Part shown: one piece after another, positions 1 to 64,000 of the stretch
How positions within the stretch are numbered: the stretch's first letter is position 1
How the letters are laid out: every line of letters begins with the position of its first letter
Source of the DNA: Gracilibacillus ureilyticus
Lineage (GTDB): Bacteria > Bacillota > Bacilli > Bacillales > Amphibacillaceae
Direction of reading: 5' to 3'
NCBI RefSeq assembly: GCF_900111195.1
Contig: NZ_FOGL01000003.1
Location: 62,001-126,000 of the forward strand
DNA length: 64,000 nucleotides
Notes under the pieces: model-generated
The model's input: only the letters and a program-made list of their open reading frames with translations
What the model was told of the DNA's origin: nothing
Databases searched by the model: none
Program-made: the position numbers and the translations under genes

Positions 1-119
1 GTGTCATTCGCTCCTGATATTTCACCAGCAATATATACAGAACCAAAGAAGATTATGCAAATAAACAGAATTGCTGCATAACATTCTATGACTTGTTTAA
101 AGTTACTATTACTTTTCAT
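1..119 (-). CDS. Partial hypothetical membrane protein (N-terminus only)
   Basis: An open frame reads from an ATG at 119 leftward off the window edge, giving 39 residues. The visible part has a short polar start (MKSNSNFKQ) followed by one hydrophobic helix from about residue 13 to 31, so it is a signal anchor or signal peptide. A GGAG lies upstream at a rather long spacing of about 14 bases. Nothing identifies the family, and the rest of the gene is outside the window. It may also be a chance frame. Confidence 0.45.
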   Translation of the reverse strand, partial: MKSNSNFKQVIECYAAILFICIIFFGSVYIAGEISGAND

Positions 120-245
120 TTTGAAGTTTAAATCTCCTTCTCTAATTATTGTACATGAAAAAATAAACCTTAGAAAACTGAATCAGATTTTAAAAAGTAT
201 GAAAAATATGCCTAGAGACTAGACAAACGAAGGAATTATAAGTGA

Positions 246-575
246 TTAGAGGTAATTGGAGGAATGCTGAATAACACTGCAATTTCGCAGCATTTGATAA
301 TTTGTATAAATCATACGGGACGACAGCCTGTTTAAGTGCGCATCATTACTTATAATGGAAGTGTTAACAGCTTTCATTGTCGCCGCGGATTTTGACTTTT
401 GAATATTATATGATGCATGTTCTGTGATTACATCATCATAAACTGCTAGTTCCTGTGCCGATACAATTATTTCACTGTCATTACCAGCTATAGACCGCAC
501 CTCGTGTGCCGGGTTAATAAGTGTAGTTGACGTAACAAGTAATGACAATATAAAAAGCAAAAGGGCATTTCGCAT
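246..575 (-). CDS. Small secreted hypothetical protein
   Basis: This encodes 109 residues with a clear N-terminal signal peptide (charged MRN, then a hydrophobic LLLFILSLLV core, probable cleavage near residue 23). The mature part is polar, serine- and asparagine-rich, with no motif I recognise. A good ribosome site (GGAGGTG) precedes the ATG. It stands alone, with the antiporter gene following on the same strand after about 60 bases. The function is unknown; the signal peptide and ribosome site are the reasons to believe it is real. Confidence 0.55.
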   Translation of the reverse strand: MRNALLLFILSLLVTSTTLINPAHEVRSIAGNDSEIIVSAQELAVYDDVITEHASYNIQKSKSAATMKAVNTSIISNDAHLNRLSSRMIYTNYQMLRNCSVIQHSSNYL

Positions 576-635
576 TTAGGATTCACCTCCATTCACTTAT
601 TAGTATAAATAAGGGTAAAGAAAAAGTAAATTCTC

Positions 636-2102
636 TTATGCCTTTAATAAGCGGTTCAATTTTAGTTTGCTTCGTTTTGAAACTAAAATATATAATATAT
701 CGCCGGCGTTAATTTTTGTATCACCTGTAGGTGTGACTAAATCATTGTGTCTAATAATAGCATTGATAAGCACATCCTGGGGGAAATCAATATCTTTAAT
801 GGTACTACCATTCAATGTCGATTCTTCGTTCACTTCATACTCCATAATCTCTGCATTTGCTTTGCCAATTGAAACTAGTTCCAGAGAGTGACTAGGTTCG
901 ACTTTCTTCGGCCCGGTTAGTTTTAAAGATTTTGCAAAAACAGCAATTGTAGAACCTTGTAACAAAGTAGAAGTTAATACAACGAAAAATACTACATTAA
1001 AAATCATCGGACTATCTTCGATTCCTGCGATTAGCGGGAATGTCGCAAGTACAATTGGAACAGCCCCTCTAAGACCCGCCCATGAAAGGAAGATTCTCTC
1101 CCTCCATTCAAAGCCCATCCTGAATATGGACAGAAAGACAGCGATAGGTCTTGCAATAATAATTAGTATTACAGCTAACAGAAGCCCTTTCCACATGACA
1201 TCAAAGGTGAATAATTGAGAAGGGAATACTAATAATCCAAGAATGACAAACATGAGGATTTGCATAATCCAAGCAAAGCCTTCATTAAATTTTACAATTG
1301 AGTGACGGTAGGTCAGGTCTGCATTACCAATAATCATTGCAGCGAAGTAAACGGCCAGTAAACCACTTGCACCGACAAAATCAGTAATACTGTATGCAAG
1401 CAAAGCAAAAGCTACTGCAAATACAGGGTACAGTCCACTTGAATCCAAATTAACCCGATTAATAGAATAGATACCGAGTTTTCCAAGTAGAAAACCAATT
1501 AACAAGCCTATGCCCATTTGCCAGAAGAATGACAGGATTAATAGAATGTAGGAAGGGTTATCGATTGTTAATAATTGAATAAAAGAAATTGTTAAAAATA
1601 CGGCCATTGGATCGTTTGTTCCAGACTCCACCTCAAGCGTTGCGCCTAAACGTTCCTTAATATTTTGCCCTTTTAGTACAGAAAAAACGGCAGCTGCGTC
1701 TGTCGAACCGACGATAGAACCGAAGAGAAATGCCTCAAACCATCCGATATCCAATATTAATTTAGCAGCAATTGCTACAATAGTCGTTGTTAATAACACC
1801 CCAAGAGTTGCCAGGGATAAAGCGGGCTTGGCAACAGATCTGACGGTAGAGAACTTTGTCTGTAAACCACCTTCAAACAAGATGATTACAAGCGCAATTA
1901 TCCCGATAACTTGCGCAAGCTGTGCATTATCAAAATAGATGAATCCTAGCCCCTCGCTGCCGCTAACCATTCCGACCACTATAAATAAGATGAGGGCCGG
2001 TACACCTAATTTAGTTGATATTTTCGTTGTCAGTACCCCGACAATTAACAGCAATGAAGCTACAAAAATAAAGTGTTCCAATGTTAATAATCCATGTTCC
2101 AT
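636..2102 (-). CDS. CPA1-family cation/proton antiporter with TrkA-C domain (NhaP2/CvrA-like)
   Basis: The 488-residue protein has about 12 hydrophobic segments in residues 5-395, typical of the sodium/proton exchanger fold, including the GTNDPMAVFL segment with the ion-binding aspartate and the GLRGAVPIVLA segment. Residues about 405-485 form a soluble TrkA-C-type domain, which marks the NhaP2/CvrA subgroup usually assigned to K+/H+ exchange. It would move K+ or Na+ out in exchange for protons at the cytoplasmic membrane, for pH and ion homeostasis. AAAGGAGA precedes the ATG. It lies 16 bases behind the recombinase gene on the same strand, so the two may be co-transcribed. The ion specificity is inferred from the family. 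Confidence 0.9.
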   Translation of the reverse strand: MEHGLLTLEHFIFVASLLLIVGVLTTKISTKLGVPALILFIVVGMVSGSEGLGFIYFDNAQLAQVIGIIALVIILFEGGLQTKFSTVRSVAKPALSLATLGVLLTTTIVAIAAKLILDIGWFEAFLFGSIVGSTDAAAVFSVLKGQNIKERLGATLEVESGTNDPMAVFLTISFIQLLTIDNPSYILLILSFFWQMGIGLLIGFLLGKLGIYSINRVNLDSSGLYPVFAVAFALLAYSITDFVGASGLLAVYFAAMIIGNADLTYRHSIVKFNEGFAWIMQILMFVILGLLVFPSQLFTFDVMWKGLLLAVILIIIARPIAVFLSIFRMGFEWRERIFLSWAGLRGAVPIVLATFPLIAGIEDSPMIFNVVFFVVLTSTLLQGSTIAVFAKSLKLTGPKKVEPSHSLELVSIGKANAEIMEYEVNEESTLNGSTIKDIDFPQDVLINAIIRHNDLVTPTGDTKINAGDILYILVSKRSKLKLNRLLKA

Positions 2103-2118
2103 TTAGTTCGTCTCCTTT

Positions 2119-2670
2119 CTATAAGTTGACATCAATTTGTATCAATGTATCTTCTTCTTTTTCTATTCCTAAGTATTCGAGTGTTTCAAGAGTTGAAGAA
2201 TGATGGAGTATTTTCTGCAGTAAGGATATTGCTACACCCTTCTTATAGGCATGATATCCAAATGTTTTCCTTAAAGTGTGTGTTCCAACATTTTCTGTTA
2301 TTCCGATTTCTTTTGCAGCATGATTGATAATTCGATATGCTTGCTGCCGGGTAATTGGAAGTTCACTTTTCTGTGATTTAAACAGGTAGTGATCCATCTG
2401 AAGATTATTACATTCCAAATAGGATTTTGTTGCGTTTTTAATATTGTGATTAAGATAATAGGGGGGATCGGTGTCTCTGAGAAAAATGAAGTCCTTCATC
2501 TGCTGGCCATCCCAGACATGACTGACTTTAAGGTGTAATAGATCATTAAGACGAAGGCCTGTGTTTATACCGACAGTAAAAAACACATAATCTCTTTTCG
2601 AATGGTGAAATAAGAGCTGCTTTATTTGATTGATTTGATCAATTTCCTTAATTGGATGAACAAATTCCAT
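2119..2670 (-). CDS. Solo-catalytic tyrosine recombinase/integrase
   Basis: At 183 residues this is only the catalytic domain of a tyrosine recombinase; the N-terminal core-binding (SAM-like) domain of normal XerC/D or phage integrases is absent. Visible catalytic elements are the first arginine in NTGLRLNDLL, the HTLRKTFG box (His and second Arg), the second histidine in LHHSS and the nucleophile tyrosine in LEYLGI. It has a strong ribosome site (GAGGAGG). No att repeats, excisionase or other mobile genes are nearby. It could be a domesticated recombinase or a remnant of a departed element; short recombinases of this type are found singly in many Bacillaceae. Confidence 0.85.
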   Translation of the reverse strand: MEFVHPIKEIDQINQIKQLLFHHSKRDYVFFTVGINTGLRLNDLLHLKVSHVWDGQQMKDFIFLRDTDPPYYLNHNIKNATKSYLECNNLQMDHYLFKSQKSELPITRQQAYRIINHAAKEIGITENVGTHTLRKTFGYHAYKKGVAISLLQKILHHSSTLETLEYLGIEKEEDTLIQIDVNL

Positions 2671-2771
2671 AACGAACCTCCTCTTAATAATGTTCCTTAA
2701 TATTAATTATAGCATTATTATGTAACATTATCTACAAAGGTGCTTCCATGCCCCAGATACACGGTCGGTAT

Positions 2772-2800
2772 TTGTTTTGGGATTTTAACCATGATAAGAT
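2772..2800 (+). promoter_or_regulatory. Possible sigma-A promoter for the sugar-sensing operon
   Basis: A TTGTTT hexamer and a TAAGAT hexamer are separated by 17 bases, ending about 45 bases before the first gene of the operon. Both hexamers deviate from consensus, so this is only a candidate. Confidence 0.35.
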
Positions 2801-2845
2801 AAAATGGTTTTTAAAATATATCACTTCAATACAGTGGGGGAACTT

Positions 2846-3838
2846 ATGAATCGAAAAACTATTATCTATATAATCCTTTCTGTATGTCTGTTTATCTCTA
2901 TTAGCTTCTCGATCTATTACTATACTCAAGCTGAACATTACGATCAGCAAATAGATGAAGTGACGGAACCGGATTCCTCTTTACCGGCATATCATTTTGT
3001 TCTAATCGGAGAGGAAATGGATCATGATTACTGGCGGCTAGTTGGAGAAGGTGCAAAAGACACAGAAGAAAAATACGATGTTTTTGTAGAATATGAAGGA
3101 CCAAGAAGATCTAATCCGGAGGAACAACTCGAATTACTTGATATTGCAATAAAGTCTGATGTAGATGGCATTATTGTTCAGGCGCTTAGTGATGATTTCC
3201 TTCCATTGATAAACAAGGCTGTCAGGGAAGGGATACCTGTCATAACTATCGATACAGATGCTCCCGAGAGCACCAGGGCCAGTTACATAGGAACGGACAA
3301 TTATGAAGCGGGCAAGCTTGCTGGAGAAACTCTAGTGAAAGATACAAACGGTGAAGCGACGATTGGAATCATTACTGGAAGTTTTACTAATGCGCATCAT
3401 CAGTTACGCGTGCAGGGTTTCCGTGAAATTATCTCCCGGGAAGAAGGGATAGAGGTTGTCGCCATTGAGGAATCAAATATTACAAGGGTTACTGCGGAAG
3501 AAAAGGCATATCAAATGTTAAAGGAATATCCGAACATTGATGCATTATATGGAACGAGCGCATTAGATGGAATTGGCATGGCACAGGCTACCGCTTCATT
3601 GAACTTAACTAATGATGATTTGTATTTAATTGCTTTTGACACTTTGCCGGAGAATGTTGAATTAATGAAACAAGGGAAAATTGACGTATTAATTGAACAA
3701 AAGCCATATGAAATGGGGTATCGCAGTATTGAATTAATGCTCGATGTGATGGAGGGACTACCGGTAGAAGATGCCTATAACACTGATGTTAACGTTGTTC
3801 GGATAGAAGATATAATAAAGAAGAGTGAAGGCTTATGA
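2846..3838 (+). CDS. Membrane-anchored periplasmic-type sugar-binding protein (sensor component)
   Basis: The chosen ATG at 2846 follows a GTGGGGGA ribosome site and gives 330 residues; an upstream TTG/ATG extension lacks a site. Residues about 5-27 are a hydrophobic segment without a lipobox cysteine, so the protein is probably a signal-anchored, cell-surface protein. The rest is a type I periplasmic-binding fold (RbsB/Peripla_BP_4), with VDGIIVQALSDD, PVITIDTDAPES and YIGTDNYEAG segments typical of pentose- or hexose-binding proteins. No ABC permease or ATPase is adjacent. Instead its end overlaps a LytS/YesM-type kinase gene by four bases, so it probably senses a sugar and signals to that kinase, as XylFII does in clostridia. 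The sugar is unknown. Confidence 0.85.
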   Translation: MNRKTIIYIILSVCLFISISFSIYYYTQAEHYDQQIDEVTEPDSSLPAYHFVLIGEEMDHDYWRLVGEGAKDTEEKYDVFVEYEGPRRSNPEEQLELLDIAIKSDVDGIIVQALSDDFLPLINKAVREGIPVITIDTDAPESTRASYIGTDNYEAGKLAGETLVKDTNGEATIGIITGSFTNAHHQLRVQGFREIISREEGIEVVAIEESNITRVTAEEKAYQMLKEYPNIDALYGTSALDGIGMAQATASLNLTNDDLYLIAFDTLPENVELMKQGKIDVLIEQKPYEMGYRSIELMLDVMEGLPVEDAYNTDVNVVRIEDIIKKSEGL

Positions 3839-5247
3839 TAAAGATCCGTACGAAATTGCTCATTTATTTTGTTGCTGTTTTGATATTAGTTATTGTGATG
3901 TTTTTTGTAAGGGAACAGAATGCTGCAAGAATTATTGAGCTTCATAATGAAAGTACTGAACAGTATTTACTATTAAACGAGTTGACCAGTAAGACAGATC
4001 AAACATTTCAATCATTGCAGATTTACGTTCATGAACCGATTAAGGAAAACTTAATCTACTACCAAGAGGATAAGCAGCAGTTGTTAGATTTGCAACAAGA
4101 ATATGACCAGCTAACATCAAAGGGAATTGAGAAGAAGAACTACTTGAATGTCTTAACAAGTTTCCTTAAGTATAGTGATCAGACAGTCCGGGGTGTAGAC
4201 GAGAATGATGTTGAACAATACTCATTTTCTTTAAATGAAGCTGATAACACTGCGGATTATATCCATGAGAAAACATTGGAACTGTTAAATGAAGAGTTAA
4301 CTTCCTATCAGCAGTTTATAACATTAGAGGATAAGAGAATTGCCTATACAAAAAATATGGGGACCGCAGTTTTTGTTTCCATTATTATAGTTAGTGTTTT
4401 TTTTGCTGTATGGTTTTCTGACGGAATAACGAGAACAATATCGAATTTAACTAATGCTGCAAAGGAAATATCTGCAGGTAATTATCAGGGCAAGGATGTT
4501 GAAGTCCCGACAAAAGATGAGTTATCGATCTTAACAGAGACATTTAATGAGATGAAACGTAATATCTCAGAGTCTGTCACTGAGGTAAAGGAAAAGGCGA
4601 GACTTGCTCAATTATTGAAGGAGATGGAATTGAGAAGTTTGCAAAATCAAATTAATCCACACTTCTTATTCAATACGTTAAATACTATTTCAAAAACCGC
4701 CTATATCGAAGGAGCTGAACGGACTAGTGACTTAATTTCTTCCATATCATCTCTGCTGCGTTATAATATTGGGAATATGGAACGAGATACTACGATTAAA
4801 GATGAAGTGGAGATCGTTAAGGAATACTTCTTTATCCAGGAAAGCCGATTTGGTGACCGAGTAACATTTCGTTTAAATGTGGAGGAAGGTTGCGTGAACA
4901 AATCTATTCCTTGTTTAACGTTACAGCCAATTGTTGAAAATGCATTTGTTCATGGTATAGAAGGAATGGCAGATGGTGCAACAATTGAATTACATATCTA
5001 CCAATATGATCAACAGGTATGTATAGATATTAAAGATAACGGTGCAGGCATGGATCAGACTGCTATTAATCGTATATTTAATTCTGATGAAAGCGATGAA
5101 AAGATCGCAGAAAGCCGTTCAGGCCATTCAACAGGAATAGGTCTAAGGAATGTTATTGACCGCTTAAAGTTATTTGATAAAAATAGCGAAATGTCCATTA
5201 AGTCAGAACGGGGAAAAGGGACTGTTGTACAGATCAGACTAACTTAG
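3835..5247 (+). CDS. Sensor histidine kinase, LytS/YesM type
   Basis: 470 residues: a transmembrane helix at about 7-24, an extracytoplasmic helical region to about 175, a second helix at about 177-195, a HAMP segment, then the His_kinase domain with the phospho-acceptor histidine near residue 276 in the NQINPHFLFNTL motif, and an HATPase domain with N box (IVENAFVHG), DNGAGM and GIGLRN boxes. The ATG overlaps the stop of the sugar-binding protein gene (ATGA), indicating translational coupling. It probably receives its signal from that binding protein, since its own outer domain is short and coiled-coil-like, and passes phosphate to the regulator encoded next. Confidence 0.9.
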   Translation: MIKIRTKLLIYFVAVLILVIVMFFVREQNAARIIELHNESTEQYLLLNELTSKTDQTFQSLQIYVHEPIKENLIYYQEDKQQLLDLQQEYDQLTSKGIEKKNYLNVLTSFLKYSDQTVRGVDENDVEQYSFSLNEADNTADYIHEKTLELLNEELTSYQQFITLEDKRIAYTKNMGTAVFVSIIIVSVFFAVWFSDGITRTISNLTNAAKEISAGNYQGKDVEVPTKDELSILTETFNEMKRNISESVTEVKEKARLAQLLKEMELRSLQNQINPHFLFNTLNTISKTAYIEGAERTSDLISSISSLLRYNIGNMERDTTIKDEVEIVKEYFFIQESRFGDRVTFRLNVEEGCVNKSIPCLTLQPIVENAFVHGIEGMADGATIELHIYQYDQQVCIDIKDNGAGMDQTAINRIFNSDESDEKIAESRSGHSTGIGLRNVIDRLKLFDKNSEMSIKSERGKGTVVQIRLT

Positions 5248-5263
5248 AAAGGGGAAAAGGCAA

Positions 5264-6817
5264 TTGATCAAAGTTATGCTCGTTGATGATGAGGCAATTG
5301 AACGAGAAGGAATTCGCCTAATGCTGGAGAGAAACCGGTTAAATTTAGAAATTGTAGCAGAGGCACAAAATGGGGAAAAAGCAATTGAACTTGCAGAGAT
5401 GCACAAGCCAGATATTATTTTTATGGATATTAAAATGCCTGTCATCGATGGTCTTCAAGCAACAAAAGAGATACTATCTCAATTACCTGACACCAAATGC
5501 ATTATGGTTTCTGCATATGATACATTCCAATATGCACAGGATGCGATGAGATTCGGTGTGAAGGAATACTTATTGAAGCCTGGCAAAGTGACCGAAGTAA
5601 TAGAAGCTTTTGATCGTATGGCAAAAGAAGTTCAAACTAAAAAAGCACAAGTAAAAGAGAATGAAACTATACGGGGGAAATTGGAACAATCCAACGCATT
5701 AATGGAAATGGAATTAATTGTTTCACTGATGATGGATCACGTCCATGAGTTTAGTAATTGGGATCAGTGGTTTGACATGAATAATATGAAAGGGTTTGTC
5801 GCTGTTTTTTCATTTTCATCAGAGTATCTGAATCCGGATTATCATACAAAAGGTGAATGGTACAGGCTATTGAAACAATCATTAGAAGAACAACCATTGA
5901 AATGTTTTATTGGTCCTTTAACAAGCTTCCAAGTTCCTGTATTTGTAAAAACCGACGAAAATGAATCAAAGGAATTAAGTGAGAATTTTGCAAAAACAGT
6001 CATTCATTCTTCAATTAGCAGGCTGGACGGATGTGAATTAATCGCTGGGATAGGAACACAAGTAGCTAATATACAAAATTTCAGGATCTCATATGAAGAG
6101 GCCACATACGCATTAGCGCTAGTCCAAAATCATTCTGATGCTAATTTTTTAGTATATAGCAGTAAGCTGGAGGAGAGAAGAAAGGAATTTATTCCATATG
6201 AATTAGAGAAGAATGTATTAGAAGCCGTTCAAAAGGGAGATCAGCAAGATGGAATGAAGGCTTTCGAGCAGTACTTCCAATGGATTCAGCAATATGCTAA
6301 CTACAACGTGAGTAAGGTACAAAAGGCAACAGAAGACTTTTTCATCATTCTAACTAGATCAACACAAGAATTAGGATTAGACCAGGACTTCTCCATTCCT
6401 CTACTTCAGTATGAGACGAATATGCAAATAAAAGAAGCGGCAAAGATTCACATTTTGACAATTATTAAGCAAATTAATGATTGGAGAGCAAACGGGGTTA
6501 AAGGTTTACTCGTTCAGGCGAAGGAGTATGTGACACACCATTTTCAAAAGACACTTACCCTGGAAGAAGTAGCAACACAGGTGAATCTTAGCTCCTATTA
6601 TTTAAGTAAGCTTTTTAAAGAGTATTTTGATAAAACATTTGTAGAATATCTGACAGAATTAAGAATTCAGAAAGCGAAAACTTATCTGTTAAACGGCGCC
6701 ACCCCGCTTAAAGAAATTGCTATAAATATTGGTTACAAGGATCCAAATTATTTCAGCCGGGTTTTTAAAAAAGAAACTGGTTTGAGTCCGAGTGAATACC
6801 GGCATAAATATCAATAA
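5264..6817 (+). CDS. Response regulator with AraC-type DNA-binding domain (YesN type)
   Basis: 517 residues from a TTG start preceded by GAAAGGGG. The receiver domain occupies residues 1-120 with phospho-acceptor Asp55 (IIFMDIKMP) and the conserved lysine in EYLLKPG. A long variable middle follows, and the C-terminal ~100 residues form a double helix-turn-helix AraC domain (VNLSSYYLSKLFKEYF and GYKDPNYFSRVFKKETG). It is the output of the upstream kinase, 16 bases downstream of its stop. The most obvious target is the MFS sugar porter gene 0.5 kb downstream, or its own operon. Confidence 0.9.
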   Translation: MIKVMLVDDEAIEREGIRLMLERNRLNLEIVAEAQNGEKAIELAEMHKPDIIFMDIKMPVIDGLQATKEILSQLPDTKCIMVSAYDTFQYAQDAMRFGVKEYLLKPGKVTEVIEAFDRMAKEVQTKKAQVKENETIRGKLEQSNALMEMELIVSLMMDHVHEFSNWDQWFDMNNMKGFVAVFSFSSEYLNPDYHTKGEWYRLLKQSLEEQPLKCFIGPLTSFQVPVFVKTDENESKELSENFAKTVIHSSISRLDGCELIAGIGTQVANIQNFRISYEEATYALALVQNHSDANFLVYSSKLEERRKEFIPYELEKNVLEAVQKGDQQDGMKAFEQYFQWIQQYANYNVSKVQKATEDFFIILTRSTQELGLDQDFSIPLLQYETNMQIKEAAKIHILTIIKQINDWRANGVKGLLVQAKEYVTHHFQKTLTLEEVATQVNLSSYYLSKLFKEYFDKTFVEYLTELRIQKAKTYLLNGATPLKEIAINIGYKDPNYFSRVFKKETGLSPSEYRHKYQ

Positions 6818-6846
6818 AAAGTGGCCATAAATGAATAATCTATCTG

Positions 6847-6919
6847 GCGAGACTGGGATATAAAGGAGTTTTTCTTACTCGACCTGCCCCGAGAGTTTAT
6901 ATATTCCATCTCGCTTTTT
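6847..6919 (+). terminator. Long imperfect hairpin terminator
   Basis: GCGAGA with a following TGGGATATAAA pairs with TTTATATATTCCA and TCTCGC, with a run of five T at 6915-6919. The shape, a GAGACTGGGA...TCTCGC stem with a long loop, is the kind of terminator-like repeat often found after genes in Bacillaceae and lactic acid bacteria. It would end the sensor operon transcript. Confidence 0.65.
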
Positions 6920-7276
6920 GATGATAACAACAGCAAGTATAGTCAACTCCTCTTGCTCCACAGCGTATTAATCCTATCTATCAAACACCTAATTCCCATT
7001 TGAATTGCTCCCGCAGAAATTGAATAATCCCATCTAGTGGAGGGAAAATGCAACACGCCCGGATAGGTAGTGTTGTTTTCCGAATCTACTCTTACAGCGG
7101 GAAATCCAATTCCTTTATTATTTGTCTTTAGCTTACAAATATTGGTTTCGTCCAGGCTGCTTTTTCTAGAAAACCGTGGCCAATCACAAAAAAGTCTAGC
7201 ATAAAACAAAATAGTGAAGATGAATGCGCTATTTTGTAAATGTATACATGGTAAATTGTTAACAAGCTAGCAAAAA
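6920..7276. other. Apparently non-coding gap, possibly decayed DNA
   Basis: This stretch separates the sensor operon from the sugar porter. An 88-codon frame on the minus strand (6943-7209) would start at a TTG without a ribosome site and matches nothing I recognise. A short palindrome ATGTATACAT lies near 7237. It may hold the binding site of the YesN-type regulator, or be the remains of an inactivated gene. Confidence 0.4.
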
Positions 7277-7290
7277 TGAAAGCGAATCAA
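7277..7290 (+). promoter_or_regulatory. Candidate cre (CcpA) site upstream of the sugar porter
   Basis: TGAAAGCGAATCAA keeps the TGNAANCG core of the catabolite-repression element but departs from consensus in the right half. It sits about 52 bases before the porter start, a position where CcpA could block transcription. Confidence 0.4.
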
Positions 7291-7342
7291 CTTAATAAAG
7301 AAACCGGTATCAATAAAATAACAGTAAGGGTGAGTGATCAAC

Positions 7343-8743
7343 ATGGAAAAGAAACATTCATTATGGTATGTCATATTAATTGCTGCATCTGCCGGTATGG
7401 CGGGTTTGTTATATGGTTTTGATACGGCAGTGATTTCGGGTGCAATTGGATACCTTCAGGACTTGTATGACTTAAGTCCGGCAATGGAAGGCTGGGTTAT
7501 CTCCTGTGTCATGATCGGTGGTGTCATTGGTGTAGCATTATCAGGCTTTTTAAGTGACAAATTTGGCCGAAAGAATATATTAATGGTTTCAGCCATATTT
7601 TTTATCATATCTGCATTGGGATCTGCATTCGCTATTGATGTAACGACATTAGTACTTGCAAGAATACTCGGCGGTTTCGGAATAGGTTTTGCTTCCGCAT
7701 TATCAGTTACGTATATCAGTGAATGTGCTCCGCCTGCAATTCGCGGAAGATTAGGGTCTATGTATCAGCTTTTCACCATTCTCGGTATTTGTGCGACATT
7801 CTATATCAATTACGGTGTAGCAAATAGCGGAACATATGAATGGGGACTTGAAGCAGGATGGCGCTGGATGTTAGGGTATGGAACAATTCCCGGGATTATC
7901 TTTTTATTCCTCTTGTTCTTTATTCCTGAGAGTCCACGGTATCTGATTCAAAAAGGGAAAGACCAGGAAGCTTATCAAATATTGAAAAGAATTAACGGGG
8001 AAGAAATTGCTAAAAAAGAAGAAAAAGATATTAAGGCATCTATTAAAGCAGAACAAAGCAGTTCGGCAAAGGAATTATTAAAACCAGGTTTACGAATGGC
8101 AATGGGTGTAGGAGTTTTCCTCGCATTATTTAATCAGGTGATTGGTATGAATGCGGTCACATACTATGGTCCGGATATCTTCCGGAGTGTAGGGTTTGAA
8201 AACAATACAGAGTTCTTAGCTACAAGTATTATCGGAAGTGTACAAGTTGTATTTACTATTGTCGCAATCCTGTTAATTGATAAGCTGGGCAGAAAAAAAC
8301 TGATGGCAATCGGTTCCAGCTTTATGGCAATCTTCATGCTGTTAATCGGCAGTGTGTTTTATTTTTCACCAGCTAATGCAGGAGTGTTGCTCATTATTCT
8401 GATCGCTGGCTTTACTGCATCTTTCTGTATCTCGATGGGTCCGATTCCATGGATTATGATTCCGGAGATTTTTCCGAATCATTTACGGGCGAAGGCGGTA
8501 GGAATTGCAACCATTTTCTTATGGGGAGCTAACTGGGCTATTGGACAGTTCACACCAGTATTAATTAACAATATGGGCAGTGCCTTTACTTTCTGGATGT
8601 TCGCTGTTATAAATGTAATCTGCTTTATCTTCGTCATGACAATCGTTCCGGAGACAAAGAATAAAACACTGGAAGAGATCGGTGAAATCTGGAAGCCGAA
8701 AACAGCGGCAAAAAAGAAAAAAACATATGAAGAAATGGTTTGA
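7343..8743 (+). CDS. MFS sugar:proton symporter (sugar porter family)
   Basis: The ATG at 7343 follows AAGGGTGA at good spacing; a GTG nine bases earlier is too close to it. The 466 residues hold about 12 membrane helices and the family signatures: GLLYGFDTAVISGA in helix 1, SDKFGRKN between helices 2 and 3, PESPRYL after helix 6, DKLGRKK between helices 8 and 9, and PETKNKTLEEI after helix 12. A helix-3/4 region loop and the AVISGA motif resemble XylE/XylT-type pentose or glucose symporters. It imports a monosaccharide with protons. It lies downstream of the three-component sugar sensor, which probably controls it. The substrate is not provable here; xylose, arabinose, galactose and glucose are all possible. 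Confidence 0.88.
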   Translation: MEKKHSLWYVILIAASAGMAGLLYGFDTAVISGAIGYLQDLYDLSPAMEGWVISCVMIGGVIGVALSGFLSDKFGRKNILMVSAIFFIISALGSAFAIDVTTLVLARILGGFGIGFASALSVTYISECAPPAIRGRLGSMYQLFTILGICATFYINYGVANSGTYEWGLEAGWRWMLGYGTIPGIIFLFLLFFIPESPRYLIQKGKDQEAYQILKRINGEEIAKKEEKDIKASIKAEQSSSAKELLKPGLRMAMGVGVFLALFNQVIGMNAVTYYGPDIFRSVGFENNTEFLATSIIGSVQVVFTIVAILLIDKLGRKKLMAIGSSFMAIFMLLIGSVFYFSPANAGVLLIILIAGFTASFCISMGPIPWIMIPEIFPNHLRAKAVGIATIFLWGANWAIGQFTPVLINNMGSAFTFWMFAVINVICFIFVMTIVPETKNKTLEEIGEIWKPKTAAKKKKTYEEMV

Positions 8744-8951
8744 TTGAGTATATTTGATTGGAGATAAATAATCAGTCTACCTAGCAACCGGATAAAGTAC
8801 AATGCATGAACGGCAGAGTATAGACTGCTGAGGGGACAGCGTAATTGAAAAGACGGCCAGGAGCGGAATGCTCTGGAGGTCGGTCCATTTGCCACTCTAA
8901 GGTATATTCCTAAAGACAGCAAACCAGTGAAGTTGAAAGGAATAGACTAAC

Positions 8952-8992
8952 AAAAATGGTTCCAGATAAATTTATTATCCGGAACCATTTTT
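8952..8992. terminator. Bidirectional terminator overlapping the 3' end of the germination operon
   Basis: AAAAATGGTTCC and GGAACCATTTTT form a perfect 12-bp stem with a 17-base loop. A and T runs on both sides allow termination in both directions. The last sense codons and the stop codon (8975-8977) of the convergent gerB-type gene lie inside the structure. Confidence 0.9.
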
Positions 8993-10105
8993 ACTTTGTT
9001 CTGTCCCATTCTTTGTCATCTTCTTCACTTTTTTCCTCGCGATAGACGCAAGCAAAATACAAACAGGCAAAATGAACGCAAATACGAAAGAAACAACAAA
9101 GTATGGCCCTGAGATAAAAGAATAGGCATTAAATGTATTGGGAACCATGATGGTAGCACCAAAGAATAACAAAAGTGCCAGTGGAATAGAAAAGGTTTTA
9201 TTATCTTTTAATTTGAACAGATGATTCAAACCGGTTTCCAGGACATAATAAGAGATACATATTTTAAAGAAAATAGTGAAAAACCAGATAAAGGCAACAA
9301 GTATTTCTATCCGTTCAAAGAAATCCATAATACTGATTCTCTGACCTAATGCATATATTGGATAAGTATAATGGGTAGTTGCTTTGACACCAAGTACCAT
9401 AATACATGCAAACGTAATGATAGATAAAATTCCACCGCTAATAAACCCGCCAAGCATTAAACCCCGCTTCGCACTTTTTGGTCTGTTCACTTTATGCGTC
9501 ATACCAAGAAGAATAAATAACTCCAAATATGTAATCCCAATAATTGGAAGCGCCCCTACAAACGTTCCGATTCGGTTCAGTTGAAAAACAGGTTGAATAT
9601 TCTCGATGTTGGCATCTTTCATCACAAGGATTGTTACTAGTAATGCAAAAAACAGGGTGAATGGAATGAATACTTCGGCTGTTCTTCCGATAACTTCCAT
9701 TCCATATCTGACTGCAATAAGAGCAGTAATTACAATTAACAATTCAATTGCTTCTTCGGGGGTACCCATGAGAATTTGCAGTGACATAAAGTCACCGATT
9801 GACCAGACATTCGCCACTGCATTGAGATAGATATAACCATTGAAGAAAATGATAAGCATAAAACCTAACCATTTTCCGAAAGTCTCTTCGATAAGGCTGA
9901 AAATACTCTTTTCCATCTGCTGATTAATAATAGCATTATACAATAAGATGATCAGTAACCCGGACAGTGTAGCGATGATTACAGTGAGCCACCCGTTTTC
10001 TTTCCCGATAGAAGCAGCAATAGATGGGATAAATATTATCGAAGCCCCAAGTGTGTTCATGATAACCAGAATTGTAAATTGCCTGCCGTCAATCTTTTCT
10101 ATCAT
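8975..10105 (-). CDS. Spore germination receptor B subunit (GerAB/GerKB family)
   Basis: 376 residues with about 10 hydrophobic helices, the endospore germination permease fold (GerAB/ArcD-like, APC superfamily). The N-terminus (FTILVIMNTLGASIIF) and the GTPEEAIELLI stretch are typical. In the spore inner membrane this subunit is thought to bind the germinant. It is the last of four genes transcribed A-C-D-B. GGGAGGTG lies upstream of the ATG. The germinant cannot be inferred. Confidence 0.92.
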   Translation of the reverse strand: MIEKIDGRQFTILVIMNTLGASIIFIPSIAASIGKENGWLTVIIATLSGLLIILLYNAIINQQMEKSIFSLIEETFGKWLGFMLIIFFNGYIYLNAVANVWSIGDFMSLQILMGTPEEAIELLIVITALIAVRYGMEVIGRTAEVFIPFTLFFALLVTILVMKDANIENIQPVFQLNRIGTFVGALPIIGITYLELFILLGMTHKVNRPKSAKRGLMLGGFISGGILSIITFACIMVLGVKATTHYTYPIYALGQRISIMDFFERIEILVAFIWFFTIFFKICISYYVLETGLNHLFKLKDNKTFSIPLALLLFFGATIMVPNTFNAYSFISGPYFVVSFVFAFILPVCILLASIARKKVKKMTKNGTEQSKNGSG

Positions 10106-10126
10106 TCATCGCACCTCCCGACAGAA

Positions 10127-10381
10127 TTAACCCCCATTCTCCCGGTAGCTTTTCAGCCATTGTCCGATCGGGTCTGAAACTGGTTTTGTCACAGCTTCTA
10201 CCATGCTGACAATATAGGGGAATTTTATACCGAATAACCCAAGGGAAATAAGGATAACAGCAAGGGTCATGGTAGTCAGAAAGAAGATTAAATCCTTTCT
10301 AAGTTTTAATTTGCTCAGTCTCTTTATTTCTATATAAAAGAAGAAAGCACTTATGGACCAGAATAATAATACATTCAGCAT
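10127..10381 (-). CDS. Small two-helix membrane protein of the germination operon (D-subunit-like)
   Basis: The ATG at 10381 has AGGAGG at ideal spacing, giving 84 residues; a longer frame to 10420 overlaps the upstream gene and lacks a site. Two hydrophobic helices (about residues 3-20 and 32-55) flank a basic loop (KRLSKLKLRKD), followed by a short polar tail. Small membrane proteins of this size in ger operons have been called D subunits and modulate receptor output in Bacillus. Its assignment rests on size, topology and position, not on a sequence motif. Confidence 0.75.
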   Translation of the reverse strand: MLNVLLFWSISAFFFYIEIKRLSKLKLRKDLIFFLTTMTLAVILISLGLFGIKFPYIVSMVEAVTKPVSDPIGQWLKSYRENGG

Positions 10382-10382
10382 A

Positions 10383-11594
10383 TTAACCTCCTGACCCCGT
10401 CTTCTCCATGACATCATCATATATCGGTGTAGTAATGGAACCAGACTGATTTATTTCTATCGTAACATTAGCTTTAATCTCTGTTTGCTGGAAATGTTCG
10501 GGCCAGTTACCCTTTATTTTTTCCCATTGCTTCGGCTGTGACTTTCTTAGCACACTGCCAAAACCAAAGATGTCACTGTTAAATTCCTTTGCAGCATTTA
10601 CACTGGAATTGATAAGGTCAACTGTTTTTTGTTCTAACTTTTTTTCAATCTCTTTGATGGACTCAGGTATGGATAAATCAATGGAGCATGAAATTTCACC
10701 AACATTGACAGTTATATTTGTTTCTACGGTTATTTTAGGATGGCCGTTTACAAAAGATCCCTTCAATTTTGTATCACTATTTGTTGTTTCTAACGAAATC
10801 TTCCCGCCGTCTTCACACTCGACCCAGCCGACCGTATTGTTTATATTATTAGTGATATAATTGAATCCTTTGCTCTCCTTTTCACTTAACCATCCAATTA
10901 GCTTATCCCCATTAAAAATACCGATACTGTTTAGCCGGGTCTTTACCGGTGGATCGGATTGGGTCACATTTTGAACCGTTTTCCCTATTTCCGGATCACC
11001 CACCATGTATACTCCTGTCATTACAGCTTCCTTTCCTGTTGAAGTCATTGATTCAAACAGTTCATATAGTTGCACTTCCTTAGTTGGTGCCCAGAAGTTT
11101 TGTGATGATTGAATACTTGCAGTAATCCTCTGTGCAGGTATCTTTTCAAGAGGTGTGATTACACTAATCAGTTCCTCACCGGTCGTGTCTTTGGCAATAA
11201 CCATATGGAAATCTGTCCGAAAGCCATGATCTCTGACTAAATAATCAATTGTTTCTCCAATGCCTTCCCGAGCAAATTCTTCACCAAAAATAACTACCTG
11301 AAGGTGGCTTAAATGGACTCTTCTCGGGGAAGCTTTCGTTAACTTTCTAATAGCCTCAAAGATAGTTTTTCCGGTTGCTGAATAGATTACTACACTGGAT
11401 CTATTGGAGATCTGGTCTCCGGCAATTTCGGTTGGATTAACTACCTGGATAGTCACCTTGAAACCATCCTCATCATCCTTATCAATTGCTAGTCCTGTTG
11501 CTAAAGTAATTTCAGTTAATTCCTCTGAACTCCAGCAGCCGGTTAGACTGATACAGATAAATAAAGAGATGAAAAGTTTAAATAGAGTGCTCAT
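10383..11594 (-). CDS. Spore germination receptor C subunit, lipoprotein (GerAC family)
   Basis: 403 residues with a lipoprotein signal peptide ending in the lipobox LTGCW (Cys near residue 20). The mature protein follows the Ger(x)C pattern: WSSEELTEITLATGLAIDKD at the start, an RRVHLSHLQVVIFGEE segment in the middle and a C-terminal domain with conserved SVNAAKEFNSDIFGFG. It is anchored on the outer face of the spore inner membrane as part of the receptor. It starts 12 bases after the A subunit stop, and its end meets the small D gene directly. Confidence 0.93.
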   Translation of the reverse strand: MSTLFKLFISLFICISLTGCWSSEELTEITLATGLAIDKDDEDGFKVTIQVVNPTEIAGDQISNRSSVVIYSATGKTIFEAIRKLTKASPRRVHLSHLQVVIFGEEFAREGIGETIDYLVRDHGFRTDFHMVIAKDTTGEELISVITPLEKIPAQRITASIQSSQNFWAPTKEVQLYELFESMTSTGKEAVMTGVYMVGDPEIGKTVQNVTQSDPPVKTRLNSIGIFNGDKLIGWLSEKESKGFNYITNNINNTVGWVECEDGGKISLETTNSDTKLKGSFVNGHPKITVETNITVNVGEISCSIDLSIPESIKEIEKKLEQKTVDLINSSVNAAKEFNSDIFGFGSVLRKSQPKQWEKIKGNWPEHFQQTEIKANVTIEINQSGSITTPIYDDVMEKTGSGG

Positions 11595-11606
11595 ATAATC
11601 CCTCTT

Positions 11607-13196
11607 CTATCCTTTTTTATCAGGCATAGGCCTTTGACTGTCCTCTCGAATAGTATTTCGCTGATTAATAAGCCTTGGCCTAGTCCTGAGCTTCCACCTA
11701 GGTGCACGAAATACAGCATCTTTCTGATCATTTGATATAAAGGGAGCAAATGGTGACATATAGGGGATGCCAAAAGACCTTAAACTGCTTAAATGTAATG
11801 TTAATATGAGTAAACCAATAAAGATGCCAAACAAACCGAATGTTGCTGCCATTATCATAAAAGGAAAGCGTAGCATTCTAACACTGATTGCTAAATTATA
11901 ACTTGGAAAGATAAAACTGCTGATCGCCGTTAAGGAAACAACGATAACCATCGTTGCTGATACAATTCCTGCATCTACCGCTGCCTGACCTAACACGAGC
12001 GCTCCTACAATTGAAATGGCGGATCCAACTGCACTAGGAAGCCGTATGCCCGCTTCCCGCAGAATTTCGAAGGTCACTTCCATTAAAAGAGCTTCAACCA
12101 CTGCAGGGAATGGGATTCCTTCTCTTTGTGCAGCTAAGCTGATAAGAAGGGTTGTTGGTATCATTTCCTGGTGGAACGTCGTTAAAGCAATATAAGTAGA
12201 CGGTGTTAGCAAAGCAAGGAAAAAAGCTATAAAACGTAATGCTCTTATTAAGCTGGATATATCACTTCTCTGGTAATAATCTTCATTCGATTGAAAGAAA
12301 TCGAGAAAAAGTGCTGGTACGAGTAAGACAAAAGGAGTACCGTCAACTAAGATGGCTACTTTTCCCTCTAATAGACCTGCACTGATTGCATCAGGTCTTT
12401 CACTGTTGATCATCGTTGGGAAAGGCGTGTATGTCTCGTCTTGGATCAATTCCTCCACATATCCACTTTCCAGAATTGCATCAATATCCATTTTATCTAA
12501 CCTTGACTTAACCTCTTCCACAACACCGGGGTTAACAATGCCGTGTATGTAGGCAATTGTTACTTTTGTTTGTGTCTTTGTTCCATAAACAAAGGATTCC
12601 AGCCACAAATTCGGGTCCTTTATCCTTTTGCGGATTAGAGCAATATTCACACTGATAGTTTCTGTAAAGGCGTCTTTCGGTCCCCGAACAACTCTTTGTG
12701 TTGTTGGTTCCTCCACTCCGCGCTCTTTTGCTCCCCTGGCACCTACCGCAAACCCTTTATTAACTCCGTCAATCAGTAAAATAGTATCTCCGGCTAATAA
12801 ATGCTGCAGCAGTGTTTTAAAATTACTAATCTCCGTTAATTCAGCTGTAGTGATATTGAAGTTCTTGATATATTGATAAAGTTGCTGAACATCTGGGATT
12901 TTTTCATTAGCATTCGTTCCTCTGAGATCATTAATGATTGGATTCAAAAGATAGTTTTGAACAATTTCTTTATCAATGAGACCTTCCAAAAATATAATAG
13001 CTGCATTTACAGGGTGGATTTTTCCCAGCTGAAAAGCTCTTGTTTCTACATCAGAGCTGTTTCCTAAAAGCCGGAATACTTCCTTTTTATTCGCTTCAAG
13101 TTCATTAGACAAATTAACATCGAAGTGGGAAGATATGTTATCGATTTCTATTCGTTTTGTATTATTCTTTTTCCGGATTCTATGTTTCATCGCCAT
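11607..13196 (-). CDS. Spore germination receptor A subunit (GerAA/GerKA family)
   Basis: 529 residues: a soluble N-terminal domain (about 1-290, containing the family segments DTILLIDGVNKGFAVGARG and REGVEEP-like TQRVVRGPKDAFTE) and a C-terminal membrane domain with about five or six helices, including REGIPFPAVVEALLMEVTFEILREAG. It is the first gene of the receptor operon. GAGGATAA precedes the ATG. A sigma-G (forespore) promoter would be expected, but I could not find a convincing one in the short region shared with the divergent regulator gene. A GTG-less, canonical ATG start supports the boundaries. Confidence 0.93.
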   Translation of the reverse strand: MAMKHRIRKKNNTKRIEIDNISSHFDVNLSNELEANKKEVFRLLGNSSDVETRAFQLGKIHPVNAAIIFLEGLIDKEIVQNYLLNPIINDLRGTNANEKIPDVQQLYQYIKNFNITTAELTEISNFKTLLQHLLAGDTILLIDGVNKGFAVGARGAKERGVEEPTTQRVVRGPKDAFTETISVNIALIRKRIKDPNLWLESFVYGTKTQTKVTIAYIHGIVNPGVVEEVKSRLDKMDIDAILESGYVEELIQDETYTPFPTMINSERPDAISAGLLEGKVAILVDGTPFVLLVPALFLDFFQSNEDYYQRSDISSLIRALRFIAFFLALLTPSTYIALTTFHQEMIPTTLLISLAAQREGIPFPAVVEALLMEVTFEILREAGIRLPSAVGSAISIVGALVLGQAAVDAGIVSATMVIVVSLTAISSFIFPSYNLAISVRMLRFPFMIMAATFGLFGIFIGLLILTLHLSSLRSFGIPYMSPFAPFISNDQKDAVFRAPRWKLRTRPRLINQRNTIREDSQRPMPDKKG

Positions 13197-13394
13197 TAAC
13201 TTATCCTCTGTATAATTATTGCCCCTTTTGTTAAAGGGAAGACATTACCTTTAATCGGTATTATTTACTATTGCAACAAAAATATGTACAGAATCTAATA
13301 AATTCATTTAAAGAAAAGACGTAGTAGAAAGTGATGTGGTATTGTAATATTATTGTGACTTTTAAGATTCGCATTTCGCGATGGGAGGATACCA

Positions 13395-14063
13395 ATGGCA
13401 CGAATTTTATATATAGAAGATGAAATGGAGATAGGAAGCTGGGTGGCAGAGGATCTTACGTCGAGAGGGTATGAGGTGACATGGCGCCAATCAGGGGAAA
13501 ATCTGGAGCACTACCTGAAAGATATAGATATTGCAGTATTAGATGTCATGCTGCCAGGGTTGGACGGGTTTTCACTCGGTAAGCGTATCAAAAGAGAAGT
13601 GGATAATTTACCAATTCTCATGTTGTCGGCCCGTACAGCAGTGGAAGATAAAATTGAAGGGCTCAGTTTTGCGGATGATTATTTAACAAAGCCTTTTCAT
13701 CCGGAAGAACTTGCGGCAAGGATAGAAGTGTTGCTTCGGAGATTCCAGAAGAATGAAGATATTTTGGAAATAGGTCATTTAAAAATAGATCCAAAAACGA
13801 TGCTGATCATCAATCAAAATACGGATGAAGAAATTCTGTTAACAGGAAAGCAATTTTACTTATTTCAGTATTTTATTCGCCATCTCAACCAGATCCTTAC
13901 AAAAGAGCAGCTTTATGAAGGGGTATGGGGTGAGAAATATATGGATGGGGATAAGACTTTAATGGTACATATCCGCTATTTACGTGAGAAACTTGAAGAG
14001 AATCCTGCAAAGCCGGTTATTATTGAAACAATACGAGGAATAGGATACCGGGTGAAAATATGA
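13395..14063 (+). CDS. OmpR-family response regulator
   Basis: 222 residues. The receiver domain holds acidic residues near the start (IEDE), phospho-acceptor Asp50 (AVLDVMLPG) and Lys in DYLTKPF. The glycine-alanine of the usual GADDY motif is shortened to FADDY, a minor deviation. The C-terminal winged helix (residues ~125-222) ends in ETIRGIGYRV, typical of the family. It overlaps the kinase gene by four bases. GGGAGG precedes the ATG. The likely target is the ABC transporter operon 1.5 kb downstream. Confidence 0.92.
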   Translation: MARILYIEDEMEIGSWVAEDLTSRGYEVTWRQSGENLEHYLKDIDIAVLDVMLPGLDGFSLGKRIKREVDNLPILMLSARTAVEDKIEGLSFADDYLTKPFHPEELAARIEVLLRRFQKNEDILEIGHLKIDPKTMLIINQNTDEEILLTGKQFYLFQYFIRHLNQILTKEQLYEGVWGEKYMDGDKTLMVHIRYLREKLEENPAKPVIIETIRGIGYRVKI

Positions 14064-15424
14064 TGAGATTATTCCGTTCATTACTGGCCAAATATATGAT
14101 GATTATTATTTTAGCCATTTTCCTTATGCAACTTGTGTATCTCATCCTTGCAGTATTTGTTTTTAGTCTGTCAAAAGGTATAGACGAAACCTATTCTTCT
14201 GATGAAGCAGATTATGAAGCTATTGAGAAACAATGGCATGAAGAAGGCAAACAATTACAGGGTGCAACTGTTCAGGAAGTACAGCAGCTTTTTGAGGAAT
14301 GGAAGGACAAATATGCGGATGCATCGATGTTCTGGGTAAATCAAGATGGTGACCTTGTGACACAGTTAGATGTTACGGAAGAGCTTCCTGCTGAATGGAC
14401 ACCGGAATATACTGCAAGGTTTATCAAGGAGCGCTATGATGGTGACCCTTTTACAGTCATTGCCTTCGTTGGTAATGACGAATCGAACGGCTTTATTGTC
14501 TTTGAAATTCCCAGAGAAGTATTCAAAACACCTTTAGAAATGACATATGACAAATTTGGAGCGGTCCTGCTAATTGGTTCGATTATTATTATATTCCTCT
14601 TTATTTTTCTTTCGTTCCTGTTTTTCAAAGGGATCAGGAAAAGGCTGCTTCATTTACAGGAAGCGATGGAAATAAGAGATGTCGATGGTTTGCCAGTGCA
14701 AATTGAAGTGAATAAGCAGGATGAGATTGGCAGATTACAGCAGGCGTTTAATCAAATGGTTGATGAATTAAGGGAAAGTAAATTACGGGAACAGGAAGAG
14801 GAGCAATTGCGAAAAGAACTTATTGCCAATTTATCGCATGATCTCCGAACACCACTTACAAAGATTAATGCCCAAATTTATGAGCTCGAAAAAGCTGATA
14901 TGCCGGCAAGTACTGCCAATTCCTTAACAGTCATGGAAAGATCTATTGCTGATATAGATAAACTAATCGAGAATCTAATGTCCTACACATTACTGATGGC
15001 AAGCAAATACAAACTGGACCTTGAGGAGAGAGATGTTATTCGCAGTGTCCGTGAGTCCTTAGCTACATGGTATCCTGCTTTTGAAAAAGAAGGGTTTACT
15101 GTAGAGGTGGAGATTGGGACATTTAAGCACAATAACTGGTTAGTTGATCCCATATGGTTTAACCGGATTCTTGATAACTTATTGCAAAATGTGTTGCGCC
15201 ATGCAAACAGTGGTAAGTATCTCGCGGTGAAAACGGAGTCCACTGCACAGTATGACGCTTTTATTATGCAAGACAAGGGAAATGGGATGAAAGGTATTAC
15301 GGAAAAGAAAGGCGCAGGGATAGGACTGTCAATAGTTGATATGATGGTCAAAGGAATGGAAATGGACTGGGAAATCCACTCGAATGATCACGGAACAATG
15401 ATAAAAATTATTAAATGGAAGTAA
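14060..15424 (+). CDS. Sensor histidine kinase (HAMP-HisKA-HATPase)
   Basis: 454 residues: membrane helices at about 12-36 and 168-190 flank an extracytoplasmic domain of roughly 130 residues rich in acidic residues. A HAMP segment follows, then HisKA with phospho-acceptor His260 (NLSHDLRTPL) and an HATPase domain with DKGNGM and GAGIGLSIV. The layout resembles kinases that sense cationic peptides or envelope damage next to BcrAB/LanFEG-type transporters, which is exactly its neighbourhood. The signal remains an inference. Confidence 0.92.
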   Translation: MMRLFRSLLAKYMMIIILAIFLMQLVYLILAVFVFSLSKGIDETYSSDEADYEAIEKQWHEEGKQLQGATVQEVQQLFEEWKDKYADASMFWVNQDGDLVTQLDVTEELPAEWTPEYTARFIKERYDGDPFTVIAFVGNDESNGFIVFEIPREVFKTPLEMTYDKFGAVLLIGSIIIIFLFIFLSFLFFKGIRKRLLHLQEAMEIRDVDGLPVQIEVNKQDEIGRLQQAFNQMVDELRESKLREQEEEQLRKELIANLSHDLRTPLTKINAQIYELEKADMPASTANSLTVMERSIADIDKLIENLMSYTLLMASKYKLDLEERDVIRSVRESLATWYPAFEKEGFTVEVEIGTFKHNNWLVDPIWFNRILDNLLQNVLRHANSGKYLAVKTESTAQYDAFIMQDKGNGMKGITEKKGAGIGLSIVDMMVKGMEMDWEIHSNDHGTMIKIIKWK

Positions 15425-15520
15425 AGTGTAAAGCTTGTGCCCTTGGGTGAAAGTAAAACAATCGGGCGAGTGTCGTCCATACACACTATGTATTTTGTTT
15501 ATTTAAATAAGCGTCTAGGG

Positions 15521-15550
15521 AGTGGAACATATTGATGTTCCACTTCTTCT
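15521..15550 (+). terminator. Perfect 10-bp hairpin with pyrimidine-rich tail
   Basis: AGTGGAACAT pairs with ATGTTCCACT around a four-base loop (ATTG), followed by TCTTCT. The tail is weak for a terminator. It could end the two-component transcript, act as an attenuator before the ABC genes, or be an operator. Confidence 0.5.
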
Positions 15551-15635
15551 TATGCACTTTTTTAAACAAAATTTAAACTTGACCCATACCTTATTTTAAC
15601 TTTCGCCACTTAAAATAGGTTGTGAGGTGATCAAT

Positions 15636-16547
15636 ATGGAATATATCGTAGAAACGAAGAATTTAACCAAACGGTTTGGAAAAGAACAGGCAGTGTCAGG
15701 ACTGGAGATGAAAATACCTAAAGGAGAGATTTATGGTTTTCTTGGACCGAATGGTGCTGGAAAAACAACAACGATTCGGATGTTATTAGGATTGATGAGG
15801 CCGACATCCGGTTCTGTTCATATTTTTCAAAAAGATTTGAGAAAAGAGCGGATTCGCATATTAAATAAAGTTGGATCATTGGTAGAAAACCCGTCTTATT
15901 ACCCTCATTTAACAGCAGGGGAAAACTTAGAAGCATTAAGAAAAATAATCGGTGTGCCAAAGACCAGGATAAAGGAAGTATTAAAGATTGTTCGACTGGA
16001 GGATGTCGCAAATAAGAAAGTAAAAGGTTTCTCTATGGGGATGAAACAGCGTTTAGGGATCGCAGCATCCTTGTTAAATAATCCGGAACTATTAATATTA
16101 GATGAACCGACAAATGGTCTGGACCCATCTGGTATTATCGAAATCCGGCAGCTTATCCAGCGTTTACCGCATGATTACGGGATGACTGTTATTATTTCAA
16201 GTCACTTGCTGTCGGAAATAGATCAAATGGCTACAACGGTAGGGGTTGTTTCAAAAGGGAAGATGATTTTCCAGGACTCCATTGAGGAGATGAGAAAATT
16301 TGCAAAACAAAAAGTAGTATTAAAAGTGAGTGACAGTGAATCGGCATGGCGGGCGCTTCTTGCAAGAGGAATGCGAGCTGATTGGGACGAAAAAAATATA
16401 ACCCTCCTTAATCAATCTGATGAAAATGTAGCAACTGCAGTAAAATATCTCGTCAAGGATGGTTTCTCCATTTATCGTGTGGAGGAAGAGAAGAAATCTT
16501 TAGAAGATGTCTTCCTGCAAATGACAAAGGAGGAGCGTTTAGTATGA
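15636..16547 (+). CDS. ABC transporter ATP-binding protein (BcrA/LanF-like)
   Basis: The ATG at 15636 follows GAGGTGAT, giving 303 residues. Walker A is GPNGAGKT at residues 37-44, the signature is GFSMGMKQRLG, and Walker B is LLILDEPTNGLDPSG. The extended C-terminal region after residue ~215 is typical of the drug- and lantibiotic-protection subfamily (BcrA, NisF, SpaF). It energises the two permeases encoded immediately downstream; its stop overlaps the first permease start. Together with the upstream two-component system it probably exports or displaces a toxic peptide. Confidence 0.9.
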   Translation: MEYIVETKNLTKRFGKEQAVSGLEMKIPKGEIYGFLGPNGAGKTTTIRMLLGLMRPTSGSVHIFQKDLRKERIRILNKVGSLVENPSYYPHLTAGENLEALRKIIGVPKTRIKEVLKIVRLEDVANKKVKGFSMGMKQRLGIAASLLNNPELLILDEPTNGLDPSGIIEIRQLIQRLPHDYGMTVIISSHLLSEIDQMATTVGVVSKGKMIFQDSIEEMRKFAKQKVVLKVSDSESAWRALLARGMRADWDEKNITLLNQSDENVATAVKYLVKDGFSIYRVEEEKKSLEDVFLQMTKEERLV

Positions 16548-17254
16548 TGATGAGACTGCTTAGAGTTGATTTTCTCAAAATTAAACGCAAAGGTCTCTGG
16601 CTCTTAACAGTATTAGGCCCTTTTGGTGTTGTTGCATTACAAATGGTTAATTACGGGGTAAGAAAGGATTATTTACTACAGCAAAGTGAGAATGACTGGC
16701 TTTATTATATTGAATATATTAGCAACTTTACTCATCTGGCGATAGTATTAGGCATAGTTATTTTGACTTCCTTTATCGCTAGCATAGAGAATGAGACAAA
16801 TGCATGGAAACAATTAATTGCATTACCTGTTTCAAAGCTGTCAGTCTACTTATCAAAATTTACGGTAATCACTATCCTGCTTTTTATATCATCAGTATTA
16901 CTGTTACTATTTTCATATAGTTACGGTCTGTACCTTGATTTAGGAGAGGAGATTCCCTATATAACATTACTGAAATACAGTTTTTTCCCTTTCCTTGCAG
17001 CATTGCCTGTACTGGCATTACAGCTCTGGATTGCAACAGTAAGCCATAACCAGGCAATCCCTGTAACTGTAGGAGTAATCGGCGTTATTCTCGCATATTC
17101 AGCTTTTACATTGCCTGACTGGATGATATGGAAATGGCCGTCACTAATAAATGGATGGGATAAGCCTTATATTAACGCACTTCTTGGATTAAGTGTTGGC
17201 ATTTTGCTTTATGTAATTGGAATGTTTGATTTTAAGAGAAGGGATGTGAAATAG
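16544..17254 (+). CDS. ABC-2 type permease (LanE/MutE-like)
   Basis: 236 residues with six hydrophobic segments and the short amphipathic N-terminus (LLRVDFLKIKRKG) typical of ABC-2 permeases of the lantibiotic-protection type. The segment NETNAWKQLIALPVSKLSVYLSKF is characteristic of MutE/EpiE-like proteins. It overlaps the ATPase gene by four bases and abuts the second permease, so the three form one complex in the membrane. Confidence 0.85.
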   Translation: MMMRLLRVDFLKIKRKGLWLLTVLGPFGVVALQMVNYGVRKDYLLQQSENDWLYYIEYISNFTHLAIVLGIVILTSFIASIENETNAWKQLIALPVSKLSVYLSKFTVITILLFISSVLLLLFSYSYGLYLDLGEEIPYITLLKYSFFPFLAALPVLALQLWIATVSHNQAIPVTVGVIGVILAYSAFTLPDWMIWKWPSLINGWDKPYINALLGLSVGILLYVIGMFDFKRRDVK

Positions 17255-17986
17255 ATGTTGCCGATTATGAGCTCAGAATGGTATAAATTAAGCAAATCTA
17301 GAATACTTTGGATACTTCTTGTTGGTCCAATGGTTGGATTGTTTATTGGTTTAACAGCAAACTTTGACAATTTAGGTGGAGGGCCGAATGAATGGTATGT
17401 AAAATTACTATCAATGAATCTGACATATGCCCTGCTGTTTCTACCATTAATAACTGGTGTGCTTGCCAGTGTGGTATGCAGATATGAACACCAGGAAGGC
17501 GGGTGGAAGCAGCTGTTGGCTATGCCGTTAACAAGGGGGAAGGTGTTTATATCCAAGTATATCCTGCTGATAGCACTTGTTATGGTAATGCAGCTGCTCT
17601 ATCTTGGTTCAATCTATTTGGTTGGGGTAATTGATGGAATTCCAGAACCATTCCCACTTAATATTGTCTGGAAGAGCATTTTTGGCGGCTGGGTAGCAAC
17701 ATTGCCACTTGTTGCACTGCAGTTATGGATGTCGATATTGTTTAAAAGCTTTGCAGCACCCTTTGCAGTTAATGTTATTTTTACCCTTCCAACAATACTG
17801 GTAGTGAACTCGGAACGATTCGGACCTTATTACCCATGGGCACAGCCATTTTCAATGATGTATATTGGCGGAAATACGGAGGATATATTTTTTGTTCCAT
17901 GGGATCAGTTGTTAATCGTTGTGGGAGGCAGTTTTCTATTATTCTTTGCAGGTGGTTACCTGTATTTTCAACGGAAGGCCGTTTAA
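17255..17986 (+). CDS. ABC-2 type permease (LanG/MutG-like)
   Basis: 243 residues, six hydrophobic segments, beginning with the same amphipathic pattern (SSEWYKLSKSRIL) and carrying EHQEGGWKQLLAMPLTRGKVFISKY, a near-copy of the corresponding segment in the preceding permease. It starts immediately after that gene's stop codon. Two non-identical permeases plus one ATPase is the LanFEG arrangement. Confidence 0.85.
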   Translation: MLPIMSSEWYKLSKSRILWILLVGPMVGLFIGLTANFDNLGGGPNEWYVKLLSMNLTYALLFLPLITGVLASVVCRYEHQEGGWKQLLAMPLTRGKVFISKYILLIALVMVMQLLYLGSIYLVGVIDGIPEPFPLNIVWKSIFGGWVATLPLVALQLWMSILFKSFAAPFAVNVIFTLPTILVVNSERFGPYYPWAQPFSMMYIGGNTEDIFFVPWDQLLIVVGGSFLLFFAGGYLYFQRKAV

Positions 17987-18005
17987 TAAAAGGGGTTATG
18001 TGAAA

Positions 18006-19274
18006 ATGAAAAGATTATTACTATTATTACTTTTGATAATGATGGTTCCGGGGTGCAGTAATGTAGAGGCTGTAGAAGAATCAGAGAAGTATATTTCTCC
18101 TGTAGAAAAGTTAGACATTATTGATGGGGTGAGAGTAATTGGGCTCGGTGAGGCGACCCATGGCAATGTCGAGTTCCAGCAATTAAAGAAAGATGTCGAA
18201 AATGAAGATGTCCATGTATTTGTCCTGGAAGGTGACTTTGGCGCCGGTCAGCTAATAAACCAATTTATCCTATCTGGTGAAGGTGCGGCAAAGGATGTTG
18301 TTTCTGCCCTTGATTATGACATATATAAAACAGAGGAAATGATTGAATTTGTGCAGTGGATGCATGATTATAACATGGAAGTGAGTGAGGATGAGAAAAT
18401 CTGGTTTTACGGAAATGATATGCAGCGCTATGATGCCAGTAAGCAGAAAGTGCTGGAATTCTATCACCTTGTGTCAGAGGAGAAGGCTGCCTTATATCGG
18501 GAGAAATTGTCCCTGATTTCAAATCAAACGATGCGTGATTTAACAGAAGAAGAGTTAAGACAGGTGATGGAAACATTGGAGGAAATCTCTTCAGACTTGA
18601 TAGAAAATGAACAAAGCTATATTGAACGGTCACCTGATGAACAATATGCTTTCGCTTTGCAAAACACGAAGGTGATGAAACAACGGACAGAACTCTTTTT
18701 AACAAATAATTACTCTCAATTGCGTGATCAGTATTTGGCTGAAAACCTCAAATGGATCGTCGATTATGAAAGATCACGAGGTCATGAAAAAGTATTAGTA
18801 TCGGGTCATAATGGTCATATCGAAAAAACTTCAGCAAACGCAGCAGGTTATAAATCAATGGGTAATTATCTTGACGAGTTATATGGTTCAGAATATTTCG
18901 CGATTGGTACAGACTTCTTAGAGAGTGAGTTTCAAGCGAAAAATGGTAATACAGGCAAACGGGAAGTCTATAAGGTTGAGAATAATAATGAATTGGTTAC
19001 TGCATTTCAACAGGTTGAGAATAATAATGAATTGGTTACTGCATTTCAACAGGTTGAGGATAACGTTTTTTATGTTGACTTTAGCCAAGCTTCAAAATCT
19101 GAAGAACTTTTGAATATAATATCAAGCAGGCAAAAGATGGGGAATATTGGAGATGAATTTCATTCATGGTACAAACTTATGAAAAGATTCTATACCATCG
19201 AAATGATTCCTGATGAGGCATATGACGGGGTCATCATTGTGAAAAAAGCCACACCGACAAAAATAATGGAATAA
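18006..19274 (+). CDS. Erythromycin-esterase-like lipoprotein with internal tandem repeat
   Basis: The ATG at 18006 follows AAAGGGG and gives 422 residues; a longer frame would run into the permease. A lipobox (MVPGC, Cys17) makes it a cell-surface lipoprotein. The body has the Ere signature GLGEATHG (Glu49, His52) and VFVLEGDFGAG, with a later SGHNGHIEK histidine segment. Ere enzymes hydrolyse macrolide lactones, but many family members have other or unknown substrates; an extracellular one next to an ABC defence system could act on another molecule. A 13-residue unit is exactly duplicated near residue 325. Its 19-base distance from the permease suggests co-transcription. Confidence 0.82.
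   Translation: MKRLLLLLLLIMMVPGCSNVEAVEESEKYISPVEKLDIIDGVRVIGLGEATHGNVEFQQLKKDVENEDVHVFVLEGDFGAGQLINQFILSGEGAAKDVVSALDYDIYKTEEMIEFVQWMHDYNMEVSEDEKIWFYGNDMQRYDASKQKVLEFYHLVSEEKAALYREKLSLISNQTMRDLTEEELRQVMETLEEISSDLIENEQSYIERSPDEQYAFALQNTKVMKQRTELFLTNNYSQLRDQYLAENLKWIVDYERSRGHEKVLVSGHNGHIEKTSANAAGYKSMGNYLDELYGSEYFAIGTDFLESEFQAKNGNTGKREVYKVENNNELVTAFQQVENNNELVTAFQQVEDNVFYVDFSQASKSEELLNIISSRQKMGNIGDEFHSWYKLMKRFYTIEMIPDEAYDGVIIVKKATPTKIME
18973..19058 (+). repeat. 39-bp perfect tandem duplication inside the Ere-like gene
   Basis: Units at 18973-19011 and 19012-19050 are identical, and the first eight bases occur a third time at 19051-19058. The unit length keeps the frame and duplicates VENNNELVTAFQQ in the protein. 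Base-perfect identity suggests a recent slippage or recombination event. Confidence 0.95.
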
Positions 19275-19287
19275 GACTGAATCGAAA

Positions 19288-19316
19288 AACTTGGCTCCTT
19301 GCCGAGTTTTTTTTGT
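19288..19316 (+). terminator. Intrinsic terminator of the two-component/ABC/Ere cluster
   Basis: AAACTTGGC and GCCGAGTTT form the stem, with a five-base loop and a run of eight T. Confidence 0.9.
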
Positions 19317-19408
19317 ATTTTTAATTAACCCCGGTAAAACTGGTGAAAAATTTGGATGTTTTAATAAATAATTGGATATTCGAATGAACAGGAAACCGTT
19401 ACAATCTA

Positions 19409-19422
19409 TGTAAGCGCTATTA
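19409..19422 (+). promoter_or_regulatory. cre (CcpA) site before the beta-glucoside operon
   Basis: TGTAAGCGCTATTA matches the cre consensus TGWAANCGNTNWCA at all but one defined position. It lies directly before the ribosome site, where CcpA bound to it would act as a roadblock. Strong candidate for glucose repression of the operon. Confidence 0.7.
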
Positions 19423-19439
19423 AAAAGGGAGGAAAGAGA

Positions 19440-20720
19440 ATGAGAAAGCTATCATTTATCATTATTATCAGTTTTGGATTAATGTTGGGACTAGTGGCTT
19501 GCAGCAGTGGCGAAAGTCAGGAAACGTCAGGTAATGACGTTATTGAACTGACACTATGGAATGACTGGACAGAAGACAGACCGGAAAACAGAGCGTATAA
19601 AAGCATGGTAGAGAAATTTAATGAACAGCATGATGATATTGAAGTAGTAATTGAAGCAATTCCGCACGATCAGTATGAAACCAAACTTCGTACACAGGCA
19701 GCGGGCCAGCAATTGCCAGACATGTTTCGTGTATGGCCTGGAGCAAGAATTCAGCCATTAGTTGAAGGAGATGCCGTTCTGCCATTAAACGATATTACAG
19801 ATAATTGGAAAGGATATATTCCGGAAGCTATTATGGAAGATTATGCAGTAGACGGAAATCAATATGCGATTCCTGGGAATGTTAGTGAAACCAGCCTGAT
19901 TTTCTACAATAAAGAAATGGTTGCACAAGCAGGGTTTGACACATTTCCAGCAACGTATGAAGAGTTAAAAACATTAATTCAGTCATTAAATGACCAGGAT
20001 ATCACACCAATTGCTTTAGGGAATAAAGGTATTTGGCCGCTTCAATCTATTTATATATCAACAATTGCTGACAGATTCACCGGAAGTGATTTTCTGCCAG
20101 ATGTATTAAATGGAGAGGGTTCATTTGAAAATGAGCAGTTTATTAAATCTTTGGCTGTTATCCAGGAGTTAACTGAAATGAATGCGTTTAACTCTGATAT
20201 GAACACATTAGATGAAGCTCAGGCCCGTAATAACTTTATCAGTGGAAATACAGCGATGCATTTTGCAGGTTCTTGGGCGATTGGTCCGATTTTAGATAGT
20301 GTAGAGAATATTGATAATATCGGTGTAGCGCCATTTCCATCCTTTGCAGGTGGAGAGGGAGATCCGCAAAAAATCGCAGGTGTAGCAGGCGGGGGCATTG
20401 CTCTTAACAGTAAGTTAACGGAAGAAGAGCAGCAGGCAGCATTTGAATTTCTGAAATTTTTCTACAGTGATGAAATGTATCAGCAATTAATCGATGCAAA
20501 TATCATTGTCCCAGCAGATGTGGAAATTGGAGAAGACATTCCGCAGGTTTTCCAGGAAGCGAACAAATTAGCCCAAGGTGGTTTGGCTCCTGTGTATGAT
20601 GCGACCTTAACGCCTGAGTTAACAGATGTGATTAATAATGGATTACAGTCCATTACATTAGGAGAAATGACACCGGAAGAACTAGCTGCACAGATGCAGC
20701 AGGAACTGGAGTCAGAATAA
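19440..20720 (+). CDS. Sugar ABC transporter substrate-binding lipoprotein
   Basis: 426 residues with a lipoprotein signal ending LGLVAC (Cys21). The mature part is a cluster B/MalE-like binding protein (LTLWNDWTED at the start, then MFRVWPGARIQPL and NTAMHFAGSWAIGP). It captures an oligosaccharide outside the cell for the two permeases encoded next. GGGAGG is upstream. With the GH1 enzyme and ROK kinase downstream, a beta-glucoside such as a cellodextrin is the likely ligand. Confidence 0.9.
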   Translation: MRKLSFIIIISFGLMLGLVACSSGESQETSGNDVIELTLWNDWTEDRPENRAYKSMVEKFNEQHDDIEVVIEAIPHDQYETKLRTQAAGQQLPDMFRVWPGARIQPLVEGDAVLPLNDITDNWKGYIPEAIMEDYAVDGNQYAIPGNVSETSLIFYNKEMVAQAGFDTFPATYEELKTLIQSLNDQDITPIALGNKGIWPLQSIYISTIADRFTGSDFLPDVLNGEGSFENEQFIKSLAVIQELTEMNAFNSDMNTLDEAQARNNFISGNTAMHFAGSWAIGPILDSVENIDNIGVAPFPSFAGGEGDPQKIAGVAGGGIALNSKLTEEEQQAAFEFLKFFYSDEMYQQLIDANIIVPADVEIGEDIPQVFQEANKLAQGGLAPVYDATLTPELTDVINNGLQSITLGEMTPEELAAQMQQELESE

Positions 20721-20788
20721 TAATGCAGTATTCAGGTTGCTAATTTAAACAGATTAGCAGCCTGTGACTCATATTGGAGGTGAAATGG

Positions 20789-21664
20789 ATGCATGCAGCA
20801 AGAAATAGAACAATCGCCATTACTGTCGGAATATTGCCAGCATTAATCATTTACCTGATTTTTGCTATCCTGCCTATCTTACAATCATTTTATTATTCCT
20901 TTATGGAATGGGATGGATTTTCGGATATGCGATATGTAGGGCTGGCAAACTTCATTGAATTATTTCAGGATCCATTGTTTTGGAATTCGATGAAAAATAA
21001 TATATATGTTGTTTTGGCTTCTGTACTGGGCCAAGTCCCAATTGCCTTGTTTATTGCCTTATTATTAAACAGGAAGATTAAAGGCCTGAAAATTTTCCGA
21101 ACGATCGGCTTTTTACCAGTAGTTCTTTCAACGGTCGTTATATCCATCACTTGGAGTCTAATTTATAATTCCGAAAACGGCTTAATTAATGAGTTGCTTC
21201 GGACAGCTGGCCTCGATTTTTTGGCGCAAAATTGGCTTGGTGATTCGAATTGGTCGATGATTGCAGTATTGGTGACAGTCATTTGGCAATTTGTAGGTTT
21301 ATATTTAATTATATTCTTAGCAGCATTGCAAAACGTGCCGGAAGAAGTATTGGAAGCAGCTAAAATGGATGGAGCTTCGGAATGGAAGACAACATGGAGT
21401 ATTACCATCCCAATGATATGGGATACGATTATCGTAGCAGTTATTCTTTGTATCTCAGGCAGCTTAAAGACATTTGATCTCATTTACGTTATGACAAATG
21501 GCGGTCCGGCTCATTCTACTGACGTAATGGCATTATATATGTTTAATGAGACATTTAGTAAATTACAATATGGATACGGCAGTGCGGTTTCTGTCATTAT
21601 TTTCTTCTTCAGTCTGATTTTAATTTATACAGTAACAAAATTATTAGGAAGAAAAATGCTCTAG
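20789..21664 (+). CDS. Sugar ABC transporter permease (MalF/UgpA type)
   Basis: The ATG at 20789 sits six bases after GGAGGTG, giving 291 residues; an upstream TTG lies inside that site. Six membrane helices are predicted. The EAA loop for ATPase contact reads EAAKMDGASEWKTTWSITIP. Pairs with the following permease. Confidence 0.9.
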   Translation: MHAARNRTIAITVGILPALIIYLIFAILPILQSFYYSFMEWDGFSDMRYVGLANFIELFQDPLFWNSMKNNIYVVLASVLGQVPIALFIALLLNRKIKGLKIFRTIGFLPVVLSTVVISITWSLIYNSENGLINELLRTAGLDFLAQNWLGDSNWSMIAVLVTVIWQFVGLYLIIFLAALQNVPEEVLEAAKMDGASEWKTTWSITIPMIWDTIIVAVILCISGSLKTFDLIYVMTNGGPAHSTDVMALYMFNETFSKLQYGYGSAVSVIIFFFSLILIYTVTKLLGRKML

Positions 21665-21680
21665 AAAGGAGGGCGAACTG

Positions 21681-22553
21681 ATGCAGTCAACTTATGAAAA
21701 GCTAGAACAGCAAAAGGGTGCACTGAGAAAAAAGTTCCCCATCAAGAAGCCTGTTATCTACTTCATTCTCATTATATTTGCGATTGTGAATGCATATCCA
21801 ATTATCTGGATGGTTATTAATTCGTTTAAGTCAGAACAGGAATTTGCTACAAATCAATTCGGTCTTCCACAGGAATTAGTTTTTGAAAATTACATTAGTG
21901 CCTGGAATACTGCCAATCTGGGGACATTGTTTACTAACAGTATTTTTATTTGCCTTACAGCAACTTTTTTAACTGTATTGATCGGTGCATTTACGTCATA
22001 CTTTCTTTCAAGATTTACCTTCAAACTGAATAAGGTTGTATACACATTCTTTATTTTTGGGATGCTGATTCCGATCCATGCAACATTAGTTCCAATGTTT
22101 ATTTTGATGAGAAATTTAGGGTTGCTTAATACTCCTGTTACATTAATTTTTCCGTATATCGCTTTCCACTTGCCAATAACTATTTTTATTTTGACAAGCT
22201 TCATGAAGGCTTTTCCAAAAGATATTGAAGAATCAGCCATTATGGATGGATGCGGGATATTCCGGATCTTCTGGTCGATTATTCTGCCAATGTCACGACC
22301 TGCTTTAGCTACAGTGATTATATTGAATTTTATTTATAACTGGAACGAGTTTTCTTTTGCACTTGTCTTGATCAATGATCCTAATCTGCAAACATTACCA
22401 TTAGGTCTAGCCAGTTTTGCCGGGCAATTTACAACCAATTACGGTGCGCAGATGGCAGGTCTTACCATGTCGTTAATCCCAATTATTGCTTTTTATCTCC
22501 TTTTGGAAAAAGAAATCGTAAAAGGCATGACAGCAGGTGCTGTAAAAGGATAG
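21681..22553 (+). CDS. Sugar ABC transporter permease (MalG/UgpE type)
   Basis: 290 residues, six membrane helices after a short cytoplasmic start, with the EAA-type loop ESAIMDGCGIFRIFWSIILP. It begins 16 bases after the first permease. No ATPase gene is present in the operon, so the transporter must borrow a shared ATPase of the MsmX type, as several B. subtilis sugar importers do. Confidence 0.9.
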   Translation: MQSTYEKLEQQKGALRKKFPIKKPVIYFILIIFAIVNAYPIIWMVINSFKSEQEFATNQFGLPQELVFENYISAWNTANLGTLFTNSIFICLTATFLTVLIGAFTSYFLSRFTFKLNKVVYTFFIFGMLIPIHATLVPMFILMRNLGLLNTPVTLIFPYIAFHLPITIFILTSFMKAFPKDIEESAIMDGCGIFRIFWSIILPMSRPALATVIILNFIYNWNEFSFALVLINDPNLQTLPLGLASFAGQFTTNYGAQMAGLTMSLIPIIAFYLLLEKEIVKGMTAGAVKG

Positions 22554-22584
22554 TATGATAGGTAAATAACAAAAGGTGATGTGT

Positions 22585-24330
22585 ATGTTTCGACATTGGA
22601 GCTTAAGAAAGAAATTTATCTTTGTATTTTTTGTTTTGATTACCTTGCCTACTATTCTTTTTGGCAGCTTAATCTATTATCAGGCAACAGATGTCTTTAA
22701 GGATCAGGCAATAGAAAATATTAATGCAAGATTAGAAAAAAACAATGAAAACTTACTGGAGAATCTGCGGACAATCGAAAATATATCTTCCTTCATGATT
22801 TATGATGAGAGTTTTCGCACATTCTTCACAACCCCTGAAGAAGATGTCATTGTGGCTAGGGAGGCAGAAAATGATATTAAAGGTTTCTTTACCTTTCAAA
22901 TTATGAGCAATGAATACATCGATTCCATAAAATTGATTAATGAAAATGGCGATGTGCTAAATTTCGGCAATCCTGTCAGGGGAAGTGAACTATCATTACG
23001 AAGAGAGGCTGTTGCAAATGAGGGGGAGCCGGTCTGGAGCAACACGTATGAACTTTACAGTGACTGGTCCGGCAGTCATCATGTGATTAGCTTGACGAGA
23101 ATAATAAATGATATCAATCATATTTCTGAGCCAATTGGTATGGCGAGGATTCGATTAGATGAAGAACAGTTATACAACAGAATAGAGGTGGATGCAAGAC
23201 AGCAGGGAAATTTTTTTGTTCTGGCGAAAAATGGCGAAGTAGTGTTACACCCGAACCGTGAATTTGCAGGTGAATTGTATCCGGAGCAGGACGTAATTGA
23301 TTTAGTAGTTCATCATAATAAGAAGAATTCTGTTTATGAAACAGATGGGGAAAAATTCCTGATTGTGAAGCAGAGTATCCCCGGGACAAATTGGATCTCC
23401 GTAATTATGGTTAATCAGGACGATGTAGTACAAAGTTTATATAATATAAGATCATTGATTGTTTATATGGTTATCATTCTGGCTATTCTTGGTGTTATTG
23501 CATTTATAGGGTTCTACTTATGGCATATTAAGCCGATTCTCGCGTTAACAGAGCAAACGAAACAATTGGAAAAAGGAAACTTTTCGGCAAAAGTAAATGT
23601 GAATTCAAAAGATGAAATTGGCCGTTTAGGAACCAGATTTAATCAAATGGTTGTGACTATTCAAAAATATATTGACCGTGAATATAAGTTGAAAATTAAG
23701 CAGAAGGAATCTGAGTTAAAAGCTTTACAGTCGCAGATAGACCCCCACTTTCTATACAATACGCTTGATATGATCCGCTGGACTGCTCGAATGGAAAATG
23801 CAATGGAAACAAGTAAACTGATCGAGCGTTTATCTAAAATGTTCCGAATGAATTTGAACAAAGGGAGGATGTGGGTCACATTAAGGGAAGAATTATTGTA
23901 TATTGAGAATTATTTAGAATTGCAGCGGAGTAGAATGGGTGAGCGTTTAAAGTATTGTATTTATTATGATGAACAGATAAAAGATACAAAAATAATGAAA
24001 CAATTATTGCAACCGGTAGTTGAGAACAGCATTTTGCACGGATTTAAGGATCTTTCAGGAACTGGTGAAATTTATATCAGATGTTATCTTTTCGGTAAAA
24101 ATATACTGATCGATGTAATAGATAATGGCGCAGGATTTGCGGCAAGTGATACAGACCAGATTCGCGATGGATTTGCACTGGAGAATATCCAGGAAAGATT
24201 GAATTTGGCAACAGGTGAAGACTCTGAGGTAAAACAGAAAAGTGTGGAAAAAGGTGCATGGGTTCAAATAAAGATACCTTTGTATGACATAATGGAGGGA
24301 AATAAAAAAGAATCAGGTGAAAACAAATGA
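22585..24330 (+). CDS. Sensor histidine kinase, YesM type with dCache-like outer domain
   Basis: The ATG at 22585 follows AAAAGGTGA; two earlier starts overlap the site. The 581 residues comprise a membrane helix (about 10-32), a large outer domain of ~260 residues of the double-Cache type, a second helix (about 290-312), HAMP, a His_kinase domain with SQIDPHFLYNTLD and an HATPase domain with VVENSILHG and DNGAGF. It overlaps the regulator gene by four bases. It probably senses an extracellular saccharide or the loaded binding protein and controls this operon. Confidence 0.9.
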   Translation: MFRHWSLRKKFIFVFFVLITLPTILFGSLIYYQATDVFKDQAIENINARLEKNNENLLENLRTIENISSFMIYDESFRTFFTTPEEDVIVAREAENDIKGFFTFQIMSNEYIDSIKLINENGDVLNFGNPVRGSELSLRREAVANEGEPVWSNTYELYSDWSGSHHVISLTRIINDINHISEPIGMARIRLDEEQLYNRIEVDARQQGNFFVLAKNGEVVLHPNREFAGELYPEQDVIDLVVHHNKKNSVYETDGEKFLIVKQSIPGTNWISVIMVNQDDVVQSLYNIRSLIVYMVIILAILGVIAFIGFYLWHIKPILALTEQTKQLEKGNFSAKVNVNSKDEIGRLGTRFNQMVVTIQKYIDREYKLKIKQKESELKALQSQIDPHFLYNTLDMIRWTARMENAMETSKLIERLSKMFRMNLNKGRMWVTLREELLYIENYLELQRSRMGERLKYCIYYDEQIKDTKIMKQLLQPVVENSILHGFKDLSGTGEIYIRCYLFGKNILIDVIDNGAGFAASDTDQIRDGFALENIQERLNLATGEDSEVKQKSVEKGAWVQIKIPLYDIMEGNKKESGENK

Positions 24331-25913
24331 CCTACAGCCTATTAATTGTTGATGATGAGCCAGTTATTCGGAGAGGTTTGCTTAACACAATTAACTGGAA
24401 CGAGGCAGGTATTGAGAACGTTGTTACAGCTTTTGACGGAGTTGATGCAATTCAAAAGATAAACGAGAACAACGGTTTCGATATCATGATAACAGATGTC
24501 CGCATGCCTAATAAGGATGGCTTGCAGCTTGCCGGTTACGTGTCAGCACACTTTCCCCAAACAAAAATTATTATGATAAGTGGCTATGATGAATTTAGTT
24601 ATGCACAGCGGGCCATTCAGCTAGGGGTGGAGGATTATTTATTAAAACCGGTTGATGTAGACCAGTTAATGGAACTTACCGAAAAAATGATTGGAAAACT
24701 AGCCAAAGAGCAGAAGGAGTCACAAAAACGCCAGCAGGAAAATCTGCTGAATCTGATTGTAGAAGAAGTCTTTGGACAAACGCTAAATAATGAAACAGAC
24801 AGAAGTGGATGGGAAACTAAGAATCTTAAAATATTTTTTTCGATGAAAAAGAACTACTGGGAACTTAGTAAACATCTTTCTGAAGGTGAACTGCAAGGAT
24901 ATAAAAAAGATTGGAAACAAAAGATCAGTAAAAACGTATCAAGGAAAAATAAAACAGGAGTATCCCTGTTCATAAGTGAAAATATTCTATTGTCTTGTTT
25001 TATAGACGATTCCGGTAACGGTCGTAGCCCAGGATTCACGAAAGATTATGAGAAAATACTGCACGATGACGAGTTGCTTTTTTATTACTACCCATTCCCG
25101 GTAAGAATAAATGAGCTGAATCGAGTCGTAAATGTGATGACACAGTCTCTTGCGCAGCTGCCCATAAAGGAAAATAATCATTTGGTATATGAAGACATCC
25201 CTGACAGGAGAAGGTGGAATAAACATCCTGAACAAATAGAAGAAGCATTATTTACCGCCACCGTCCATAATGATATGGAGACAATACATGCCAGCATAAA
25301 TAAACTTATCCATTATTTCGAGGATCATAATTTGCGATTAGGTGAGGTGATTCGTCTTTCGGAAAAGATAGTTACTAGGATTATGCACAACTGCAAGAAT
25401 GTCTTACAAAAGGAAGCAGCTGAATCTGAACAGATCTGGTCATACAGTCCCGATGTTTTATTAATCGATTCATATCCAAAACTGTATGAGATGATAGACA
25501 GTGAACTCAAAAAAATTAGAACCGCGTTTTATTTAGATAAGCGGGGTAATAATGACTGGCTGATTAATCGCGCATTAGAGTATATTCATCAATATTTCAG
25601 GTCGGATATTAAAGCACAGGAAGTAGCGGATGTTATAAATATTTCACCAAGTTATTTCAGCTCACTTTTTAAGCAGAAAACGGGTAAAAATTTTAATGAA
25701 TATGTCAATTTTCTTCGAATTGAAGAATCTAAAAAGCTATTAACCGAAACACCGCTAAAAATAGGAGAGATTGCTGAACAAATAGGATATAATGAATATA
25801 AGTATTTTGTAGAAGTTTTCAAAAAACTCTCATCGGTGACTCCAACAGAATATCGAAAACTTACTAGTAACCATAACAAGATATTAGAGGAGGAGAAATC
25901 ATGGAAAAGTTAA
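24327..25913 (+). CDS. Response regulator with AraC-type output (YesN type)
   Basis: 528 residues. The receiver has IVDDEP, phospho-acceptor Asp in MITDVRMPNKDG near residue 55, and the lysine in DYLLKPV. The C-terminal AraC domain includes INISPSYFSSLFKQKTG and IGYNEYKYFVEVFKK. It overlaps the kinase gene by four bases and the GH1 gene by 13, so it is embedded in the metabolic operon it presumably activates. Confidence 0.9.
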   Translation: MTYSLLIVDDEPVIRRGLLNTINWNEAGIENVVTAFDGVDAIQKINENNGFDIMITDVRMPNKDGLQLAGYVSAHFPQTKIIMISGYDEFSYAQRAIQLGVEDYLLKPVDVDQLMELTEKMIGKLAKEQKESQKRQQENLLNLIVEEVFGQTLNNETDRSGWETKNLKIFFSMKKNYWELSKHLSEGELQGYKKDWKQKISKNVSRKNKTGVSLFISENILLSCFIDDSGNGRSPGFTKDYEKILHDDELLFYYYPFPVRINELNRVVNVMTQSLAQLPIKENNHLVYEDIPDRRRWNKHPEQIEEALFTATVHNDMETIHASINKLIHYFEDHNLRLGEVIRLSEKIVTRIMHNCKNVLQKEAAESEQIWSYSPDVLLIDSYPKLYEMIDSELKKIRTAFYLDKRGNNDWLINRALEYIHQYFRSDIKAQEVADVINISPSYFSSLFKQKTGKNFNEYVNFLRIEESKKLLTETPLKIGEIAEQIGYNEYKYFVEVFKKLSSVTPTEYRKLTSNHNKILEEEKSWKS

Positions 25914-27340
25914 AAATTACAATTCCAGAGGATTTTATGTTAGGTGCTGCGGTATCTGCATGGCAAACAGAAGGATGGTCTGGAAAGAAGGATACACAGG
26001 ATTCTTATTTAGATCTTTGGTATAAGGAAAATAAGAATGTATGGCATAACGGGTACGGACCAGCGGTAGCGACAGACTTTAGAAACCGATATAAAGAGGA
26101 TATTGCGCTCATGAAGGAAATCGGTTTATCTCATTTTCGAACATCCATTAACTGGTCGCGTTTTTTAACAGACTATGAGAACGCAACAGTAGACGAAGAA
26201 TATGCTAACTACATAGATGATATGATCAATGAACTTCTTCGCAATGGAGTAGAGCCGATGATATGTCTAGAGCATTATGAACTGCCTGCCGAGCTGTTTA
26301 CTAAATATGGCGGTTGGGAGTCAAAGCATGTTGTAGAGCTTTTTGTTAAATATGCTGAGAAGGTATTTGACCGTTATGGGGACAGGGTAAAACACTGGTT
26401 TACCTTCAATGAACCTGTAGTTGTGCAGACACGTGTTTATTTAGACGCTATTCGATGGCCATTTGAACAAAATACAAAAAAATGGATGCAGTGGAATTAT
26501 CATAAAGGCCTTGCAACAGCAAAAGTCGTCGAACTTTTTAAGCAAAAAGACTTAAAAGCAAAAACGGGTGCGAAGATTGGTGTTATCTTGAACCCTGAAG
26601 TAACTTATGCCAGATCAACTGCAGCACATGACCAGCAAGCAGCTGAAATGTATGATCTCTTCTTTAACCGAACGTTTTTAGATCCGGCTATAAAAGGAGA
26701 ATATCCCGCTCCATTATTCGAATTAATGGAAAAACACGACATTACTTTTGACCACACTGAAGACGAACTTTCTATAATAAAAAATAATACGGTCGATTAC
26801 GTTGGGATAAATCTGTATTTTCCTCACCGTGTACAGGCAAGAACTTCTGCCTGGAATAATGCGGTTCCGTTTCATCCGGCTTATTATTATGAGAAATTTG
26901 ACATGCCTGGCAAGAAGATGAACCCACACAGAGGATGGGAGATATTCCCGCAGATTATGTACGATATGGCGACAAGAATAAAAGAGGAATATGGGAATAT
27001 TGAATGGTTTATTGCAGAGAATGGAATGGGTGTGGAAAATGAAAAGCGATTTAAAAATGAGGAGAATATGATTCAGGATGACTATCGGATTGAGTTTATC
27101 TCAGAACATTTAAAATGGCTTCTGAAAGCTGTAGAAGAAGGTGCCAACTGTAAAGGATATATGTTATGGGCCTTTTCAGACAATGTTTCTCCAATGAATG
27201 CATTCAAAAATAGATATGGCTTAGTAGAAATTGATTTAGAGGATAACCGGAATCGTCACTTGAAAAAATCCGCTTACTGGTATAAGCAAATCATTGCAGA
27301 GAGAGAGTTTCACGCATTAAATGATGCAGTAAACAAATGA
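25901..27340 (+). CDS. Glycoside hydrolase family 1 (beta-glucosidase or 6-phospho-beta-glucosidase)
   Basis: 479 residues, the normal GH1 length, without a signal peptide. Acid/base Glu171 is in TFNEP and nucleophile Glu373 in IAENG. At the sugar-recognition loop, where plain beta-glucosidases have Asn-Phe-Glu-Trp, this protein has DNVSPMNAFKNRYG (Ser430, Lys436, Tyr439), closer to the phosphate-binding pattern of 6-phospho-glycosidases (Ser...Lys-x-Tyr). It therefore lacks the usual glutamate for the glucose 4- and 6-hydroxyls. Hydrolyses beta-glycosides in the cytoplasm after import by the operon's ABC transporter. GGAGGAGA precedes the ATG. Confidence 0.88.
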   Translation: MEKLKITIPEDFMLGAAVSAWQTEGWSGKKDTQDSYLDLWYKENKNVWHNGYGPAVATDFRNRYKEDIALMKEIGLSHFRTSINWSRFLTDYENATVDEEYANYIDDMINELLRNGVEPMICLEHYELPAELFTKYGGWESKHVVELFVKYAEKVFDRYGDRVKHWFTFNEPVVVQTRVYLDAIRWPFEQNTKKWMQWNYHKGLATAKVVELFKQKDLKAKTGAKIGVILNPEVTYARSTAAHDQQAAEMYDLFFNRTFLDPAIKGEYPAPLFELMEKHDITFDHTEDELSIIKNNTVDYVGINLYFPHRVQARTSAWNNAVPFHPAYYYEKFDMPGKKMNPHRGWEIFPQIMYDMATRIKEEYGNIEWFIAENGMGVENEKRFKNEENMIQDDYRIEFISEHLKWLLKAVEEGANCKGYMLWAFSDNVSPMNAFKNRYGLVEIDLEDNRNRHLKKSAYWYKQIIAEREFHALNDAVNK

Positions 27341-27373
27341 AGTGTACCGGTTTCCTGGTCAGAGGTGAAGAAT

Positions 27374-28261
27374 ATGAATACCTATTTAGCAATTGACATT
27401 GGTGGAACATTTGTCAAAATAGGGATCGTTAATGAAGAAGGAAAGATCCTTGATGATTATAAAGAACCTACTCCTCCAACTCTTGAGGGACTTTTACAGT
27501 TAATAAATAAAGCTCACGGCAATCACCAGAAGGTAAAAGGAATTGCTGTCAGCAGTCCTGGGGCTGTTTCAGATCACGGCTGTATTTATGGTTCTAGTGC
27601 CGTCCGGTATTTACACGGTCCCAATATAAAAGAGTTGATTCAAAACCAAGTTCATTTACCAGTTTTTCTAGGGAATGACGCAAACTGTGCGGCATATGCA
27701 GAAATGTGGCAAGGAGCTGCAACAGGGTTAAGTGATTTCCTTGTAACAGTAATCGGGACAGGAATCGGAGGTGCGTTGATTAAGAACGGGCAGATTCATA
27801 AAGGGGCAAACTTACATGGTGGAGAATTCGGCTTTATGCTGTTAGACCCTGATACGATTGAAAATGACGGAGTGTGGAGCAGAATTGCATCAACAAAAGC
27901 ATTAGTCAAAAAAGTTGCTAAAGCGAAGCAAACCGATCCGGCCCTTCTGACAGGTGAGATGATTTTTCAGATGGCTGAAGATCAAGATCCCGTTTGTCAG
28001 GAAGCGGTAGATCGTTTCTACCACCTTTTGGCTGTCGGAATATATAATCTTCAATACATCTATGATCCTGAGGTTATCCTGATAGGCGGCGGAATTAGTG
28101 AACGGGGAGAATTGATTGAAAAAATTAATGAAAAACTGGACGATATAATAAATCGGATCGAACTAGCCAGAATAAAACCTGTCATAAAATTATGTCAGTA
28201 CAGGCAGCATGCTAATTTACTTGGTGCAGTTTACGGCTACAGACAACAGTTTAAAGATTGA
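27374..28261 (+). CDS. ROK-family sugar kinase, possible beta-glucoside kinase
   Basis: The ATG at 27374 follows AGAGGTGA, giving 295 residues. The ATP phosphate-1 loop is DIGGTFVKIGIV, and the sugar-binding segment is FLGNDANCAAYAEMWQGAA with IGTGIGGALI. The cysteine cluster (CxCGxxGCxE) that holds zinc in most ROK glucokinases and repressors is absent; only the HGGEFGFM segment with His and Glu remains. It ends the beta-glucoside operon, 33 bases after GH1. BglK-type ROK proteins phosphorylate intact beta-glucosides; that or glucokinase activity would complete the pathway. Confidence 0.85.
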   Translation: MNTYLAIDIGGTFVKIGIVNEEGKILDDYKEPTPPTLEGLLQLINKAHGNHQKVKGIAVSSPGAVSDHGCIYGSSAVRYLHGPNIKELIQNQVHLPVFLGNDANCAAYAEMWQGAATGLSDFLVTVIGTGIGGALIKNGQIHKGANLHGGEFGFMLLDPDTIENDGVWSRIASTKALVKKVAKAKQTDPALLTGEMIFQMAEDQDPVCQEAVDRFYHLLAVGIYNLQYIYDPEVILIGGGISERGELIEKINEKLDDIINRIELARIKPVIKLCQYRQHANLLGAVYGYRQQFKD

Positions 28262-28386
28262 GAAAGAGATTACTTTATCCTCATTCTTAAAAAATCTCAC
28301 ATTATTCTAGTATATCCATATATTAACTCGTATGGAAAAGGTTTTGTTAAAAAAGTAATCTTTTTTTAAATAATTTGCAAAATTAA

Positions 28387-28416
28387 TTGGATTAGTTAGC
28401 AATTTTAGGTTATAGT
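28387..28416 (+). promoter_or_regulatory. Sigma-A-like promoter in front of a short terminator-ended transcript
   Basis: TTGGAT and TATAGT with an 18-base spacer predict a start near 28423. Only about 25-30 bases separate this from a strong terminator, so the product would be about 65 nucleotides long, or an attenuated leader for the SRAP gene. Confidence 0.5.
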
Positions 28417-28446
28417 AAAGGAAGAATAGCCATTTTTTATATAGGG

Positions 28447-28488
28447 GAGCCGGAGTCATATCATTTATGAGGTCCGGTTCTTTTTTTT
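28447..28488 (+). terminator. Intrinsic terminator or attenuator
   Basis: GAGCCGGA pairs with TCCGGTTC, with a smaller inner pairing of GTCAT-like bases in the 18-base loop, followed by eight T. It lies 185 bases after the ROK kinase gene and 43 bases before the SRAP gene. Confidence 0.85.
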
Positions 28489-28531
28489 GTATTATTTTCA
28501 CTGAATAAATAAGGAAGAGGAGTTGAGGTTG

Positions 28532-29188
28532 ATGTGTGGCAGATTTACTTTGACTATTTCTAAAGAAATGATTGAGAGCGAGCTTGGTATTAGTATCAGT
28601 GAATATAGGGAGAGTTATAATATAGCACCAACCCAGAGTGTGCTTGGTATGGTCGGTTCAGATCATGGATACCGCTCCGGATATTTCAGGTGGGGCCTTA
28701 TTCCAAGCTGGGCAAAGGATGCTTCAATCGGATCCAGATTGATTAATGCCCGAAGTGAAACCATTGACGAAAAACGTTCCTTTCAGCCGCTGCTTAGCAG
28801 GAGAAGGTGTGCCATTATTGCTGACAGTTTCTATGAATGGAAACGGGAAGATGGTAAGAAAGTTCCTTACAGGATCATGCTTAATGACAAAAAGGTCTTC
28901 ACTTTTGCAGGGTTATGGGACCGCTGGGTAAAGGATGGAGAAGAAATGGTTACCTGTACCATTTTAACGACAGAGCCTAATAACTTAATGAGTGAAATTC
29001 ATGATCGAATGCCAGTTATTCTTGATGAGCAATGCAGAGAGCTATGGCTTGATCCAGCTGTTGAGGATAAGGAGCTGCTAAAGTCCATTTTAAAACCTTA
29101 TGATGCAGAAGAGATGTCATTTTACCAGGTCTCTGCAGATGTAAATAATCCAAGAAATAATGAAGCAAGCTTAATTGAATCAGTATAG
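28532..29188 (+). CDS. SOS-response-associated peptidase (SRAP/YedK/HMCES family)
   Basis: The ATG at 28532 is chosen because Cys2 (MCGRF) must be exposed after methionine removal: it is the residue that crosslinks abasic sites in single-stranded DNA. The protein has 218 residues with the family landmarks NIAPTQ, LINARSET, FYEWKR and EIHDRMPVIL (Asn, Glu and His of the active site). It protects abasic sites during replication. Two TTG codons upstream in frame are not supported by the N-terminal chemistry. Confidence 0.93.
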   Translation: MCGRFTLTISKEMIESELGISISEYRESYNIAPTQSVLGMVGSDHGYRSGYFRWGLIPSWAKDASIGSRLINARSETIDEKRSFQPLLSRRRCAIIADSFYEWKREDGKKVPYRIMLNDKKVFTFAGLWDRWVKDGEEMVTCTILTTEPNNLMSEIHDRMPVILDEQCRELWLDPAVEDKELLKSILKPYDAEEMSFYQVSADVNNPRNNEASLIESV

Positions 29189-29259
29189 AAATAATGAATA
29201 AATTATGAGCACTCGTACAAATTAATGGTAGAGAATAGACTAACATTAGAGGGTGTATC

Positions 29260-29685
29260 ATGAGGTATTTTAAATCATTTGGATTAAAACTGTTAGTAAC
29301 AACTATCACGTTATTATCAACTTTTAGTGTGTTTTATGATGCTGACATATCAAAGATATTTATAACCATTTCCATATTAACAGTCGTTTCATTTATTATC
29401 GGTGATATTTTAATCCTCAGGAAAGTTAGCAACACAGTGGCGACAGTGTTAGACTTGCCGTTCCATTTACTCCTCTTGTGGATTACAGGAGAGTTATTGC
29501 TTGCGGAAACCACTTATGAAATTTTGTCAGTATCCGTATTTGCTGCTGTCTTAATCACATCACTTGAACCCTTTGTCCACCATATGTTAGAGCAGTCGGA
29601 AAAAGACTTTGTTACAACATTAAACAATGCACGTTTTCAAACAGAGATAAGTAAAGAGTTGCAAGAAAGAGATGAGGACAAATAA
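29260..29685 (+). CDS. YndM-like four-helix membrane protein (DUF2512)
   Basis: 141 residues with four hydrophobic helices and a polar C-terminal tail. Segments such as IGDILILRKVSNTVATVLDL fit the DUF2512/YndM family of Bacillaceae. No biochemical role is known. AGAGGGTG precedes the ATG. Confidence 0.8.
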   Translation: MRYFKSFGLKLLVTTITLLSTFSVFYDADISKIFITISILTVVSFIIGDILILRKVSNTVATVLDLPFHLLLLWITGELLLAETTYEILSVSVFAAVLITSLEPFVHHMLEQSEKDFVTTLNNARFQTEISKELQERDEDK

Positions 29686-29708
29686 GTATCTTTGGATCCA
29701 TATGAATT

Positions 29709-29741
29709 ATCCCCTCCGTTTTTATATAGGTGGGGATTTTT
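29709..29741 (+). terminator. Intrinsic terminator after the YndM-like gene
   Basis: ATCCCC pairs with GGGGAT, extended by inner C/G pairs, with five T after it. Confidence 0.85.
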
Positions 29742-29892
29742 CACCTCCATTTCCACTTGACTCCTCCCTGATCAAAACTATTTCTCTTTAGAATGAATTT
29801 TTCAGTTAATGCCTTTCATATAATATCATGGTAATATTGTTTTAAACTGGTAAACGATGTGTTTGGAATGGAAGCACCGTTTTGCAAAATTT

Positions 29893-30387
29893 ATGAAAAA
29901 GGTTGTGAGGGAATTGGATCATTTAATCAATCAGTTAGTGTATGCAAGGGAAAGTACGATCGAATATGTAAAACATATAGACCCGGAGAGCTTATATGTG
30001 ATCCCTTCTGGTTTTAACAATCATGTTCAATGGAATCTCGGCCATATTTACGTCGCATTTGAGAAGATTGTATTTCTTTTAACAGGAAATAAAGCAAATT
30101 TTCCTGATCATTTTGCCGAATGGTTCAGTCCAGACACATCACCAAAGAATTGGGATAAAGAGGCTCCTTCGGGAGACGAACTGATTGGACTATTGGAGGA
30201 TCAATTGGAAAGGCTCCACTCCCTTTCTTCTGAGAAAGTGGATCAGCCAATTCTGGAAACCTATACAACTTCAACTGGTTTTTCTATCTCAACAATTGGC
30301 GAATGCCTAAGTTTTATCATTCACCACGAAGGTATGCATTTAGGGATGATCAAGAGTATCTGTCAGTCTGTTAACAAGAATGAATGA
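29893..30387 (+). CDS. DinB-family (four-helix bundle) protein
   Basis: About 164 residues from the ATG at 29893. The body matches DinB/YfiT-like bundles: histidines in NHVQWNLGHIYVAFEK and FIIHHEGMHLGMIKS provide the usual three-histidine metal site. Some members act in bacillithiol-dependent detoxification, others are of unknown function. The start is uncertain: neither this ATG nor one at 29857 has a ribosome site, and a TTG at 29914 follows AAAGG and GAGGG sequences. The stop is firm. Confidence 0.8.
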   Translation: MKKVVRELDHLINQLVYARESTIEYVKHIDPESLYVIPSGFNNHVQWNLGHIYVAFEKIVFLLTGNKANFPDHFAEWFSPDTSPKNWDKEAPSGDELIGLLEDQLERLHSLSSEKVDQPILETYTTSTGFSISTIGECLSFIIHHEGMHLGMIKSICQSVNKNE

Positions 30388-30405
30388 TGGTTTTGTAAAA
30401 TAAGC

Positions 30406-30438
30406 AAGGTGCCTGGTATCCAGCCATGCACTTTTTTT
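30406..30438 (+). terminator. Intrinsic terminator after the DinB-like gene
   Basis: AAGGTGC with an inner CTGG pairs with CCAG and GCACTT, followed by seven T. Confidence 0.85.
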
Positions 30439-30498
30439 CTTGCCACAGCGCAAAAGTATGTCCATCCCCACTGATCAGCAGTCTCACTTTATGGAAAC

Positions 30499-30570
30499 AT
30501 AACATGTTATATGCTTAATAACTATGTTATGATTATAAATATCCAAAACTGTTAAATAACTACCATAACA
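30499..30570. promoter_or_regulatory. Palindrome with repeated half-sites upstream of yuaF
   Basis: A perfect 12-bp palindrome ATAACATGTTAT (30499-30510) is followed by a further ATGTTAT (30524-30530) and ATAACA (30565-30570). The repeated half-sites, just upstream of the sigma-W-like promoter, could be an operator. The DNA is AT-rich, so chance cannot be ruled out. Confidence 0.4.
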
Positions 30571-30579
30571 CATAGAATA

Positions 30580-30606
30580 TGGAACCTTTTCTATGGTTCA
30601 TTCGTA
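30580..30606 (+). promoter_or_regulatory. Sigma-W-type promoter of yuaF-floT
   Basis: TGGAAC and CGTA are separated by 17 bases, with a T-run after the -35 element, fitting the ECF sigma-W pattern TGAAAC-N16/17-CGTA. The homologous yuaFGI operon of B. subtilis is a known sigma-W target. Confidence 0.75.
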
Positions 30607-30641
30607 TGTAATATTGGAAACAAAAAAGGGGAGGTGTATTA

Positions 30642-31166
30642 ATTGGAGCATTAGATATTTACTGGTGGTTATTGTTGGGGAGTCTTGCCGTTGCCCTTAT
30701 TTCTTTATTCTTAGGTAATATTTTAGATGGGATATTAGAGAGTGTGTTCGACACAGTTGGTGACTTTTTTAACCCATTGCTGGTTTTTGGTACCTTGTCC
30801 GTCATCGGAGGTGCAGGGGTTCTTCTGAGCAAATATAGCGGATTGGGAGAGTTCTATGTTCTCGCAGTTAGTATTCTTTTTGGACTGGGGGCATATTTTC
30901 TGATTTATTATTTTCTTGTAATACCTATGTCCAATGCTGAGTCATCTACTTCTATCTCTGTCTATGACTTAGAAGGGAAGATAGGCGAAGTGATTACAAC
31001 AATACCTGCAACAGGAATGGGCGAAGTGTTTGTTTCTTCATCCAGTGGCAGCAGAAGTGAAACAGCAATCAGTTTTGACGATACAGAAATTAAACAAGGG
31101 AAAAATGTAGTTATTGTAGAAGTGAAGGATCATATATTATATGTTTCAGAGATTGATGAATTTTAA
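30642..31166 (+). CDS. yuaF: NfeD-like membrane protein YuaF, probably with an ATT start codon
   Basis: Two or three hydrophobic helices (to about residue 85) precede a small C-terminal OB-fold domain (EGKIGEVITTIPATGMGEVFV), the NfeD1b/YuaF design. It works beside the flotillin encoded next in organising ordered membrane regions. The frame has no ATG, GTG or TTG near the strong ribosome site GGGGAGGTG (30628-30636). The codon at the right distance is ATT at 30642, which yields 174 residues beginning GALDIYWWLLL. The first conventional start is a TTG at 30672, which has no ribosome site and would cut into the first helix. I prefer ATT. Confidence 0.82.
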   Translation: MGALDIYWWLLLGSLAVALISLFLGNILDGILESVFDTVGDFFNPLLVFGTLSVIGGAGVLLSKYSGLGEFYVLAVSILFGLGAYFLIYYFLVIPMSNAESSTSISVYDLEGKIGEVITTIPATGMGEVFVSSSSGSRSETAISFDDTEIKQGKNVVIVEVKDHILYVSEIDEF

Positions 31167-31178
31167 GGAGGGAAAATG

Positions 31179-32630
31179 ATGGACATTATCATAGTAATTG
31201 GTGTAATAGTTGCAGTAATTATCGCATTTGCAATATTATTTGCGGTACGCTACAAAACAGTTGGTGCAGATGATGCAATGATTGTTACTGGGAGTTTTCT
31301 AGGTAGTAAAAACGTACATAGAACGGATGATGGCGGGGGAATTAAAATTGTCCATGGCGGTGGTGCGTTCATTCTGCCAATCTTTCAACGTGCAGAGAAC
31401 ATCAGCTTGCGTTCTCACAGTTTAGATATTTCTACACCTAATGTGTACACGGAAAATGGTGTGCCCGTTATGGCGGATGGTACGGCAATTATTAAGGTTC
31501 AAAGTACAACTGAGGGAATTGCTACTGCAGGGGAGCAATTTTTAGGGAAAGACAATTCCGAGTTGCGTAAAGAGGCCCAGGAAGTACTGGAAGGTCATCT
31601 GCGTGCAATTTTAGGTACGATGACCGTTGAGGAAATTTACAAAAACCGTGAACGATTTGCTCAGGAAGTGCAGACACAAGCAGCAGTTGATCTTAAGAAA
31701 ATGGGTCTGCAAATTGTCTCATTCACGATTAAAGATGTACAGGATGAAAATGGTTATCTAGAAGCATTAGGTAAGCCGCGAATCGCTGAAGTAAAACGTG
31801 ATGCGCAGATTGCTGAAGCCAACGCGATGCGTGATGCAAGAATTCAAAAAGCATCAGCAGAAAGAGAAAGTAAAAGTGCGGAATTGTTAAGTGAAACACA
31901 AATTGCAGAATCGACAAAAGAGAAAGAATTGAAGATTGCAGAATACAAGCGTGATCAGGATACAGCGAAAGCCGAAGCAGATATGGCCTATAAGCTGCAG
32001 TCTGCGAAAGCAGAACAAAAAGTAAAAGAAGAAGAAATGCAAATTCAATTAGTTGAGAAAAATAAGCAAATTGAGATTGATGAAAAAGAAGTACTGCGTA
32101 AACAACGGCAGTATGAAGCAGAAATATCTAAAAAGGCCGAGGCTGAACGTTATGCTACGGAACAAAAAGCCGAGGCAGACAAAGTTACCCGTGTGAAGCA
32201 AGCGGAAGCAGAAGCAGCGCAAATCCGCCTTGACGGGGAAGCGGAAGCCGATGCGATTAGACAAAAAGGTTTGGCTGAAGCCGAAGCAAAAGAAAAGCTG
32301 GCAGAGGCAATGGAGAAATATGGAGAAGCGGCTATTTTAGAAATGATTATCAAAATGCTTCCAGACTTTGCTGCTAAAATTGCAGAGCCAGTTAGTAAAA
32401 TTGATAAAGTTACAGTTGTAGATAATGGAAATGGTGACGGTGATGGTGCCACAAGGATGAGCAGCTATGTAACGAAATTAATGAGCCAATTGCCGGAAAC
32501 TTTAAAAGATGTCTCTGGTGTTGATTTAAAAGGGATGCTTGATAACATATCGACAAGAAATGAGTCAAAAATTAAAGAAAACCTCGAGGTCGCTAAACAG
32601 ACAAAGCCTGAATACAGTGAAGTAGAATAG
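31179..32630 (+). CDS. floT: Flotillin FloT
   Basis: The ATG at 31179 is six bases after AAGGAGG (an ATG three bases earlier is too close), giving 483 residues. An N-terminal membrane segment (residues 2-24) is followed by a PHB/SPFH domain (to ~190) and a long heptad-rich flotillin domain with the repeated EA/AEAE pattern (about 200-390), then a polar tail. It scaffolds functional membrane microdomains and is co-transcribed with yuaF, nine bases apart. Confidence 0.95.
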   Translation: MDIIIVIGVIVAVIIAFAILFAVRYKTVGADDAMIVTGSFLGSKNVHRTDDGGGIKIVHGGGAFILPIFQRAENISLRSHSLDISTPNVYTENGVPVMADGTAIIKVQSTTEGIATAGEQFLGKDNSELRKEAQEVLEGHLRAILGTMTVEEIYKNRERFAQEVQTQAAVDLKKMGLQIVSFTIKDVQDENGYLEALGKPRIAEVKRDAQIAEANAMRDARIQKASAERESKSAELLSETQIAESTKEKELKIAEYKRDQDTAKAEADMAYKLQSAKAEQKVKEEEMQIQLVEKNKQIEIDEKEVLRKQRQYEAEISKKAEAERYATEQKAEADKVTRVKQAEAEAAQIRLDGEAEADAIRQKGLAEAEAKEKLAEAMEKYGEAAILEMIIKMLPDFAAKIAEPVSKIDKVTVVDNGNGDGDGATRMSSYVTKLMSQLPETLKDVSGVDLKGMLDNISTRNESKIKENLEVAKQTKPEYSEVE

Positions 32631-32644
32631 AACAAATACACTAA

Positions 32645-32687
32645 GAACAGGTTGGCATTTGGATTGGATGGATATGCTAACCTGTTC
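32645..32687. repeat. Stable inverted repeat between floT and the YvaD-like gene
   Basis: GAACAGGTTGGCAT (32645-32658) pairs with ATGCTAACCTGTTC (32674-32687) except for one mismatch. There is no T run, so it is not a standard terminator. It ends only 10 bases before the next gene's ribosome site and may shield an RNA end or moderate expression. Confidence 0.7.
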
Positions 32688-32706
32688 AAAAACTTTGGAG
32701 GAACTG

Positions 32707-33096
32707 ATGAAAGCATTAAAACCTTTTTTTCTTGTAACTGATATTGGTTTTATTATTTATTGGATTGTAACCTATTTTAGTTGGATCCCAAAGGAATGGG
32801 CATTTAAAGATTATGATAATGAGATGATCATAGCATGGAACTGGTCTTTCTTTCCATTGGATATTTTCATTTCGGTAACTGGTCTGTTCAGTTTATATTT
32901 ATATAAAAAAAAGAAAAGCTCCTGGAAAAACTTTGCGTTAATTTCTCTTGTACTGACATTCTGTTCCGGGCTTCAGGCAATCGCTTTTTGGGCATTTAGC
33001 GGCGATTTCGATATAACATGGTGGTCTGTTAATTTATATTTACTCATATATCCATTATTCTTTATTCCAATGTTTCTATCTAAAGCTGAGGATTAA
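32707..33096 (+). CDS. YvaD-like membrane protein (DUF5360)
   Basis: The ATG at 32707 has GGAGG five bases upstream, giving 129 residues; a 16-residue extension would run through the inverted repeat. Four hydrophobic helices with WAFKDYDNEMIIAWNWSFFPLDIF match the YvaD/DUF5360 family of Bacillaceae. Role unknown. It may be co-transcribed with floT. Confidence 0.82.
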   Translation: MKALKPFFLVTDIGFIIYWIVTYFSWIPKEWAFKDYDNEMIIAWNWSFFPLDIFISVTGLFSLYLYKKKKSSWKNFALISLVLTFCSGLQAIAFWAFSGDFDITWWSVNLYLLIYPLFFIPMFLSKAED

Positions 33097-33173
33097 TTAT
33101 TTGGGTTAACCGGGAAGGCTCTTTCACCCTGATCTAAATCAAGCACCTCAGATTCTCTTCAGAATATCTCCCA

Positions 33174-33899
33174 TTATTCACGGGATATTTTCCTTGCGAT
33201 CGCTTCAAGAATGTATATAACTGGGACTTGTGTTGTTACATTGGAGTCTTGATACCATTCTTCAGTTACATAATAAGAAATGTTCATATTAGATATTTTG
33301 GCGATCGTGGAAAGTTTATTATTTGTGATACTGATTATTTTACTTCCTTCTTTTTTCAATTGGTTAATTTGCGTAACAGTAAAAGGATTTTCTCCAGATA
33401 CTGATAGTACGATTGTTACACTATTATCCCGAAATTTCGTGTGGATAGGGAAATGCGGGTCTTTTATATAAAGCGAGAATTTACCAATTGCAGAAAAGTA
33501 TCTTGCACCATATTCGGCCAGGATGCCTGAACTTCCTGTACCGATAAATATGATGCTGTCAGCAGCGGAAACGAGAGTTGCTGCTTCCTGCATCTTATAC
33601 TCTAAATCACTATGTAATGTGCGTTCAAAAAACTCGGTAATGGAGTGTTGCGGGCTCTTAATTACCGTTTTTTTCTTTTCCTCCAGACTCATCTTCAATT
33701 TTATCTTAAATTCTGAAAATCCTTCACAACCTGCTTTGCGACAAAACCGCAAAATAGTAGCAGTTGATACATGTGTCTCGTCTGCAAGCTCACGGATCCT
33801 CATATATGCTGCTTTCTCACTATTTTGTGAAATATAATTATATAAAGCAGTTTCTAACTCGTTAAATGAAACGATCATTTCATGGGTAAAAATGGACAT
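33174..33899 (-). CDS. RpiR/MurR-family transcriptional regulator
   Basis: 241 residues. The N-terminal HTH_6 domain carries ADETHVSTATILRFCRKAGCEGFSEFK; the SIS (sugar isomerase) domain (about 100-235) carries IIFIGTGSSGILAEYGARYF, which binds a phosphosugar. The gene is divergent from a HAD phosphatase gene and probably controls it in response to a sugar phosphate. Confidence 0.88.
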   Translation of the reverse strand: MSIFTHEMIVSFNELETALYNYISQNSEKAAYMRIRELADETHVSTATILRFCRKAGCEGFSEFKIKLKMSLEEKKKTVIKSPQHSITEFFERTLHSDLEYKMQEAATLVSAADSIIFIGTGSSGILAEYGARYFSAIGKFSLYIKDPHFPIHTKFRDNSVTIVLSVSGENPFTVTQINQLKKEGSKIISITNNKLSTIAKISNMNISYYVTEEWYQDSNVTTQVPVIYILEAIARKISRE

Positions 33900-33953
33900 A
33901 ATATTTACCTGCCTCTTGTTTTCTTAAGATCACTATAGCATATTTCCAGGGAA

Positions 33954-33968
33954 GTAACACACTGTTAC
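33954..33968. promoter_or_regulatory. Possible operator between rpiR-type and HAD genes
   Basis: GTAAC-ACACT-GTTAC is a 5-5-5 inverted repeat in the divergent intergenic region, a sensible place for RpiR binding. Short and unproven. Confidence 0.35.
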
Positions 33969-34103
33969 ATTTGTGAAACGATTGACTAAATGTGTTATAC
34001 GGAACGGAATCCTTCTATTATATTTACCTTGCTTATACCAATCTCTATAATAAATCTAGCACAAGTAATGAAGCTTAATTATAAATGTGAAGGTGTGAAA
34101 CGT

Positions 34104-34943
34104 ATGGATCAGAAAGTTATATTTCTTGATGTAGATGGCACATTGGCTAACGATAGTGGCATTATACCTGATTCGGCATATAATGCCATCAATCTGGCTA
34201 GAGAAAATGGCCATCTCATCTTTCTTAGTACAGGAAGGTCAAAAGCAGAATTATTCGATCATATATTAGAGATCGGATTTGATGGAATCATTGGTGCTGC
34301 TGGAGGTTATATAGAAGTAGAAAATGAAGTTATTTTCCACCAGTTTGTTGAAAGAGAAGCAATAGAACATTTAGTTAGATTCTTCAATCATCATAACGTT
34401 GATTATTATCTGGAATCTAATGGTGGTCTTTTTGCAAGCGAAAACTGCAAATTGCGTATAGAAGAAATCATAAATCGGACAATTGCAGAGAGGCCGGATC
34501 TGAAGGAAGAGATGGAACAGGGTTTGAGGCCGTTCCAGCAAGTATTAAAGGATAATGAAAATCTTATCAGGGAAGATATTAATAAGATTTCTTTCCTCGG
34601 ATCAGACCTGCCTTTTGAGTTCATCCAAAAAGAATTTGAATCGAAGTTTGAGGTGATTCCCAGTACTGTACCGATTTTTGGCGAAAATAGCGGAGAATTA
34701 TCTATTAAAGGAATCAATAAAGCTATCGCGATAGAGAGGGTGCTGAAATATCTTAAAAAGAACCGTACAGATACATTTGCATATGGAGACGGTCTCAATG
34801 ACTTGGAAATGTTGGCATTTGTACAGCATGGTATCGCTATGGGAAATGCCAGATCAGAATTAAAGGAAATAGCAGATGATATCACCTTTACCCCAGATCA
34901 AAATGGACTTTTTCAAAGTTTCAAAAAATACGGTTTGATTTAA
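34104..34943 (+). CDS. HAD-superfamily Cof-type phosphatase
   Basis: The ATG at 34104 follows AAGGTG and puts the catalytic motif DVDGT at residues 8-12; the longer frame to 33990 lacks a site. 279 residues. Motif II is STGRS, motif III Lys is in KGINKAIAI, motif IV is YGDGLNDLEML, and a Cof-type C2 cap lies between. Such enzymes dephosphorylate sugar phosphates or FMN in the cytoplasm; the substrate cannot be told. Confidence 0.9.
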   Translation: MDQKVIFLDVDGTLANDSGIIPDSAYNAINLARENGHLIFLSTGRSKAELFDHILEIGFDGIIGAAGGYIEVENEVIFHQFVEREAIEHLVRFFNHHNVDYYLESNGGLFASENCKLRIEEIINRTIAERPDLKEEMEQGLRPFQQVLKDNENLIREDINKISFLGSDLPFEFIQKEFESKFEVIPSTVPIFGENSGELSIKGINKAIAIERVLKYLKKNRTDTFAYGDGLNDLEMLAFVQHGIAMGNARSELKEIADDITFTPDQNGLFQSFKKYGLI

Positions 34944-35052
34944 AAGCTGACAATGTAAAAAAACCTTGTCAGGAAATTTCACATTTTTGTGTTCTTCTTC
35001 CGAAAAGGGATGGTAAAGTAACATCTATCATACATAAGAGGAGGAGTACATA

Positions 35053-36186
35053 ATGAAAATTTCAAGAAAAATCTATCTATCTATTGCCACTGCATTAACA
35101 ATTGCAATTATGTTGGCAGCACCTTATCTTCCGGGTGCTGGCATAGGAACAGATCATGTAAGTAAATCGGGTCTGTTAACAATGGAAAGTGTATCAGCGG
35201 CAAGTCAGAATGAGGAATTGCCAAATGTAGCAATTCTCGCTACAGGCGGGACAATTGCAGGCAGTGGAAACTCAGGAACTGATACAACAGATTACAAAGC
35301 AGGAGAATTAAGTGTGGAGGCATTGATTAATGCGGTGCCCGAAATGGCTGATATAGCGAATATATCTGGTGAACAGATTGCCAATGTTGGCAGCCCGGAA
35401 ATTACGAATGAAATTCTGCTGAAATTAGGAAATAGGATTAATGAATTATTAGCAAGTGATGATGTGGATGGAGTAGTGGTCACTCATGGTACTGACACGC
35501 TGGAGGAGACAGCATATTTTCTGAATTTAGTAGTGAAAAGTGATAAACCGGTTGTTGTTGTGGGATCAATGAGACCGGCAACAGCAGTAAGTGCAGATGG
35601 ACCATTAAACTTATATAATGCAGTTTTACTTGCATCATCTCAGGAATCAAAAGGAAGAGGTGTACTTGTTGCACTAAATGACCGAATAGGGGCAGCGAGA
35701 TATATTACAAAAACAAATACAACGGTTGTGGATACATTTTCTGCAGCGGAAGAAGGATATTTAGGAAGAATTGTTGGAGGTAAACCTTACTATTATAATG
35801 AATCTACTAGAAAACATACGGCAGAAACAGTTTTCGATATCTCTCAGGTGACGGAGTTGCCACAAGTAGACATTGTTTACAGCTATCAAAGTAATCCAAG
35901 ATATATGATTGATGGAGCTGTAGAAAATGGGGCAGACGGGATCGTAATAGTAGGCTCAGGTAATGGTTCATTGTCTTCTGCCTATGTAGAGGGGGCACAG
36001 AATGCGATTGAGAGTGGCAGTGAAATTGTTGTTTCAAGCAGGGTTGGTACAGGTACAGTTTCACCAAGAGACAGTTTCATCACATCTGATTCCTTAAATG
36101 CACAAAAGGCAAGAATCTTACTAATGCTAGCTTTAACAGTAACAGATGACGATGATCAGATTCAGAAATTCTATAACGAGTATTAA
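35053..36186 (+). CDS. ansZ: Secreted type II L-asparaginase
   Basis: 377 residues with a signal peptide (about 1-32). The first catalytic threonine is in ATGGTIAGSG, the second triad in VVTHGTDTLEETA, and the lysine region in SMRPATAVSADGPLNLYNA. Type II features (secretion, SADGP) match B. subtilis AnsZ. It releases ammonia and aspartate from external asparagine. GAGGAG precedes the ATG and a terminator closes the gene. Confidence 0.93.
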   Translation: MKISRKIYLSIATALTIAIMLAAPYLPGAGIGTDHVSKSGLLTMESVSAASQNEELPNVAILATGGTIAGSGNSGTDTTDYKAGELSVEALINAVPEMADIANISGEQIANVGSPEITNEILLKLGNRINELLASDDVDGVVVTHGTDTLEETAYFLNLVVKSDKPVVVVGSMRPATAVSADGPLNLYNAVLLASSQESKGRGVLVALNDRIGAARYITKTNTTVVDTFSAAEEGYLGRIVGGKPYYYNESTRKHTAETVFDISQVTELPQVDIVYSYQSNPRYMIDGAVENGADGIVIVGSGNGSLSSAYVEGAQNAIESGSEIVVSSRVGTGTVSPRDSFITSDSLNAQKARILLMLALTVTDDDDQIQKFYNEY

Positions 36187-36217
36187 GAGAGGAGGGATAA
36201 TTCCCTCTTCTTTTTTT
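36186..36217 (+). terminator. Intrinsic terminator of ansZ
   Basis: AGAGGAGGGA and TCCCTCTTCT pair around TAAT, followed by seven T, beginning at the ansZ stop codon. Confidence 0.85.
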
Positions 36218-36225
36218 CAGGGAGT

Positions 36226-36252
36226 TGAAACTTTTTGGATAATTCATTCGTA
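36226..36252 (+). promoter_or_regulatory. Sigma-W promoter of spo0M
   Basis: TGAAAC (36226-36231), a T-run, 17 bases of spacer and CGTA (36249-36252): a consensus match. spo0M of B. subtilis is also transcribed by sigma-W. The spacer ends in TTCATT, the same bases found before CGTA in the yuaF promoter. Confidence 0.85.
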
Positions 36253-36360
36253 CAGAAAGTATGCCAGTGATATTATGGAAGAGATGATCTGGTTCTGTTA
36301 TTTAAACATAATGCATATATAAAAACTTTAGAATTAATTATATTTTGGAGGATTGATGAA

Positions 36361-37119
36361 ATGTTTAAAAAGTTGCTAGCAAGTGCGGGGATAGGTAGTG
36401 CTGAGGTAGATACTCAGTTAATTAATGAAACATTAAGTTCTGGGGATATGCTTAGAGGGAAAGTCGTAATCAAAGGTGGCCGAACAGAGCAGCAAGTGGA
36501 CCGTATTAATCTTTTTGTAATGACAGAGGCTTTACGGGAAAGAGATGATAAGAAGTATTATGAAAAAGTTGTCTTACACCGATTCGCTTTAAATGAATCG
36601 TTTACCATTGGCGCTGGGGAAAGAAAGGAAATTGATTTTGAGTTTGAATTACCGATTCATACACCACCTACAATTAACCGAACCAGAGTATGGGTTCAAA
36701 CAGGTCTGGACATCCCACAAGCAATTGATCCAAATGACCGTGATTATTTACAAGTAACCCCACATATCTATATGGACACTGTCCTGCGAGCTATTACACA
36801 TGAATTAGGATTTGAGCTGCGTAAGGTGGACATGGAGCATTCCAGACGACATGGATATATTCAGGAATTTGAATTCCGTCCATCACCTGAATTTCGTTCA
36901 GACCTGGATGAGTTAGAGGCAGTATTCTTTGTAAAAGAGGATAGAATTGAGCTCGTTCTGCAAGTGGATAGAAGAGTAAAAGGTTTAGGAAGTTTGTTTG
37001 CTGAGGCTCTCGATATGGATGAATCGAATGTTCGCCTGTCATTTACAAAATCTGAAATTGAACAGGGAGCGTTATTTGTGGCAGATAAATTAAGAGATGT
37101 AATAAAGCAGTATAGTTAA
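36361..37119 (+). CDS. spo0M: Spo0M, arrestin-like sporulation-control protein
   Basis: 252 residues. The start MFKKLLASAGIGSAEVDTQL and the beta-rich arrestin-type body (MLRGKVVIKGG, IDFEFELPIHTPPT) are diagnostic. It is a cytoplasmic protein that affects sporulation efficiency and interacts with division machinery in B. subtilis. GGAGG lies upstream. Its own sigma-W-type promoter and bidirectional terminator make it a single-gene unit. Confidence 0.93.
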   Translation: MFKKLLASAGIGSAEVDTQLINETLSSGDMLRGKVVIKGGRTEQQVDRINLFVMTEALRERDDKKYYEKVVLHRFALNESFTIGAGERKEIDFEFELPIHTPPTINRTRVWVQTGLDIPQAIDPNDRDYLQVTPHIYMDTVLRAITHELGFELRKVDMEHSRRHGYIQEFEFRPSPEFRSDLDELEAVFFVKEDRIELVLQVDRRVKGLGSLFAEALDMDESNVRLSFTKSEIEQGALFVADKLRDVIKQYS

Positions 37120-37164
37120 CGTTCTCAGAATGTAAGTGAAGCAAGTTTACTGTGAGTATAATAG

Positions 37165-37206
37165 AAAAGCTGATCATTGATAATTAAATCAGATGATCAG
37201 CTTTTT
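37165..37206. terminator. Bidirectional terminator between spo0M and the ydaT-like gene
   Basis: AAAAGCTGATCAT (37165-37177) and ATGATCAGCTTTT (37193-37205) form a perfect 13-bp stem with flanking A and T tracts. Confidence 0.92.
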
Positions 37207-37223
37207 CGCTTTTCTTACTTATA

Positions 37224-37673
37224 TTACTCATTTAATGTATCCTTAACAGATCCATCTTTATTGTGGATGATTACCTGTGTCTGCTTATTTTTTGCTATTT
37301 CTTTTGCACGGTCAATGGCATCTTGTTTATTATCATATACATTTGAAGCTTTTTTGGCATCTTCGGCTTTTACCGCCCAACCATCCTCATGGGGAATCAC
37401 ATGTTCACCTTTATCCATTAATTCTGGCCGGCTTGATTGTTGATCGCCACCTCTGCTCCTTAAATCTTCATCGCTCATTTTCTTTACCTGGTTTATTTCT
37501 TTCTCAGAGGCATTTTCATACCATTCTTTTGCTTGATCTGTAGCAATAGGAATAGCCCTTCCTTCCTTATATCCTTCATCGATCATGGCATTGGCAATAT
37601 CAATGGCTTTATTTCTTACGGGCTCATCCAGATTTTTGAGTGAACTGGGGTAATCAGTTGTATCCCAAGGCAA
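37224..37673 (-). CDS. YdaT-like protein with DUF2188 domain
   Basis: 149 residues from a TTG start preceded by GAGGAGG. Residues 1-75 resemble ChaB/YdaT (PWDTTDYPSSLKNLDEPVRNK start, YKEGRAIPIATDQAKEW). The C-terminal part (HVIPHEDGWAVKAEDAKKAS and VIIHNKDGSVKD) is the DUF2188 repeat. General-stress or sporulation expression is known for B. subtilis ydaT; no enzymatic role is known. Confidence 0.88.
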   Translation of the reverse strand: MPWDTTDYPSSLKNLDEPVRNKAIDIANAMIDEGYKEGRAIPIATDQAKEWYENASEKEINQVKKMSDEDLRSRGGDQQSSRPELMDKGEHVIPHEDGWAVKAEDAKKASNVYDNKQDAIDRAKEIAKNKQTQVIIHNKDGSVKDTLNE

Positions 37674-37689
37674 TTGTCATCCTCCTCTA

Positions 37690-38016
37690 TCACATTTGCT
37701 GAGCAAATTCTTCACATGCATCGGCACAAGCAAAGCATGCTTTTGCACATTTTTGACAATGGTCATGGTCATGCTTTTCGCATTCCGTTCCACATGCCGT
37801 ACAGATTTTGGAACATACTGCTGCTAAGTCTTTAACAAATGGCGAGTTTCTGGAGATAGCTGTCTCCAGGTAGCTGCAAATATCCGCACATTCGCGGTCA
37901 AGTCGGATACATTCTGCCATTTTATTTATATTTTCTTCTTGCAAACATGCATCAAAGCAGTGGTTACAAGATGCCATACATTCATGTAGAGTATCTAAAA
38001 GTTTCTGTTGATCCAT
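37690..38016 (-). CDS. Cysteine-rich four-helix-bundle copper-binding protein (DUF326/YhjQ, Csp-like)
   Basis: 108 residues with about 14 cysteines spaced along four helices (MASCNHCFDACLQ, CADICSY, VCSKICTACGTEC, HCQKCAKACFACADACEEF). This is the Csp copper-storage/YhjQ pattern, in which cysteines lining the bundle bind many Cu(I) ions. No signal peptide, so cytosolic, like Csp3. It lies 16 bases upstream of the ydaT-like gene on the same strand. GGAGGG precedes the ATG. Confidence 0.9.
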   Translation of the reverse strand: MDQQKLLDTLHECMASCNHCFDACLQEENINKMAECIRLDRECADICSYLETAISRNSPFVKDLAAVCSKICTACGTECEKHDHDHCQKCAKACFACADACEEFAQQM

Positions 38017-38147
38017 AATATAATACCCTCCAGTTTAATTAGTTTGGTTACATAATATACGCTTCCCGCTGAATGAAGATATAAACATGTCTTTAAGAGG
38101 CGAGGGAGAAATATTTATGCGGAATCGCTTGAATAATGTCGGAAAAC

Positions 38148-38155
38148 GTCGATAT
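38148..38155 (+). promoter_or_regulatory. Possible sigma-D -10 element of the chemoreceptor gene
   Basis: GTCGATAT differs by one base from the sigma-D -10 element GCCGATAT and lies about 40 bases before the start. The -35 (TAAA) is poor: TTGA occurs at 15-base spacing. Sigma-D control is usual for chemoreceptors in Bacillus. Confidence 0.45.
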
Positions 38156-38196
38156 AAGTAGAGAAGAAAAACAACTTAGAGAGGAACGGGGTAAGC

Positions 38197-40212
38197 ATGA
38201 AACTTAGCTTGAAGCCAAAAAACTGGTGGTTAATTATAAAAAGACAAAGTGGATTGATACGAACGAGATTAATCGCAGCATTTTTAGCGATATTAATTAT
38301 TCCAGGGTCAATTATCGGTTATTTTTCCTATGATACTGCAAGAGACGAAGTTAGAGAGAAAATAATTAATGGAACGGAGTCTAGTCTTCAGTTAGTAGAA
38401 AGTAACACTGCGCAATTTATAAATCGATCGATGATGAATCTAAATACATTGACAGATGTCATCAATAGGTATTCATTGGATAATGAACAAGAGATCGTTA
38501 GGGAATTCATGGATTATTTTGTGAGTAGTAATGCAGAATTAGTAGATGTAACAATAGGACTAGAAGATGGTTCATTTATAGGTACTCCGACAAGTGATGA
38601 AAGCGCATATGATCCAAGGGAAGAGACTTGGTATACTTCTGCTCTAGAATCACAAGAAATATCGATTTCTAATGTGGTACAAAGTACAGTTGATGATGAA
38701 TGGGTAGTGAGATTATCTCAACCATTGGCCAATCAGCAAGGAGTAGTCCAGTTGGCAGTAAGTTTATCTCCATTAGCCGAATCTGTGAAAGCAACCAAGC
38801 TTGGTGATACAGGGACAATGGCCATTCTGGATAGTGCAGGTCATATTGCCACAGGGACTGGTTTTATTTTCGATGCTGGAGAAATTGGTCAGGGAGTAAA
38901 TTTTGATATTAGAACAGGTAACGCGTCAAATGAAGAAGTTAGTATAACAAATGTAGATTTAGGAATGCCAACACAACTTTTTGAAATAACAGAGTCAACT
39001 AGTGGTTGGACTGTTACTGGTTTAATTGCTCTTAGTGACTATAATGTTGCAGCAGCACCTATTCTTAAAACAGTATTAGCTGTGCTTGGCATTTCTATTT
39101 TACTCGGATTTTTGCTGTTATTTTTCACTGTTCGCTCGATTACCGTCCCATTGAAAAAACTAAGTAAAAGTACCAGAAATATTCGTGACGGGAATCTGAA
39201 CGAGCAAGTTGAAATTAAGCGGAAAGATGAAATCGGGCTGTTGGCGGAAGACTTTAATGATATGACTAACTCACTGCGAACTGTAGTAAAAGATGTGAAG
39301 AGTGCATCCGACCTTTTATCAGGATCATCTGCTTCCATTAAATTAAGCACAGAAGAGACAACAAGAGCTGTAGAAGATGTGGTTAATACGATTCAGGAAA
39401 CAGCTGAAACGGCAACAAGCGGTGTAGAAGCAACGGAAGAGACTGCAGGAGCGGTCGGTAACATGGCAGATGGCATTCAGTCTATTGCAGATTCTGTACA
39501 AATTATTGTGGAAACTGTGAATAAGACCGATAAGGATGTAGGTAAGGGTAGCGAAACTATTACAAATGTAAGAGAACAAATGGATAAAATTCTAGAAGCG
39601 GTTCAGGAATCCTCCAACATGATTGTAGAACTGTCTGCATTATCCAACGAAGCAATCAACATGAACAGTGCGATTGGGGATATAGCTCAACAAACTAATC
39701 TGTTATCATTAAACGCATCGATTGAAGCGGCGAGATCAGGAGAGCACGGAAGAGGATTTGCGGTAGTTGCAAATGAAATTTTAAAACTATCAGACCAGTC
39801 TAAAGAGGTAGCTGAAGGTATTGATTCTACCATTATGAAGATGATTCATATTGTGGAGCGAGCGACAGAAACAATGCGGGGGAATGTCCACAATCAGTTA
39901 AATCAAGGGTTGCGTATTAGTGAAGAAGCAGCCTCAGCGTTTACTAATATAGAGGAATCAACGCAGCAAATTGTTCAACAGATTCAGGATATCTCTGGAG
40001 TTACAGAAAATATAACTGAAGGAACACAACTGGTTGTTGAAAATATTAACAAGCTGGAGAAGGTAACTAAGATGTCGGCAGATAGTGCCCATACTACTTC
40101 CGCTTCAGCTGAGGAACAAATGGCTGCAATGCAGGAGATCGCTTCAGCATCAGAACAATTAGCAGACATGGCGAATACATTAGAAGATTTAGTGAAGAGA
40201 TTCAAACTTTAA
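38197..40212 (+). CDS. Methyl-accepting chemotaxis protein with Cache-type sensor
   Basis: 671 residues. Membrane helices at about 24-46 and 285-305 enclose a double-Cache outer domain (with the YDPREETWY segment typical of dCache_1). A HAMP domain follows, then the long cytoplasmic coiled coil with the hairpin tip [30 protein letters not shown] that contacts CheA and CheW. dCache receptors of this type often bind amino acids or organic acids. Single gene followed by a terminator; TlpA/McpA-like by architecture. Confidence 0.93.
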
Positions 40213-40251
40213 TATTAATGATATGAAATAAAAGGGTTGTATTAAAAGTAG

Positions 40252-40288
40252 ATCTGAACAAAGAGTTATTGTTCAGATTTGCTTTTTT
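40252..40288 (+). terminator. Intrinsic terminator of the chemoreceptor gene
   Basis: ATCTGAACAA and TTGTTCAGAT form a 10-bp stem with a seven-base loop, followed by TTGCTTTTTT. Confidence 0.9.
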
Positions 40289-40384
40289 GTGCTTTCATTT
40301 TTAATCATCAAAGCGGTAGGGATGAGATTTTGGAGAATAAAGAAGTCTTAATTATCTATGGAGTAACAGTTCTGGTGAGTAATG

Positions 40385-40418
40385 AAAAAAGAATGAGCTC
40401 ATGACTCATTCTTTTTTT
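40385..40418. terminator. Bidirectional terminator downstream of gntP
   Basis: AAAAAAGAATGAG (40385-40397) and CTCATTCTTTTTT form a 13-bp stem with a seven-base loop, working for the minus-strand gluconate operon. Confidence 0.9.
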
Positions 40419-40482
40419 CATTGCAAAGACATATTCTTGATCTACTGTAATGAGGTATCCCTTATATTAGAAGGGTTTTCAA

Positions 40483-41826
40483 TTATGAGATAAAAATTCC
40501 TAAAATTAATGCGACCCCTAATCCGACAAGGCCAATCAATGTCTCCATCACAGTCCATGATTTTAATGTATCTTTTACATCAAGTCCGAAGTAACGTCCT
40601 ACTAACCAGAATCCGGAATCATTTACATGTGATAAGACAGTCGCACCAGAAGCGATGGCGATAACAATTAAACCAAGAACCGGACCTTCTAAGTTTAGTA
40701 TACTAATTAATGGTGAAACTAATCCAGCGGCAGTAACCATCGAAACTGTTGCTGAACCTTGTGCCACACGAACTGCTGCAGCAATAAGAAAGGCGAGCAA
40801 AATTGGTGGTAAATTAGATCCTGCCATCATATTCCCGATTACATCACCAACACCGGAGTCGATTAATACTTGTTTAAACACACCGCCGGCACCTGTTACA
40901 AGAATGATAATACCTGCAGGCTCCAATCCTTTATTTGCAATATCCTGTACTTCCTGACGAGTGTAACCCCGTTTGGTTCCTAAGAAGACAAACGTTAGAA
41001 TCGTAGCAATAGTTAAAGCTACAAATGGATGACCTAAAAATGTAAAGATCTGTTTCATAATATGGCCATCATCTAATAGTACTCCTGAAAACGTATTTAA
41101 TAGAATAAGTACTAATGGAATTAATATAATTGTTGCGATCAATGGAAAGCTTGGAAGCTCACGATCATATTCTACTTCTTCTGTATTCATATAATCAGGT
41201 ACGACTACATGCAGTCTTTTTGAAATATAACGGGCAAACAACGGACCGGCAATAATCATTGATGGAATCCCTGCAAGCGCCCCAAACAGGATTACCCATC
41301 CAAGTTCAGCACCGACTAATTCAGCAACAGCAATCGGGCCAGGTGTTGGCGGGATAAAACTATGTGTAACAGCTAGACCTGCTAGTAATGGAATTCCGTA
41401 ATAAAGCAGTGATTTGCCTGTTTTCTTTGCAAGACCGTATACAATTGGAACAAGGATGATAAAACCTACATCGAAAAATACCGGAATAGCAACAAGAAAT
41501 CCTGTAATACCTAATGACCACTGTGCCTTGTCTTCGCCAAATTTATTAATCATTGTTCGCGCAAGGCGATCAGCTCCGCCTGATACTTCAAGCATTTGAC
41601 CGAACATGGCACCTAACCCTACAACGACGGCTACAAATCCAAGGGTGCCGCCCATCCCTTCCTGCATTGTTTCAATTACTTGATCAAGAGGCATCCCTGC
41701 GAGAATACCAACAATTAAACTTACTACTAATAATGAAACGAATGCATGCAGCTTTGTACGTATAACTAAAAATAATAATAGGAAAATTCCTGCAATTGCA
41801 ATTAATATTAACATTTGATCTGACAT
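40483..41826 (-). CDS. gntP: Gluconate:proton permease GntP
   Basis: 447 residues, about 12-14 hydrophobic helices, with family signatures ASHVNDSGF-like SHVNDSGFWLVGRYFGLD, IIAGPLFARYISKR and VAQGSATVSMVTAAGL. It imports gluconate with protons at the cytoplasmic membrane. It follows gnd by 21 bases on the minus strand. No gluconokinase gene is adjacent, which is noteworthy for a gluconate pathway. Confidence 0.93.
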   Translation of the reverse strand: MSDQMLILIAIAGIFLLLFLVIRTKLHAFVSLLVVSLIVGILAGMPLDQVIETMQEGMGGTLGFVAVVVGLGAMFGQMLEVSGGADRLARTMINKFGEDKAQWSLGITGFLVAIPVFFDVGFIILVPIVYGLAKKTGKSLLYYGIPLLAGLAVTHSFIPPTPGPIAVAELVGAELGWVILFGALAGIPSMIIAGPLFARYISKRLHVVVPDYMNTEEVEYDRELPSFPLIATIILIPLVLILLNTFSGVLLDDGHIMKQIFTFLGHPFVALTIATILTFVFLGTKRGYTRQEVQDIANKGLEPAGIIILVTGAGGVFKQVLIDSGVGDVIGNMMAGSNLPPILLAFLIAAAVRVAQGSATVSMVTAAGLVSPLISILNLEGPVLGLIVIAIASGATVLSHVNDSGFWLVGRYFGLDVKDTLKSWTVMETLIGLVGLGVALILGIFIS

Positions 41827-41847
41827 AACACTTTCATCCCTTCAAAA

Positions 41848-42744
41848 CTATTTTTTACTAACAGCATGTCCACCGAATTCATTTCTTAATGCTGCAACAA
41901 CTTTCCCTGTAAATGTGTCATCTTCCAGTGATCTGTATCTCATCATTAATGCGAGTGTAATAACAGGTGCAGCAGTTTGTAAGTCCAGTGCAGTTTCTAC
42001 AGTCCATTTTCCCTCACCGGAAGATTGCATCACACCACGAATTTGATCAAGATGAGAATCCTTAGAAAAGGCATTCTCCGTCAATTCCATTAACCAGGAA
42101 CGGATGACAGAACCGTTGTTCCATACTTTGGCAACCTTTTCATAATCGTATGAAAATGGTGACTTCTCTAATAAATCAAAGCCTTCTCCGATTGCCTGCA
42201 TCATTCCGTATTCAATACCGTTGTGTACCATTTTCAGGAAGTGACCGCTTCCAACTTCGCCAGTATACAGATAGCCGTTCTTTACAGTGAGATCGTTAAA
42301 AATTGGTTCGAGTTCCTTGAAAACAGCCGCATCTCCACCGACCATCGTACAGGCACCATTACGGGCACCATCTGTACCACCGCTTGTCCCGCAATCAAAG
42401 AAATAAACCCCTTTATCCTTACACTGCTTTCCTCGTTCAATCGAATCTTTATAATGGGCATTTCCACCATCGATGATTCTGTCACCATTCTCCAGACTGC
42501 TCAGAAGCTCAGTAAATACAGTCTCGGTTATTTCACCTGCTGGTAACATTAGCCAGACAGTTCGAGGGGGTGTCAGTGATTGAACTAACTCACCAAGTGA
42601 ATCAGCTGCTGTAACCCCTTCCGTTTTTATTTTCGCTAATATCTCTTTATTTGCATCATGTGCAATTACTTTATGTTGTTTATCTAATAGGTTAAGTGCC
42701 AGCTGATATCCCATTTTTCCTAAACCTACCATTCCTATTTCCAT
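41848..42744 (-). CDS. gnd: 6-Phosphogluconate dehydrogenase, short NAD-type (decarboxylating)
   Basis: The ATG at 42744 is preceded by AAAGGAA and puts the NAD-binding GMVGLGKMG at residues 4-12, giving 298 residues; upstream starts are poorly placed. The length and the GTSGGTDGARNGACTMVGG segment mark the short, usually NAD-dependent class rather than the 470-residue NADP class. It converts 6-phosphogluconate to ribulose 5-phosphate and CO2. Operon with gntP; the gluconokinase needed to supply its substrate must lie elsewhere. Confidence 0.9.
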   Translation of the reverse strand: MEIGMVGLGKMGYQLALNLLDKQHKVIAHDANKEILAKIKTEGVTAADSLGELVQSLTPPRTVWLMLPAGEITETVFTELLSSLENGDRIIDGGNAHYKDSIERGKQCKDKGVYFFDCGTSGGTDGARNGACTMVGGDAAVFKELEPIFNDLTVKNGYLYTGEVGSGHFLKMVHNGIEYGMMQAIGEGFDLLEKSPFSYDYEKVAKVWNNGSVIRSWLMELTENAFSKDSHLDQIRGVMQSSGEGKWTVETALDLQTAAPVITLALMMRYRSLEDDTFTGKVVAALRNEFGGHAVSKK

Positions 42745-42761
42745 TAAGACCATTCCTTTAT

Positions 42762-42831
42762 CGAAAAAAATTTCGTTCTCATTCATTATACGAAAAAAAA
42801 TTCTTTTTTCAACCGTTTACAAAAAATATTT
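42762..42831. promoter_or_regulatory. Cluster of A-tract palindromes, candidate RpiR operators
   Basis: Between gnd and the divergent regulator lie CGAAAAAAATTTCG (42762-42775), a related GAAAAAAAATTC with a following TTTTTTC (42792-42810) and a third A6-TA-T8 tract (42821-42836). The first two share the motif CGAAAAAAAWTTC. RpiR regulators bind A/T-rich palindromes of about this size. They overlap the likely promoters of both units. Confidence 0.55.
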
Positions 42832-42918
42832 TTTTTCATGGACACATCTTGTATAATAAAAAACAAAGTAGAAGAATGTTGGAAACTATTGAATCCAGTC
42901 TTGTCAGGGGAGTATTTT

Positions 42919-43770
42919 ATGAGAAAAAACCAAACATGTCTTATGAATATCAGGACAAATTACCCGAGATTTAGTGTGACAGAGAGAAAAATAGCTGACT
43001 ATATAATAAAGCATCCGCAAAATATTATTCATTCATCAATAAATCAAGTTGCGGAAGATTTAAATGTGGCAGAATCAACTGTTTTCCGATTTTGTAAGAG
43101 AATCGGATACAAAGGATATCAAGCGATGAAGATTGCCCTTGCATCTGAGGTTATATCATCCGAGGATAATATTCATGAAAAAGTTGAACAAGGAGATATG
43201 ATAGAAACAGTCGCATCGAAAGTTTTCCAATCACATATTCAATCATTAAAAGATACGTTAGAAATTATCGATGAAGAAAAGCTTCAGCTTGCAGTAGGAA
43301 TGTTGACTGCTGCGAGGAGTGTACAATTCTTTGGCAGTGGTGGCTCAAGTATTGTAGCGTTGGATGGGTATCACAAGTTTATAAGGACAGGTTTGCAGGT
43401 TCAGGCAGTTCAAGACACCCATATGCAATTAATGGCAGCAGCTCAATTAACTTCAGAAGATTGTGCGATTTTAATCTCTCACTCAGGAGCTTCAAAAGAC
43501 ATTATCCATATTCTTAACATTTTGCGAAAGAGTAATGTGAAAACGATCGCAATTACAAATTTTGCAAAATCTACTTTAAGTGAATCTGTTAATATTGCTT
43601 TGTATACAAGCTCTGAGGAAACTTCTTACCGTACAGAAGCATTCTCTTCAAGGGTTGCTCAATTGACGCTTATTGATGTATTATATGTAAACATCCTAAT
43701 GAAACTGGGAGAGAAAGGGCAAACTGCTTTGGAAAAAATGCGCGAAGCATTGATGATTAAGCGGCTGTGA
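42919..43770 (+). CDS. RpiR-family regulator of the gluconate genes
   Basis: The ATG at 42919 is six bases after AGGGGAG, giving 283 residues; a 27-residue extension upstream lacks a site. The HTH_6 domain covers residues 1-80 (INQVAEDLNVAESTVFRFCKRIGYKGYQAMK) and the SIS domain residues 120-260 (VQFFGSGGSSIVALDGYHKF and ILISHSGASKDIIHIL). It is divergent from gnd-gntP, so it probably represses them until 6-phosphogluconate or gluconate appears. Confidence 0.88.
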   Translation: MRKNQTCLMNIRTNYPRFSVTERKIADYIIKHPQNIIHSSINQVAEDLNVAESTVFRFCKRIGYKGYQAMKIALASEVISSEDNIHEKVEQGDMIETVASKVFQSHIQSLKDTLEIIDEEKLQLAVGMLTAARSVQFFGSGGSSIVALDGYHKFIRTGLQVQAVQDTHMQLMAAAQLTSEDCAILISHSGASKDIIHILNILRKSNVKTIAITNFAKSTLSESVNIALYTSSEETSYRTEAFSSRVAQLTLIDVLYVNILMKLGEKGQTALEKMREALMIKRL

Positions 43771-43793
43771 GAATGGAACAGGAGTGAAGAAAT

Positions 43794-43982
43794 ATGGTAA
43801 AAAACTTACCTTTGCTGTTAGCGATGTTATCAATCGGTACAAGTGTCCTGATGATAAGTTTAACTATGCAGCTTCAAGAGTTGGTGCGTTGGACCTTAAT
43901 ATTAATTGCCGTGCTTCTCAATATTTGGAGTGCCATAGGATTAATTTTGCATGTTGGCATTCAAAAACTTAACAGAAATTGA
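43794..43982 (+). CDS. Small two-helix membrane protein, unknown
   Basis: 62 residues with AGGAGTGA well placed before the ATG. Two hydrophobic segments (about 4-25 and 32-54) leave only short polar ends. It starts 23 bases after the RpiR-type gene and is followed by a strong terminator, so it looks like a real second gene of that unit. No family recognised. Confidence 0.65.
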   Translation: MVKNLPLLLAMLSIGTSVLMISLTMQLQELVRWTLILIAVLLNIWSAIGLILHVGIQKLNRN

Positions 43983-44008
43983 TTGATCCAAAACAGAATC
44001 CTTCAAAA

Positions 44009-44036
44009 ATAAGCCGGGTCAATCAACCCGGCTTAT
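44009..44036. terminator. Bidirectional terminator
   Basis: ATAAGCCGGGT and ACCCGGCTTAT form an 11-bp GC-rich stem around CAATCA between the convergent small membrane gene and the PH-domain gene. T tracts are short. Confidence 0.8.
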
Positions 44037-44068
44037 CTGTATATCTTGTCACAAGTTATTAATGTGCC

Positions 44069-44443
44069 CTATAATACATATCCTGCTAAAACACTTTGTA
44101 CTTCATAAATATTTAAGCTTTTGTTGAATTGTTTTTGTATAGGCTGAGAGCTGCCGGATAACCAAATTTTCAACTCAGCATCTAAATCAAAGTTCCCTGC
44201 AGTTTCGATGCTGAAATAGTTAATATTTTTATATGGCAGTGAGAGGATTTCTGTTTTCTTTCCTGTGATCCCTTGCTTGTCGACTAAGATGAGGCGTTTA
44301 TTTGTAAAGATAAACAAATCACGAATCAGTTTATAGGCTTTCTCCACTTGTTCTCCTGAAGCTAAAGTTGTTGCAAATTCCTTTTCAATTTCACTTACTT
44401 TAATTTCAGAAGCATTTCCCATTAATCCGTCTAAAAATCCCAT
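44069..44443 (-). CDS. Bacterial PH-domain protein (YvbH-like N-terminal domain)
   Basis: 124 residues, nearly all one bacterial Pleckstrin-homology domain: LIRDLFIFTNKRLILVDKQG ITGKKTEILSLPYKNINYFSIE with the typical FTxxRLI and IPYxxI-like strands. Cytoplasmic by absence of signals. AAGGAGG precedes the ATG. Function unknown. Confidence 0.85.
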   Translation of the reverse strand: MGFLDGLMGNASEIKVSEIEKEFATTLASGEQVEKAYKLIRDLFIFTNKRLILVDKQGITGKKTEILSLPYKNINYFSIETAGNFDLDAELKIWLSGSSQPIQKQFNKSLNIYEVQSVLAGYVL

Positions 44444-44645
44444 ATAAATCCTCCTTGGTCATAGTTAATCCTAAATACACAATGTTCTTTTATTGATTGT
44501 CCATCCCTGAATACCTTCCTATTTTGGCATAATTACACTATAATTATGTCAAAAATTGAAGTGAAATTAAAGTAGCTAACGGGATTTTAGGAAATAGCTA
44601 TTATCACAACTTTGGATATAACAGTCCACCACAGGTCAGTCACAA

Positions 44646-45557
44646 CTAATTTCGATAATTTACTACAATGATACCTGCAGCTACCATCACAATTGCTCCA
44701 ATAATCATGACATTTAACGTTTCACCAGTAATAAATATCGCTGATAGCAATACACCGGATACAGGAATAATAAATTTATACATACTAATCTTTCCAGCAG
44801 CCTGATATTTTAAAAGCGAGTACCATAGAGCAAAGGCAACTGCCGAAAGAAGGGCAGAGTAGAGTAATAGGCCCCAGCCAAATGGTGTAAATATTATGGC
44901 ATTATCCTGCATTTGTGGATATCCAATGAAGAGTAACAAAATCGCTCCTAATGTTAATTGCCAACCGGTAATGGCGAATGGATGAATCCCTGTTGCTAAC
45001 TCCTTTGCCATAATGGTTGCAATCGCGCTCGTCAAACCCGCTAAAATCATGAAGCCCTCACCATCCCACTGAAAGGATAATTGAAAAGACTGTCCCCAAT
45101 TAGCAAAAATAATTCCGATAAAGCCTGCGATTATGCCAATCCCCTTTTTCCGGTCCAACTTGTCATTTCTGTAGTAATAATGCGCAATTATCACAGTGAA
45201 AAAGACACCACTTGAAGAAAGAATCGAACCTTGCATTCCTGAAACGATCGCAAGTCCGTTGTAAAAAAAGTAATATTGCAGTGCTGTTTGGATGATGCCT
45301 AATACAGTTAAAACAAGTAATTGTTTTCTTGTTATCTTTAACGCTTTCCAATTAATAAATGCTAGTAATGTTAATACAAAGATACCGGCCAGTAAAAATC
45401 GAATTCCTGCAAAAACCATTTTAGCCATCACATCATCTGATGCCATTTGCAGTTCGATGTAACTTACTTTCAGCACAGGAAACGCACTTCCCCAAAGTAT
45501 TGAACAAAATATCGCAATCATGATCGCCGACCATGGGTTAATCAAAAACTTCTTCAA
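44646..45557 (-). CDS. DMT-superfamily EamA-type transporter
   Basis: 303 residues with ten hydrophobic helices forming two EamA repeats (first FCSILWGSAFPVLKVSY, second FMILAGLTSAIATIMAKELA). Start is a TTG about ten bases after AGGAG; an ATG within the site is in another frame. Probably an exporter of amino acids or other metabolites. Confidence 0.85.
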   Translation of the reverse strand: MKKFLINPWSAIMIAIFCSILWGSAFPVLKVSYIELQMASDDVMAKMVFAGIRFLLAGIFVLTLLAFINWKALKITRKQLLVLTVLGIIQTALQYYFFYNGLAIVSGMQGSILSSSGVFFTVIIAHYYYRNDKLDRKKGIGIIAGFIGIIFANWGQSFQLSFQWDGEGFMILAGLTSAIATIMAKELATGIHPFAITGWQLTLGAILLLFIGYPQMQDNAIIFTPFGWGLLLYSALLSAVAFALWYSLLKYQAAGKISMYKFIIPVSGVLLSAIFITGETLNVMIIGAIVMVAAGIIVVNYRN

Positions 45558-45747
45558 AATAATTCATCTCCTAATTGCAAATAAGATAATCTTATGCTTT
45601 TGAAGAAGAACAAGCAAGTTTTCTGTTTTATCCTTTTGCATATGATAAGGAAAGCATTTGATAAAAGGGGTAGTAAGAACTAAAGAGGGAGAAACTATGT
45701 TATGTCAGAGGTAAATGATCTGGAGCGGTATGAGGTTTGTACATTGA

Positions 45748-45786
45748 AAAGGGGGACTATGGTTGATGCAACCGTAGTCCCCCTTT
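45748..45786. terminator. Long hairpin terminator of the CAP-domain gene
   Basis: AAAGGGGGACTA and TAGTCCCCCTTT with an inner GGTT/AACC pairing form a stem of about 16 pairs with one mismatch. It lies just past the stop codon of the minus-strand gene; the T run on that strand (from CAAAAGG... reading back as TTTTCAATG) supports termination. Confidence 0.8.
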
Positions 45787-45791
45787 GCTGT

Positions 45792-46517
45792 TTATTTTCC
45801 AATAAATTGTTGTGTCCAGACATCCCCATTGGCAACATACCCAACACCGATGTGAGTAAAGTTAGCATTAAGAATGTTTGCACGGTGTCCTTCACTGTTC
45901 ATCCATGCTTTCACTACTTCTTCTGGAGATTGTTGACCTTTTGCGATATTTTCTCCAGCTGTTCGATAGTTAATACCGAATTGCTTCATCATATCAAATG
46001 GAGAACCATATGTCGGACTGTTATGGCTGAAGTAGCCATTTGTCGCCATATCCTGAGATTTGACTCTTGCCACTTTGCTTAGTTCTGTATCGATTTTCAA
46101 GGGTGCCAAACCTTGTTTTTGGCGTTCTGCATTTGTTAGGGCAACTACTTGCTGTTCAAACTGGCTAAGCTCCTGTGCTGCCTGATCTGTTTCTTTTGCA
46201 GGTTGCTCTGCAGCTGTTTCTTCTTTTACCGGCGCCTGAGGCTGTTCAACTTTATTATTCTCTGGTGTTGCTTTACCTGGTTCTTGTTCAACGACTACTT
46301 CTTGTTTATTTTCTTCTACTTTTACATTTGCTGCAGGATATTTAGCTAGCAATTGATTAATCATATCCTGTAGATTAGTATTTGAAAAATTACTTGCTTC
46401 AAATTGATAGTAGATTTGTTGTGAATGGTTTGATTGTGCCTGAACATCATGTGAAAAGCCGCTTCCAAATAATAAAGAAGAAACTAGTAATGCTCCTATA
46501 CCTATTTTTTTAAACAT
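45792..46517 (-). CDS. Secreted CAP-domain (SCP/YkwD-like) protein
   Basis: 241 residues: signal peptide (1-27, ending VQAQS), a short YPAANVKV segment, a low-complexity Glu/Pro/Gln linker (about 65-110), and a C-terminal CAP domain with LTNAERQKQGLAPL, SQDMATNGYFSHNSPTYGSPFDMM, AGENIAKG and HRANILN. The CAP signature histidines and glutamates are intact. Homologues are secreted or coat-associated; the function is not known. AAGGAG precedes the ATG. Confidence 0.9.
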   Translation of the reverse strand: MFKKIGIGALLVSSLLFGSGFSHDVQAQSNHSQQIYYQFEASNFSNTNLQDMINQLLAKYPAANVKVEENKQEVVVEQEPGKATPENNKVEQPQAPVKEETAAEQPAKETDQAAQELSQFEQQVVALTNAERQKQGLAPLKIDTELSKVARVKSQDMATNGYFSHNSPTYGSPFDMMKQFGINYRTAGENIAKGQQSPEEVVKAWMNSEGHRANILNANFTHIGVGYVANGDVWTQQFIGK

Positions 46518-46881
46518 GTGTAAATCACTCCTTGTTGAAATTTCACCTTAATCATAGCATGGGTTTTCTCGTAATATTCCAGGATATAATTGGAAGTTTA
46601 ATAGAAAGAGTAGAAAACCAATAATCGTAAGAAACAGAGTCTATGTTAAATGTTAAAAATATACACTTATAGTAAGAAATACACTAAAAAGCATATTGAC
46701 AACAAATCAGTTTGCTAGTTTTTGTAATATACCGTCGTAAATTATTAATAGAATGTTACCACTTTGTAATTTTATTTACCTGTTCCCCACATTCTTTAGG
46801 CTGACTAACAGAGCAATATGGGAATACTTTTTAGACAATGTGTACTAATGAAAAAGAATTAATAATATGCTAACCTTACTG
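46518..46881. other. AT-rich intergenic region without a recognisable gene
   Basis: The divergent gap between the CAP-domain gene and the pectinesterase gene contains no frame with a ribosome site on either strand. A consensus TTGACA (near 46696) has no -10 element at the right distance. The promoters of both neighbours should lie here. Confidence 0.5.
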
Positions 46882-46895
46882 TGTAATCGTTTACT
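46882..46895 (+). promoter_or_regulatory. cre (CcpA) site upstream of the pectinesterase gene
   Basis: TGTAATCGTTTACT matches TGWAANCGNTNWCA except at the last base. It lies about 110 bases before the start codon; a TATAAT at about 46950 may be the -10 element. Confidence 0.6.
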
Positions 46896-47005
46896 GTTCT
46901 CTGTCAGATATAGCACTGGAGGACAAGTATTCGTACAGGCTTATAGAAGAAAATATAATTTCCAGCAGTAATATTCAATTCAGGATAAATATAGGGGGAT
47001 ATAGA

Positions 47006-48007
47006 ATGGACTTTAATGTGCAGGAATTGGAAGGTAAATATGGTGTTTCCATAAATGCTATTGTTGATCAGAAAGATAATGATTATCAGGGAATAAAGGC
47101 ATATAAGACTGTTCAGGAAGCAGTGAATAATGTGAAAGAAAACGCTGGGACAATCTTTATCACTAAAGGGACTTATTATGAAAAATTAGAAATTAACATA
47201 CCTTCTGTCACATTGATTGGTGAGGACAGAGAGGAAACGGTTTTGACTTATGATGTGGCGAGTGGAACGGAGAAGGAAGATGGAACAACTTATGGTACTT
47301 TTGAGAGTGCAAGTGTTATTGTAAAAGCGCCGAATTTCACCGCACATAATCTGACATTTGAGAATGGGTTCGACTATATGGCTGAATACAGGAAGTTGGA
47401 TGATGATCCGACAAAAGTGAAGAACATTCAGGCGGTAGCTTTTCGGACAACAGATGAAAGTGATCGGACAAAGCTTGTTAACTGCCGTTTTAAGGGAAAT
47501 CAGGATACATTGCTTGTTGATAAAGGCACGCATTATTTTAAAGACTGTATAATTGAAGGAAATGTTGACTTTATCTTTGGTGCCGGGAAGGCTGTTTTTG
47601 AAACTTGTGACATTATCTCGCTTGACAGAGGGGATTCTGTTAATAATGGATTTATCACCGCTGCCAGTACGTCAATAAACACACCATATGGTTATATTTT
47701 CGAATCATGTAATCTATTGAAGGAATCTGCTAAGATGGAAAGTGAAACCGTTTATTTAGGCCGGCCATGGCACCCGGGAGGGGATCCAGATGCGGAAGCT
47801 AGTGTTTTATTTTATCAATGTAAAATGGATGGCCATATTAAGACAGATGCATGGACAGAGATGGGCGGATTTTCTCCAATGGATGCCAGATTGTTTGAAT
47901 ATGAAAGCAAAGGTCCTGGGGCAAAAGTAAGTGATAACCGAAGAGTATTAAAAAATGAGGAGGCAACGGCCTTTCGTGAGTATCTTCGTAACCAGTGTGT
48001 ACGATAA
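47006..48007 (+). CDS. Cytoplasmic pectinesterase (pectin methylesterase, CE8)
   Basis: 333 residues of right-handed beta-helix with the CE8 active-site boxes: GNQDTLLVD (first Asp), IIEGNVDFIFGAGKA (second Asp) and YLGRPWH (Arg). No signal peptide is present, so it would demethylate pectic oligosaccharides after uptake rather than polymeric pectin outside. AGGGGGAT precedes the ATG. An AraC-type regulator gene follows by 24 bases. No galacturonate uptake genes are in the window. Confidence 0.9.
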   Translation: MDFNVQELEGKYGVSINAIVDQKDNDYQGIKAYKTVQEAVNNVKENAGTIFITKGTYYEKLEINIPSVTLIGEDREETVLTYDVASGTEKEDGTTYGTFESASVIVKAPNFTAHNLTFENGFDYMAEYRKLDDDPTKVKNIQAVAFRTTDESDRTKLVNCRFKGNQDTLLVDKGTHYFKDCIIEGNVDFIFGAGKAVFETCDIISLDRGDSVNNGFITAASTSINTPYGYIFESCNLLKESAKMESETVYLGRPWHPGGDPDAEASVLFYQCKMDGHIKTDAWTEMGGFSPMDARLFEYESKGPGAKVSDNRRVLKNEEATAFREYLRNQCVR

Positions 48008-48031
48008 TGCAGAATAAGGGGTGATCAATTA

Positions 48032-48934
48032 GTGGAAGATGTCGAACAGCATGAATCTGTGCAAATTCAGGATGAGCATGTGCCGGGATTTTTAATTCAT
48101 TATAAAAAAGATCATTCACAAATGCCGATATTTCACCGTCATTTAGGTTATGAAATTGTATGGTTAAAGGATGGGGAGGCATTGTATGTCTTCGAGGAGA
48201 AAGTGTATCGCCTCAGAAAAAATACAATACTCCTGTTTAAAAGTTCGGAATTTCATCGTGTAAGTTTGAAGGAGGATGCAGCATATGAACGAGTAGTTGT
48301 AATGTTCACAGAGGACTTTCTTTCCTTCGATCACCCTGTTTTTACTCAATTCTGCGACTTTCTTGATCAGCTTCCTTCACCGCATTACATGCTGGATTTG
48401 TTTGTATGGCATACGGAGAAGCTGCAAGTGATAATAGATAACTTACTAATCGAGAATCAGAACGAAGATAAATGGCAGCATAGAGTAGCGCTTGAGTTAT
48501 TCCTGCTAGAGTTATTGTTATTTATTTGCCGTGAGATTAAGGATGAGAATAAACGTGGACATCACCTGACAATAGAACAGCAGCAGGCAAGCCCTGTCGC
48601 GGTCCATGATAAAATTATAAAGGATATTAATGAAGTGTGGAATACGGATTGGCGCCTGGATAAGATGGCAGAGAAGCTGCATATTAGTAAATATTATCTA
48701 TGTCACTTTTTTAAAAAGGAATTTGGTGTAACAATACAGGAATATATTCTGCAAAGAAGGCTTTTTGAAGCGAATAAACTTCTGACAGATACAGGGCTGC
48801 CTGTCCATCAGATTGCAGAGTATATAGGTTTCATGTCTGCTTCCAGTTTTATAAGAAGATATAAAGAAAGAACAGGGATAACACCGAATCAGTATAGAAA
48901 GAATAATGACAATTACCGTCGTATCATCAAGTAA
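48032..48934 (+). CDS. AraC-family regulator with N-terminal cupin domain
   Basis: 300 residues from a GTG preceded by AAGGGGTGAT. The cupin domain occupies residues ~15-100 (FHRHLGYEIVWLKDGEALYVFEEKVYRL); the C-terminal double HTH includes LHISKYYLCHFFKKEFG and IGFMSASSFIRRYKERTG. Located behind the pectinesterase gene, which it probably regulates in response to a pectin-derived sugar. Confidence 0.88.
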   Translation: MEDVEQHESVQIQDEHVPGFLIHYKKDHSQMPIFHRHLGYEIVWLKDGEALYVFEEKVYRLRKNTILLFKSSEFHRVSLKEDAAYERVVVMFTEDFLSFDHPVFTQFCDFLDQLPSPHYMLDLFVWHTEKLQVIIDNLLIENQNEDKWQHRVALELFLLELLLFICREIKDENKRGHHLTIEQQQASPVAVHDKIIKDINEVWNTDWRLDKMAEKLHISKYYLCHFFKKEFGVTIQEYILQRRLFEANKLLTDTGLPVHQIAEYIGFMSASSFIRRYKERTGITPNQYRKNNDNYRRIIK

Positions 48935-48958
48935 ATAATGGGAAGATATTTTGCCAAA

Positions 48959-48996
48959 GAAAAGTATACTCCAAAATGGGTATACTTTTCTTTTTT
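48959..48996 (+). terminator. Intrinsic terminator of the pectinesterase/AraC unit
   Basis: AGAAAAGTATAC and GTATACTTTTCT pair across a nine-base loop, followed by TTTTT. Confidence 0.9.
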
Positions 48997-49044
48997 AGGT
49001 GTGTATAATACCATTGATAAAGGTATAGAAGGGGTTTAAATAAT

Positions 49045-49656
49045 ATGCGAAAGTTGCTTTATTTCTTGTTCATCCTATTTGTTGTGATCCTGTTAAGTGC
49101 ATGCGGGCAGGGACAGCAAAGTTCATCTGGAAATGATATGGAAGAGCAAGTTGAAATACAGAAAGGCGAGAAGCCAGTTGTGACAATGAAGATGGAAAAT
49201 GGTGAGGAAATAGTTATGGAACTGTACCCCGAATTTGCGCCGGAAACAGTAGAGAACTTTATCCAATTGGTAAGTGAGGGGTTTTATGATGGCCTAATCT
49301 TCCACAGGGTTATACCGGGATTTATGATTCAGGGAGGCGATCCGGAAGGTAACGGGCTTGGTGGATCCGATAACACGATTACTGGTGAATTTGAAAGTAA
49401 TGGTTTTGAAAATCCGCTGCTTCACAAAGAAGGGGTGATCTCTATGGCCAGAAGTCAAGACCCTGACTCTGCCAGTTCCCAGTTCTTTATTATGGTAGAA
49501 GATTCCCCTCATTTAGATGGTGACTATGCAGCATTTGGCCAGGTGATTAGCGGTATGGATACGGTCCATGAAATAGCCAATGTGAAGCGTGACCGCAATG
49601 ATAAACCGGAAAAAGATCAGGTGATCAGCGAAATGACGGTAAATTTACCAGAATAG
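49045..49656 (+). CDS. Cyclophilin-type peptidyl-prolyl isomerase, lipoprotein
   Basis: 203 residues with a lipobox LLSACG (Cys20) after a hydrophobic signal, a short polar linker, then the cyclophilin domain: FHRVIPGFMIQGGDPEGNGLGG, SMARSQDPDSASSQFFIM and FGQVISGMD. The catalytic arginine is in FHRVI. It would assist folding of secreted proteins at the outer face of the membrane, unlike the cytoplasmic PpiB. AAGGGG is upstream. Confidence 0.9.
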   Translation: MRKLLYFLFILFVVILLSACGQGQQSSSGNDMEEQVEIQKGEKPVVTMKMENGEEIVMELYPEFAPETVENFIQLVSEGFYDGLIFHRVIPGFMIQGGDPEGNGLGGSDNTITGEFESNGFENPLLHKEGVISMARSQDPDSASSQFFIMVEDSPHLDGDYAAFGQVISGMDTVHEIANVKRDRNDKPEKDQVISEMTVNLPE

Positions 49657-49704
49657 TGATAGATGAGATAGTTCTTAACGGGAGGAAAATAAGGAGGAAT
49701 AAGT

Positions 49705-51108
49705 TTGACTTCAAATGTTGAAACATATGTGACAGAAATAGAAGAATTAGATAAGAAGGGTTCAGGCCGTTCCGTAGTATGGCGGGATATTGGACAAGTA
49801 AATCCAAAGAAATTAAAGCTTAATATTCCACAATCTTTAGTTGGAGAGAAAGTGAAAGTAACGGTTGAAAACCCTGACCGGAAATGGGCAATTGTAAAAC
49901 CGGAAGAAATCGTGGAAGGACATTCAGAACGGGTGGAAGCTCCATGTCCGCATTTTGAGCGATGTGGCGGTTGTGTATGGCAGCACTGGTCATATGAGGG
50001 GCAACTAAAAGAGAAAACGAACCATGTTAAAAAGGTAATTGAAGAGCAAGGATTTGATGCAGGTCTGGTGAAGGATGTAATTGGTATGACAAACCCGTGG
50101 CATTATCGTAATAAAATGGAATTTACTTTTGCTAAAGATGGTTCTCTCGGACTTCATGAGGCTGGTAATTTCAGAAAAATCATCTCATTAGAAACGTGTT
50201 TAATTGCAGGTAAAGAAATGGTCGAGGCAACAATGGAAGTCGCAAAATGGGCAAATGACCATCACCTGTCGGGATATGATAAGGATACCCATCAAGGCCT
50301 GCTTCGCCACTTGATGGTCCGCCAATCATTTGTAACAGGGGAAATAATGTTAGGTTTATTTGCGACAGAGTCTCCTGCTGGTGATCTGGAACAAGCTGTT
50401 GAAGATCTAAAAGAGCGAATTACTGGGAATTTCCCGAAAGTGAAGAGCCTGCTGTGGCTGGAAAACAGGGACTGGGCCGACAGAACCCAATCAGAAAAAA
50501 CGCATGTGTTATCAGGTCGTGATTATATCTATGATGAAATGCTAGGCTATCGTTATCGTCTTTGGTTTGATACTTTCTTTCAAACAAACCCTCTTCAGGC
50601 GCAAAAATTAGTAGAATTAGCATTAGAAATGTCTAAGCCGACAAAAAATGATAAAATGATTGATTTGTTTTGCGGTGTTGGGACATTCTCCCTGCCTTTT
50701 GCAAGCGCAGTTGGTAAGCTTGCTGGTATCGAGATTGTGGAATCATCGATAGAATCAGCGAAACGAAATGCGGAGGATAATGGGATTACAAATACGTATT
50801 TCCTCGCAAAGGATGCAAGACGGGGGATCGATCAAATGCTAGAGTCATTTGGTGTACCGGACATTCTTTTGCTTGACCCGCCTCGTTCAGGAGCAGGTGG
50901 AAAAGTAATGCGCAGAATAGGCCGCTCAAAACCAAAGCAAGTAGTTTATGTATCATGCAACCCGGACACATTTGCAACAGATATACTGGAATTAGCACAG
51001 TTTGGATATGAATTGAAACAGGTCCAGCCTGTTGATTTATTTCCACATACAGTGCACGTAGAATGTGTCGCACAATTAATTTTAACAGATGAAGCAGCTA
51101 CCCTTTAG
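49705..51108 (+). CDS. 23S rRNA (uracil-5-)-methyltransferase, RlmCD/RumA family
   Basis: 467 residues from a TTG start with AAGGAGG eight bases upstream. An N-terminal TRAM domain (1-65) is followed by the four-cysteine iron-sulfur site (CPHFERCGGCVWQ plus a later Cys in ETCLIAG), the SAM-binding IDLFCGVGTFSLPFA and the nucleophile region DPPRSGAGG and YVSCNPDTFATD. It methylates uridines in 23S rRNA. Bacillus carries two paralogues (YefA, RlmCD/YfjO); I cannot say which this is. Confidence 0.92.
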   Translation: MTSNVETYVTEIEELDKKGSGRSVVWRDIGQVNPKKLKLNIPQSLVGEKVKVTVENPDRKWAIVKPEEIVEGHSERVEAPCPHFERCGGCVWQHWSYEGQLKEKTNHVKKVIEEQGFDAGLVKDVIGMTNPWHYRNKMEFTFAKDGSLGLHEAGNFRKIISLETCLIAGKEMVEATMEVAKWANDHHLSGYDKDTHQGLLRHLMVRQSFVTGEIMLGLFATESPAGDLEQAVEDLKERITGNFPKVKSLLWLENRDWADRTQSEKTHVLSGRDYIYDEMLGYRYRLWFDTFFQTNPLQAQKLVELALEMSKPTKNDKMIDLFCGVGTFSLPFASAVGKLAGIEIVESSIESAKRNAEDNGITNTYFLAKDARRGIDQMLESFGVPDILLLDPPRSGAGGKVMRRIGRSKPKQVVYVSCNPDTFATDILELAQFGYELKQVQPVDLFPHTVHVECVAQLILTDEAATL

Positions 51109-51125
51109 CGGGGTAACTGCTTTTT
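51094..51125 (+). terminator. Terminator overlapping the methyltransferase stop codon
   Basis: GCAGCTACCC and GGGTAACTGC pair with one mismatch, followed by five T. The stop codon TAG (51106-51108) lies in the loop. Confidence 0.85.
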
Positions 51126-51229
51126 ATATTTTATCACAAACCTATATATCACCGGACTTTTTACCATTTTGGATAAAAGTATGATATGATAGAAATATAG
51201 TTTAATAAGGCACCTTGGGAGGTACTGTC

Positions 51230-51829
51230 ATGATAAATAAACGGAAGATCCTTTTACAGGTCTTTTTCTCGTTTTTTAAGATAAGTCCCATTACTTTTGG
51301 CGGCGGGTATGCAATGATCCCGATGATTGAGAAAGAAGTGATAGAGAAGAGAAAATGGATGGAAATGAAGGATTTATCAGAAATCTTTGCATTAGCACAG
51401 TCTGTACCTGGTGCAATAGCTGTTAATTCCGCTACATTTATTGGTTACAGGCTGGGTGGAGTCTCTGGTTCACTTGCTGCGCTGATCGGTATATTAATTC
51501 CTAATTTTATTATTGTTGTTTTATTGAGTATTCTGTTTGTTCTCGTAAAAGACAATCCGGCCGTGGCTGCAGCTTTTACAGGTATCCGTCCAGCGATTGT
51601 AGCACTGATTGTTTATGCCGCTTACCGAATCGGACGTACAGCAATCTACGATAAGACAACGCTTATAATTGGCATTGTCACTGTGGGATTGTTACTTATA
51701 TTAAAAATACATCCAGTAATTATCATTTTTGCGGGTATAGGTGTGGGTATAATCGTTGTGAAAATTAAAAACTGGTTGGGTATTATTACAAATTTAGAAA
51801 AAAAAGAAGAGCATACTCTTCTGGATTAA
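51230..51829 (+). CDS. Chromate transporter, first half-size subunit
   Basis: The ATG at 51230 has GGGAGG six bases upstream, giving 199 residues; a TTG at 51215 overlaps that site. The CHR domain signatures are FKISPITFGGGYAMIPMIE near the N-terminus and AQSVPGAIAVNSATFIGYRLGG. Half-size CHR proteins act in pairs; this is the first of two. They may export chromate or move sulfate; the true substrate is often unknown. Confidence 0.88.
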   Translation: MINKRKILLQVFFSFFKISPITFGGGYAMIPMIEKEVIEKRKWMEMKDLSEIFALAQSVPGAIAVNSATFIGYRLGGVSGSLAALIGILIPNFIIVVLLSILFVLVKDNPAVAAAFTGIRPAIVALIVYAAYRIGRTAIYDKTTLIIGIVTVGLLLILKIHPVIIIFAGIGVGIIVVKIKNWLGIITNLEKKEEHTLLD

Positions 51830-51842
51830 GGCGGGAGATTTT

Positions 51843-52379
51843 TTGGAATTAATAACGCTTTTTTGGACATTTCTTATGGTTGGCTTTGTTTCGTTTGGTG
51901 GCGGGTATGCGATGCTGCCTGTGATTGAGACAGAAGTAACCAGTCATGGATGGATGACGACACAGGAGTTTACAGATGTTATAGCCGTTGCGGGTATGTC
52001 TCCAGGCCCTATTGCAACGAATAGTGCCATATTTGTCGGATACCATGTAGCGAGCCTGCCTGGAGCGGTTGTATCAACGATTGGTATGGTGATCCCTTCT
52101 TTACTACTTATATTGATAATCTCTGCTTTTTTCTTTCGTATTAACCAGCATACGCTCGTAAAGTCGGCATTATATGGCCTCAGGCCGATCATCACAGGGT
52201 TAATTATTTATGCAGCAATAAAATTTGCGTCTAGTAATGAAATGATTGGAGCTTTCTCCTGGCATACGATTAGCTTATTCCTTATTTTCTTCATTGCGCT
52301 ATTGGCATTAGTTAAATGGAAAATTCATCCGGTTTTTGTGATTTTAATCTCAGGTATTATTGGTATGACAATATATTAG
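51843..52379 (+). CDS. Chromate transporter, second half-size subunit
   Basis: 178 residues from a TTG start after GGGAG. It repeats the CHR layout: VGFVSFGGGYAMLPVIETEV and AGMSPGPIATNSAIFVGYHVA, plus four or five hydrophobic helices. It begins 13 bases after the first subunit, like ywrB-ywrA of B. subtilis. Confidence 0.88.
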   Translation: MELITLFWTFLMVGFVSFGGGYAMLPVIETEVTSHGWMTTQEFTDVIAVAGMSPGPIATNSAIFVGYHVASLPGAVVSTIGMVIPSLLLILIISAFFFRINQHTLVKSALYGLRPIITGLIIYAAIKFASSNEMIGAFSWHTISLFLIFFIALLALVKWKIHPVFVILISGIIGMTIY

Positions 52380-52390
52380 GAGAATAAAAA

Positions 52391-52597
52391 ATGAAAGCAG
52401 GTGTAGTAATGAAGAGAAAAGGAAACGGGACCTGTAGTCATGTAAGCAGAGATACTAATAATATAGACGTATAGTCAATAGATAGAGTTCTAAAAGCAGA
52501 AGAAATAGCTCTCCTTGAAGAAGAGAGCTTTCTTATAGGAACAGATGATGAAGAAAAAATGAAAGCTTACGGGGAAATCCCTGATTCAACTGTGTGA
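52391..52597 (+). pseudogene. Small ORF interrupted by one in-frame TAG, behind the chromate transporter genes
   Basis: An ATG at 52391 follows AGGAG at eight bases, a site that overlaps the end of the upstream chrA-type gene. It reads 27 codons (MKAGVVMKRKGNG...NNIDV), meets TAG at 52472, and then stays open in the same frame for 40 more codons rich in Glu, Leu and Asp (including KAEEIALLEEESF and GTDDEEKMKAYG) to a TGA at 52595. The acidic, protein-like second half suggests one former 68-residue gene broken by a nonsense change. Codons 40-50 also form a hairpin (AGCTCTC...GAGAGCT). I do not recognise the family. Confidence 0.5.
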
Positions 52598-52687
52598 AAA
52601 ATGTGGAATAAACATCATACATTGCAAAGTACTAAATCTGTAATACCTCCATGCTCAAAAGTTTCACTTCATTTCCAACTTAACCCG
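52598..52687. other. Intergenic region before the ROK regulator
   Basis: Short AT-rich gap without a frame. An AACCCGTT (52682-52689) here is the inverse of AACGGGTT (52727-52734), flanking the promoter region of the ROK regulator gene. Confidence 0.4.
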
Positions 52688-52708
52688 TTGGTTTAATTTT
52701 GAAACTAA
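52688..52708. promoter_or_regulatory. Candidate operator for the ROK regulator
   Basis: TTGGTTT and AAACTAA, separated by seven bases, form an inverted repeat with a single mismatch between half-sites. The half-site TTAGTTT is that of XylR-type ROK repressors in Bacillus. A TATACT at 52712-52717 immediately downstream could be a -10 element, so binding would give autorepression. Confidence 0.5.
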
Positions 52709-52753
52709 TGGTATACTAGTTGGAAAAACGGGTTCCTTAAGGGTGAAAAGCAA

Positions 52754-53923
52754 TTGTTAAAAGATTTCTTAAAACAAACGTCAAATAAATATATTGGAAT
52801 GAAACAAGTCTACCAGCACATCCATCATCAGGGTCCTCTTACCAAACCGCAATTAATGGAACTTACGAAGATGAAGCAGACAACGATTACACGTTATTTA
52901 GAGGAATTAGCAGAATTACAGTTGATTAAGTTTTCTAAATATGATGCTTCTACCGGGGGAAGACCACCAGCGATGTTTGAAATTCAACCTTCAGGTGGTT
53001 TTATAATCGGTGTTGATTTGTCCAGAATACATACAGAAATTGTATTATTTGATCTGCTTTTTACTCCAATTGAACAGTGTTCTTTTCCAATGACTAAACA
53101 ACATACACCCCAAGTTACGATCGGGCAAATAGTTGATCAGATTCAAATAATAATTAAAAAGCATAACATATCCAATCAGCAGCTACTAGGCATTGGTCTC
53201 GGTACAGTTGGTCCCATTGACAGGGAGAATGGTACAATAATAAACCCGCGTTATTTTCATGCCCCCGGATGGGAAGAGGTGGCAATAGTTAAGGCACTGC
53301 AGGAACATTTTGCCTTAAGGATTAGAATTGATAATGGGGCTAATACAGCAGTGCTTGGCGAATATAAAAGGATGAAAGCTGCAAAGGAACAAACTATTCT
53401 TTACTGTATCAGCGGGCGAGGATTACGATGTGGTGTTTTGCATCAGGGGCAGATAATCCAGAATAAAATCGGGGATGCCAGTGCTTTTGGGGAAATGATC
53501 CTTCATGCGGCCTCTCCTGTGAATATGGAGCATAACCAGACCCTTTCACAGTTCATTTCGCTGGAGACTTTAAAGGAAAAAGTTAATCAGCAATTAGACC
53601 GGGGAGAAATAGATTCTAGTGAAGAATTATTACAAAGATTAAATGAAGGCGATCCGTTTGTAAAAGAAGTAGTATTAGAGTCAGCCTATTATTATGGAAT
53701 AGGGATAGCTAATATGATTAATATTATCAGTCCGGACCGGATCATTCTGAACAGCCCGATCCTAAAAGTTTTCCCGGCATATTATGAAAAAGTTGTGGAA
53801 ACAGCTAAAGCTTACATATACCGTCTTGACAGGCATCCGGGCAATTTTGAAATGGGATCAGAAGATGAAAACGCTGTTTCCCTTGGCGCTGCAGTGATGG
53901 TATTTAACAGCTTTTTTGAATAA
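52754..53923 (+). CDS. ROK-family transcriptional regulator (NagC/XylR type)
   Basis: 389 residues from a TTG start with AGGGTGA upstream. A winged-HTH occupies residues 1-75 (GPLTKPQLMELTKMKQTTITRYLEEL); the ROK domain follows (GGFIIGVDLSRIHTEI, GLGTVGPID, IDNGANTAVLGEY). The zinc cysteine cluster expected in the middle of NagC/Mlc-type proteins is absent. It converges on nagA-nagB, so it most likely controls amino-sugar use. Confidence 0.87.
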   Translation: MLKDFLKQTSNKYIGMKQVYQHIHHQGPLTKPQLMELTKMKQTTITRYLEELAELQLIKFSKYDASTGGRPPAMFEIQPSGGFIIGVDLSRIHTEIVLFDLLFTPIEQCSFPMTKQHTPQVTIGQIVDQIQIIIKKHNISNQQLLGIGLGTVGPIDRENGTIINPRYFHAPGWEEVAIVKALQEHFALRIRIDNGANTAVLGEYKRMKAAKEQTILYCISGRGLRCGVLHQGQIIQNKIGDASAFGEMILHAASPVNMEHNQTLSQFISLETLKEKVNQQLDRGEIDSSEELLQRLNEGDPFVKEVVLESAYYYGIGIANMINIISPDRIILNSPILKVFPAYYEKVVETAKAYIYRLDRHPGNFEMGSEDENAVSLGAAVMVFNSFFE

Positions 53924-53924
53924 C

Positions 53925-53953
53925 AGAATGAAAGCAATCAAAGCTTTCATTCT
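53925..53953. terminator. Bidirectional hairpin between the ROK regulator and nagB
   Basis: AGAATGAAAGC and GCTTTCATTCT form a perfect 11-bp stem with a seven-base loop between converging genes. No long T tract. Confidence 0.7.
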
Positions 53954-53970
53954 GGAGCTGCGAGAAATAA

Positions 53971-54690
53971 TCAGCATACCGTTTCCTTATCGACAATAAC
54001 GGTACAGTTGTCGTGCTTGTGTAAAATAGAGGCGGGAAATGTTTCTGTTATTTCTCCATCAAGCAGTCGCTTATATGCATTGTATTTCGTTTTCCCAGAT
54101 ATCAGTAAAATAATCTGCTTACTCCTCATAATTGTCTCAATACCGACTGTAATTGCTTTTGCTGGCACTTGCTCCATGGTCGGGAAAAATCTTGCATTCG
54201 CTTCTCTGGTTGATTGATCAAGACAAATGATATGAGTCTGTGCTGAAAAAGGTGTTCCAGGTTCATTGAATCCAATATGTCCGTTCCCGCCTATCCCGAG
54301 AATCTGCAAATCAATACCTCCGGATTTTTCAATTAATCGCTCGTATTTTTTACATTCCTCCTGCAAGTTTTCCGCCATTCCGTTAGGGATATGTCTGTTT
54401 TCTTCTTTAAGATCAATGTACTGAAAGAAATGCTTTTTCATAAAATAATGATAACTATTTGAATCGGAAGCAGGAAGGCCTACATATTCGTCTAAATTGA
54501 ATGTAATGGTGTGCTGAAAGCTAAGTCTTTTCTCCTCGTACAGCTTTACTAGTTCTGTATATAATCCCAGAGGTGTTGAACCTGTTGCAAGGCCAAGTGC
54601 AGTGTCAGGCTTTGAATTTATTTCCCTGGCGATGATTTGTCCTGCAATTCGGCTCATATCCTCATAGTTTTCCGCTTCAATGATTTGCAT
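53971..54690 (-). CDS. nagB: Glucosamine-6-phosphate deaminase
   Basis: The ATG at 54690 follows AAGGGGTGA, giving 239 residues; the longer frame overlaps nagA. Active-site segments are LATGSTPLGLY, FNLDEYVGL (catalytic Asp), GIGGNGHIGFNEPG and the KAITVGIETIM region. It turns glucosamine 6-phosphate into fructose 6-phosphate and ammonia. It begins four bases after the nagA stop. Confidence 0.93.
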   Translation of the reverse strand: MQIIEAENYEDMSRIAGQIIAREINSKPDTALGLATGSTPLGLYTELVKLYEEKRLSFQHTITFNLDEYVGLPASDSNSYHYFMKKHFFQYIDLKEENRHIPNGMAENLQEECKKYERLIEKSGGIDLQILGIGGNGHIGFNEPGTPFSAQTHIICLDQSTREANARFFPTMEQVPAKAITVGIETIMRSKQIILLISGKTKYNAYKRLLDGEITETFPASILHKHDNCTVIVDKETVC

Positions 54691-54694
54691 GCTG

Positions 54695-55852
54695 TCACCC
54701 CTTATATGCGAGCTCACCGCGGCAGAAGGTATAGGCAATATTCCACTGGTCGTCTACAATAAGAATATCCGCATCTTTTCCTTCTGTGATGGAGCCTTTT
54801 TTTGAAAAAATATTAACCCTTTTGGCTGGATTGGAGGAAGCCATTTTAATAATATCTTCTGTCCCGGCATTAGTTAGTTCTGCTATATTCTTAACGGCAT
54901 CTATCATTTTCAATGTACTGCCGGCAAGTGTTCCATCTTCTAAAATAGCCTTATTGCCTTTAACAGTTACTTGCTGTCCCCCCAAATCATATATTCCATT
55001 TGGAAGTCCCTTAGCACGCATCGCGTCCGTAATTAACAATAACCGGTCACTGCCAGTATTTTGATATACAATCTGTAACATCTCCTTGGATAAATGGATC
55101 TTATCTGCAATTACTTCTGCATATAACGAGTCTAGTAGAAATGCAGCACCGACCGCACCGATGTCCCGGTGATGGATCCCGTTCATCGCATTACATAAGT
55201 GTGTTAATTGTGTCACACCATTTTCTGCTGCTTCTTTTATCTGGGTATAATTTGCATTCGTATGACCTGCTGACATATTTACAGAAAGATTGCTTAAATG
55301 TTTAGCGAATTCACAGGTCGTATCTAATTCAGGGGCAAAGGTGACGGTTCGAATTAATCCTTCCGCATCTTCTTCCCAACTGTTAAATAATTCAATATCT
55401 GGGGTAGTGATATATTCAGTCGGTTGTGCTCCTGCCTGACTTTTTGCGATGAATGGTCCTTCCAGGTGGATTCCGATAATTTCTGCAGTATTATTTTTTT
55501 TGGGGAAATCAGCTATGTTATGTAATGCTTTCTTAATCATCTGAGGTGATTGAGTAATGGTTGTAGCAAGGAAACTTGTTGTTCCCTCTTGTGGCAGTTT
55601 TGTCGTAATGGTTTCAAGCGCTTCGCTGGTTCCATCCATGATATCCGCACCATAAGCACCATGTATATGACCATCAATGAAACCGGGAATTACTTTCATC
55701 TGATTCGCGTCAATAACATTATCTGCTTGAATAAAAGGGTTCTGCTGATTAAAAATAGAATAAATCTTCCCATCTTTCATCAGTAATGATCCTGCTTCAA
55801 GGACCGCTTCTTCTGTGTAGACACGAGCATTGGTAATTAGTGTTGTACTCAT
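54695..55852 (-). CDS. nagA: N-acetylglucosamine-6-phosphate deacetylase
   Basis: The ATG at 55852 has AAAAGGG nine bases upstream, giving 385 residues. Metal and active-site residues are seen in GFIDGHIHGAYGAD, IHLEGPFI, SAGHTNANY, THLCNAMNGIHHR and ITDAMRAKG (catalytic Asp). It removes acetate from N-acetylglucosamine 6-phosphate, feeding nagB. No GlcNAc PTS gene is in the window. Confidence 0.93.
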   Translation of the reverse strand: MSTTLITNARVYTEEAVLEAGSLLMKDGKIYSIFNQQNPFIQADNVIDANQMKVIPGFIDGHIHGAYGADIMDGTSEALETITTKLPQEGTTSFLATTITQSPQMIKKALHNIADFPKKNNTAEIIGIHLEGPFIAKSQAGAQPTEYITTPDIELFNSWEEDAEGLIRTVTFAPELDTTCEFAKHLSNLSVNMSAGHTNANYTQIKEAAENGVTQLTHLCNAMNGIHHRDIGAVGAAFLLDSLYAEVIADKIHLSKEMLQIVYQNTGSDRLLLITDAMRAKGLPNGIYDLGGQQVTVKGNKAILEDGTLAGSTLKMIDAVKNIAELTNAGTEDIIKMASSNPAKRVNIFSKKGSITEGKDADILIVDDQWNIAYTFCRGELAYKG

Positions 55853-56060
55853 TTCATCCATCCCTTTTTCCAATAACTTAACATATATGTGTAGAGTTGT
55901 CTATTTGCATTGACGCTGGAAGAAGTATTGCTTGTGTAGTCGGAAATATTCTAAAATAGTGTCAGATAATCAGGAGATTTTTAATAAGGAAAATGGTGGG
56001 CTTTCTTAACTAGTTACTATATAATAAAGATATAGTTCTTAAAAAAGGTAGGAATAGTTG

Positions 56061-57233
56061 ATGACGGAGGAAAATCATAATATAACCAGGATTGAGCTTG
56101 ACGGGAAAGAATATATTTTAATAGGAACAGCCCATGTCTCCAAACAAAGTGCTGAACTAGTAAAAGAAGTGATTGAGAAAGAACAGCCAGATTCTATTTG
56201 TGTCGAATTAGATAAGCAGAGATATGAGTCGATTGTTAATGGTAACAAGTGGAAGGAAATGGATATATTCCAGGTTATTAAAGAAAAAAAAGCTACTTTA
56301 TTACTGATGAATTTAGCGATATCTTCCTTTCAAAAGAGAATGGCAGCACAATTTGATATAAAACCAGGGCAAGAGATGATTCAGGGAATTGAATCAGCAG
56401 ATGAAATAGGTGCAGAACTCGTACTGGCTGACCGAAATATCCAGATTACCTTTGCCAGAATATGGGGTAATATCGGGTTTAAAGGGAAAATGACCTTATT
56501 AACACAGGTAATTGCAGGTGTTTTTTCTAAAGAAGCTATTACAGAAGAAGAATTGGAAAAAATGAAAACACAGGATGCAATTGATAGTGTATTAAGTGAG
56601 TTTACCGAGAGCTTTCCAAAGCTGAAGAAACCACTGATTGATGAACGTGACCAATATCTTGCACAAAAAATTAAAAAGGCACCTGGTGAGAAAATAGTAG
56701 CAGTGCTCGGTGCAGCACATGTTCCAGGAATTACGAAGGAAATCCAGAAAGAGCATGACTTAAAAGCTTTAACAAAAATACCTCCAAAATCGAAAACACC
56801 AAAAATTATAGGCTGGACGATTCCGTTCGCTATTGTTGCATTAATTGCCTACACATTCTGGGCTAATCCAATGGCCGGATGGCAGCAAATAATGAGCTGG
56901 CTTATTTGGAATGGAGGCTTTTCGGCATTAGGGGTTATTATTGCATTGGGTCACCCGCTGGCAGTATTAACTGCACTTGTGGCAGCACCGATTACATCAC
57001 TGAATCCGTTAATGGCAGCAGGATGGTTTGCCGGCTTTGTACAGGCACTTGTCAAACGCCCGCATGTCTCTGACTTTGAGTCACTTTCAGATGATGTTTA
57101 TACAATTAAAGGATTTTGGCAAAACAAAGTAACCAGAATACTGTTAATTATTATTCTGGCTAATATCGGAAGCTCTATCGGTACTATAGTGGCAGGTACA
57201 GATATCCTGCGCGTCTTCTTCGATAATCTATAA
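56061..57233 (+). CDS. TraB/PrgY-family membrane protein
   Basis: 390 residues. The TraB domain spans residues 1-230 (ILIGTAHVSKQSAELVKEVIE, CVELDKQRY, LGAAHVPGI) with the conserved GTAH and GxAH histidines of the metal-protease-like TIKI/TraB fold. Four or five C-terminal membrane helices follow. PrgY limits pheromone activity in enterococci; chromosomal homologues are widespread with unknown roles. The start is the ATG after a TTG one codon earlier; AGGTAGGA precedes. Confidence 0.88.
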   Translation: MTEENHNITRIELDGKEYILIGTAHVSKQSAELVKEVIEKEQPDSICVELDKQRYESIVNGNKWKEMDIFQVIKEKKATLLLMNLAISSFQKRMAAQFDIKPGQEMIQGIESADEIGAELVLADRNIQITFARIWGNIGFKGKMTLLTQVIAGVFSKEAITEEELEKMKTQDAIDSVLSEFTESFPKLKKPLIDERDQYLAQKIKKAPGEKIVAVLGAAHVPGITKEIQKEHDLKALTKIPPKSKTPKIIGWTIPFAIVALIAYTFWANPMAGWQQIMSWLIWNGGFSALGVIIALGHPLAVLTALVAAPITSLNPLMAAGWFAGFVQALVKRPHVSDFESLSDDVYTIKGFWQNKVTRILLIIILANIGSSIGTIVAGTDILRVFFDNL

Positions 57234-57296
57234 ATATAGATTGTATATAGACAAAAGGATTGACACATACCAATACTGGGGTAATGTAAATTGTGC

Positions 57297-57352
57297 TTAA
57301 TGTCGCTCCCTAGGAACACTTCGCGTCTAGTGGGGCCGGCTTTAGCCTCCTC
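57297..57352. repeat. GC-rich intergenic segment resembling a Bacillaceae dispersed repeat
   Basis: CGCTCCCTAGG-type sequence followed by CTAGTGGGGCCGGC and TTTAGCCTCCTC is far richer in GC than its surroundings. It resembles the dispersed CGCTTTCC...GCCTCCTCG intergenic repeats common in Bacillaceae. One copy is seen in the window; the comparison is from memory. Confidence 0.4.
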
Positions 57353-57360
57353 AAAAATAA

Positions 57361-57404
57361 ATTCTCATGAACATTCGATGCATGAATGGTTCATGAGAAT
57401 TTTT
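57361..57404. terminator. Bidirectional terminator between the TraB and SLH genes
   Basis: ATTCTCATGAAC and GTTCATGAGAAT form a perfect 12-bp stem, with an internal palindrome TCATGCATGA-like in the loop and T or A tracts on either side. Confidence 0.88.
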
Positions 57405-57426
57405 AATTTTATCGTATTAAGATCTC

Positions 57427-59682
57427 TTAGTAATAAATATGAAAATTCTCTGATGTGATTAATTTTACTAATTTAAGGTTTGTTACAGCAATTTGCGCAT
57501 AAGATACTTCATCTTTTGGATGGAAATAATTTTCCTCACCATGTTCCAGTAAACCAAACGAATTAGAGAGAGCAACATAACCGCGATATTGATCACTGAT
57601 TTCATCAGCACCTTCAAAATCATACTGGAACATATCGTGCTTCTCTCCTATATAGTCAAGTCCCAACGCTTTTACATACCATGAAGCCAATTCTTCAGTA
57701 GTTATTGCTGCATTTTCATCAAATGTTTTCTTATCTGTGTCTAAGATTCCCATCTCAACAGCTTGCATTACGACAAAATAGAGCGGGTGATCTTTGCCGA
57801 TATTGTTGAACGGAGAATCTTCCAGTTCCTCATAATATGGTCTGTCATCAACATATGTTAAAGACTTTAATACAATTTCTAATGCTTCACCTTTTGTTAT
57901 ATTAGCATCCCCATCAAAATTATCCGGGTCATCGACTGTTATAATACCATTGCTAATTAAGAAATTCAGTTCGTCCTCTGCCCATGGATGGCTAACCAGT
58001 ACATCTGTATTTTTATCATCAGGTAACTGGACGTAAGGATCTAACTCTTCCCAATCCCCGCTAATTGCATTGAAGAAGACCGGATTATTTCTGTCATCCC
58101 TTAAATAGTTCAGTTTATATTGTAATGTAGGGTTTTCCTCAAATATTTCTTCAGGATTGTCATTCACGTAATATAGTTCCAGGTCAATCTCTTCTTTGAT
58201 TGCTTCCAGCGCAACTTCTTCACTAATAGCATCATCCGCTGACGGCCAATTTGTTATATTTGAGCGTTGCTTGAACAGTATTACTAAAGATCCGTCTCTT
58301 TTGGAAATACCGACATGAATACTGTCACCTTCCACAAGAAGGCCATTTTTCACTCTAGGGAAACTGAAAGAGTGTACATAGTCTCCAGGACTGTAAAAGT
58401 CAGAAGAAGATATAGGATATGCATATTCCTCCATATTAGAATAAGCATATTGTTCAATATACTCCACAGCTTTATTTAATGCATCTTCCCTTGATATTAC
58501 TTCCTCGACCTCTTCAGAATGGTCGAAATTCCCATCTTTATGGAAGTCCAGCAGTTCACCGGTATTTTTATTTACTGAAATAGAGGAACCGAACCCGCCA
58601 TATTCATCACTATACATGTAGTGTACTTCAAATACTTCTGTACCATCTGGCAATTTTCTTTCAAACACCTGATCAATAGAAAGAGTTGCCCCATCTACTG
58701 TCGAATCTAGTAAACTTTCTACTAATGCTTTTGCTTCCTCTTTTGTAACGGCAGCCGGCTCTTTTGAGCTGCTTTCTAGAAGTTTGATCTGATGCTCGGC
58801 CTTTTCCAGTTCATCCACATATTCACCATTAATAAAGTACTTCCCGTTCTTAGCAGAAATCCCTTGAACCGCCGGGACTTCGCGATAAGTAAGATAAGCT
58901 TCACTGCTGTTTCCTGTAATGTAATCAGGCATCACAATGTATTGTAATTCAATATTCAGCTCATCTTTTAAGTTTTGTAAAAGCGTGTCTTTATCAAGAA
59001 TTCCTGTAGTAGATTCATATTGGCCGGAAGTTTGACTGAATGGTGAATTAAATGAACCAACCTCACCATTTCCGTAGATAGTTACATAGATGTTTTGATC
59101 ATTAACCGGAATTCCGTTTTCCAGTTTGTTAAAATGGAATTCGTATTCAATTGGTTCAGTTAAAGGGCGATTGTAATTATAATAGTAAAGGCTGGAACCA
59201 CTATCACTTAATTCGAATTCATCCTCTAACCCTAACTGGTTAATAAAATCAATGGCAAGTTGTTCAGCTTCTTGTTTGGATACTTGTGGGGGATATAAGG
59301 CGTCAGACATATCTTGCTGGTAGAAGTTATAATGAAGAAGGCTTAAATCCTCTCCCGCAAATTCAAAACTGGCATCCATTTTCGGGCTGGCATAATAAAC
59401 ACTATATACGTCTCCATATTCCGGAGATGGTGAGAAATATTCGAGATGAAAGTCTTCAGAAGATGCAGAACCAAATTTCTCTGGGAACAGGTCTTTAATT
59501 TTAGCAATTAAATCAGCTTCTGATACCTCTCCTTGTATGACGGCATCTTTAGCTTCTGTCTGCTTTTCCTCAATTGTAACAGATTCCTTTGTTGAACTTT
59601 CTTCTGCACTCACAGTAGATGCTAATCCTCCCACTGCGATGGCAGATGTTAGTGTGATTGCGCTAACAATTTTCCATTTCAT
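57427..59682 (-). CDS. Surface protein with YcdB/YcdC (PepSY-like) repeats and three SLH domains
   Basis: The ATG at 59682 follows AAAGGAGG, giving 751 residues; the 22-residue upstream extension is unlikely. A signal peptide (about 1-26) is followed by a long region of YcdB/YcdC-type repeats (VSKQEAEQLAIDFINQLG, VTKEEAKALVESLLD, ISREDALNKAVEYIEQYAY, each beginning a PepSY-like unit). Three S-layer-homology domains (about residues 545-751, e.g. WAEDELNFLISNGII and YFVVMQAVEMGILD) would tie the protein to cell-wall polymers. Function unknown; perhaps a surface peptidase inhibitor or binding protein. Confidence 0.88.
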   Translation of the reverse strand: MKWKIVSAITLTSAIAVGGLASTVSAEESSTKESVTIEEKQTEAKDAVIQGEVSEADLIAKIKDLFPEKFGSASSEDFHLEYFSPSPEYGDVYSVYYASPKMDASFEFAGEDLSLLHYNFYQQDMSDALYPPQVSKQEAEQLAIDFINQLGLEDEFELSDSGSSLYYYNYNRPLTEPIEYEFHFNKLENGIPVNDQNIYVTIYGNGEVGSFNSPFSQTSGQYESTTGILDKDTLLQNLKDELNIELQYIVMPDYITGNSSEAYLTYREVPAVQGISAKNGKYFINGEYVDELEKAEHQIKLLESSSKEPAAVTKEEAKALVESLLDSTVDGATLSIDQVFERKLPDGTEVFEVHYMYSDEYGGFGSSISVNKNTGELLDFHKDGNFDHSEEVEEVISREDALNKAVEYIEQYAYSNMEEYAYPISSSDFYSPGDYVHSFSFPRVKNGLLVEGDSIHVGISKRDGSLVILFKQRSNITNWPSADDAISEEVALEAIKEEIDLELYYVNDNPEEIFEENPTLQYKLNYLRDDRNNPVFFNAISGDWEELDPYVQLPDDKNTDVLVSHPWAEDELNFLISNGIITVDDPDNFDGDANITKGEALEIVLKSLTYVDDRPYYEELEDSPFNNIGKDHPLYFVVMQAVEMGILDTDKKTFDENAAITTEELASWYVKALGLDYIGEKHDMFQYDFEGADEISDQYRGYVALSNSFGLLEHGEENYFHPKDEVSYAQIAVTNLKLVKLITSENFHIYY

Positions 59683-59847
59683 GAAAATTAATCCTCCTTT
59701 TATCTTAATAGTACATAGTATATCATAGTGAATACCAATATTCACCAAAAATATTAGAAATTTATCACGATACTAACTTCCTAATTACTATAACTATATG
59801 AGAAAAGAAAGAACATTAGAATATATATTATCTAATGTTCAGAAAGT

Positions 59848-60732
59848 TTAAAATATATTTGCCAGGGCCCCTTTAATTGTAGGGAAGTGAAATTCATAGC
59901 CTGCTTTGAGAAGTCTCTCTGGTATTACCCATCTGCTTTTTAAGATCAATTCTGTTTCAGTTCTGATAAATGCTGCTCCAAGTTCGAGTACAGGTCTTGG
60001 GGCAGGAAGCCCGTATGGCCGGTTCAGCTGCTGACGAAGCGCATTCATAAATACATAATTTTGGATAGGATTTGGTGATGAACAATTAAATACACCTTCT
60101 AAGTCTGTTCGGTCTTTTAAAAACATGATGATTTGAAACAGGTCTTCTATATGAATCCAGCTGAACATTTGCTGTCCATCTCCCTGGATACCGCCTAGCC
60201 CGAGTTTTACCAGGTTTTTATATGGAATGAGTACCCCGCCATCTGGTCCTAATACGATAGAGATTCGCAGAGCAACCTGTCTGGTATTTTCGAATGCAAA
60301 ACTAAAGAATGATCTTTCCCACTTTTTGGCTACTTCTACCGAAAAGCCATTACCGTACTCTCCGTTTTCTTCTGTCATTGGCCGGTCATCTGCATGACGG
60401 TATATAGTTGCCGTACTAGAGTTAATCCATAATTTTGGAGGGTTTGAACATAATTTTATTGCATCACCTAAAAGTCTTGTTGTCCCTACTCGTGATGTAA
60501 TGATTTCCCGCTTATTGTTTTCATTATATCTGCAGTTGACAGATTTACCTGCGAGATTTATAACCATTTCGGCATTTTCTAATGCTTTTACCATTCTTTC
60601 TTGATCATTCCATGTAATGGCAGGTTTTCTTCTTGAAATCATATGAACTTCATAGTCTAGTTCTTCCAGTTTATTTTTAATATATGTACCAATAAATCCC
60701 GAGCCGCCTGCTAATACAACTTTTTGTTTCAT
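59848..60732 (-). CDS. yfhF: TIGR01777-family NAD(P)-dependent epimerase (YfhF)
   Basis: 294 residues. The Rossmann motif GGSGFIGTYI is at residues 9-18, AGKSVNCRYNENNKREI and STATIY (active-site Ser/Thr) follow, and the C-terminal SWIHIEDL and the DUF1731 tail (PAPRPVLELGAAFIRTETELILKSRWVIPERL) complete the family. Its substrate is unknown; cell-division roles have been suggested for relatives. Confidence 0.92.
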   Translation of the reverse strand: MKQKVVLAGGSGFIGTYIKNKLEELDYEVHMISRRKPAITWNDQERMVKALENAEMVINLAGKSVNCRYNENNKREIITSRVGTTRLLGDAIKLCSNPPKLWINSSTATIYRHADDRPMTEENGEYGNGFSVEVAKKWERSFFSFAFENTRQVALRISIVLGPDGGVLIPYKNLVKLGLGGIQGDGQQMFSWIHIEDLFQIIMFLKDRTDLEGVFNCSSPNPIQNYVFMNALRQQLNRPYGLPAPRPVLELGAAFIRTETELILKSRWVIPERLLKAGYEFHFPTIKGALANIF

Positions 60733-60818
60733 TCTGTCACCTCCACTGTTTCCCTTATCCTATCATATATTGATATCCAATAGTTGTTAAAATTTCTGAA
60801 AATCATGTGAAGATTTGA

Positions 60819-60930
60819 TATAATAATAAAGTGAGACGTTTGATCATTGGCGAAACTTATCGATGCTTAGTACCTGTTAGCCCCCACTTACTTCCTTTGT
60901 ATTACTCAAAAACTTGAAGTGGGGGTATTA
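60819..60930 (+). promoter_or_regulatory. Promoter and structured leader of the NAD salvage operon
   Basis: TATAAT at 60819-60824 (with a weak -35) is followed by about 55 bases and then CCCCCACTT (60881-60889) paired with AAGTGGGGG (60917-60925) across 27 bases. There is no T run, so it is not a plain terminator. It could be an attenuator, an RNA ligand site, or the hairpin end of an IS200/IS605-type element, whose ends often carry a similar CCCCCACTT...AAGTGGGGG. Confidence 0.55.
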
Positions 60931-60984
60931 CACGTTTAGCACTGGGATAAATTCATGAGAACGTGAAAAGAGGAGGTATATTTA

Positions 60985-61551
60985 ATGAAGGAACGCGCAC
61001 TTATTAATATCGACTATACATATGATTTTGTTGCATCAGAGGGTGCTCTAGCTTGCGGCGAACCAGGTCAGCAGATAGAAGGAAAGATTACAGAAATTAC
61101 TGAGTCATTTATTCTTCAGAATGATTTTACTGTGTTTGCCATTGATGTGCATGATAAAGATGATCCTTATCATCCGGAAACAGATCTATTTCCTCCCCAT
61201 AACCTTCGCGACACAAAAGGGAGAGATTTATATGGTACTTTAAAAAACGTACATGAAAATTATAAACATAAGGAAAATGTGTATTATATTGACAAGACCA
61301 GATATTCAGCTTTTGCCGGAACAAATCTGGAAATATTACTTCGAGAAAGAAAAATAAATGAGGTACACTTAGTAGGGGTATGTACAGATATATGTGTTCT
61401 GCATACGGCTGTGGATGCATACAATAAGGGTTTTGACATTGTAATATACCAAGATGCTGTAGCTTCTTTTAATCAGACCGGTCATAAATGGGCACTGGGT
61501 CATTTTGCCCAGTCGTTAGGAGCAACTGTGAGAGAATTTGGAGGAAAATAA
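60985..61551 (+). CDS. pncA: Nicotinamidase (isochorismatase-fold)
   Basis: 188 residues. Catalytic Asp10 lies in INIDYTYDF, metal-binding Asp/His in FAIDVHDKDDPYHPE, Lys in YIDKTRYSAF and the nucleophile cysteine in GVCTDICVLHTA. It converts nicotinamide to nicotinate. It starts an operon with pncB and nadE, 2 bases from the former. AGAGGAGG precedes the ATG. Confidence 0.92.
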   Translation: MKERALINIDYTYDFVASEGALACGEPGQQIEGKITEITESFILQNDFTVFAIDVHDKDDPYHPETDLFPPHNLRDTKGRDLYGTLKNVHENYKHKENVYYIDKTRYSAFAGTNLEILLRERKINEVHLVGVCTDICVLHTAVDAYNKGFDIVIYQDAVASFNQTGHKWALGHFAQSLGATVREFGGK

Positions 61552-61553
61552 TA

Positions 61554-63017
61554 ATGACTTATGAAGATGATAGCTTAATGCTGCATACAGATTTATATCA
61601 AGTAAATATGGCGGAAACCTATTGGCGTGATGGAAAGGCAAACAAAAAGGCCGTATTTGAGTTGTATTTTCGAAAACTGCCCTTCGATAACGGATATGCT
61701 GTATTTGCAGGATTAGAAAGAGTGCTTGATTTCCTTGAGAACTTTGGGTTTACTGATAGTGATTTGACTTACTTGAAGGAAATCGGTGGTTATGAAGACG
61801 ATTTTCTGGAATACCTACGCAATATGAAATTTAGTGGGACAATACGCTCTATGAAGGAAGGGGAAGTAGTTTTTGCTAATGAACCGTTAATTCGGGTAGA
61901 GGCACCTTTAGCAGAAGCACAATTAATTGAAACACCTTTATTGAACATTGTGAATTACCAAACATTGATCGCCACAAAGGCAGCGAGGATTAAGCATGTG
62001 ATCGGAGATAGTGTAGTAATGGAATTTGGTACGAGAAGAGCACATGAAATGGATGCTGCGATTTGGGGAACGAGGGCTGCATATATTGGCGGCTTTTCTG
62101 CGACAAGTAATGTCAGAGCAGGGAAACTTTTTGGCATTCCTATAGCTGGAACACATGCTCATTCGATGGTGCAGGCATACCGCAGTGATTATGTGGCATT
62201 CAAAAAATATGCAAGTACCCATTATGATTGTGTCTTTCTTGTTGATACGTATGATACTCTTCGGTCCGGTGTACCAAATGCAATAAAAGTGGCAAAAGAA
62301 TTTGGAGATAAAATTAATTTTAGGGGAATTCGCTTAGATAGCGGGGATATGGCTTATTTATCGAAAAAAGCTCGAAAGATGTTAGATGAAGCGGGATTCC
62401 ATGATGCACAAATTATTGCTTCTAATGATTTGGATGAATACACGATATTAAACCTGCAGGCACAAGGAGCGAAAATTGATATATATGGTATTGGTACCAA
62501 ATTGATTACTGCATATGACCAGGCGGCACTTGGCGGTGTATATAAATTAGTTTCAATAGAAGAAAATGGGGAAATGGTAGATACAATCAAAATTTCAGCA
62601 AATCCTGAGAAAGTTACTACTCCCGGCAGTAAGCGTGTGTACCGGATCATTAACAATGAAAACAAGCATTCAGAAGGCGACTATATCGCATTAGACCATG
62701 AGAGGCCTCAGGATGAAGAGCGATTAAAGATGTTTCACCCTGTACACACTTATATTAGTAAGTTTGTGACTAACTTCACAGCAAAAGACTTGCATGTAGA
62801 TGTAGTGGTAAATGGAGAAATAAAGTACCAGTCGCCAGGTTTAGACGAGATTCAAAACTATGCCAGTGAAAATTTGAAGCTTTTGTGGGAGGAATATAAA
62901 CGTACGATGAAACCGGAGGAATACCCTGTTGACTTAAGTGAGCTCTGTTGGGAAAACAAAATGGAACGGATAAAAGAGATCAAAGTGAAAGTAAAGGAAA
63001 TGAATGGCAAATCTTAA
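61554..63017 (+). CDS. pncB: Nicotinate phosphoribosyltransferase
   Basis: The ATG at 61554 has GGAGGA upstream, giving 487 residues; an earlier start overlaps pncA. Signature segments: LHTDLYQVNMAETYW, FGTRRAHEMDAAIW, IAGTHAHSMVQAY (catalytic His) and IRLDSGDMAYLSKKARKMLD. It makes nicotinate mononucleotide from nicotinate and PRPP, between pncA and nadE in the pathway. Confidence 0.95.
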   Translation: MTYEDDSLMLHTDLYQVNMAETYWRDGKANKKAVFELYFRKLPFDNGYAVFAGLERVLDFLENFGFTDSDLTYLKEIGGYEDDFLEYLRNMKFSGTIRSMKEGEVVFANEPLIRVEAPLAEAQLIETPLLNIVNYQTLIATKAARIKHVIGDSVVMEFGTRRAHEMDAAIWGTRAAYIGGFSATSNVRAGKLFGIPIAGTHAHSMVQAYRSDYVAFKKYASTHYDCVFLVDTYDTLRSGVPNAIKVAKEFGDKINFRGIRLDSGDMAYLSKKARKMLDEAGFHDAQIIASNDLDEYTILNLQAQGAKIDIYGIGTKLITAYDQAALGGVYKLVSIEENGEMVDTIKISANPEKVTTPGSKRVYRIINNENKHSEGDYIALDHERPQDEERLKMFHPVHTYISKFVTNFTAKDLHVDVVVNGEIKYQSPGLDEIQNYASENLKLLWEEYKRTMKPEEYPVDLSELCWENKMERIKEIKVKVKEMNGKS

Positions 63018-63032
63018 ATAAAGGAGTTTGTT

Positions 63033-63863
63033 ATGATGCGTTCATTACAGAAGGAAATTATTACAGCATTAAAGGTAAAACCCGAAATCGACTATCAGGA
63101 AGAATTTCGACGCAGTGTCGACTTGATTAAATTATATTTAAAAAAGCACAGTTTCCTGAAAACTGCCGTACTTGGAATTTCCGGCGGTCAGGATTCTACG
63201 TTGGCCGGGTATATTAGCCAAACGGCGATCAATGAGTTGAACGAAGAAGCTGGTGGAGAGGAATACCAATTCATTGCAGTTCGGCTGCCATATGGAGAAC
63301 AGGCTGATGAAGAAGACTGTATAGATGCCTTAGAGTTCATTAAGCCAAGTAAAACGGTACGGGTTAATATCAAGGCAGCAGTAGATGCCAGTCAGGCAGC
63401 TGTTGAGAAAGAACTAGGCCCGATCAGCGATTTCGTTAAAGGAAATACAAAAGCGAGAGAGAGAATGAAAGTGCAATACGACATAGCGGCATCATTAAAT
63501 GGTGTGGTGATAGGAACGGACCATGCTGCAGAAGCAGTAACTGGTTTCTTCACAAAATATGGTGATGGAGCGGCAGATATCGTTCCACTTTACCGCCTGA
63601 CGAAACGACAAGGAAAAGAAATACTGAAAATGCTGGGCTGTCCGGAACATTTGTATTTAAAAACTCCGACTGCAGACTTGGAAAGTGATAAACCTCAGTT
63701 GCCTGATGAGGTGGCGTTAGGTGTATCTTATGAAGTAATTGATGCCTATCTGGAAGGAAAAGAAGTTGCTGAAAAAGATGCAGAAACGATTGAAGACTGG
63801 TACGTAAAAACAAGACATAAACGCGAAGAACCTGTTAGTGTGTTTGATGACTGGTGGAAATAA
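63033..63863 (+). CDS. nadE: Ammonia-dependent NAD synthetase
   Basis: 276 residues, the size of the NH3-dependent form without a glutaminase domain. The ATP P-loop is [14 protein letters not shown]; further motifs are [35 protein letters not shown] and [15 protein letters not shown]. It amidates nicotinate adenine dinucleotide to NAD. The middle step, nadD, is not in the window. AAGGAG precedes the ATG. Confidence 0.95.
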
Positions 63864-63877
63864 TGAGGAAATAACAG

Positions 63878-63906
63878 AGCTGTCCGAAATATCCGGACAG
63901 CTTTTT
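63878..63906 (+). terminator. Intrinsic terminator of the pncA-pncB-nadE operon
   Basis: AGCTGTCCG and CGGACAGCT form a 9-bp stem with a short loop, followed by TTTT. Confidence 0.9.
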
Positions 63907-63967
63907 CAGGTAAAAAGATGTTTGAAAATGATAAAATGAGGAAAAATAAGTATACGAGTGAGCAAAA

Positions 63968-63997
63968 TTGACGGAGTTTACATCAGGGTGCTATAAT
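63968..63997 (+). promoter_or_regulatory. Sigma-A promoter at the window edge
   Basis: TTGACG and TATAAT with an 18-base spacer, reading out of the window to a gene that is not visible. Confidence 0.7.
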
Positions 63998-64000
63998 TAT

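Follow-up and report, generated by a model that had tools for sequence, protein, structure and literature searches.

AraPST of Geobacillus stearothermophilus is a three-component system with an ABC transporter as its target, while in the DctB-DctS-DctR-DctP system of Bacillus subtilis a binding protein and a two-component system drive a secondary symporter. The XylFII-LytS/YesN system of Clostridium beijerinckii regulates xylFGH (PMC7098912), and the XylFII-LytS complex is cited in PMC6321045. In HptRSA-UhpT of Staphylococcus aureus, a transporter is under the control of a kinase, a regulator and a receptor that reportedly binds the signal, and the promoter of this transporter carries a regulator site at -96 to -67 and a putative cre at -61 to -46 (PMC6291074). 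The locus described here lies in a 64,000-nucleotide stretch of the Gracilibacillus ureilyticus genome (the window) and consists of a sensor operon followed by a sugar porter gene. It is highly likely that this three-component sensor reads an outside monosaccharide and activates a single target, the neighbouring sugar:H+ porter gene, and the regulatory link between the two is very probably made through a conserved DNA site. The original prediction of a XylFII-LytS/YesN-like sensor that drives a symporter in a Bacillaceae is supported by the homologous sensor parts, the conserved gene order and a conserved box at the porter promoter. The system is a new wiring of a known bacterial sugar-sensor kind, rather than a new kind of system. 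It resembles C. beijerinckii XylFII in its RbsB-like receptor, LytS-type outer domain and kinase, YesN-type regulator and presumed outside sugar signal, but the target is an MFS porter here and an ABC transporter there. By description, the staphylococcal system is similar in that a sensor trio drives a transporter and a regulator site and putative cre stand together in the promoter, but its signal is glucose-6-phosphate and its transporter a hexose-phosphate carrier.

The first gene of the operon (2846..3838, + strand) encodes an anchored RbsB-like binding protein (Pfam Peripla_BP_4, E 1.1e-58), the presumed sugar receptor. Residues 1-27 form a single N-terminal hydrophobic stretch, and inspection of the receptor by eye revealed no lipobox cysteine. 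The structural matches of the protein are 6gq0 (E 2.4e-90), which we take to be GanP with glucose/galactose as its ligand, XylFII 5xss (1.3e-45) and 6sw4 (7.5e-43), presumably AraP. The receptor is 34% identical to XylFII with a different pocket; AraPST, which likewise comprises an anchored receptor, a kinase and a regulator in a Bacillaceae, differs in its ABC target and in having a far more distant receptor (6sw4 E 7.5e-43). The second gene (3835..5247, +), the start of which overlaps the receptor gene by 4 bases, encodes a LytS/YesM-type histidine kinase (Pfam HAMP, His_kinase and HATPase) with a core that matches 6swj by profile (E 2.1e-92). His276 is invariant in 36 aligned kinases and is the presumed phospho-acceptor. 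The third gene (5264..6817, +; TTG start) encodes a YesN/AraC-type response regulator (Response_reg 1.7e-26, HTH_18 1.1e-24). As neighbouring genes within 2846-6817 overlap or lie 16 bp apart, the regulator is within the same operon as the receptor and kinase. The profiles agree with the anchored receptor, kinase and AraC-type regulator proposed originally; the kinase outer domain, however, which had been described as small, is not negligible and spans approximately residues 32-171 between two hydrophobic stretches and matches the LytS sensor domain (5xsd_L and 5xsj_L, E ~5e-6, profile positions 35-167). The locus thus displays the traits of the XylFII-LytS type: an anchored RbsB-like receptor beside the kinase, a LytS-like outer domain joined to a His_kinase-type core, and a YesN-type regulator. 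The recognition segments of the regulator are kept in most relatives and missing from the own-genome paralogue rows, the DPNYFSR segment being present in 34/39 porter-clade and 32/35 ABC-side regulators, and in none of the 16 paralogue rows. The window contains a second LytS/YesN-type pair (19440-27340), which accompanies an ABC-type binding protein.

The porter gene (7343..8743, +) encodes a sugar:H+ symporter of the MFS sugar porter family that is AraE-like by context. The protein scores 392.7 bits against TIGR00879 (sugar porter family; cut-off 237.8), matches the XylE structure 4gby (E 2.8e-91) and retains the equivalents of XylE Asp27 (D27) and Arg133 (R133), of which D27 is, we assume, the proton-coupling Asp. 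The TIGR00879 score and the retained D27 equivalent are consistent with the proton-coupled sugar porter proposed for this gene, and the absence of an attached ABC transporter holds as well, the window having this MFS porter and no CUT1 ABC transporter downstream. Assignment as a XylE equivalog is not supported, as the score against the NCBIfam XylE model (401.7 bits) is below its cut-off of 608 and the pocket of this porter type, termed (a), is unlike XylE at 6/16 compared positions (24, 175, 288, 297, 325 and 415, XylE numbering). A relative of the porter with 87% identity comes after araD-araB-araA in genome G144, and an (a)-type porter within an araDBA operon has an identical pocket.

The sensor operon and the porter are separated by a probable intrinsic terminator (6846..6920, +), a hairpin of -25.6 kcal/mol (z -2.91) with a T run behind it, which a simple scan with a loop limit of 3-8 did not list; in such simple scans, promoters and terminators were no more frequent than in shuffled sequences. 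Further downstream, a matrix scan located an operator-like box of 36 bp (7186..7221, +; 0 mismatches), which comprises two direct repeats 20 bp apart and is the presumed regulator site. The box is the sole match with three or fewer mismatches in both the window and its own genome. At the settings used, a repeat finder did not group the two half-sites into one family, and a search ahead of the receptor gene gave no second box for the promoter of the sensor itself. An extended -10-like element identified by eye (7247..7257, +) has no good -35 at the usual spacing, and most relatives carry a CATGRTAAATT-like or CATGATAATTT element at a similar distance from the box. A cre-like sequence, the presumed CcpA site, follows at 7276..7290 (+) with one mismatch to WTGNAANCGNWNNCW, which we take to be the cre consensus; additional one-mismatch matches are located at 7234-7248 and 7298-7312. 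Cre-like sites with at most one mismatch to WTGNAANCGNWNNCW occur in 37/45 such leaders, compared with 1.7 expected from base shuffles.

The distribution of the box was surveyed in 159 genomes of the family, comprising 26 of the sensor clade (17 from one genus) and 133 others. All 26 sensor-clade genomes contain a porter-side box within three mismatches, and 23 a box with no more than one. Among the 133 other genomes none has a match with up to one mismatch and eight have a match with up to three, similar to a reversed-pattern control (9/133). Leave-one-out matrix scores, with close relatives remaining in the matrix, are 31-52 in 27/28 site rows (20.1 in the other, L089), while the highest value that 30 Markov null sequences gave is 9.2 per 64 kb. 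At loci outside the training set the matrix detected a box in 15/18 (17-47), and at L177, also outside the set, a box with a spacing of 21 was found by eye. Additional three-mismatch matches away from the porter are present in two sensor genomes (one in G022 and three identical copies in G028), and such matches also occur in the non-sensor genomes G006, G008, G068, G072, G083 and G098. The matches in G063 and G090 (2-3 mismatches), located upstream of a gene that appears PadR-like by eye, were attributed to chance. In G010 two porters have a box, one an orphan of the (a) type (3 mismatches) and the other a sensor-linked porter of a second type, (b), while the sensorless (a) porters of G144 and L107 have none. 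Four Halalkalibacter regulators without DPNYFSR go together with the boxes that have changed most, in which TCTAG reads TATAG or TAGAG (scores 17-28). Weaker boxes (score >11) are present at 26/40 ABC-side sister loci and absent from the other 14, and in Geobacillus, Parageobacillus and Anoxybacillus a box directly precedes the ABC operon in 7/9 loci seen (17-31). The 36-bp box predicts the target in nearly every examined member of the sensor clade.

The sensor clade is associated with the (a) porter type in 20/26 genomes and with the (b) type in six, one (b) copy being broken. The (a)-type porters lie within ~7.5 kb of the receptor gene in 16 genomes and at 17-35 kb in four. This arrangement is not due to chance. 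The gene order for which a search of other genomes had been proposed is conserved, and the reading survived a comparison that asked whether homologous operons always sit beside an unrelated gene. Where a porter is not visible, in two of the 39 named clade loci, the regulator gene is in pieces and the contig ends (L168) or the next gene is on the opposite strand (L171). Where an inserted island lies between the two units and places the porter 17-35 kb from the receptor gene (four genomes), the box has stayed with the porter, and the new downstream neighbour of the regulator does not have it. The island carries GH95, GH43 and GH31 genes together with AraC-type regulators of its own, and contains only weak box-like matches (12.4 and 17.3), inside its binding-protein gene in two genomes; it was thus read as an insertion, and fucose, suggested as a ligand by these glycoside hydrolases, was rejected on the same evidence. 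The box also stays where a XylE-type porter or XylFGH replaces the porter, both of which adjoin the same sensor clade (the XylE-type porter scoring above the NCBIfam cut-off in the one copy searched). Only L167 and L173 have xylFGH as an ABC target, compared with the MFS porter of the window. Within one sensor family, related boxes precede an AraE-like porter, a XylE-type porter, the XylFGH ABC transporter and a sodium symporter, and in sister clades they precede CUT1 and MglBAC ABC transporters. Receptor, kinase, regulator and operator probably form a portable control module with an exchangeable output, which in the window has one visible target, induced from outside, whereas the operons for ara and xyl catabolism are at other sites next to different regulators.

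By homology, the anchored receptor would capture the sugar outside the cell and act on the outer domain of the kinase, which would then phosphorylate the AraC-type regulator. The regulator may bind the two direct repeats, a site defined by conservation, upstream of the promoter, which lacks a good -35, and recruit polymerase. When a preferred sugar is present, CcpA at the cre near the promoter is predicted to shut the porter gene off. The AraE-like porter would bring in the sensed sugar, and, with sensing outside, uptake would be switched on by a sugar that is not yet inside the cell.

It is conceivable that the sensor has a different target, be it an ABC operon or catabolic genes at another site, and that the porter is a passive neighbour under an intracellular regulator of its own. 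The porter does seem to have its own promoter beyond the terminator, and the other LytS/YesN-type pair of the window accompanies an ABC-type binding protein. This reading is improbable, however, as the sole box within three mismatches in the genome is at the porter, and the box tracks the porter across the island and transporter exchange and is missing at sensorless porters. Equally, the box might be the site of another regulator (CcpA, or a repressor of the AraR or XylR type) that happens to be near the sensor by accident; a cre-like site is close by, and the genome's own araA cluster has a gene for an AraR-like GntR/LacI-hybrid regulator next to it. Two direct repeats with a 20 bp spacing ahead of a promoter, however, fit an activator of the AraC type better than they fit a palindromic repressor site. 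Moreover, family genomes with xylA, araA or galK but no sensor contain no box within one mismatch, the weaker boxes occur at ABC-side sister loci, and box and recognition segment co-vary in the four Halalkalibacter. An accidental link is thus very improbable, and control of the porter by the sensor is preferred.

The identity of the sensed sugar is the least certain step of this scheme; an aldopentose, D-xylose or L-arabinose, is modestly favoured. The receptor pocket is closer to GanP than to XylFII except at positions 60, 88, 182 and 185, where the window receptor has His60, Arg88, Asn182 and His185 and GanP has Asn60, Gln88, Ala182 and Gln185. His60 and His185 are present in 40/40 porter-clade receptors, while 41/41 ABC-side receptors have Asn60 and Gln, Met or Leu at 185; position 182 is Asn in 36/40 of the former and Ala, Ser or Thr in 40/41 of the latter. 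The MglB residues aligned with positions 60 and 182 presumably contact O4 and O6. The split between H60/H185 and N60/Q185 is a direct handle on ligand choice. The XylE- and XylFGH-linked relatives favour D-xylose, whereas the receptor pocket is closer to GanP. The sensor may instead read D-galactose or D-glucose as GanP does, the porter being a hexose porter; 6gq0 is the closest solved relative of the receptor, AraE-type porters also take galactose, and in 14/39 genomes (read from tables) galK is no more than 25 kb away from the ABC-side sister receptor. Such a ligand is nevertheless rather unlikely, given that positions 60, 182 and 185 split the porter clade from the ABC side, that XylE and XylFGH adjoin the same sensor clade, and that, read from the same tables, no porter-clade receptor (0/26) is within 25 kb of galK, although galK is on another contig in 20. 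Gene co-occurrence was dropped as a guide to the ligand because xylA, araA and galK are each present in 26/26 sensor-clade genomes (araA of G022 as two partial frames below the cut-off), and its Fisher values are inflated by relatedness, 17 of these genomes being from one genus.

Novelty is limited by the ABC-target relatives in Bacillaceae, which we take to be of the Geobacillus GanP type, and by the precedent for an MFS target in HptRSA-UhpT, UhpT being presumably an MFS protein. The GanP-type cassettes share ~50% receptor identity, the DPNYFSR segment and a related box before the ABC operon (score ~31 in most Geobacillus loci), but differ at the four pocket positions and in their target, a three-gene CUT1 ABC transporter. 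The solved relatives GanP and XylFII belong to ABC-linked systems, and searches of open-licence PubMed Central listed no article in which a sugar porter is driven by a sensor from this clade. DctB-DctS-DctR-DctP, with its secondary symporter, serves C4-dicarboxylates and is built from other protein families. AraE-kind pentose porters are usually described as induced by internal sugar in a self-reinforcing loop. Here such a porter is apparently run by an outside sensor through a single strong operator site genome-wide. This would open the loop and, if true, free uptake through the porter from the need for sugar that the porter itself has already brought in. Because the transporter changes while sensor and operator stay the same, these loci form a natural series in which to ask which features a transporter needs for the regulator to take it over, and the module could be used in Bacillus as a small switch that responds to sugar.

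No catabolic gene regularly accompanies the cassette (15 named loci mapped; 20 genes around 13 loci searched). An FGGY kinase gene follows the porter in L156, with a frame of equal length in L181, and a GH42/GH53 pair occurs once, near L167.

The sensor operon of the window encodes an RbsB-like binding protein of 330 residues with one N-terminal hydrophobic stretch (2846-3838), a LytS-type kinase (3835-5247) and a regulator that combines a receiver with an AraC-type DNA-binding domain (5264-6817, TTG start). The three genes are tightly packed, the start of the kinase gene overlapping the binding-protein gene by four bases, and a hairpin followed by a T run (6846-6920; -25.6 kcal/mol, z -2.91) lies 3' of the regulator gene. 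The fourth gene, which encodes an MFS sugar porter (7343-8743), is separated from the regulator gene by 525 bp; the second-best match of the porter within its own genome has an E-value of 1.1e-8. The nearest solved structure to the binding protein is 6gq0 (E 2.4e-90), which we take to be GanP of Geobacillus stearothermophilus and which sits among Geobacillus sequences in the receptor tree, followed by XylFII of C. beijerinckii (5xss, 1.3e-45) and 6sw4 (7.5e-43), presumably AraP. The kinase core matched 6swj. The original prediction described the outer domain of the kinase as small; such a domain is present between the hydrophobic stretches at residues 1-31 and 172-199, but it is of the LytS kind rather than merely small, as positions 35-167 resemble in profile comparison the sensor domain of LytS whose structure was determined together with XylFII (5xsd_L and 5xsj_L, E about 5e-6).

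The proposal that a sensor of this type drives a symporter rather than ABC genes is favoured by gene order across 159 genomes of the family. Relatives of the binding protein at E 1e-60 or better occur in 66 of these genomes, 26 of which form one group, the sensor clade, at an identity of at least 54%. A porter of the window's type (porter (a), 82-93% identical) is present in 20 of the 26, no more than about 7.5 kb from the receptor gene in 16 and at 17-35 kb in 4, while the other six carry a porter of a second type (porter (b), 38-41% identical to the window's), one copy of which is in pieces. Porter (a) was found at E 1e-120 or better in 23 of the 159 genomes: these 20, G006, where it is linked to a 47% relative of the receptor, G144, which has no sensor of this clade, and G010, where it is on a different contig from a sensor that itself goes with porter (b).

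Among the best 80 of 425 relatives in the genome collection, 39 loci (L144-L182) belong to the same clade, 21 of them already in the family set and 18 new. Porter (a) lies inside 20 of the 39 loci and, as judged from matching family genomes, beyond an island in three more; 11 have porter (b) (split in two cases), two XylFGH and one a sodium:solute symporter, and two have no transporter in view. A fortieth locus, from Amphibacillus cookii (L203), has porter (a) and a long branch. The other 40 contain sister sensors, and every transporter recognised beside them is an ABC system of the CUT1 or MglBAC type. In a tree of 83 receptors the 41 clade rows cluster with support 100/99, with the sodium-symporter row at the base of the clade and GanP on the ABC side. 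When the tree was pruned to 69 labelled rows, the method gave five transporter changes for six labels, which we read as the minimum possible. In the draft genomes of L178/L093, L180 and L168, kinase, porter or regulator genes are split into several frames, where decay and sequencing error are indistinguishable.

An operator-like box upstream of the porter is common to the relatives. Its consensus is ACAAAATAATCTAG-N6-ACAAAAAAGTGAAGAT (majority letters), two direct repeats 20 bp apart, with an extended -10 about 25 bp past it. The window matches exactly at 7186-7221, a match found in 0 of 100 shuffles. With a matrix built from 27 sites, leave-one-out scores, in which close relatives were kept in, were 31-52 in 27 of 28 site rows and 20.1 in the remaining one (L089); 30 Markov sequences of 64 kb reached at most 9.2, and outside the sites nothing in the 41 stretches scanned exceeded 17.3. 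In a pattern search of the 159 genomes a porter-side match was present in all 26 sensor-clade genomes (exact in 17, with one mismatch in six, two in two and three in one). Beyond these, three-mismatch matches in the same genomes occur at the orphan porter of G010, once in G022 and as three identical copies in G028. None of the 133 genomes outside the clade had a match within one mismatch; within three mismatches eight did (G063 within two), compared with nine for the reversed pattern, and the two of the eight inspected (G063 and G090) lie 5' of a gene that is PadR-like by eye. Among the best 80 of 425 relatives, 18 clade loci did not contribute to the matrix; 15 of them have the box by matrix score (17-47) and L177 has it by eye, whereas L168 and L171 lack it. 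On the ABC side of the same 80, matches above 11 were found in 26 of 40 sister loci and none in 14; the box is directly 5' of the ABC operon in seven of nine Geobacillus, Parageobacillus and Anoxybacillus loci (17-31); of the other two, L190 has a match and L194 has none.

Rearranged loci illustrate how the box tracks the transporter. In four Gracilibacillus genomes (G028, G031, G034 and G036) an island parts sensor and porter, and the box accompanies the porter rather than the gene that is now 3' of the regulator. In G010 the box precedes the sensor-linked porter (b) and the orphan porter (a) alike, while porter (a) of G144, which lacks this sensor, has no box. Both XylFGH neighbours retain it (42.8 in L167 and 42.1 in L173). 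The sodium symporter of L177 has no box by matrix (0.9), but inspection by eye of L177:12050-12343 revealed both half-sites upstream of it, at a spacing of 21 bp rather than 20. The island (L097:7584-18203 and L098:107-5495; also L094/L095, L099/L100 and L101/L102) is probably for fucosides, and encodes GH95, GH43 and GH31 enzymes, an alcohol dehydrogenase, an amidohydrolase, an aldo/keto reductase, its own AraC regulator, a large AraC-HTH protein and an ABC transporter.

The regulators share two recognition segments. Among the best 80 of 425 relatives, the first, SKLFK, is present in 35 of 39 porter-clade and 27 of 35 ABC-side regulators aligned, and the second, DPNYFSR, in 34 of 39 and 32 of 35; both are absent from the 16 own-genome paralogue rows, in which some genes appear twice and some are shortened. 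The L203 regulator has DPNYFSR and lacks SKLFK. The five porter-clade regulators without DPNYFSR are that of the broken L178 and those of four Halalkalibacter loci (L174, L176, L179 and L180), which also have the most altered boxes, upstream of porter (b), with TATAG or TAGAG for TCTAG and scores of 17-28. Coincident absence of DPNYFSR and change of the box is as expected if this regulator reads the box, and regulator and operator may have changed together in Halalkalibacter.

At the level of sequence, the parts and their order, a conserved box at the porter, conserved recognition segments, a cre-like site and a putative terminator are in place. The receptor would dock on the kinase, and phosphotransfer would be followed by activation. 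XylFII-LytS/YesN works alike, and the sensor parts of the window are a member of that broad kind, although the narrower definition, with an ABC transporter as target, does not cover the system. On another contig of the genome, araD and araA are close to a CUT1-type ABC transporter and a GntR/LacI-hybrid regulator; xylAB is on a third contig. An outside signal would thus control uptake through the porter, and the catabolic genes would keep their own control. A cre-like site with at most one mismatch to the consensus was found in 37 of 45 transporter-gene leaders, which include the box-less L168 and L171, compared with 1.7 expected from base shuffles; three such one-mismatch sites occur in the window. 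HptRSA-UhpT provides a precedent for an MFS target. The uhpT gene of S. aureus likewise combines a regulator site with a putative cre (PMC6291074). Within the open-licence literature, a free-sugar sensor whose entire visible regulon is a single sugar porter seems new, as does the exchange of transporters under a single sensor and box.

The receptor pocket separates the two sides. Among the best 80 of 425 relatives, with GanP counted as ABC-side and L177 and XylFII set apart, position 60 is His in 40/40 porter-clade rows and Asn in 41/41 ABC-side rows; position 185 is His in 40/40 versus Gln, Met or Leu in 41/41; position 182 is Asn in 36/40 versus Ala, Ser or Thr in 40/41; and position 88 is Arg in 39/40 versus Gln in 35/41. 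The L177 pocket is intermediate, combining N60 and S182 with R88 and H185. L203/L089, with a receptor only 47% identical, a linked porter (a) and a weaker box, has H60, N182 and H185 but Q88; this cassette is accelerated or independently adapted.

The MglB residues aligned with positions 60 and 182 are an Asp and a His, presumably D14 and H152, which contact the hexose at O4 and O6, and changes at just these positions would suit a sugar without a CH2OH group, a pentose. Porter (b) of L092 (732 versus a XylE cut-off of 608) and XylF of L167 (457 versus 389) exceed their cut-offs, pointing to D-xylose, and nine copies of porter (b) have a common pocket pattern. The pocket of porter (a) differs, and is the same in 31 copies save for one T/N exchange in two; the 31 include the G144 copy, located after araD-araB-araA, which points to an AraE-like porter. 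AraE of B. subtilis takes arabinose, xylose and galactose, and D-xylose is a sugar that all these transporters would have in common. Against this, the receptor pocket is elsewhere nearer to GanP than to XylFII, H185 also occurs in AraP by our reading of the structure-search alignment, and xylA, araA and galK are each present in all 26 sensor-clade genomes. On balance these comparisons tilt somewhat towards a pentose as the sensed sugar. A sister ABC-linked cassette (L108:3922-18999) has xylA upstream, and downstream of it are araD and an FGGY kinase; an apparent link to galactose is thus not general among the ABC-side sisters.

The surroundings of the window's cassette comprise a short stand-alone phage-integrase-family recombinase (183 aa; 2119-2670, minus strand), divergent to the sensor operon, and an 88-codon open frame with no Pfam match between regulator and box (6943-7209, minus strand), which may be a relic or chance. 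Immediately 3' of the porter, on the opposite strand, is a GerA-type spore germination operon (8975-13196, minus strand) encoding GerA, a 403-aa frame, a small frame and a spore permease. A second LytS/YesN-type pair, a dCache-type kinase and a regulator, lies at 19440-27340 in a single run with a family-1 binding protein, a GH1 glycosidase and two frames that are permeases on size and order alone, a conventional ABC-linked system.
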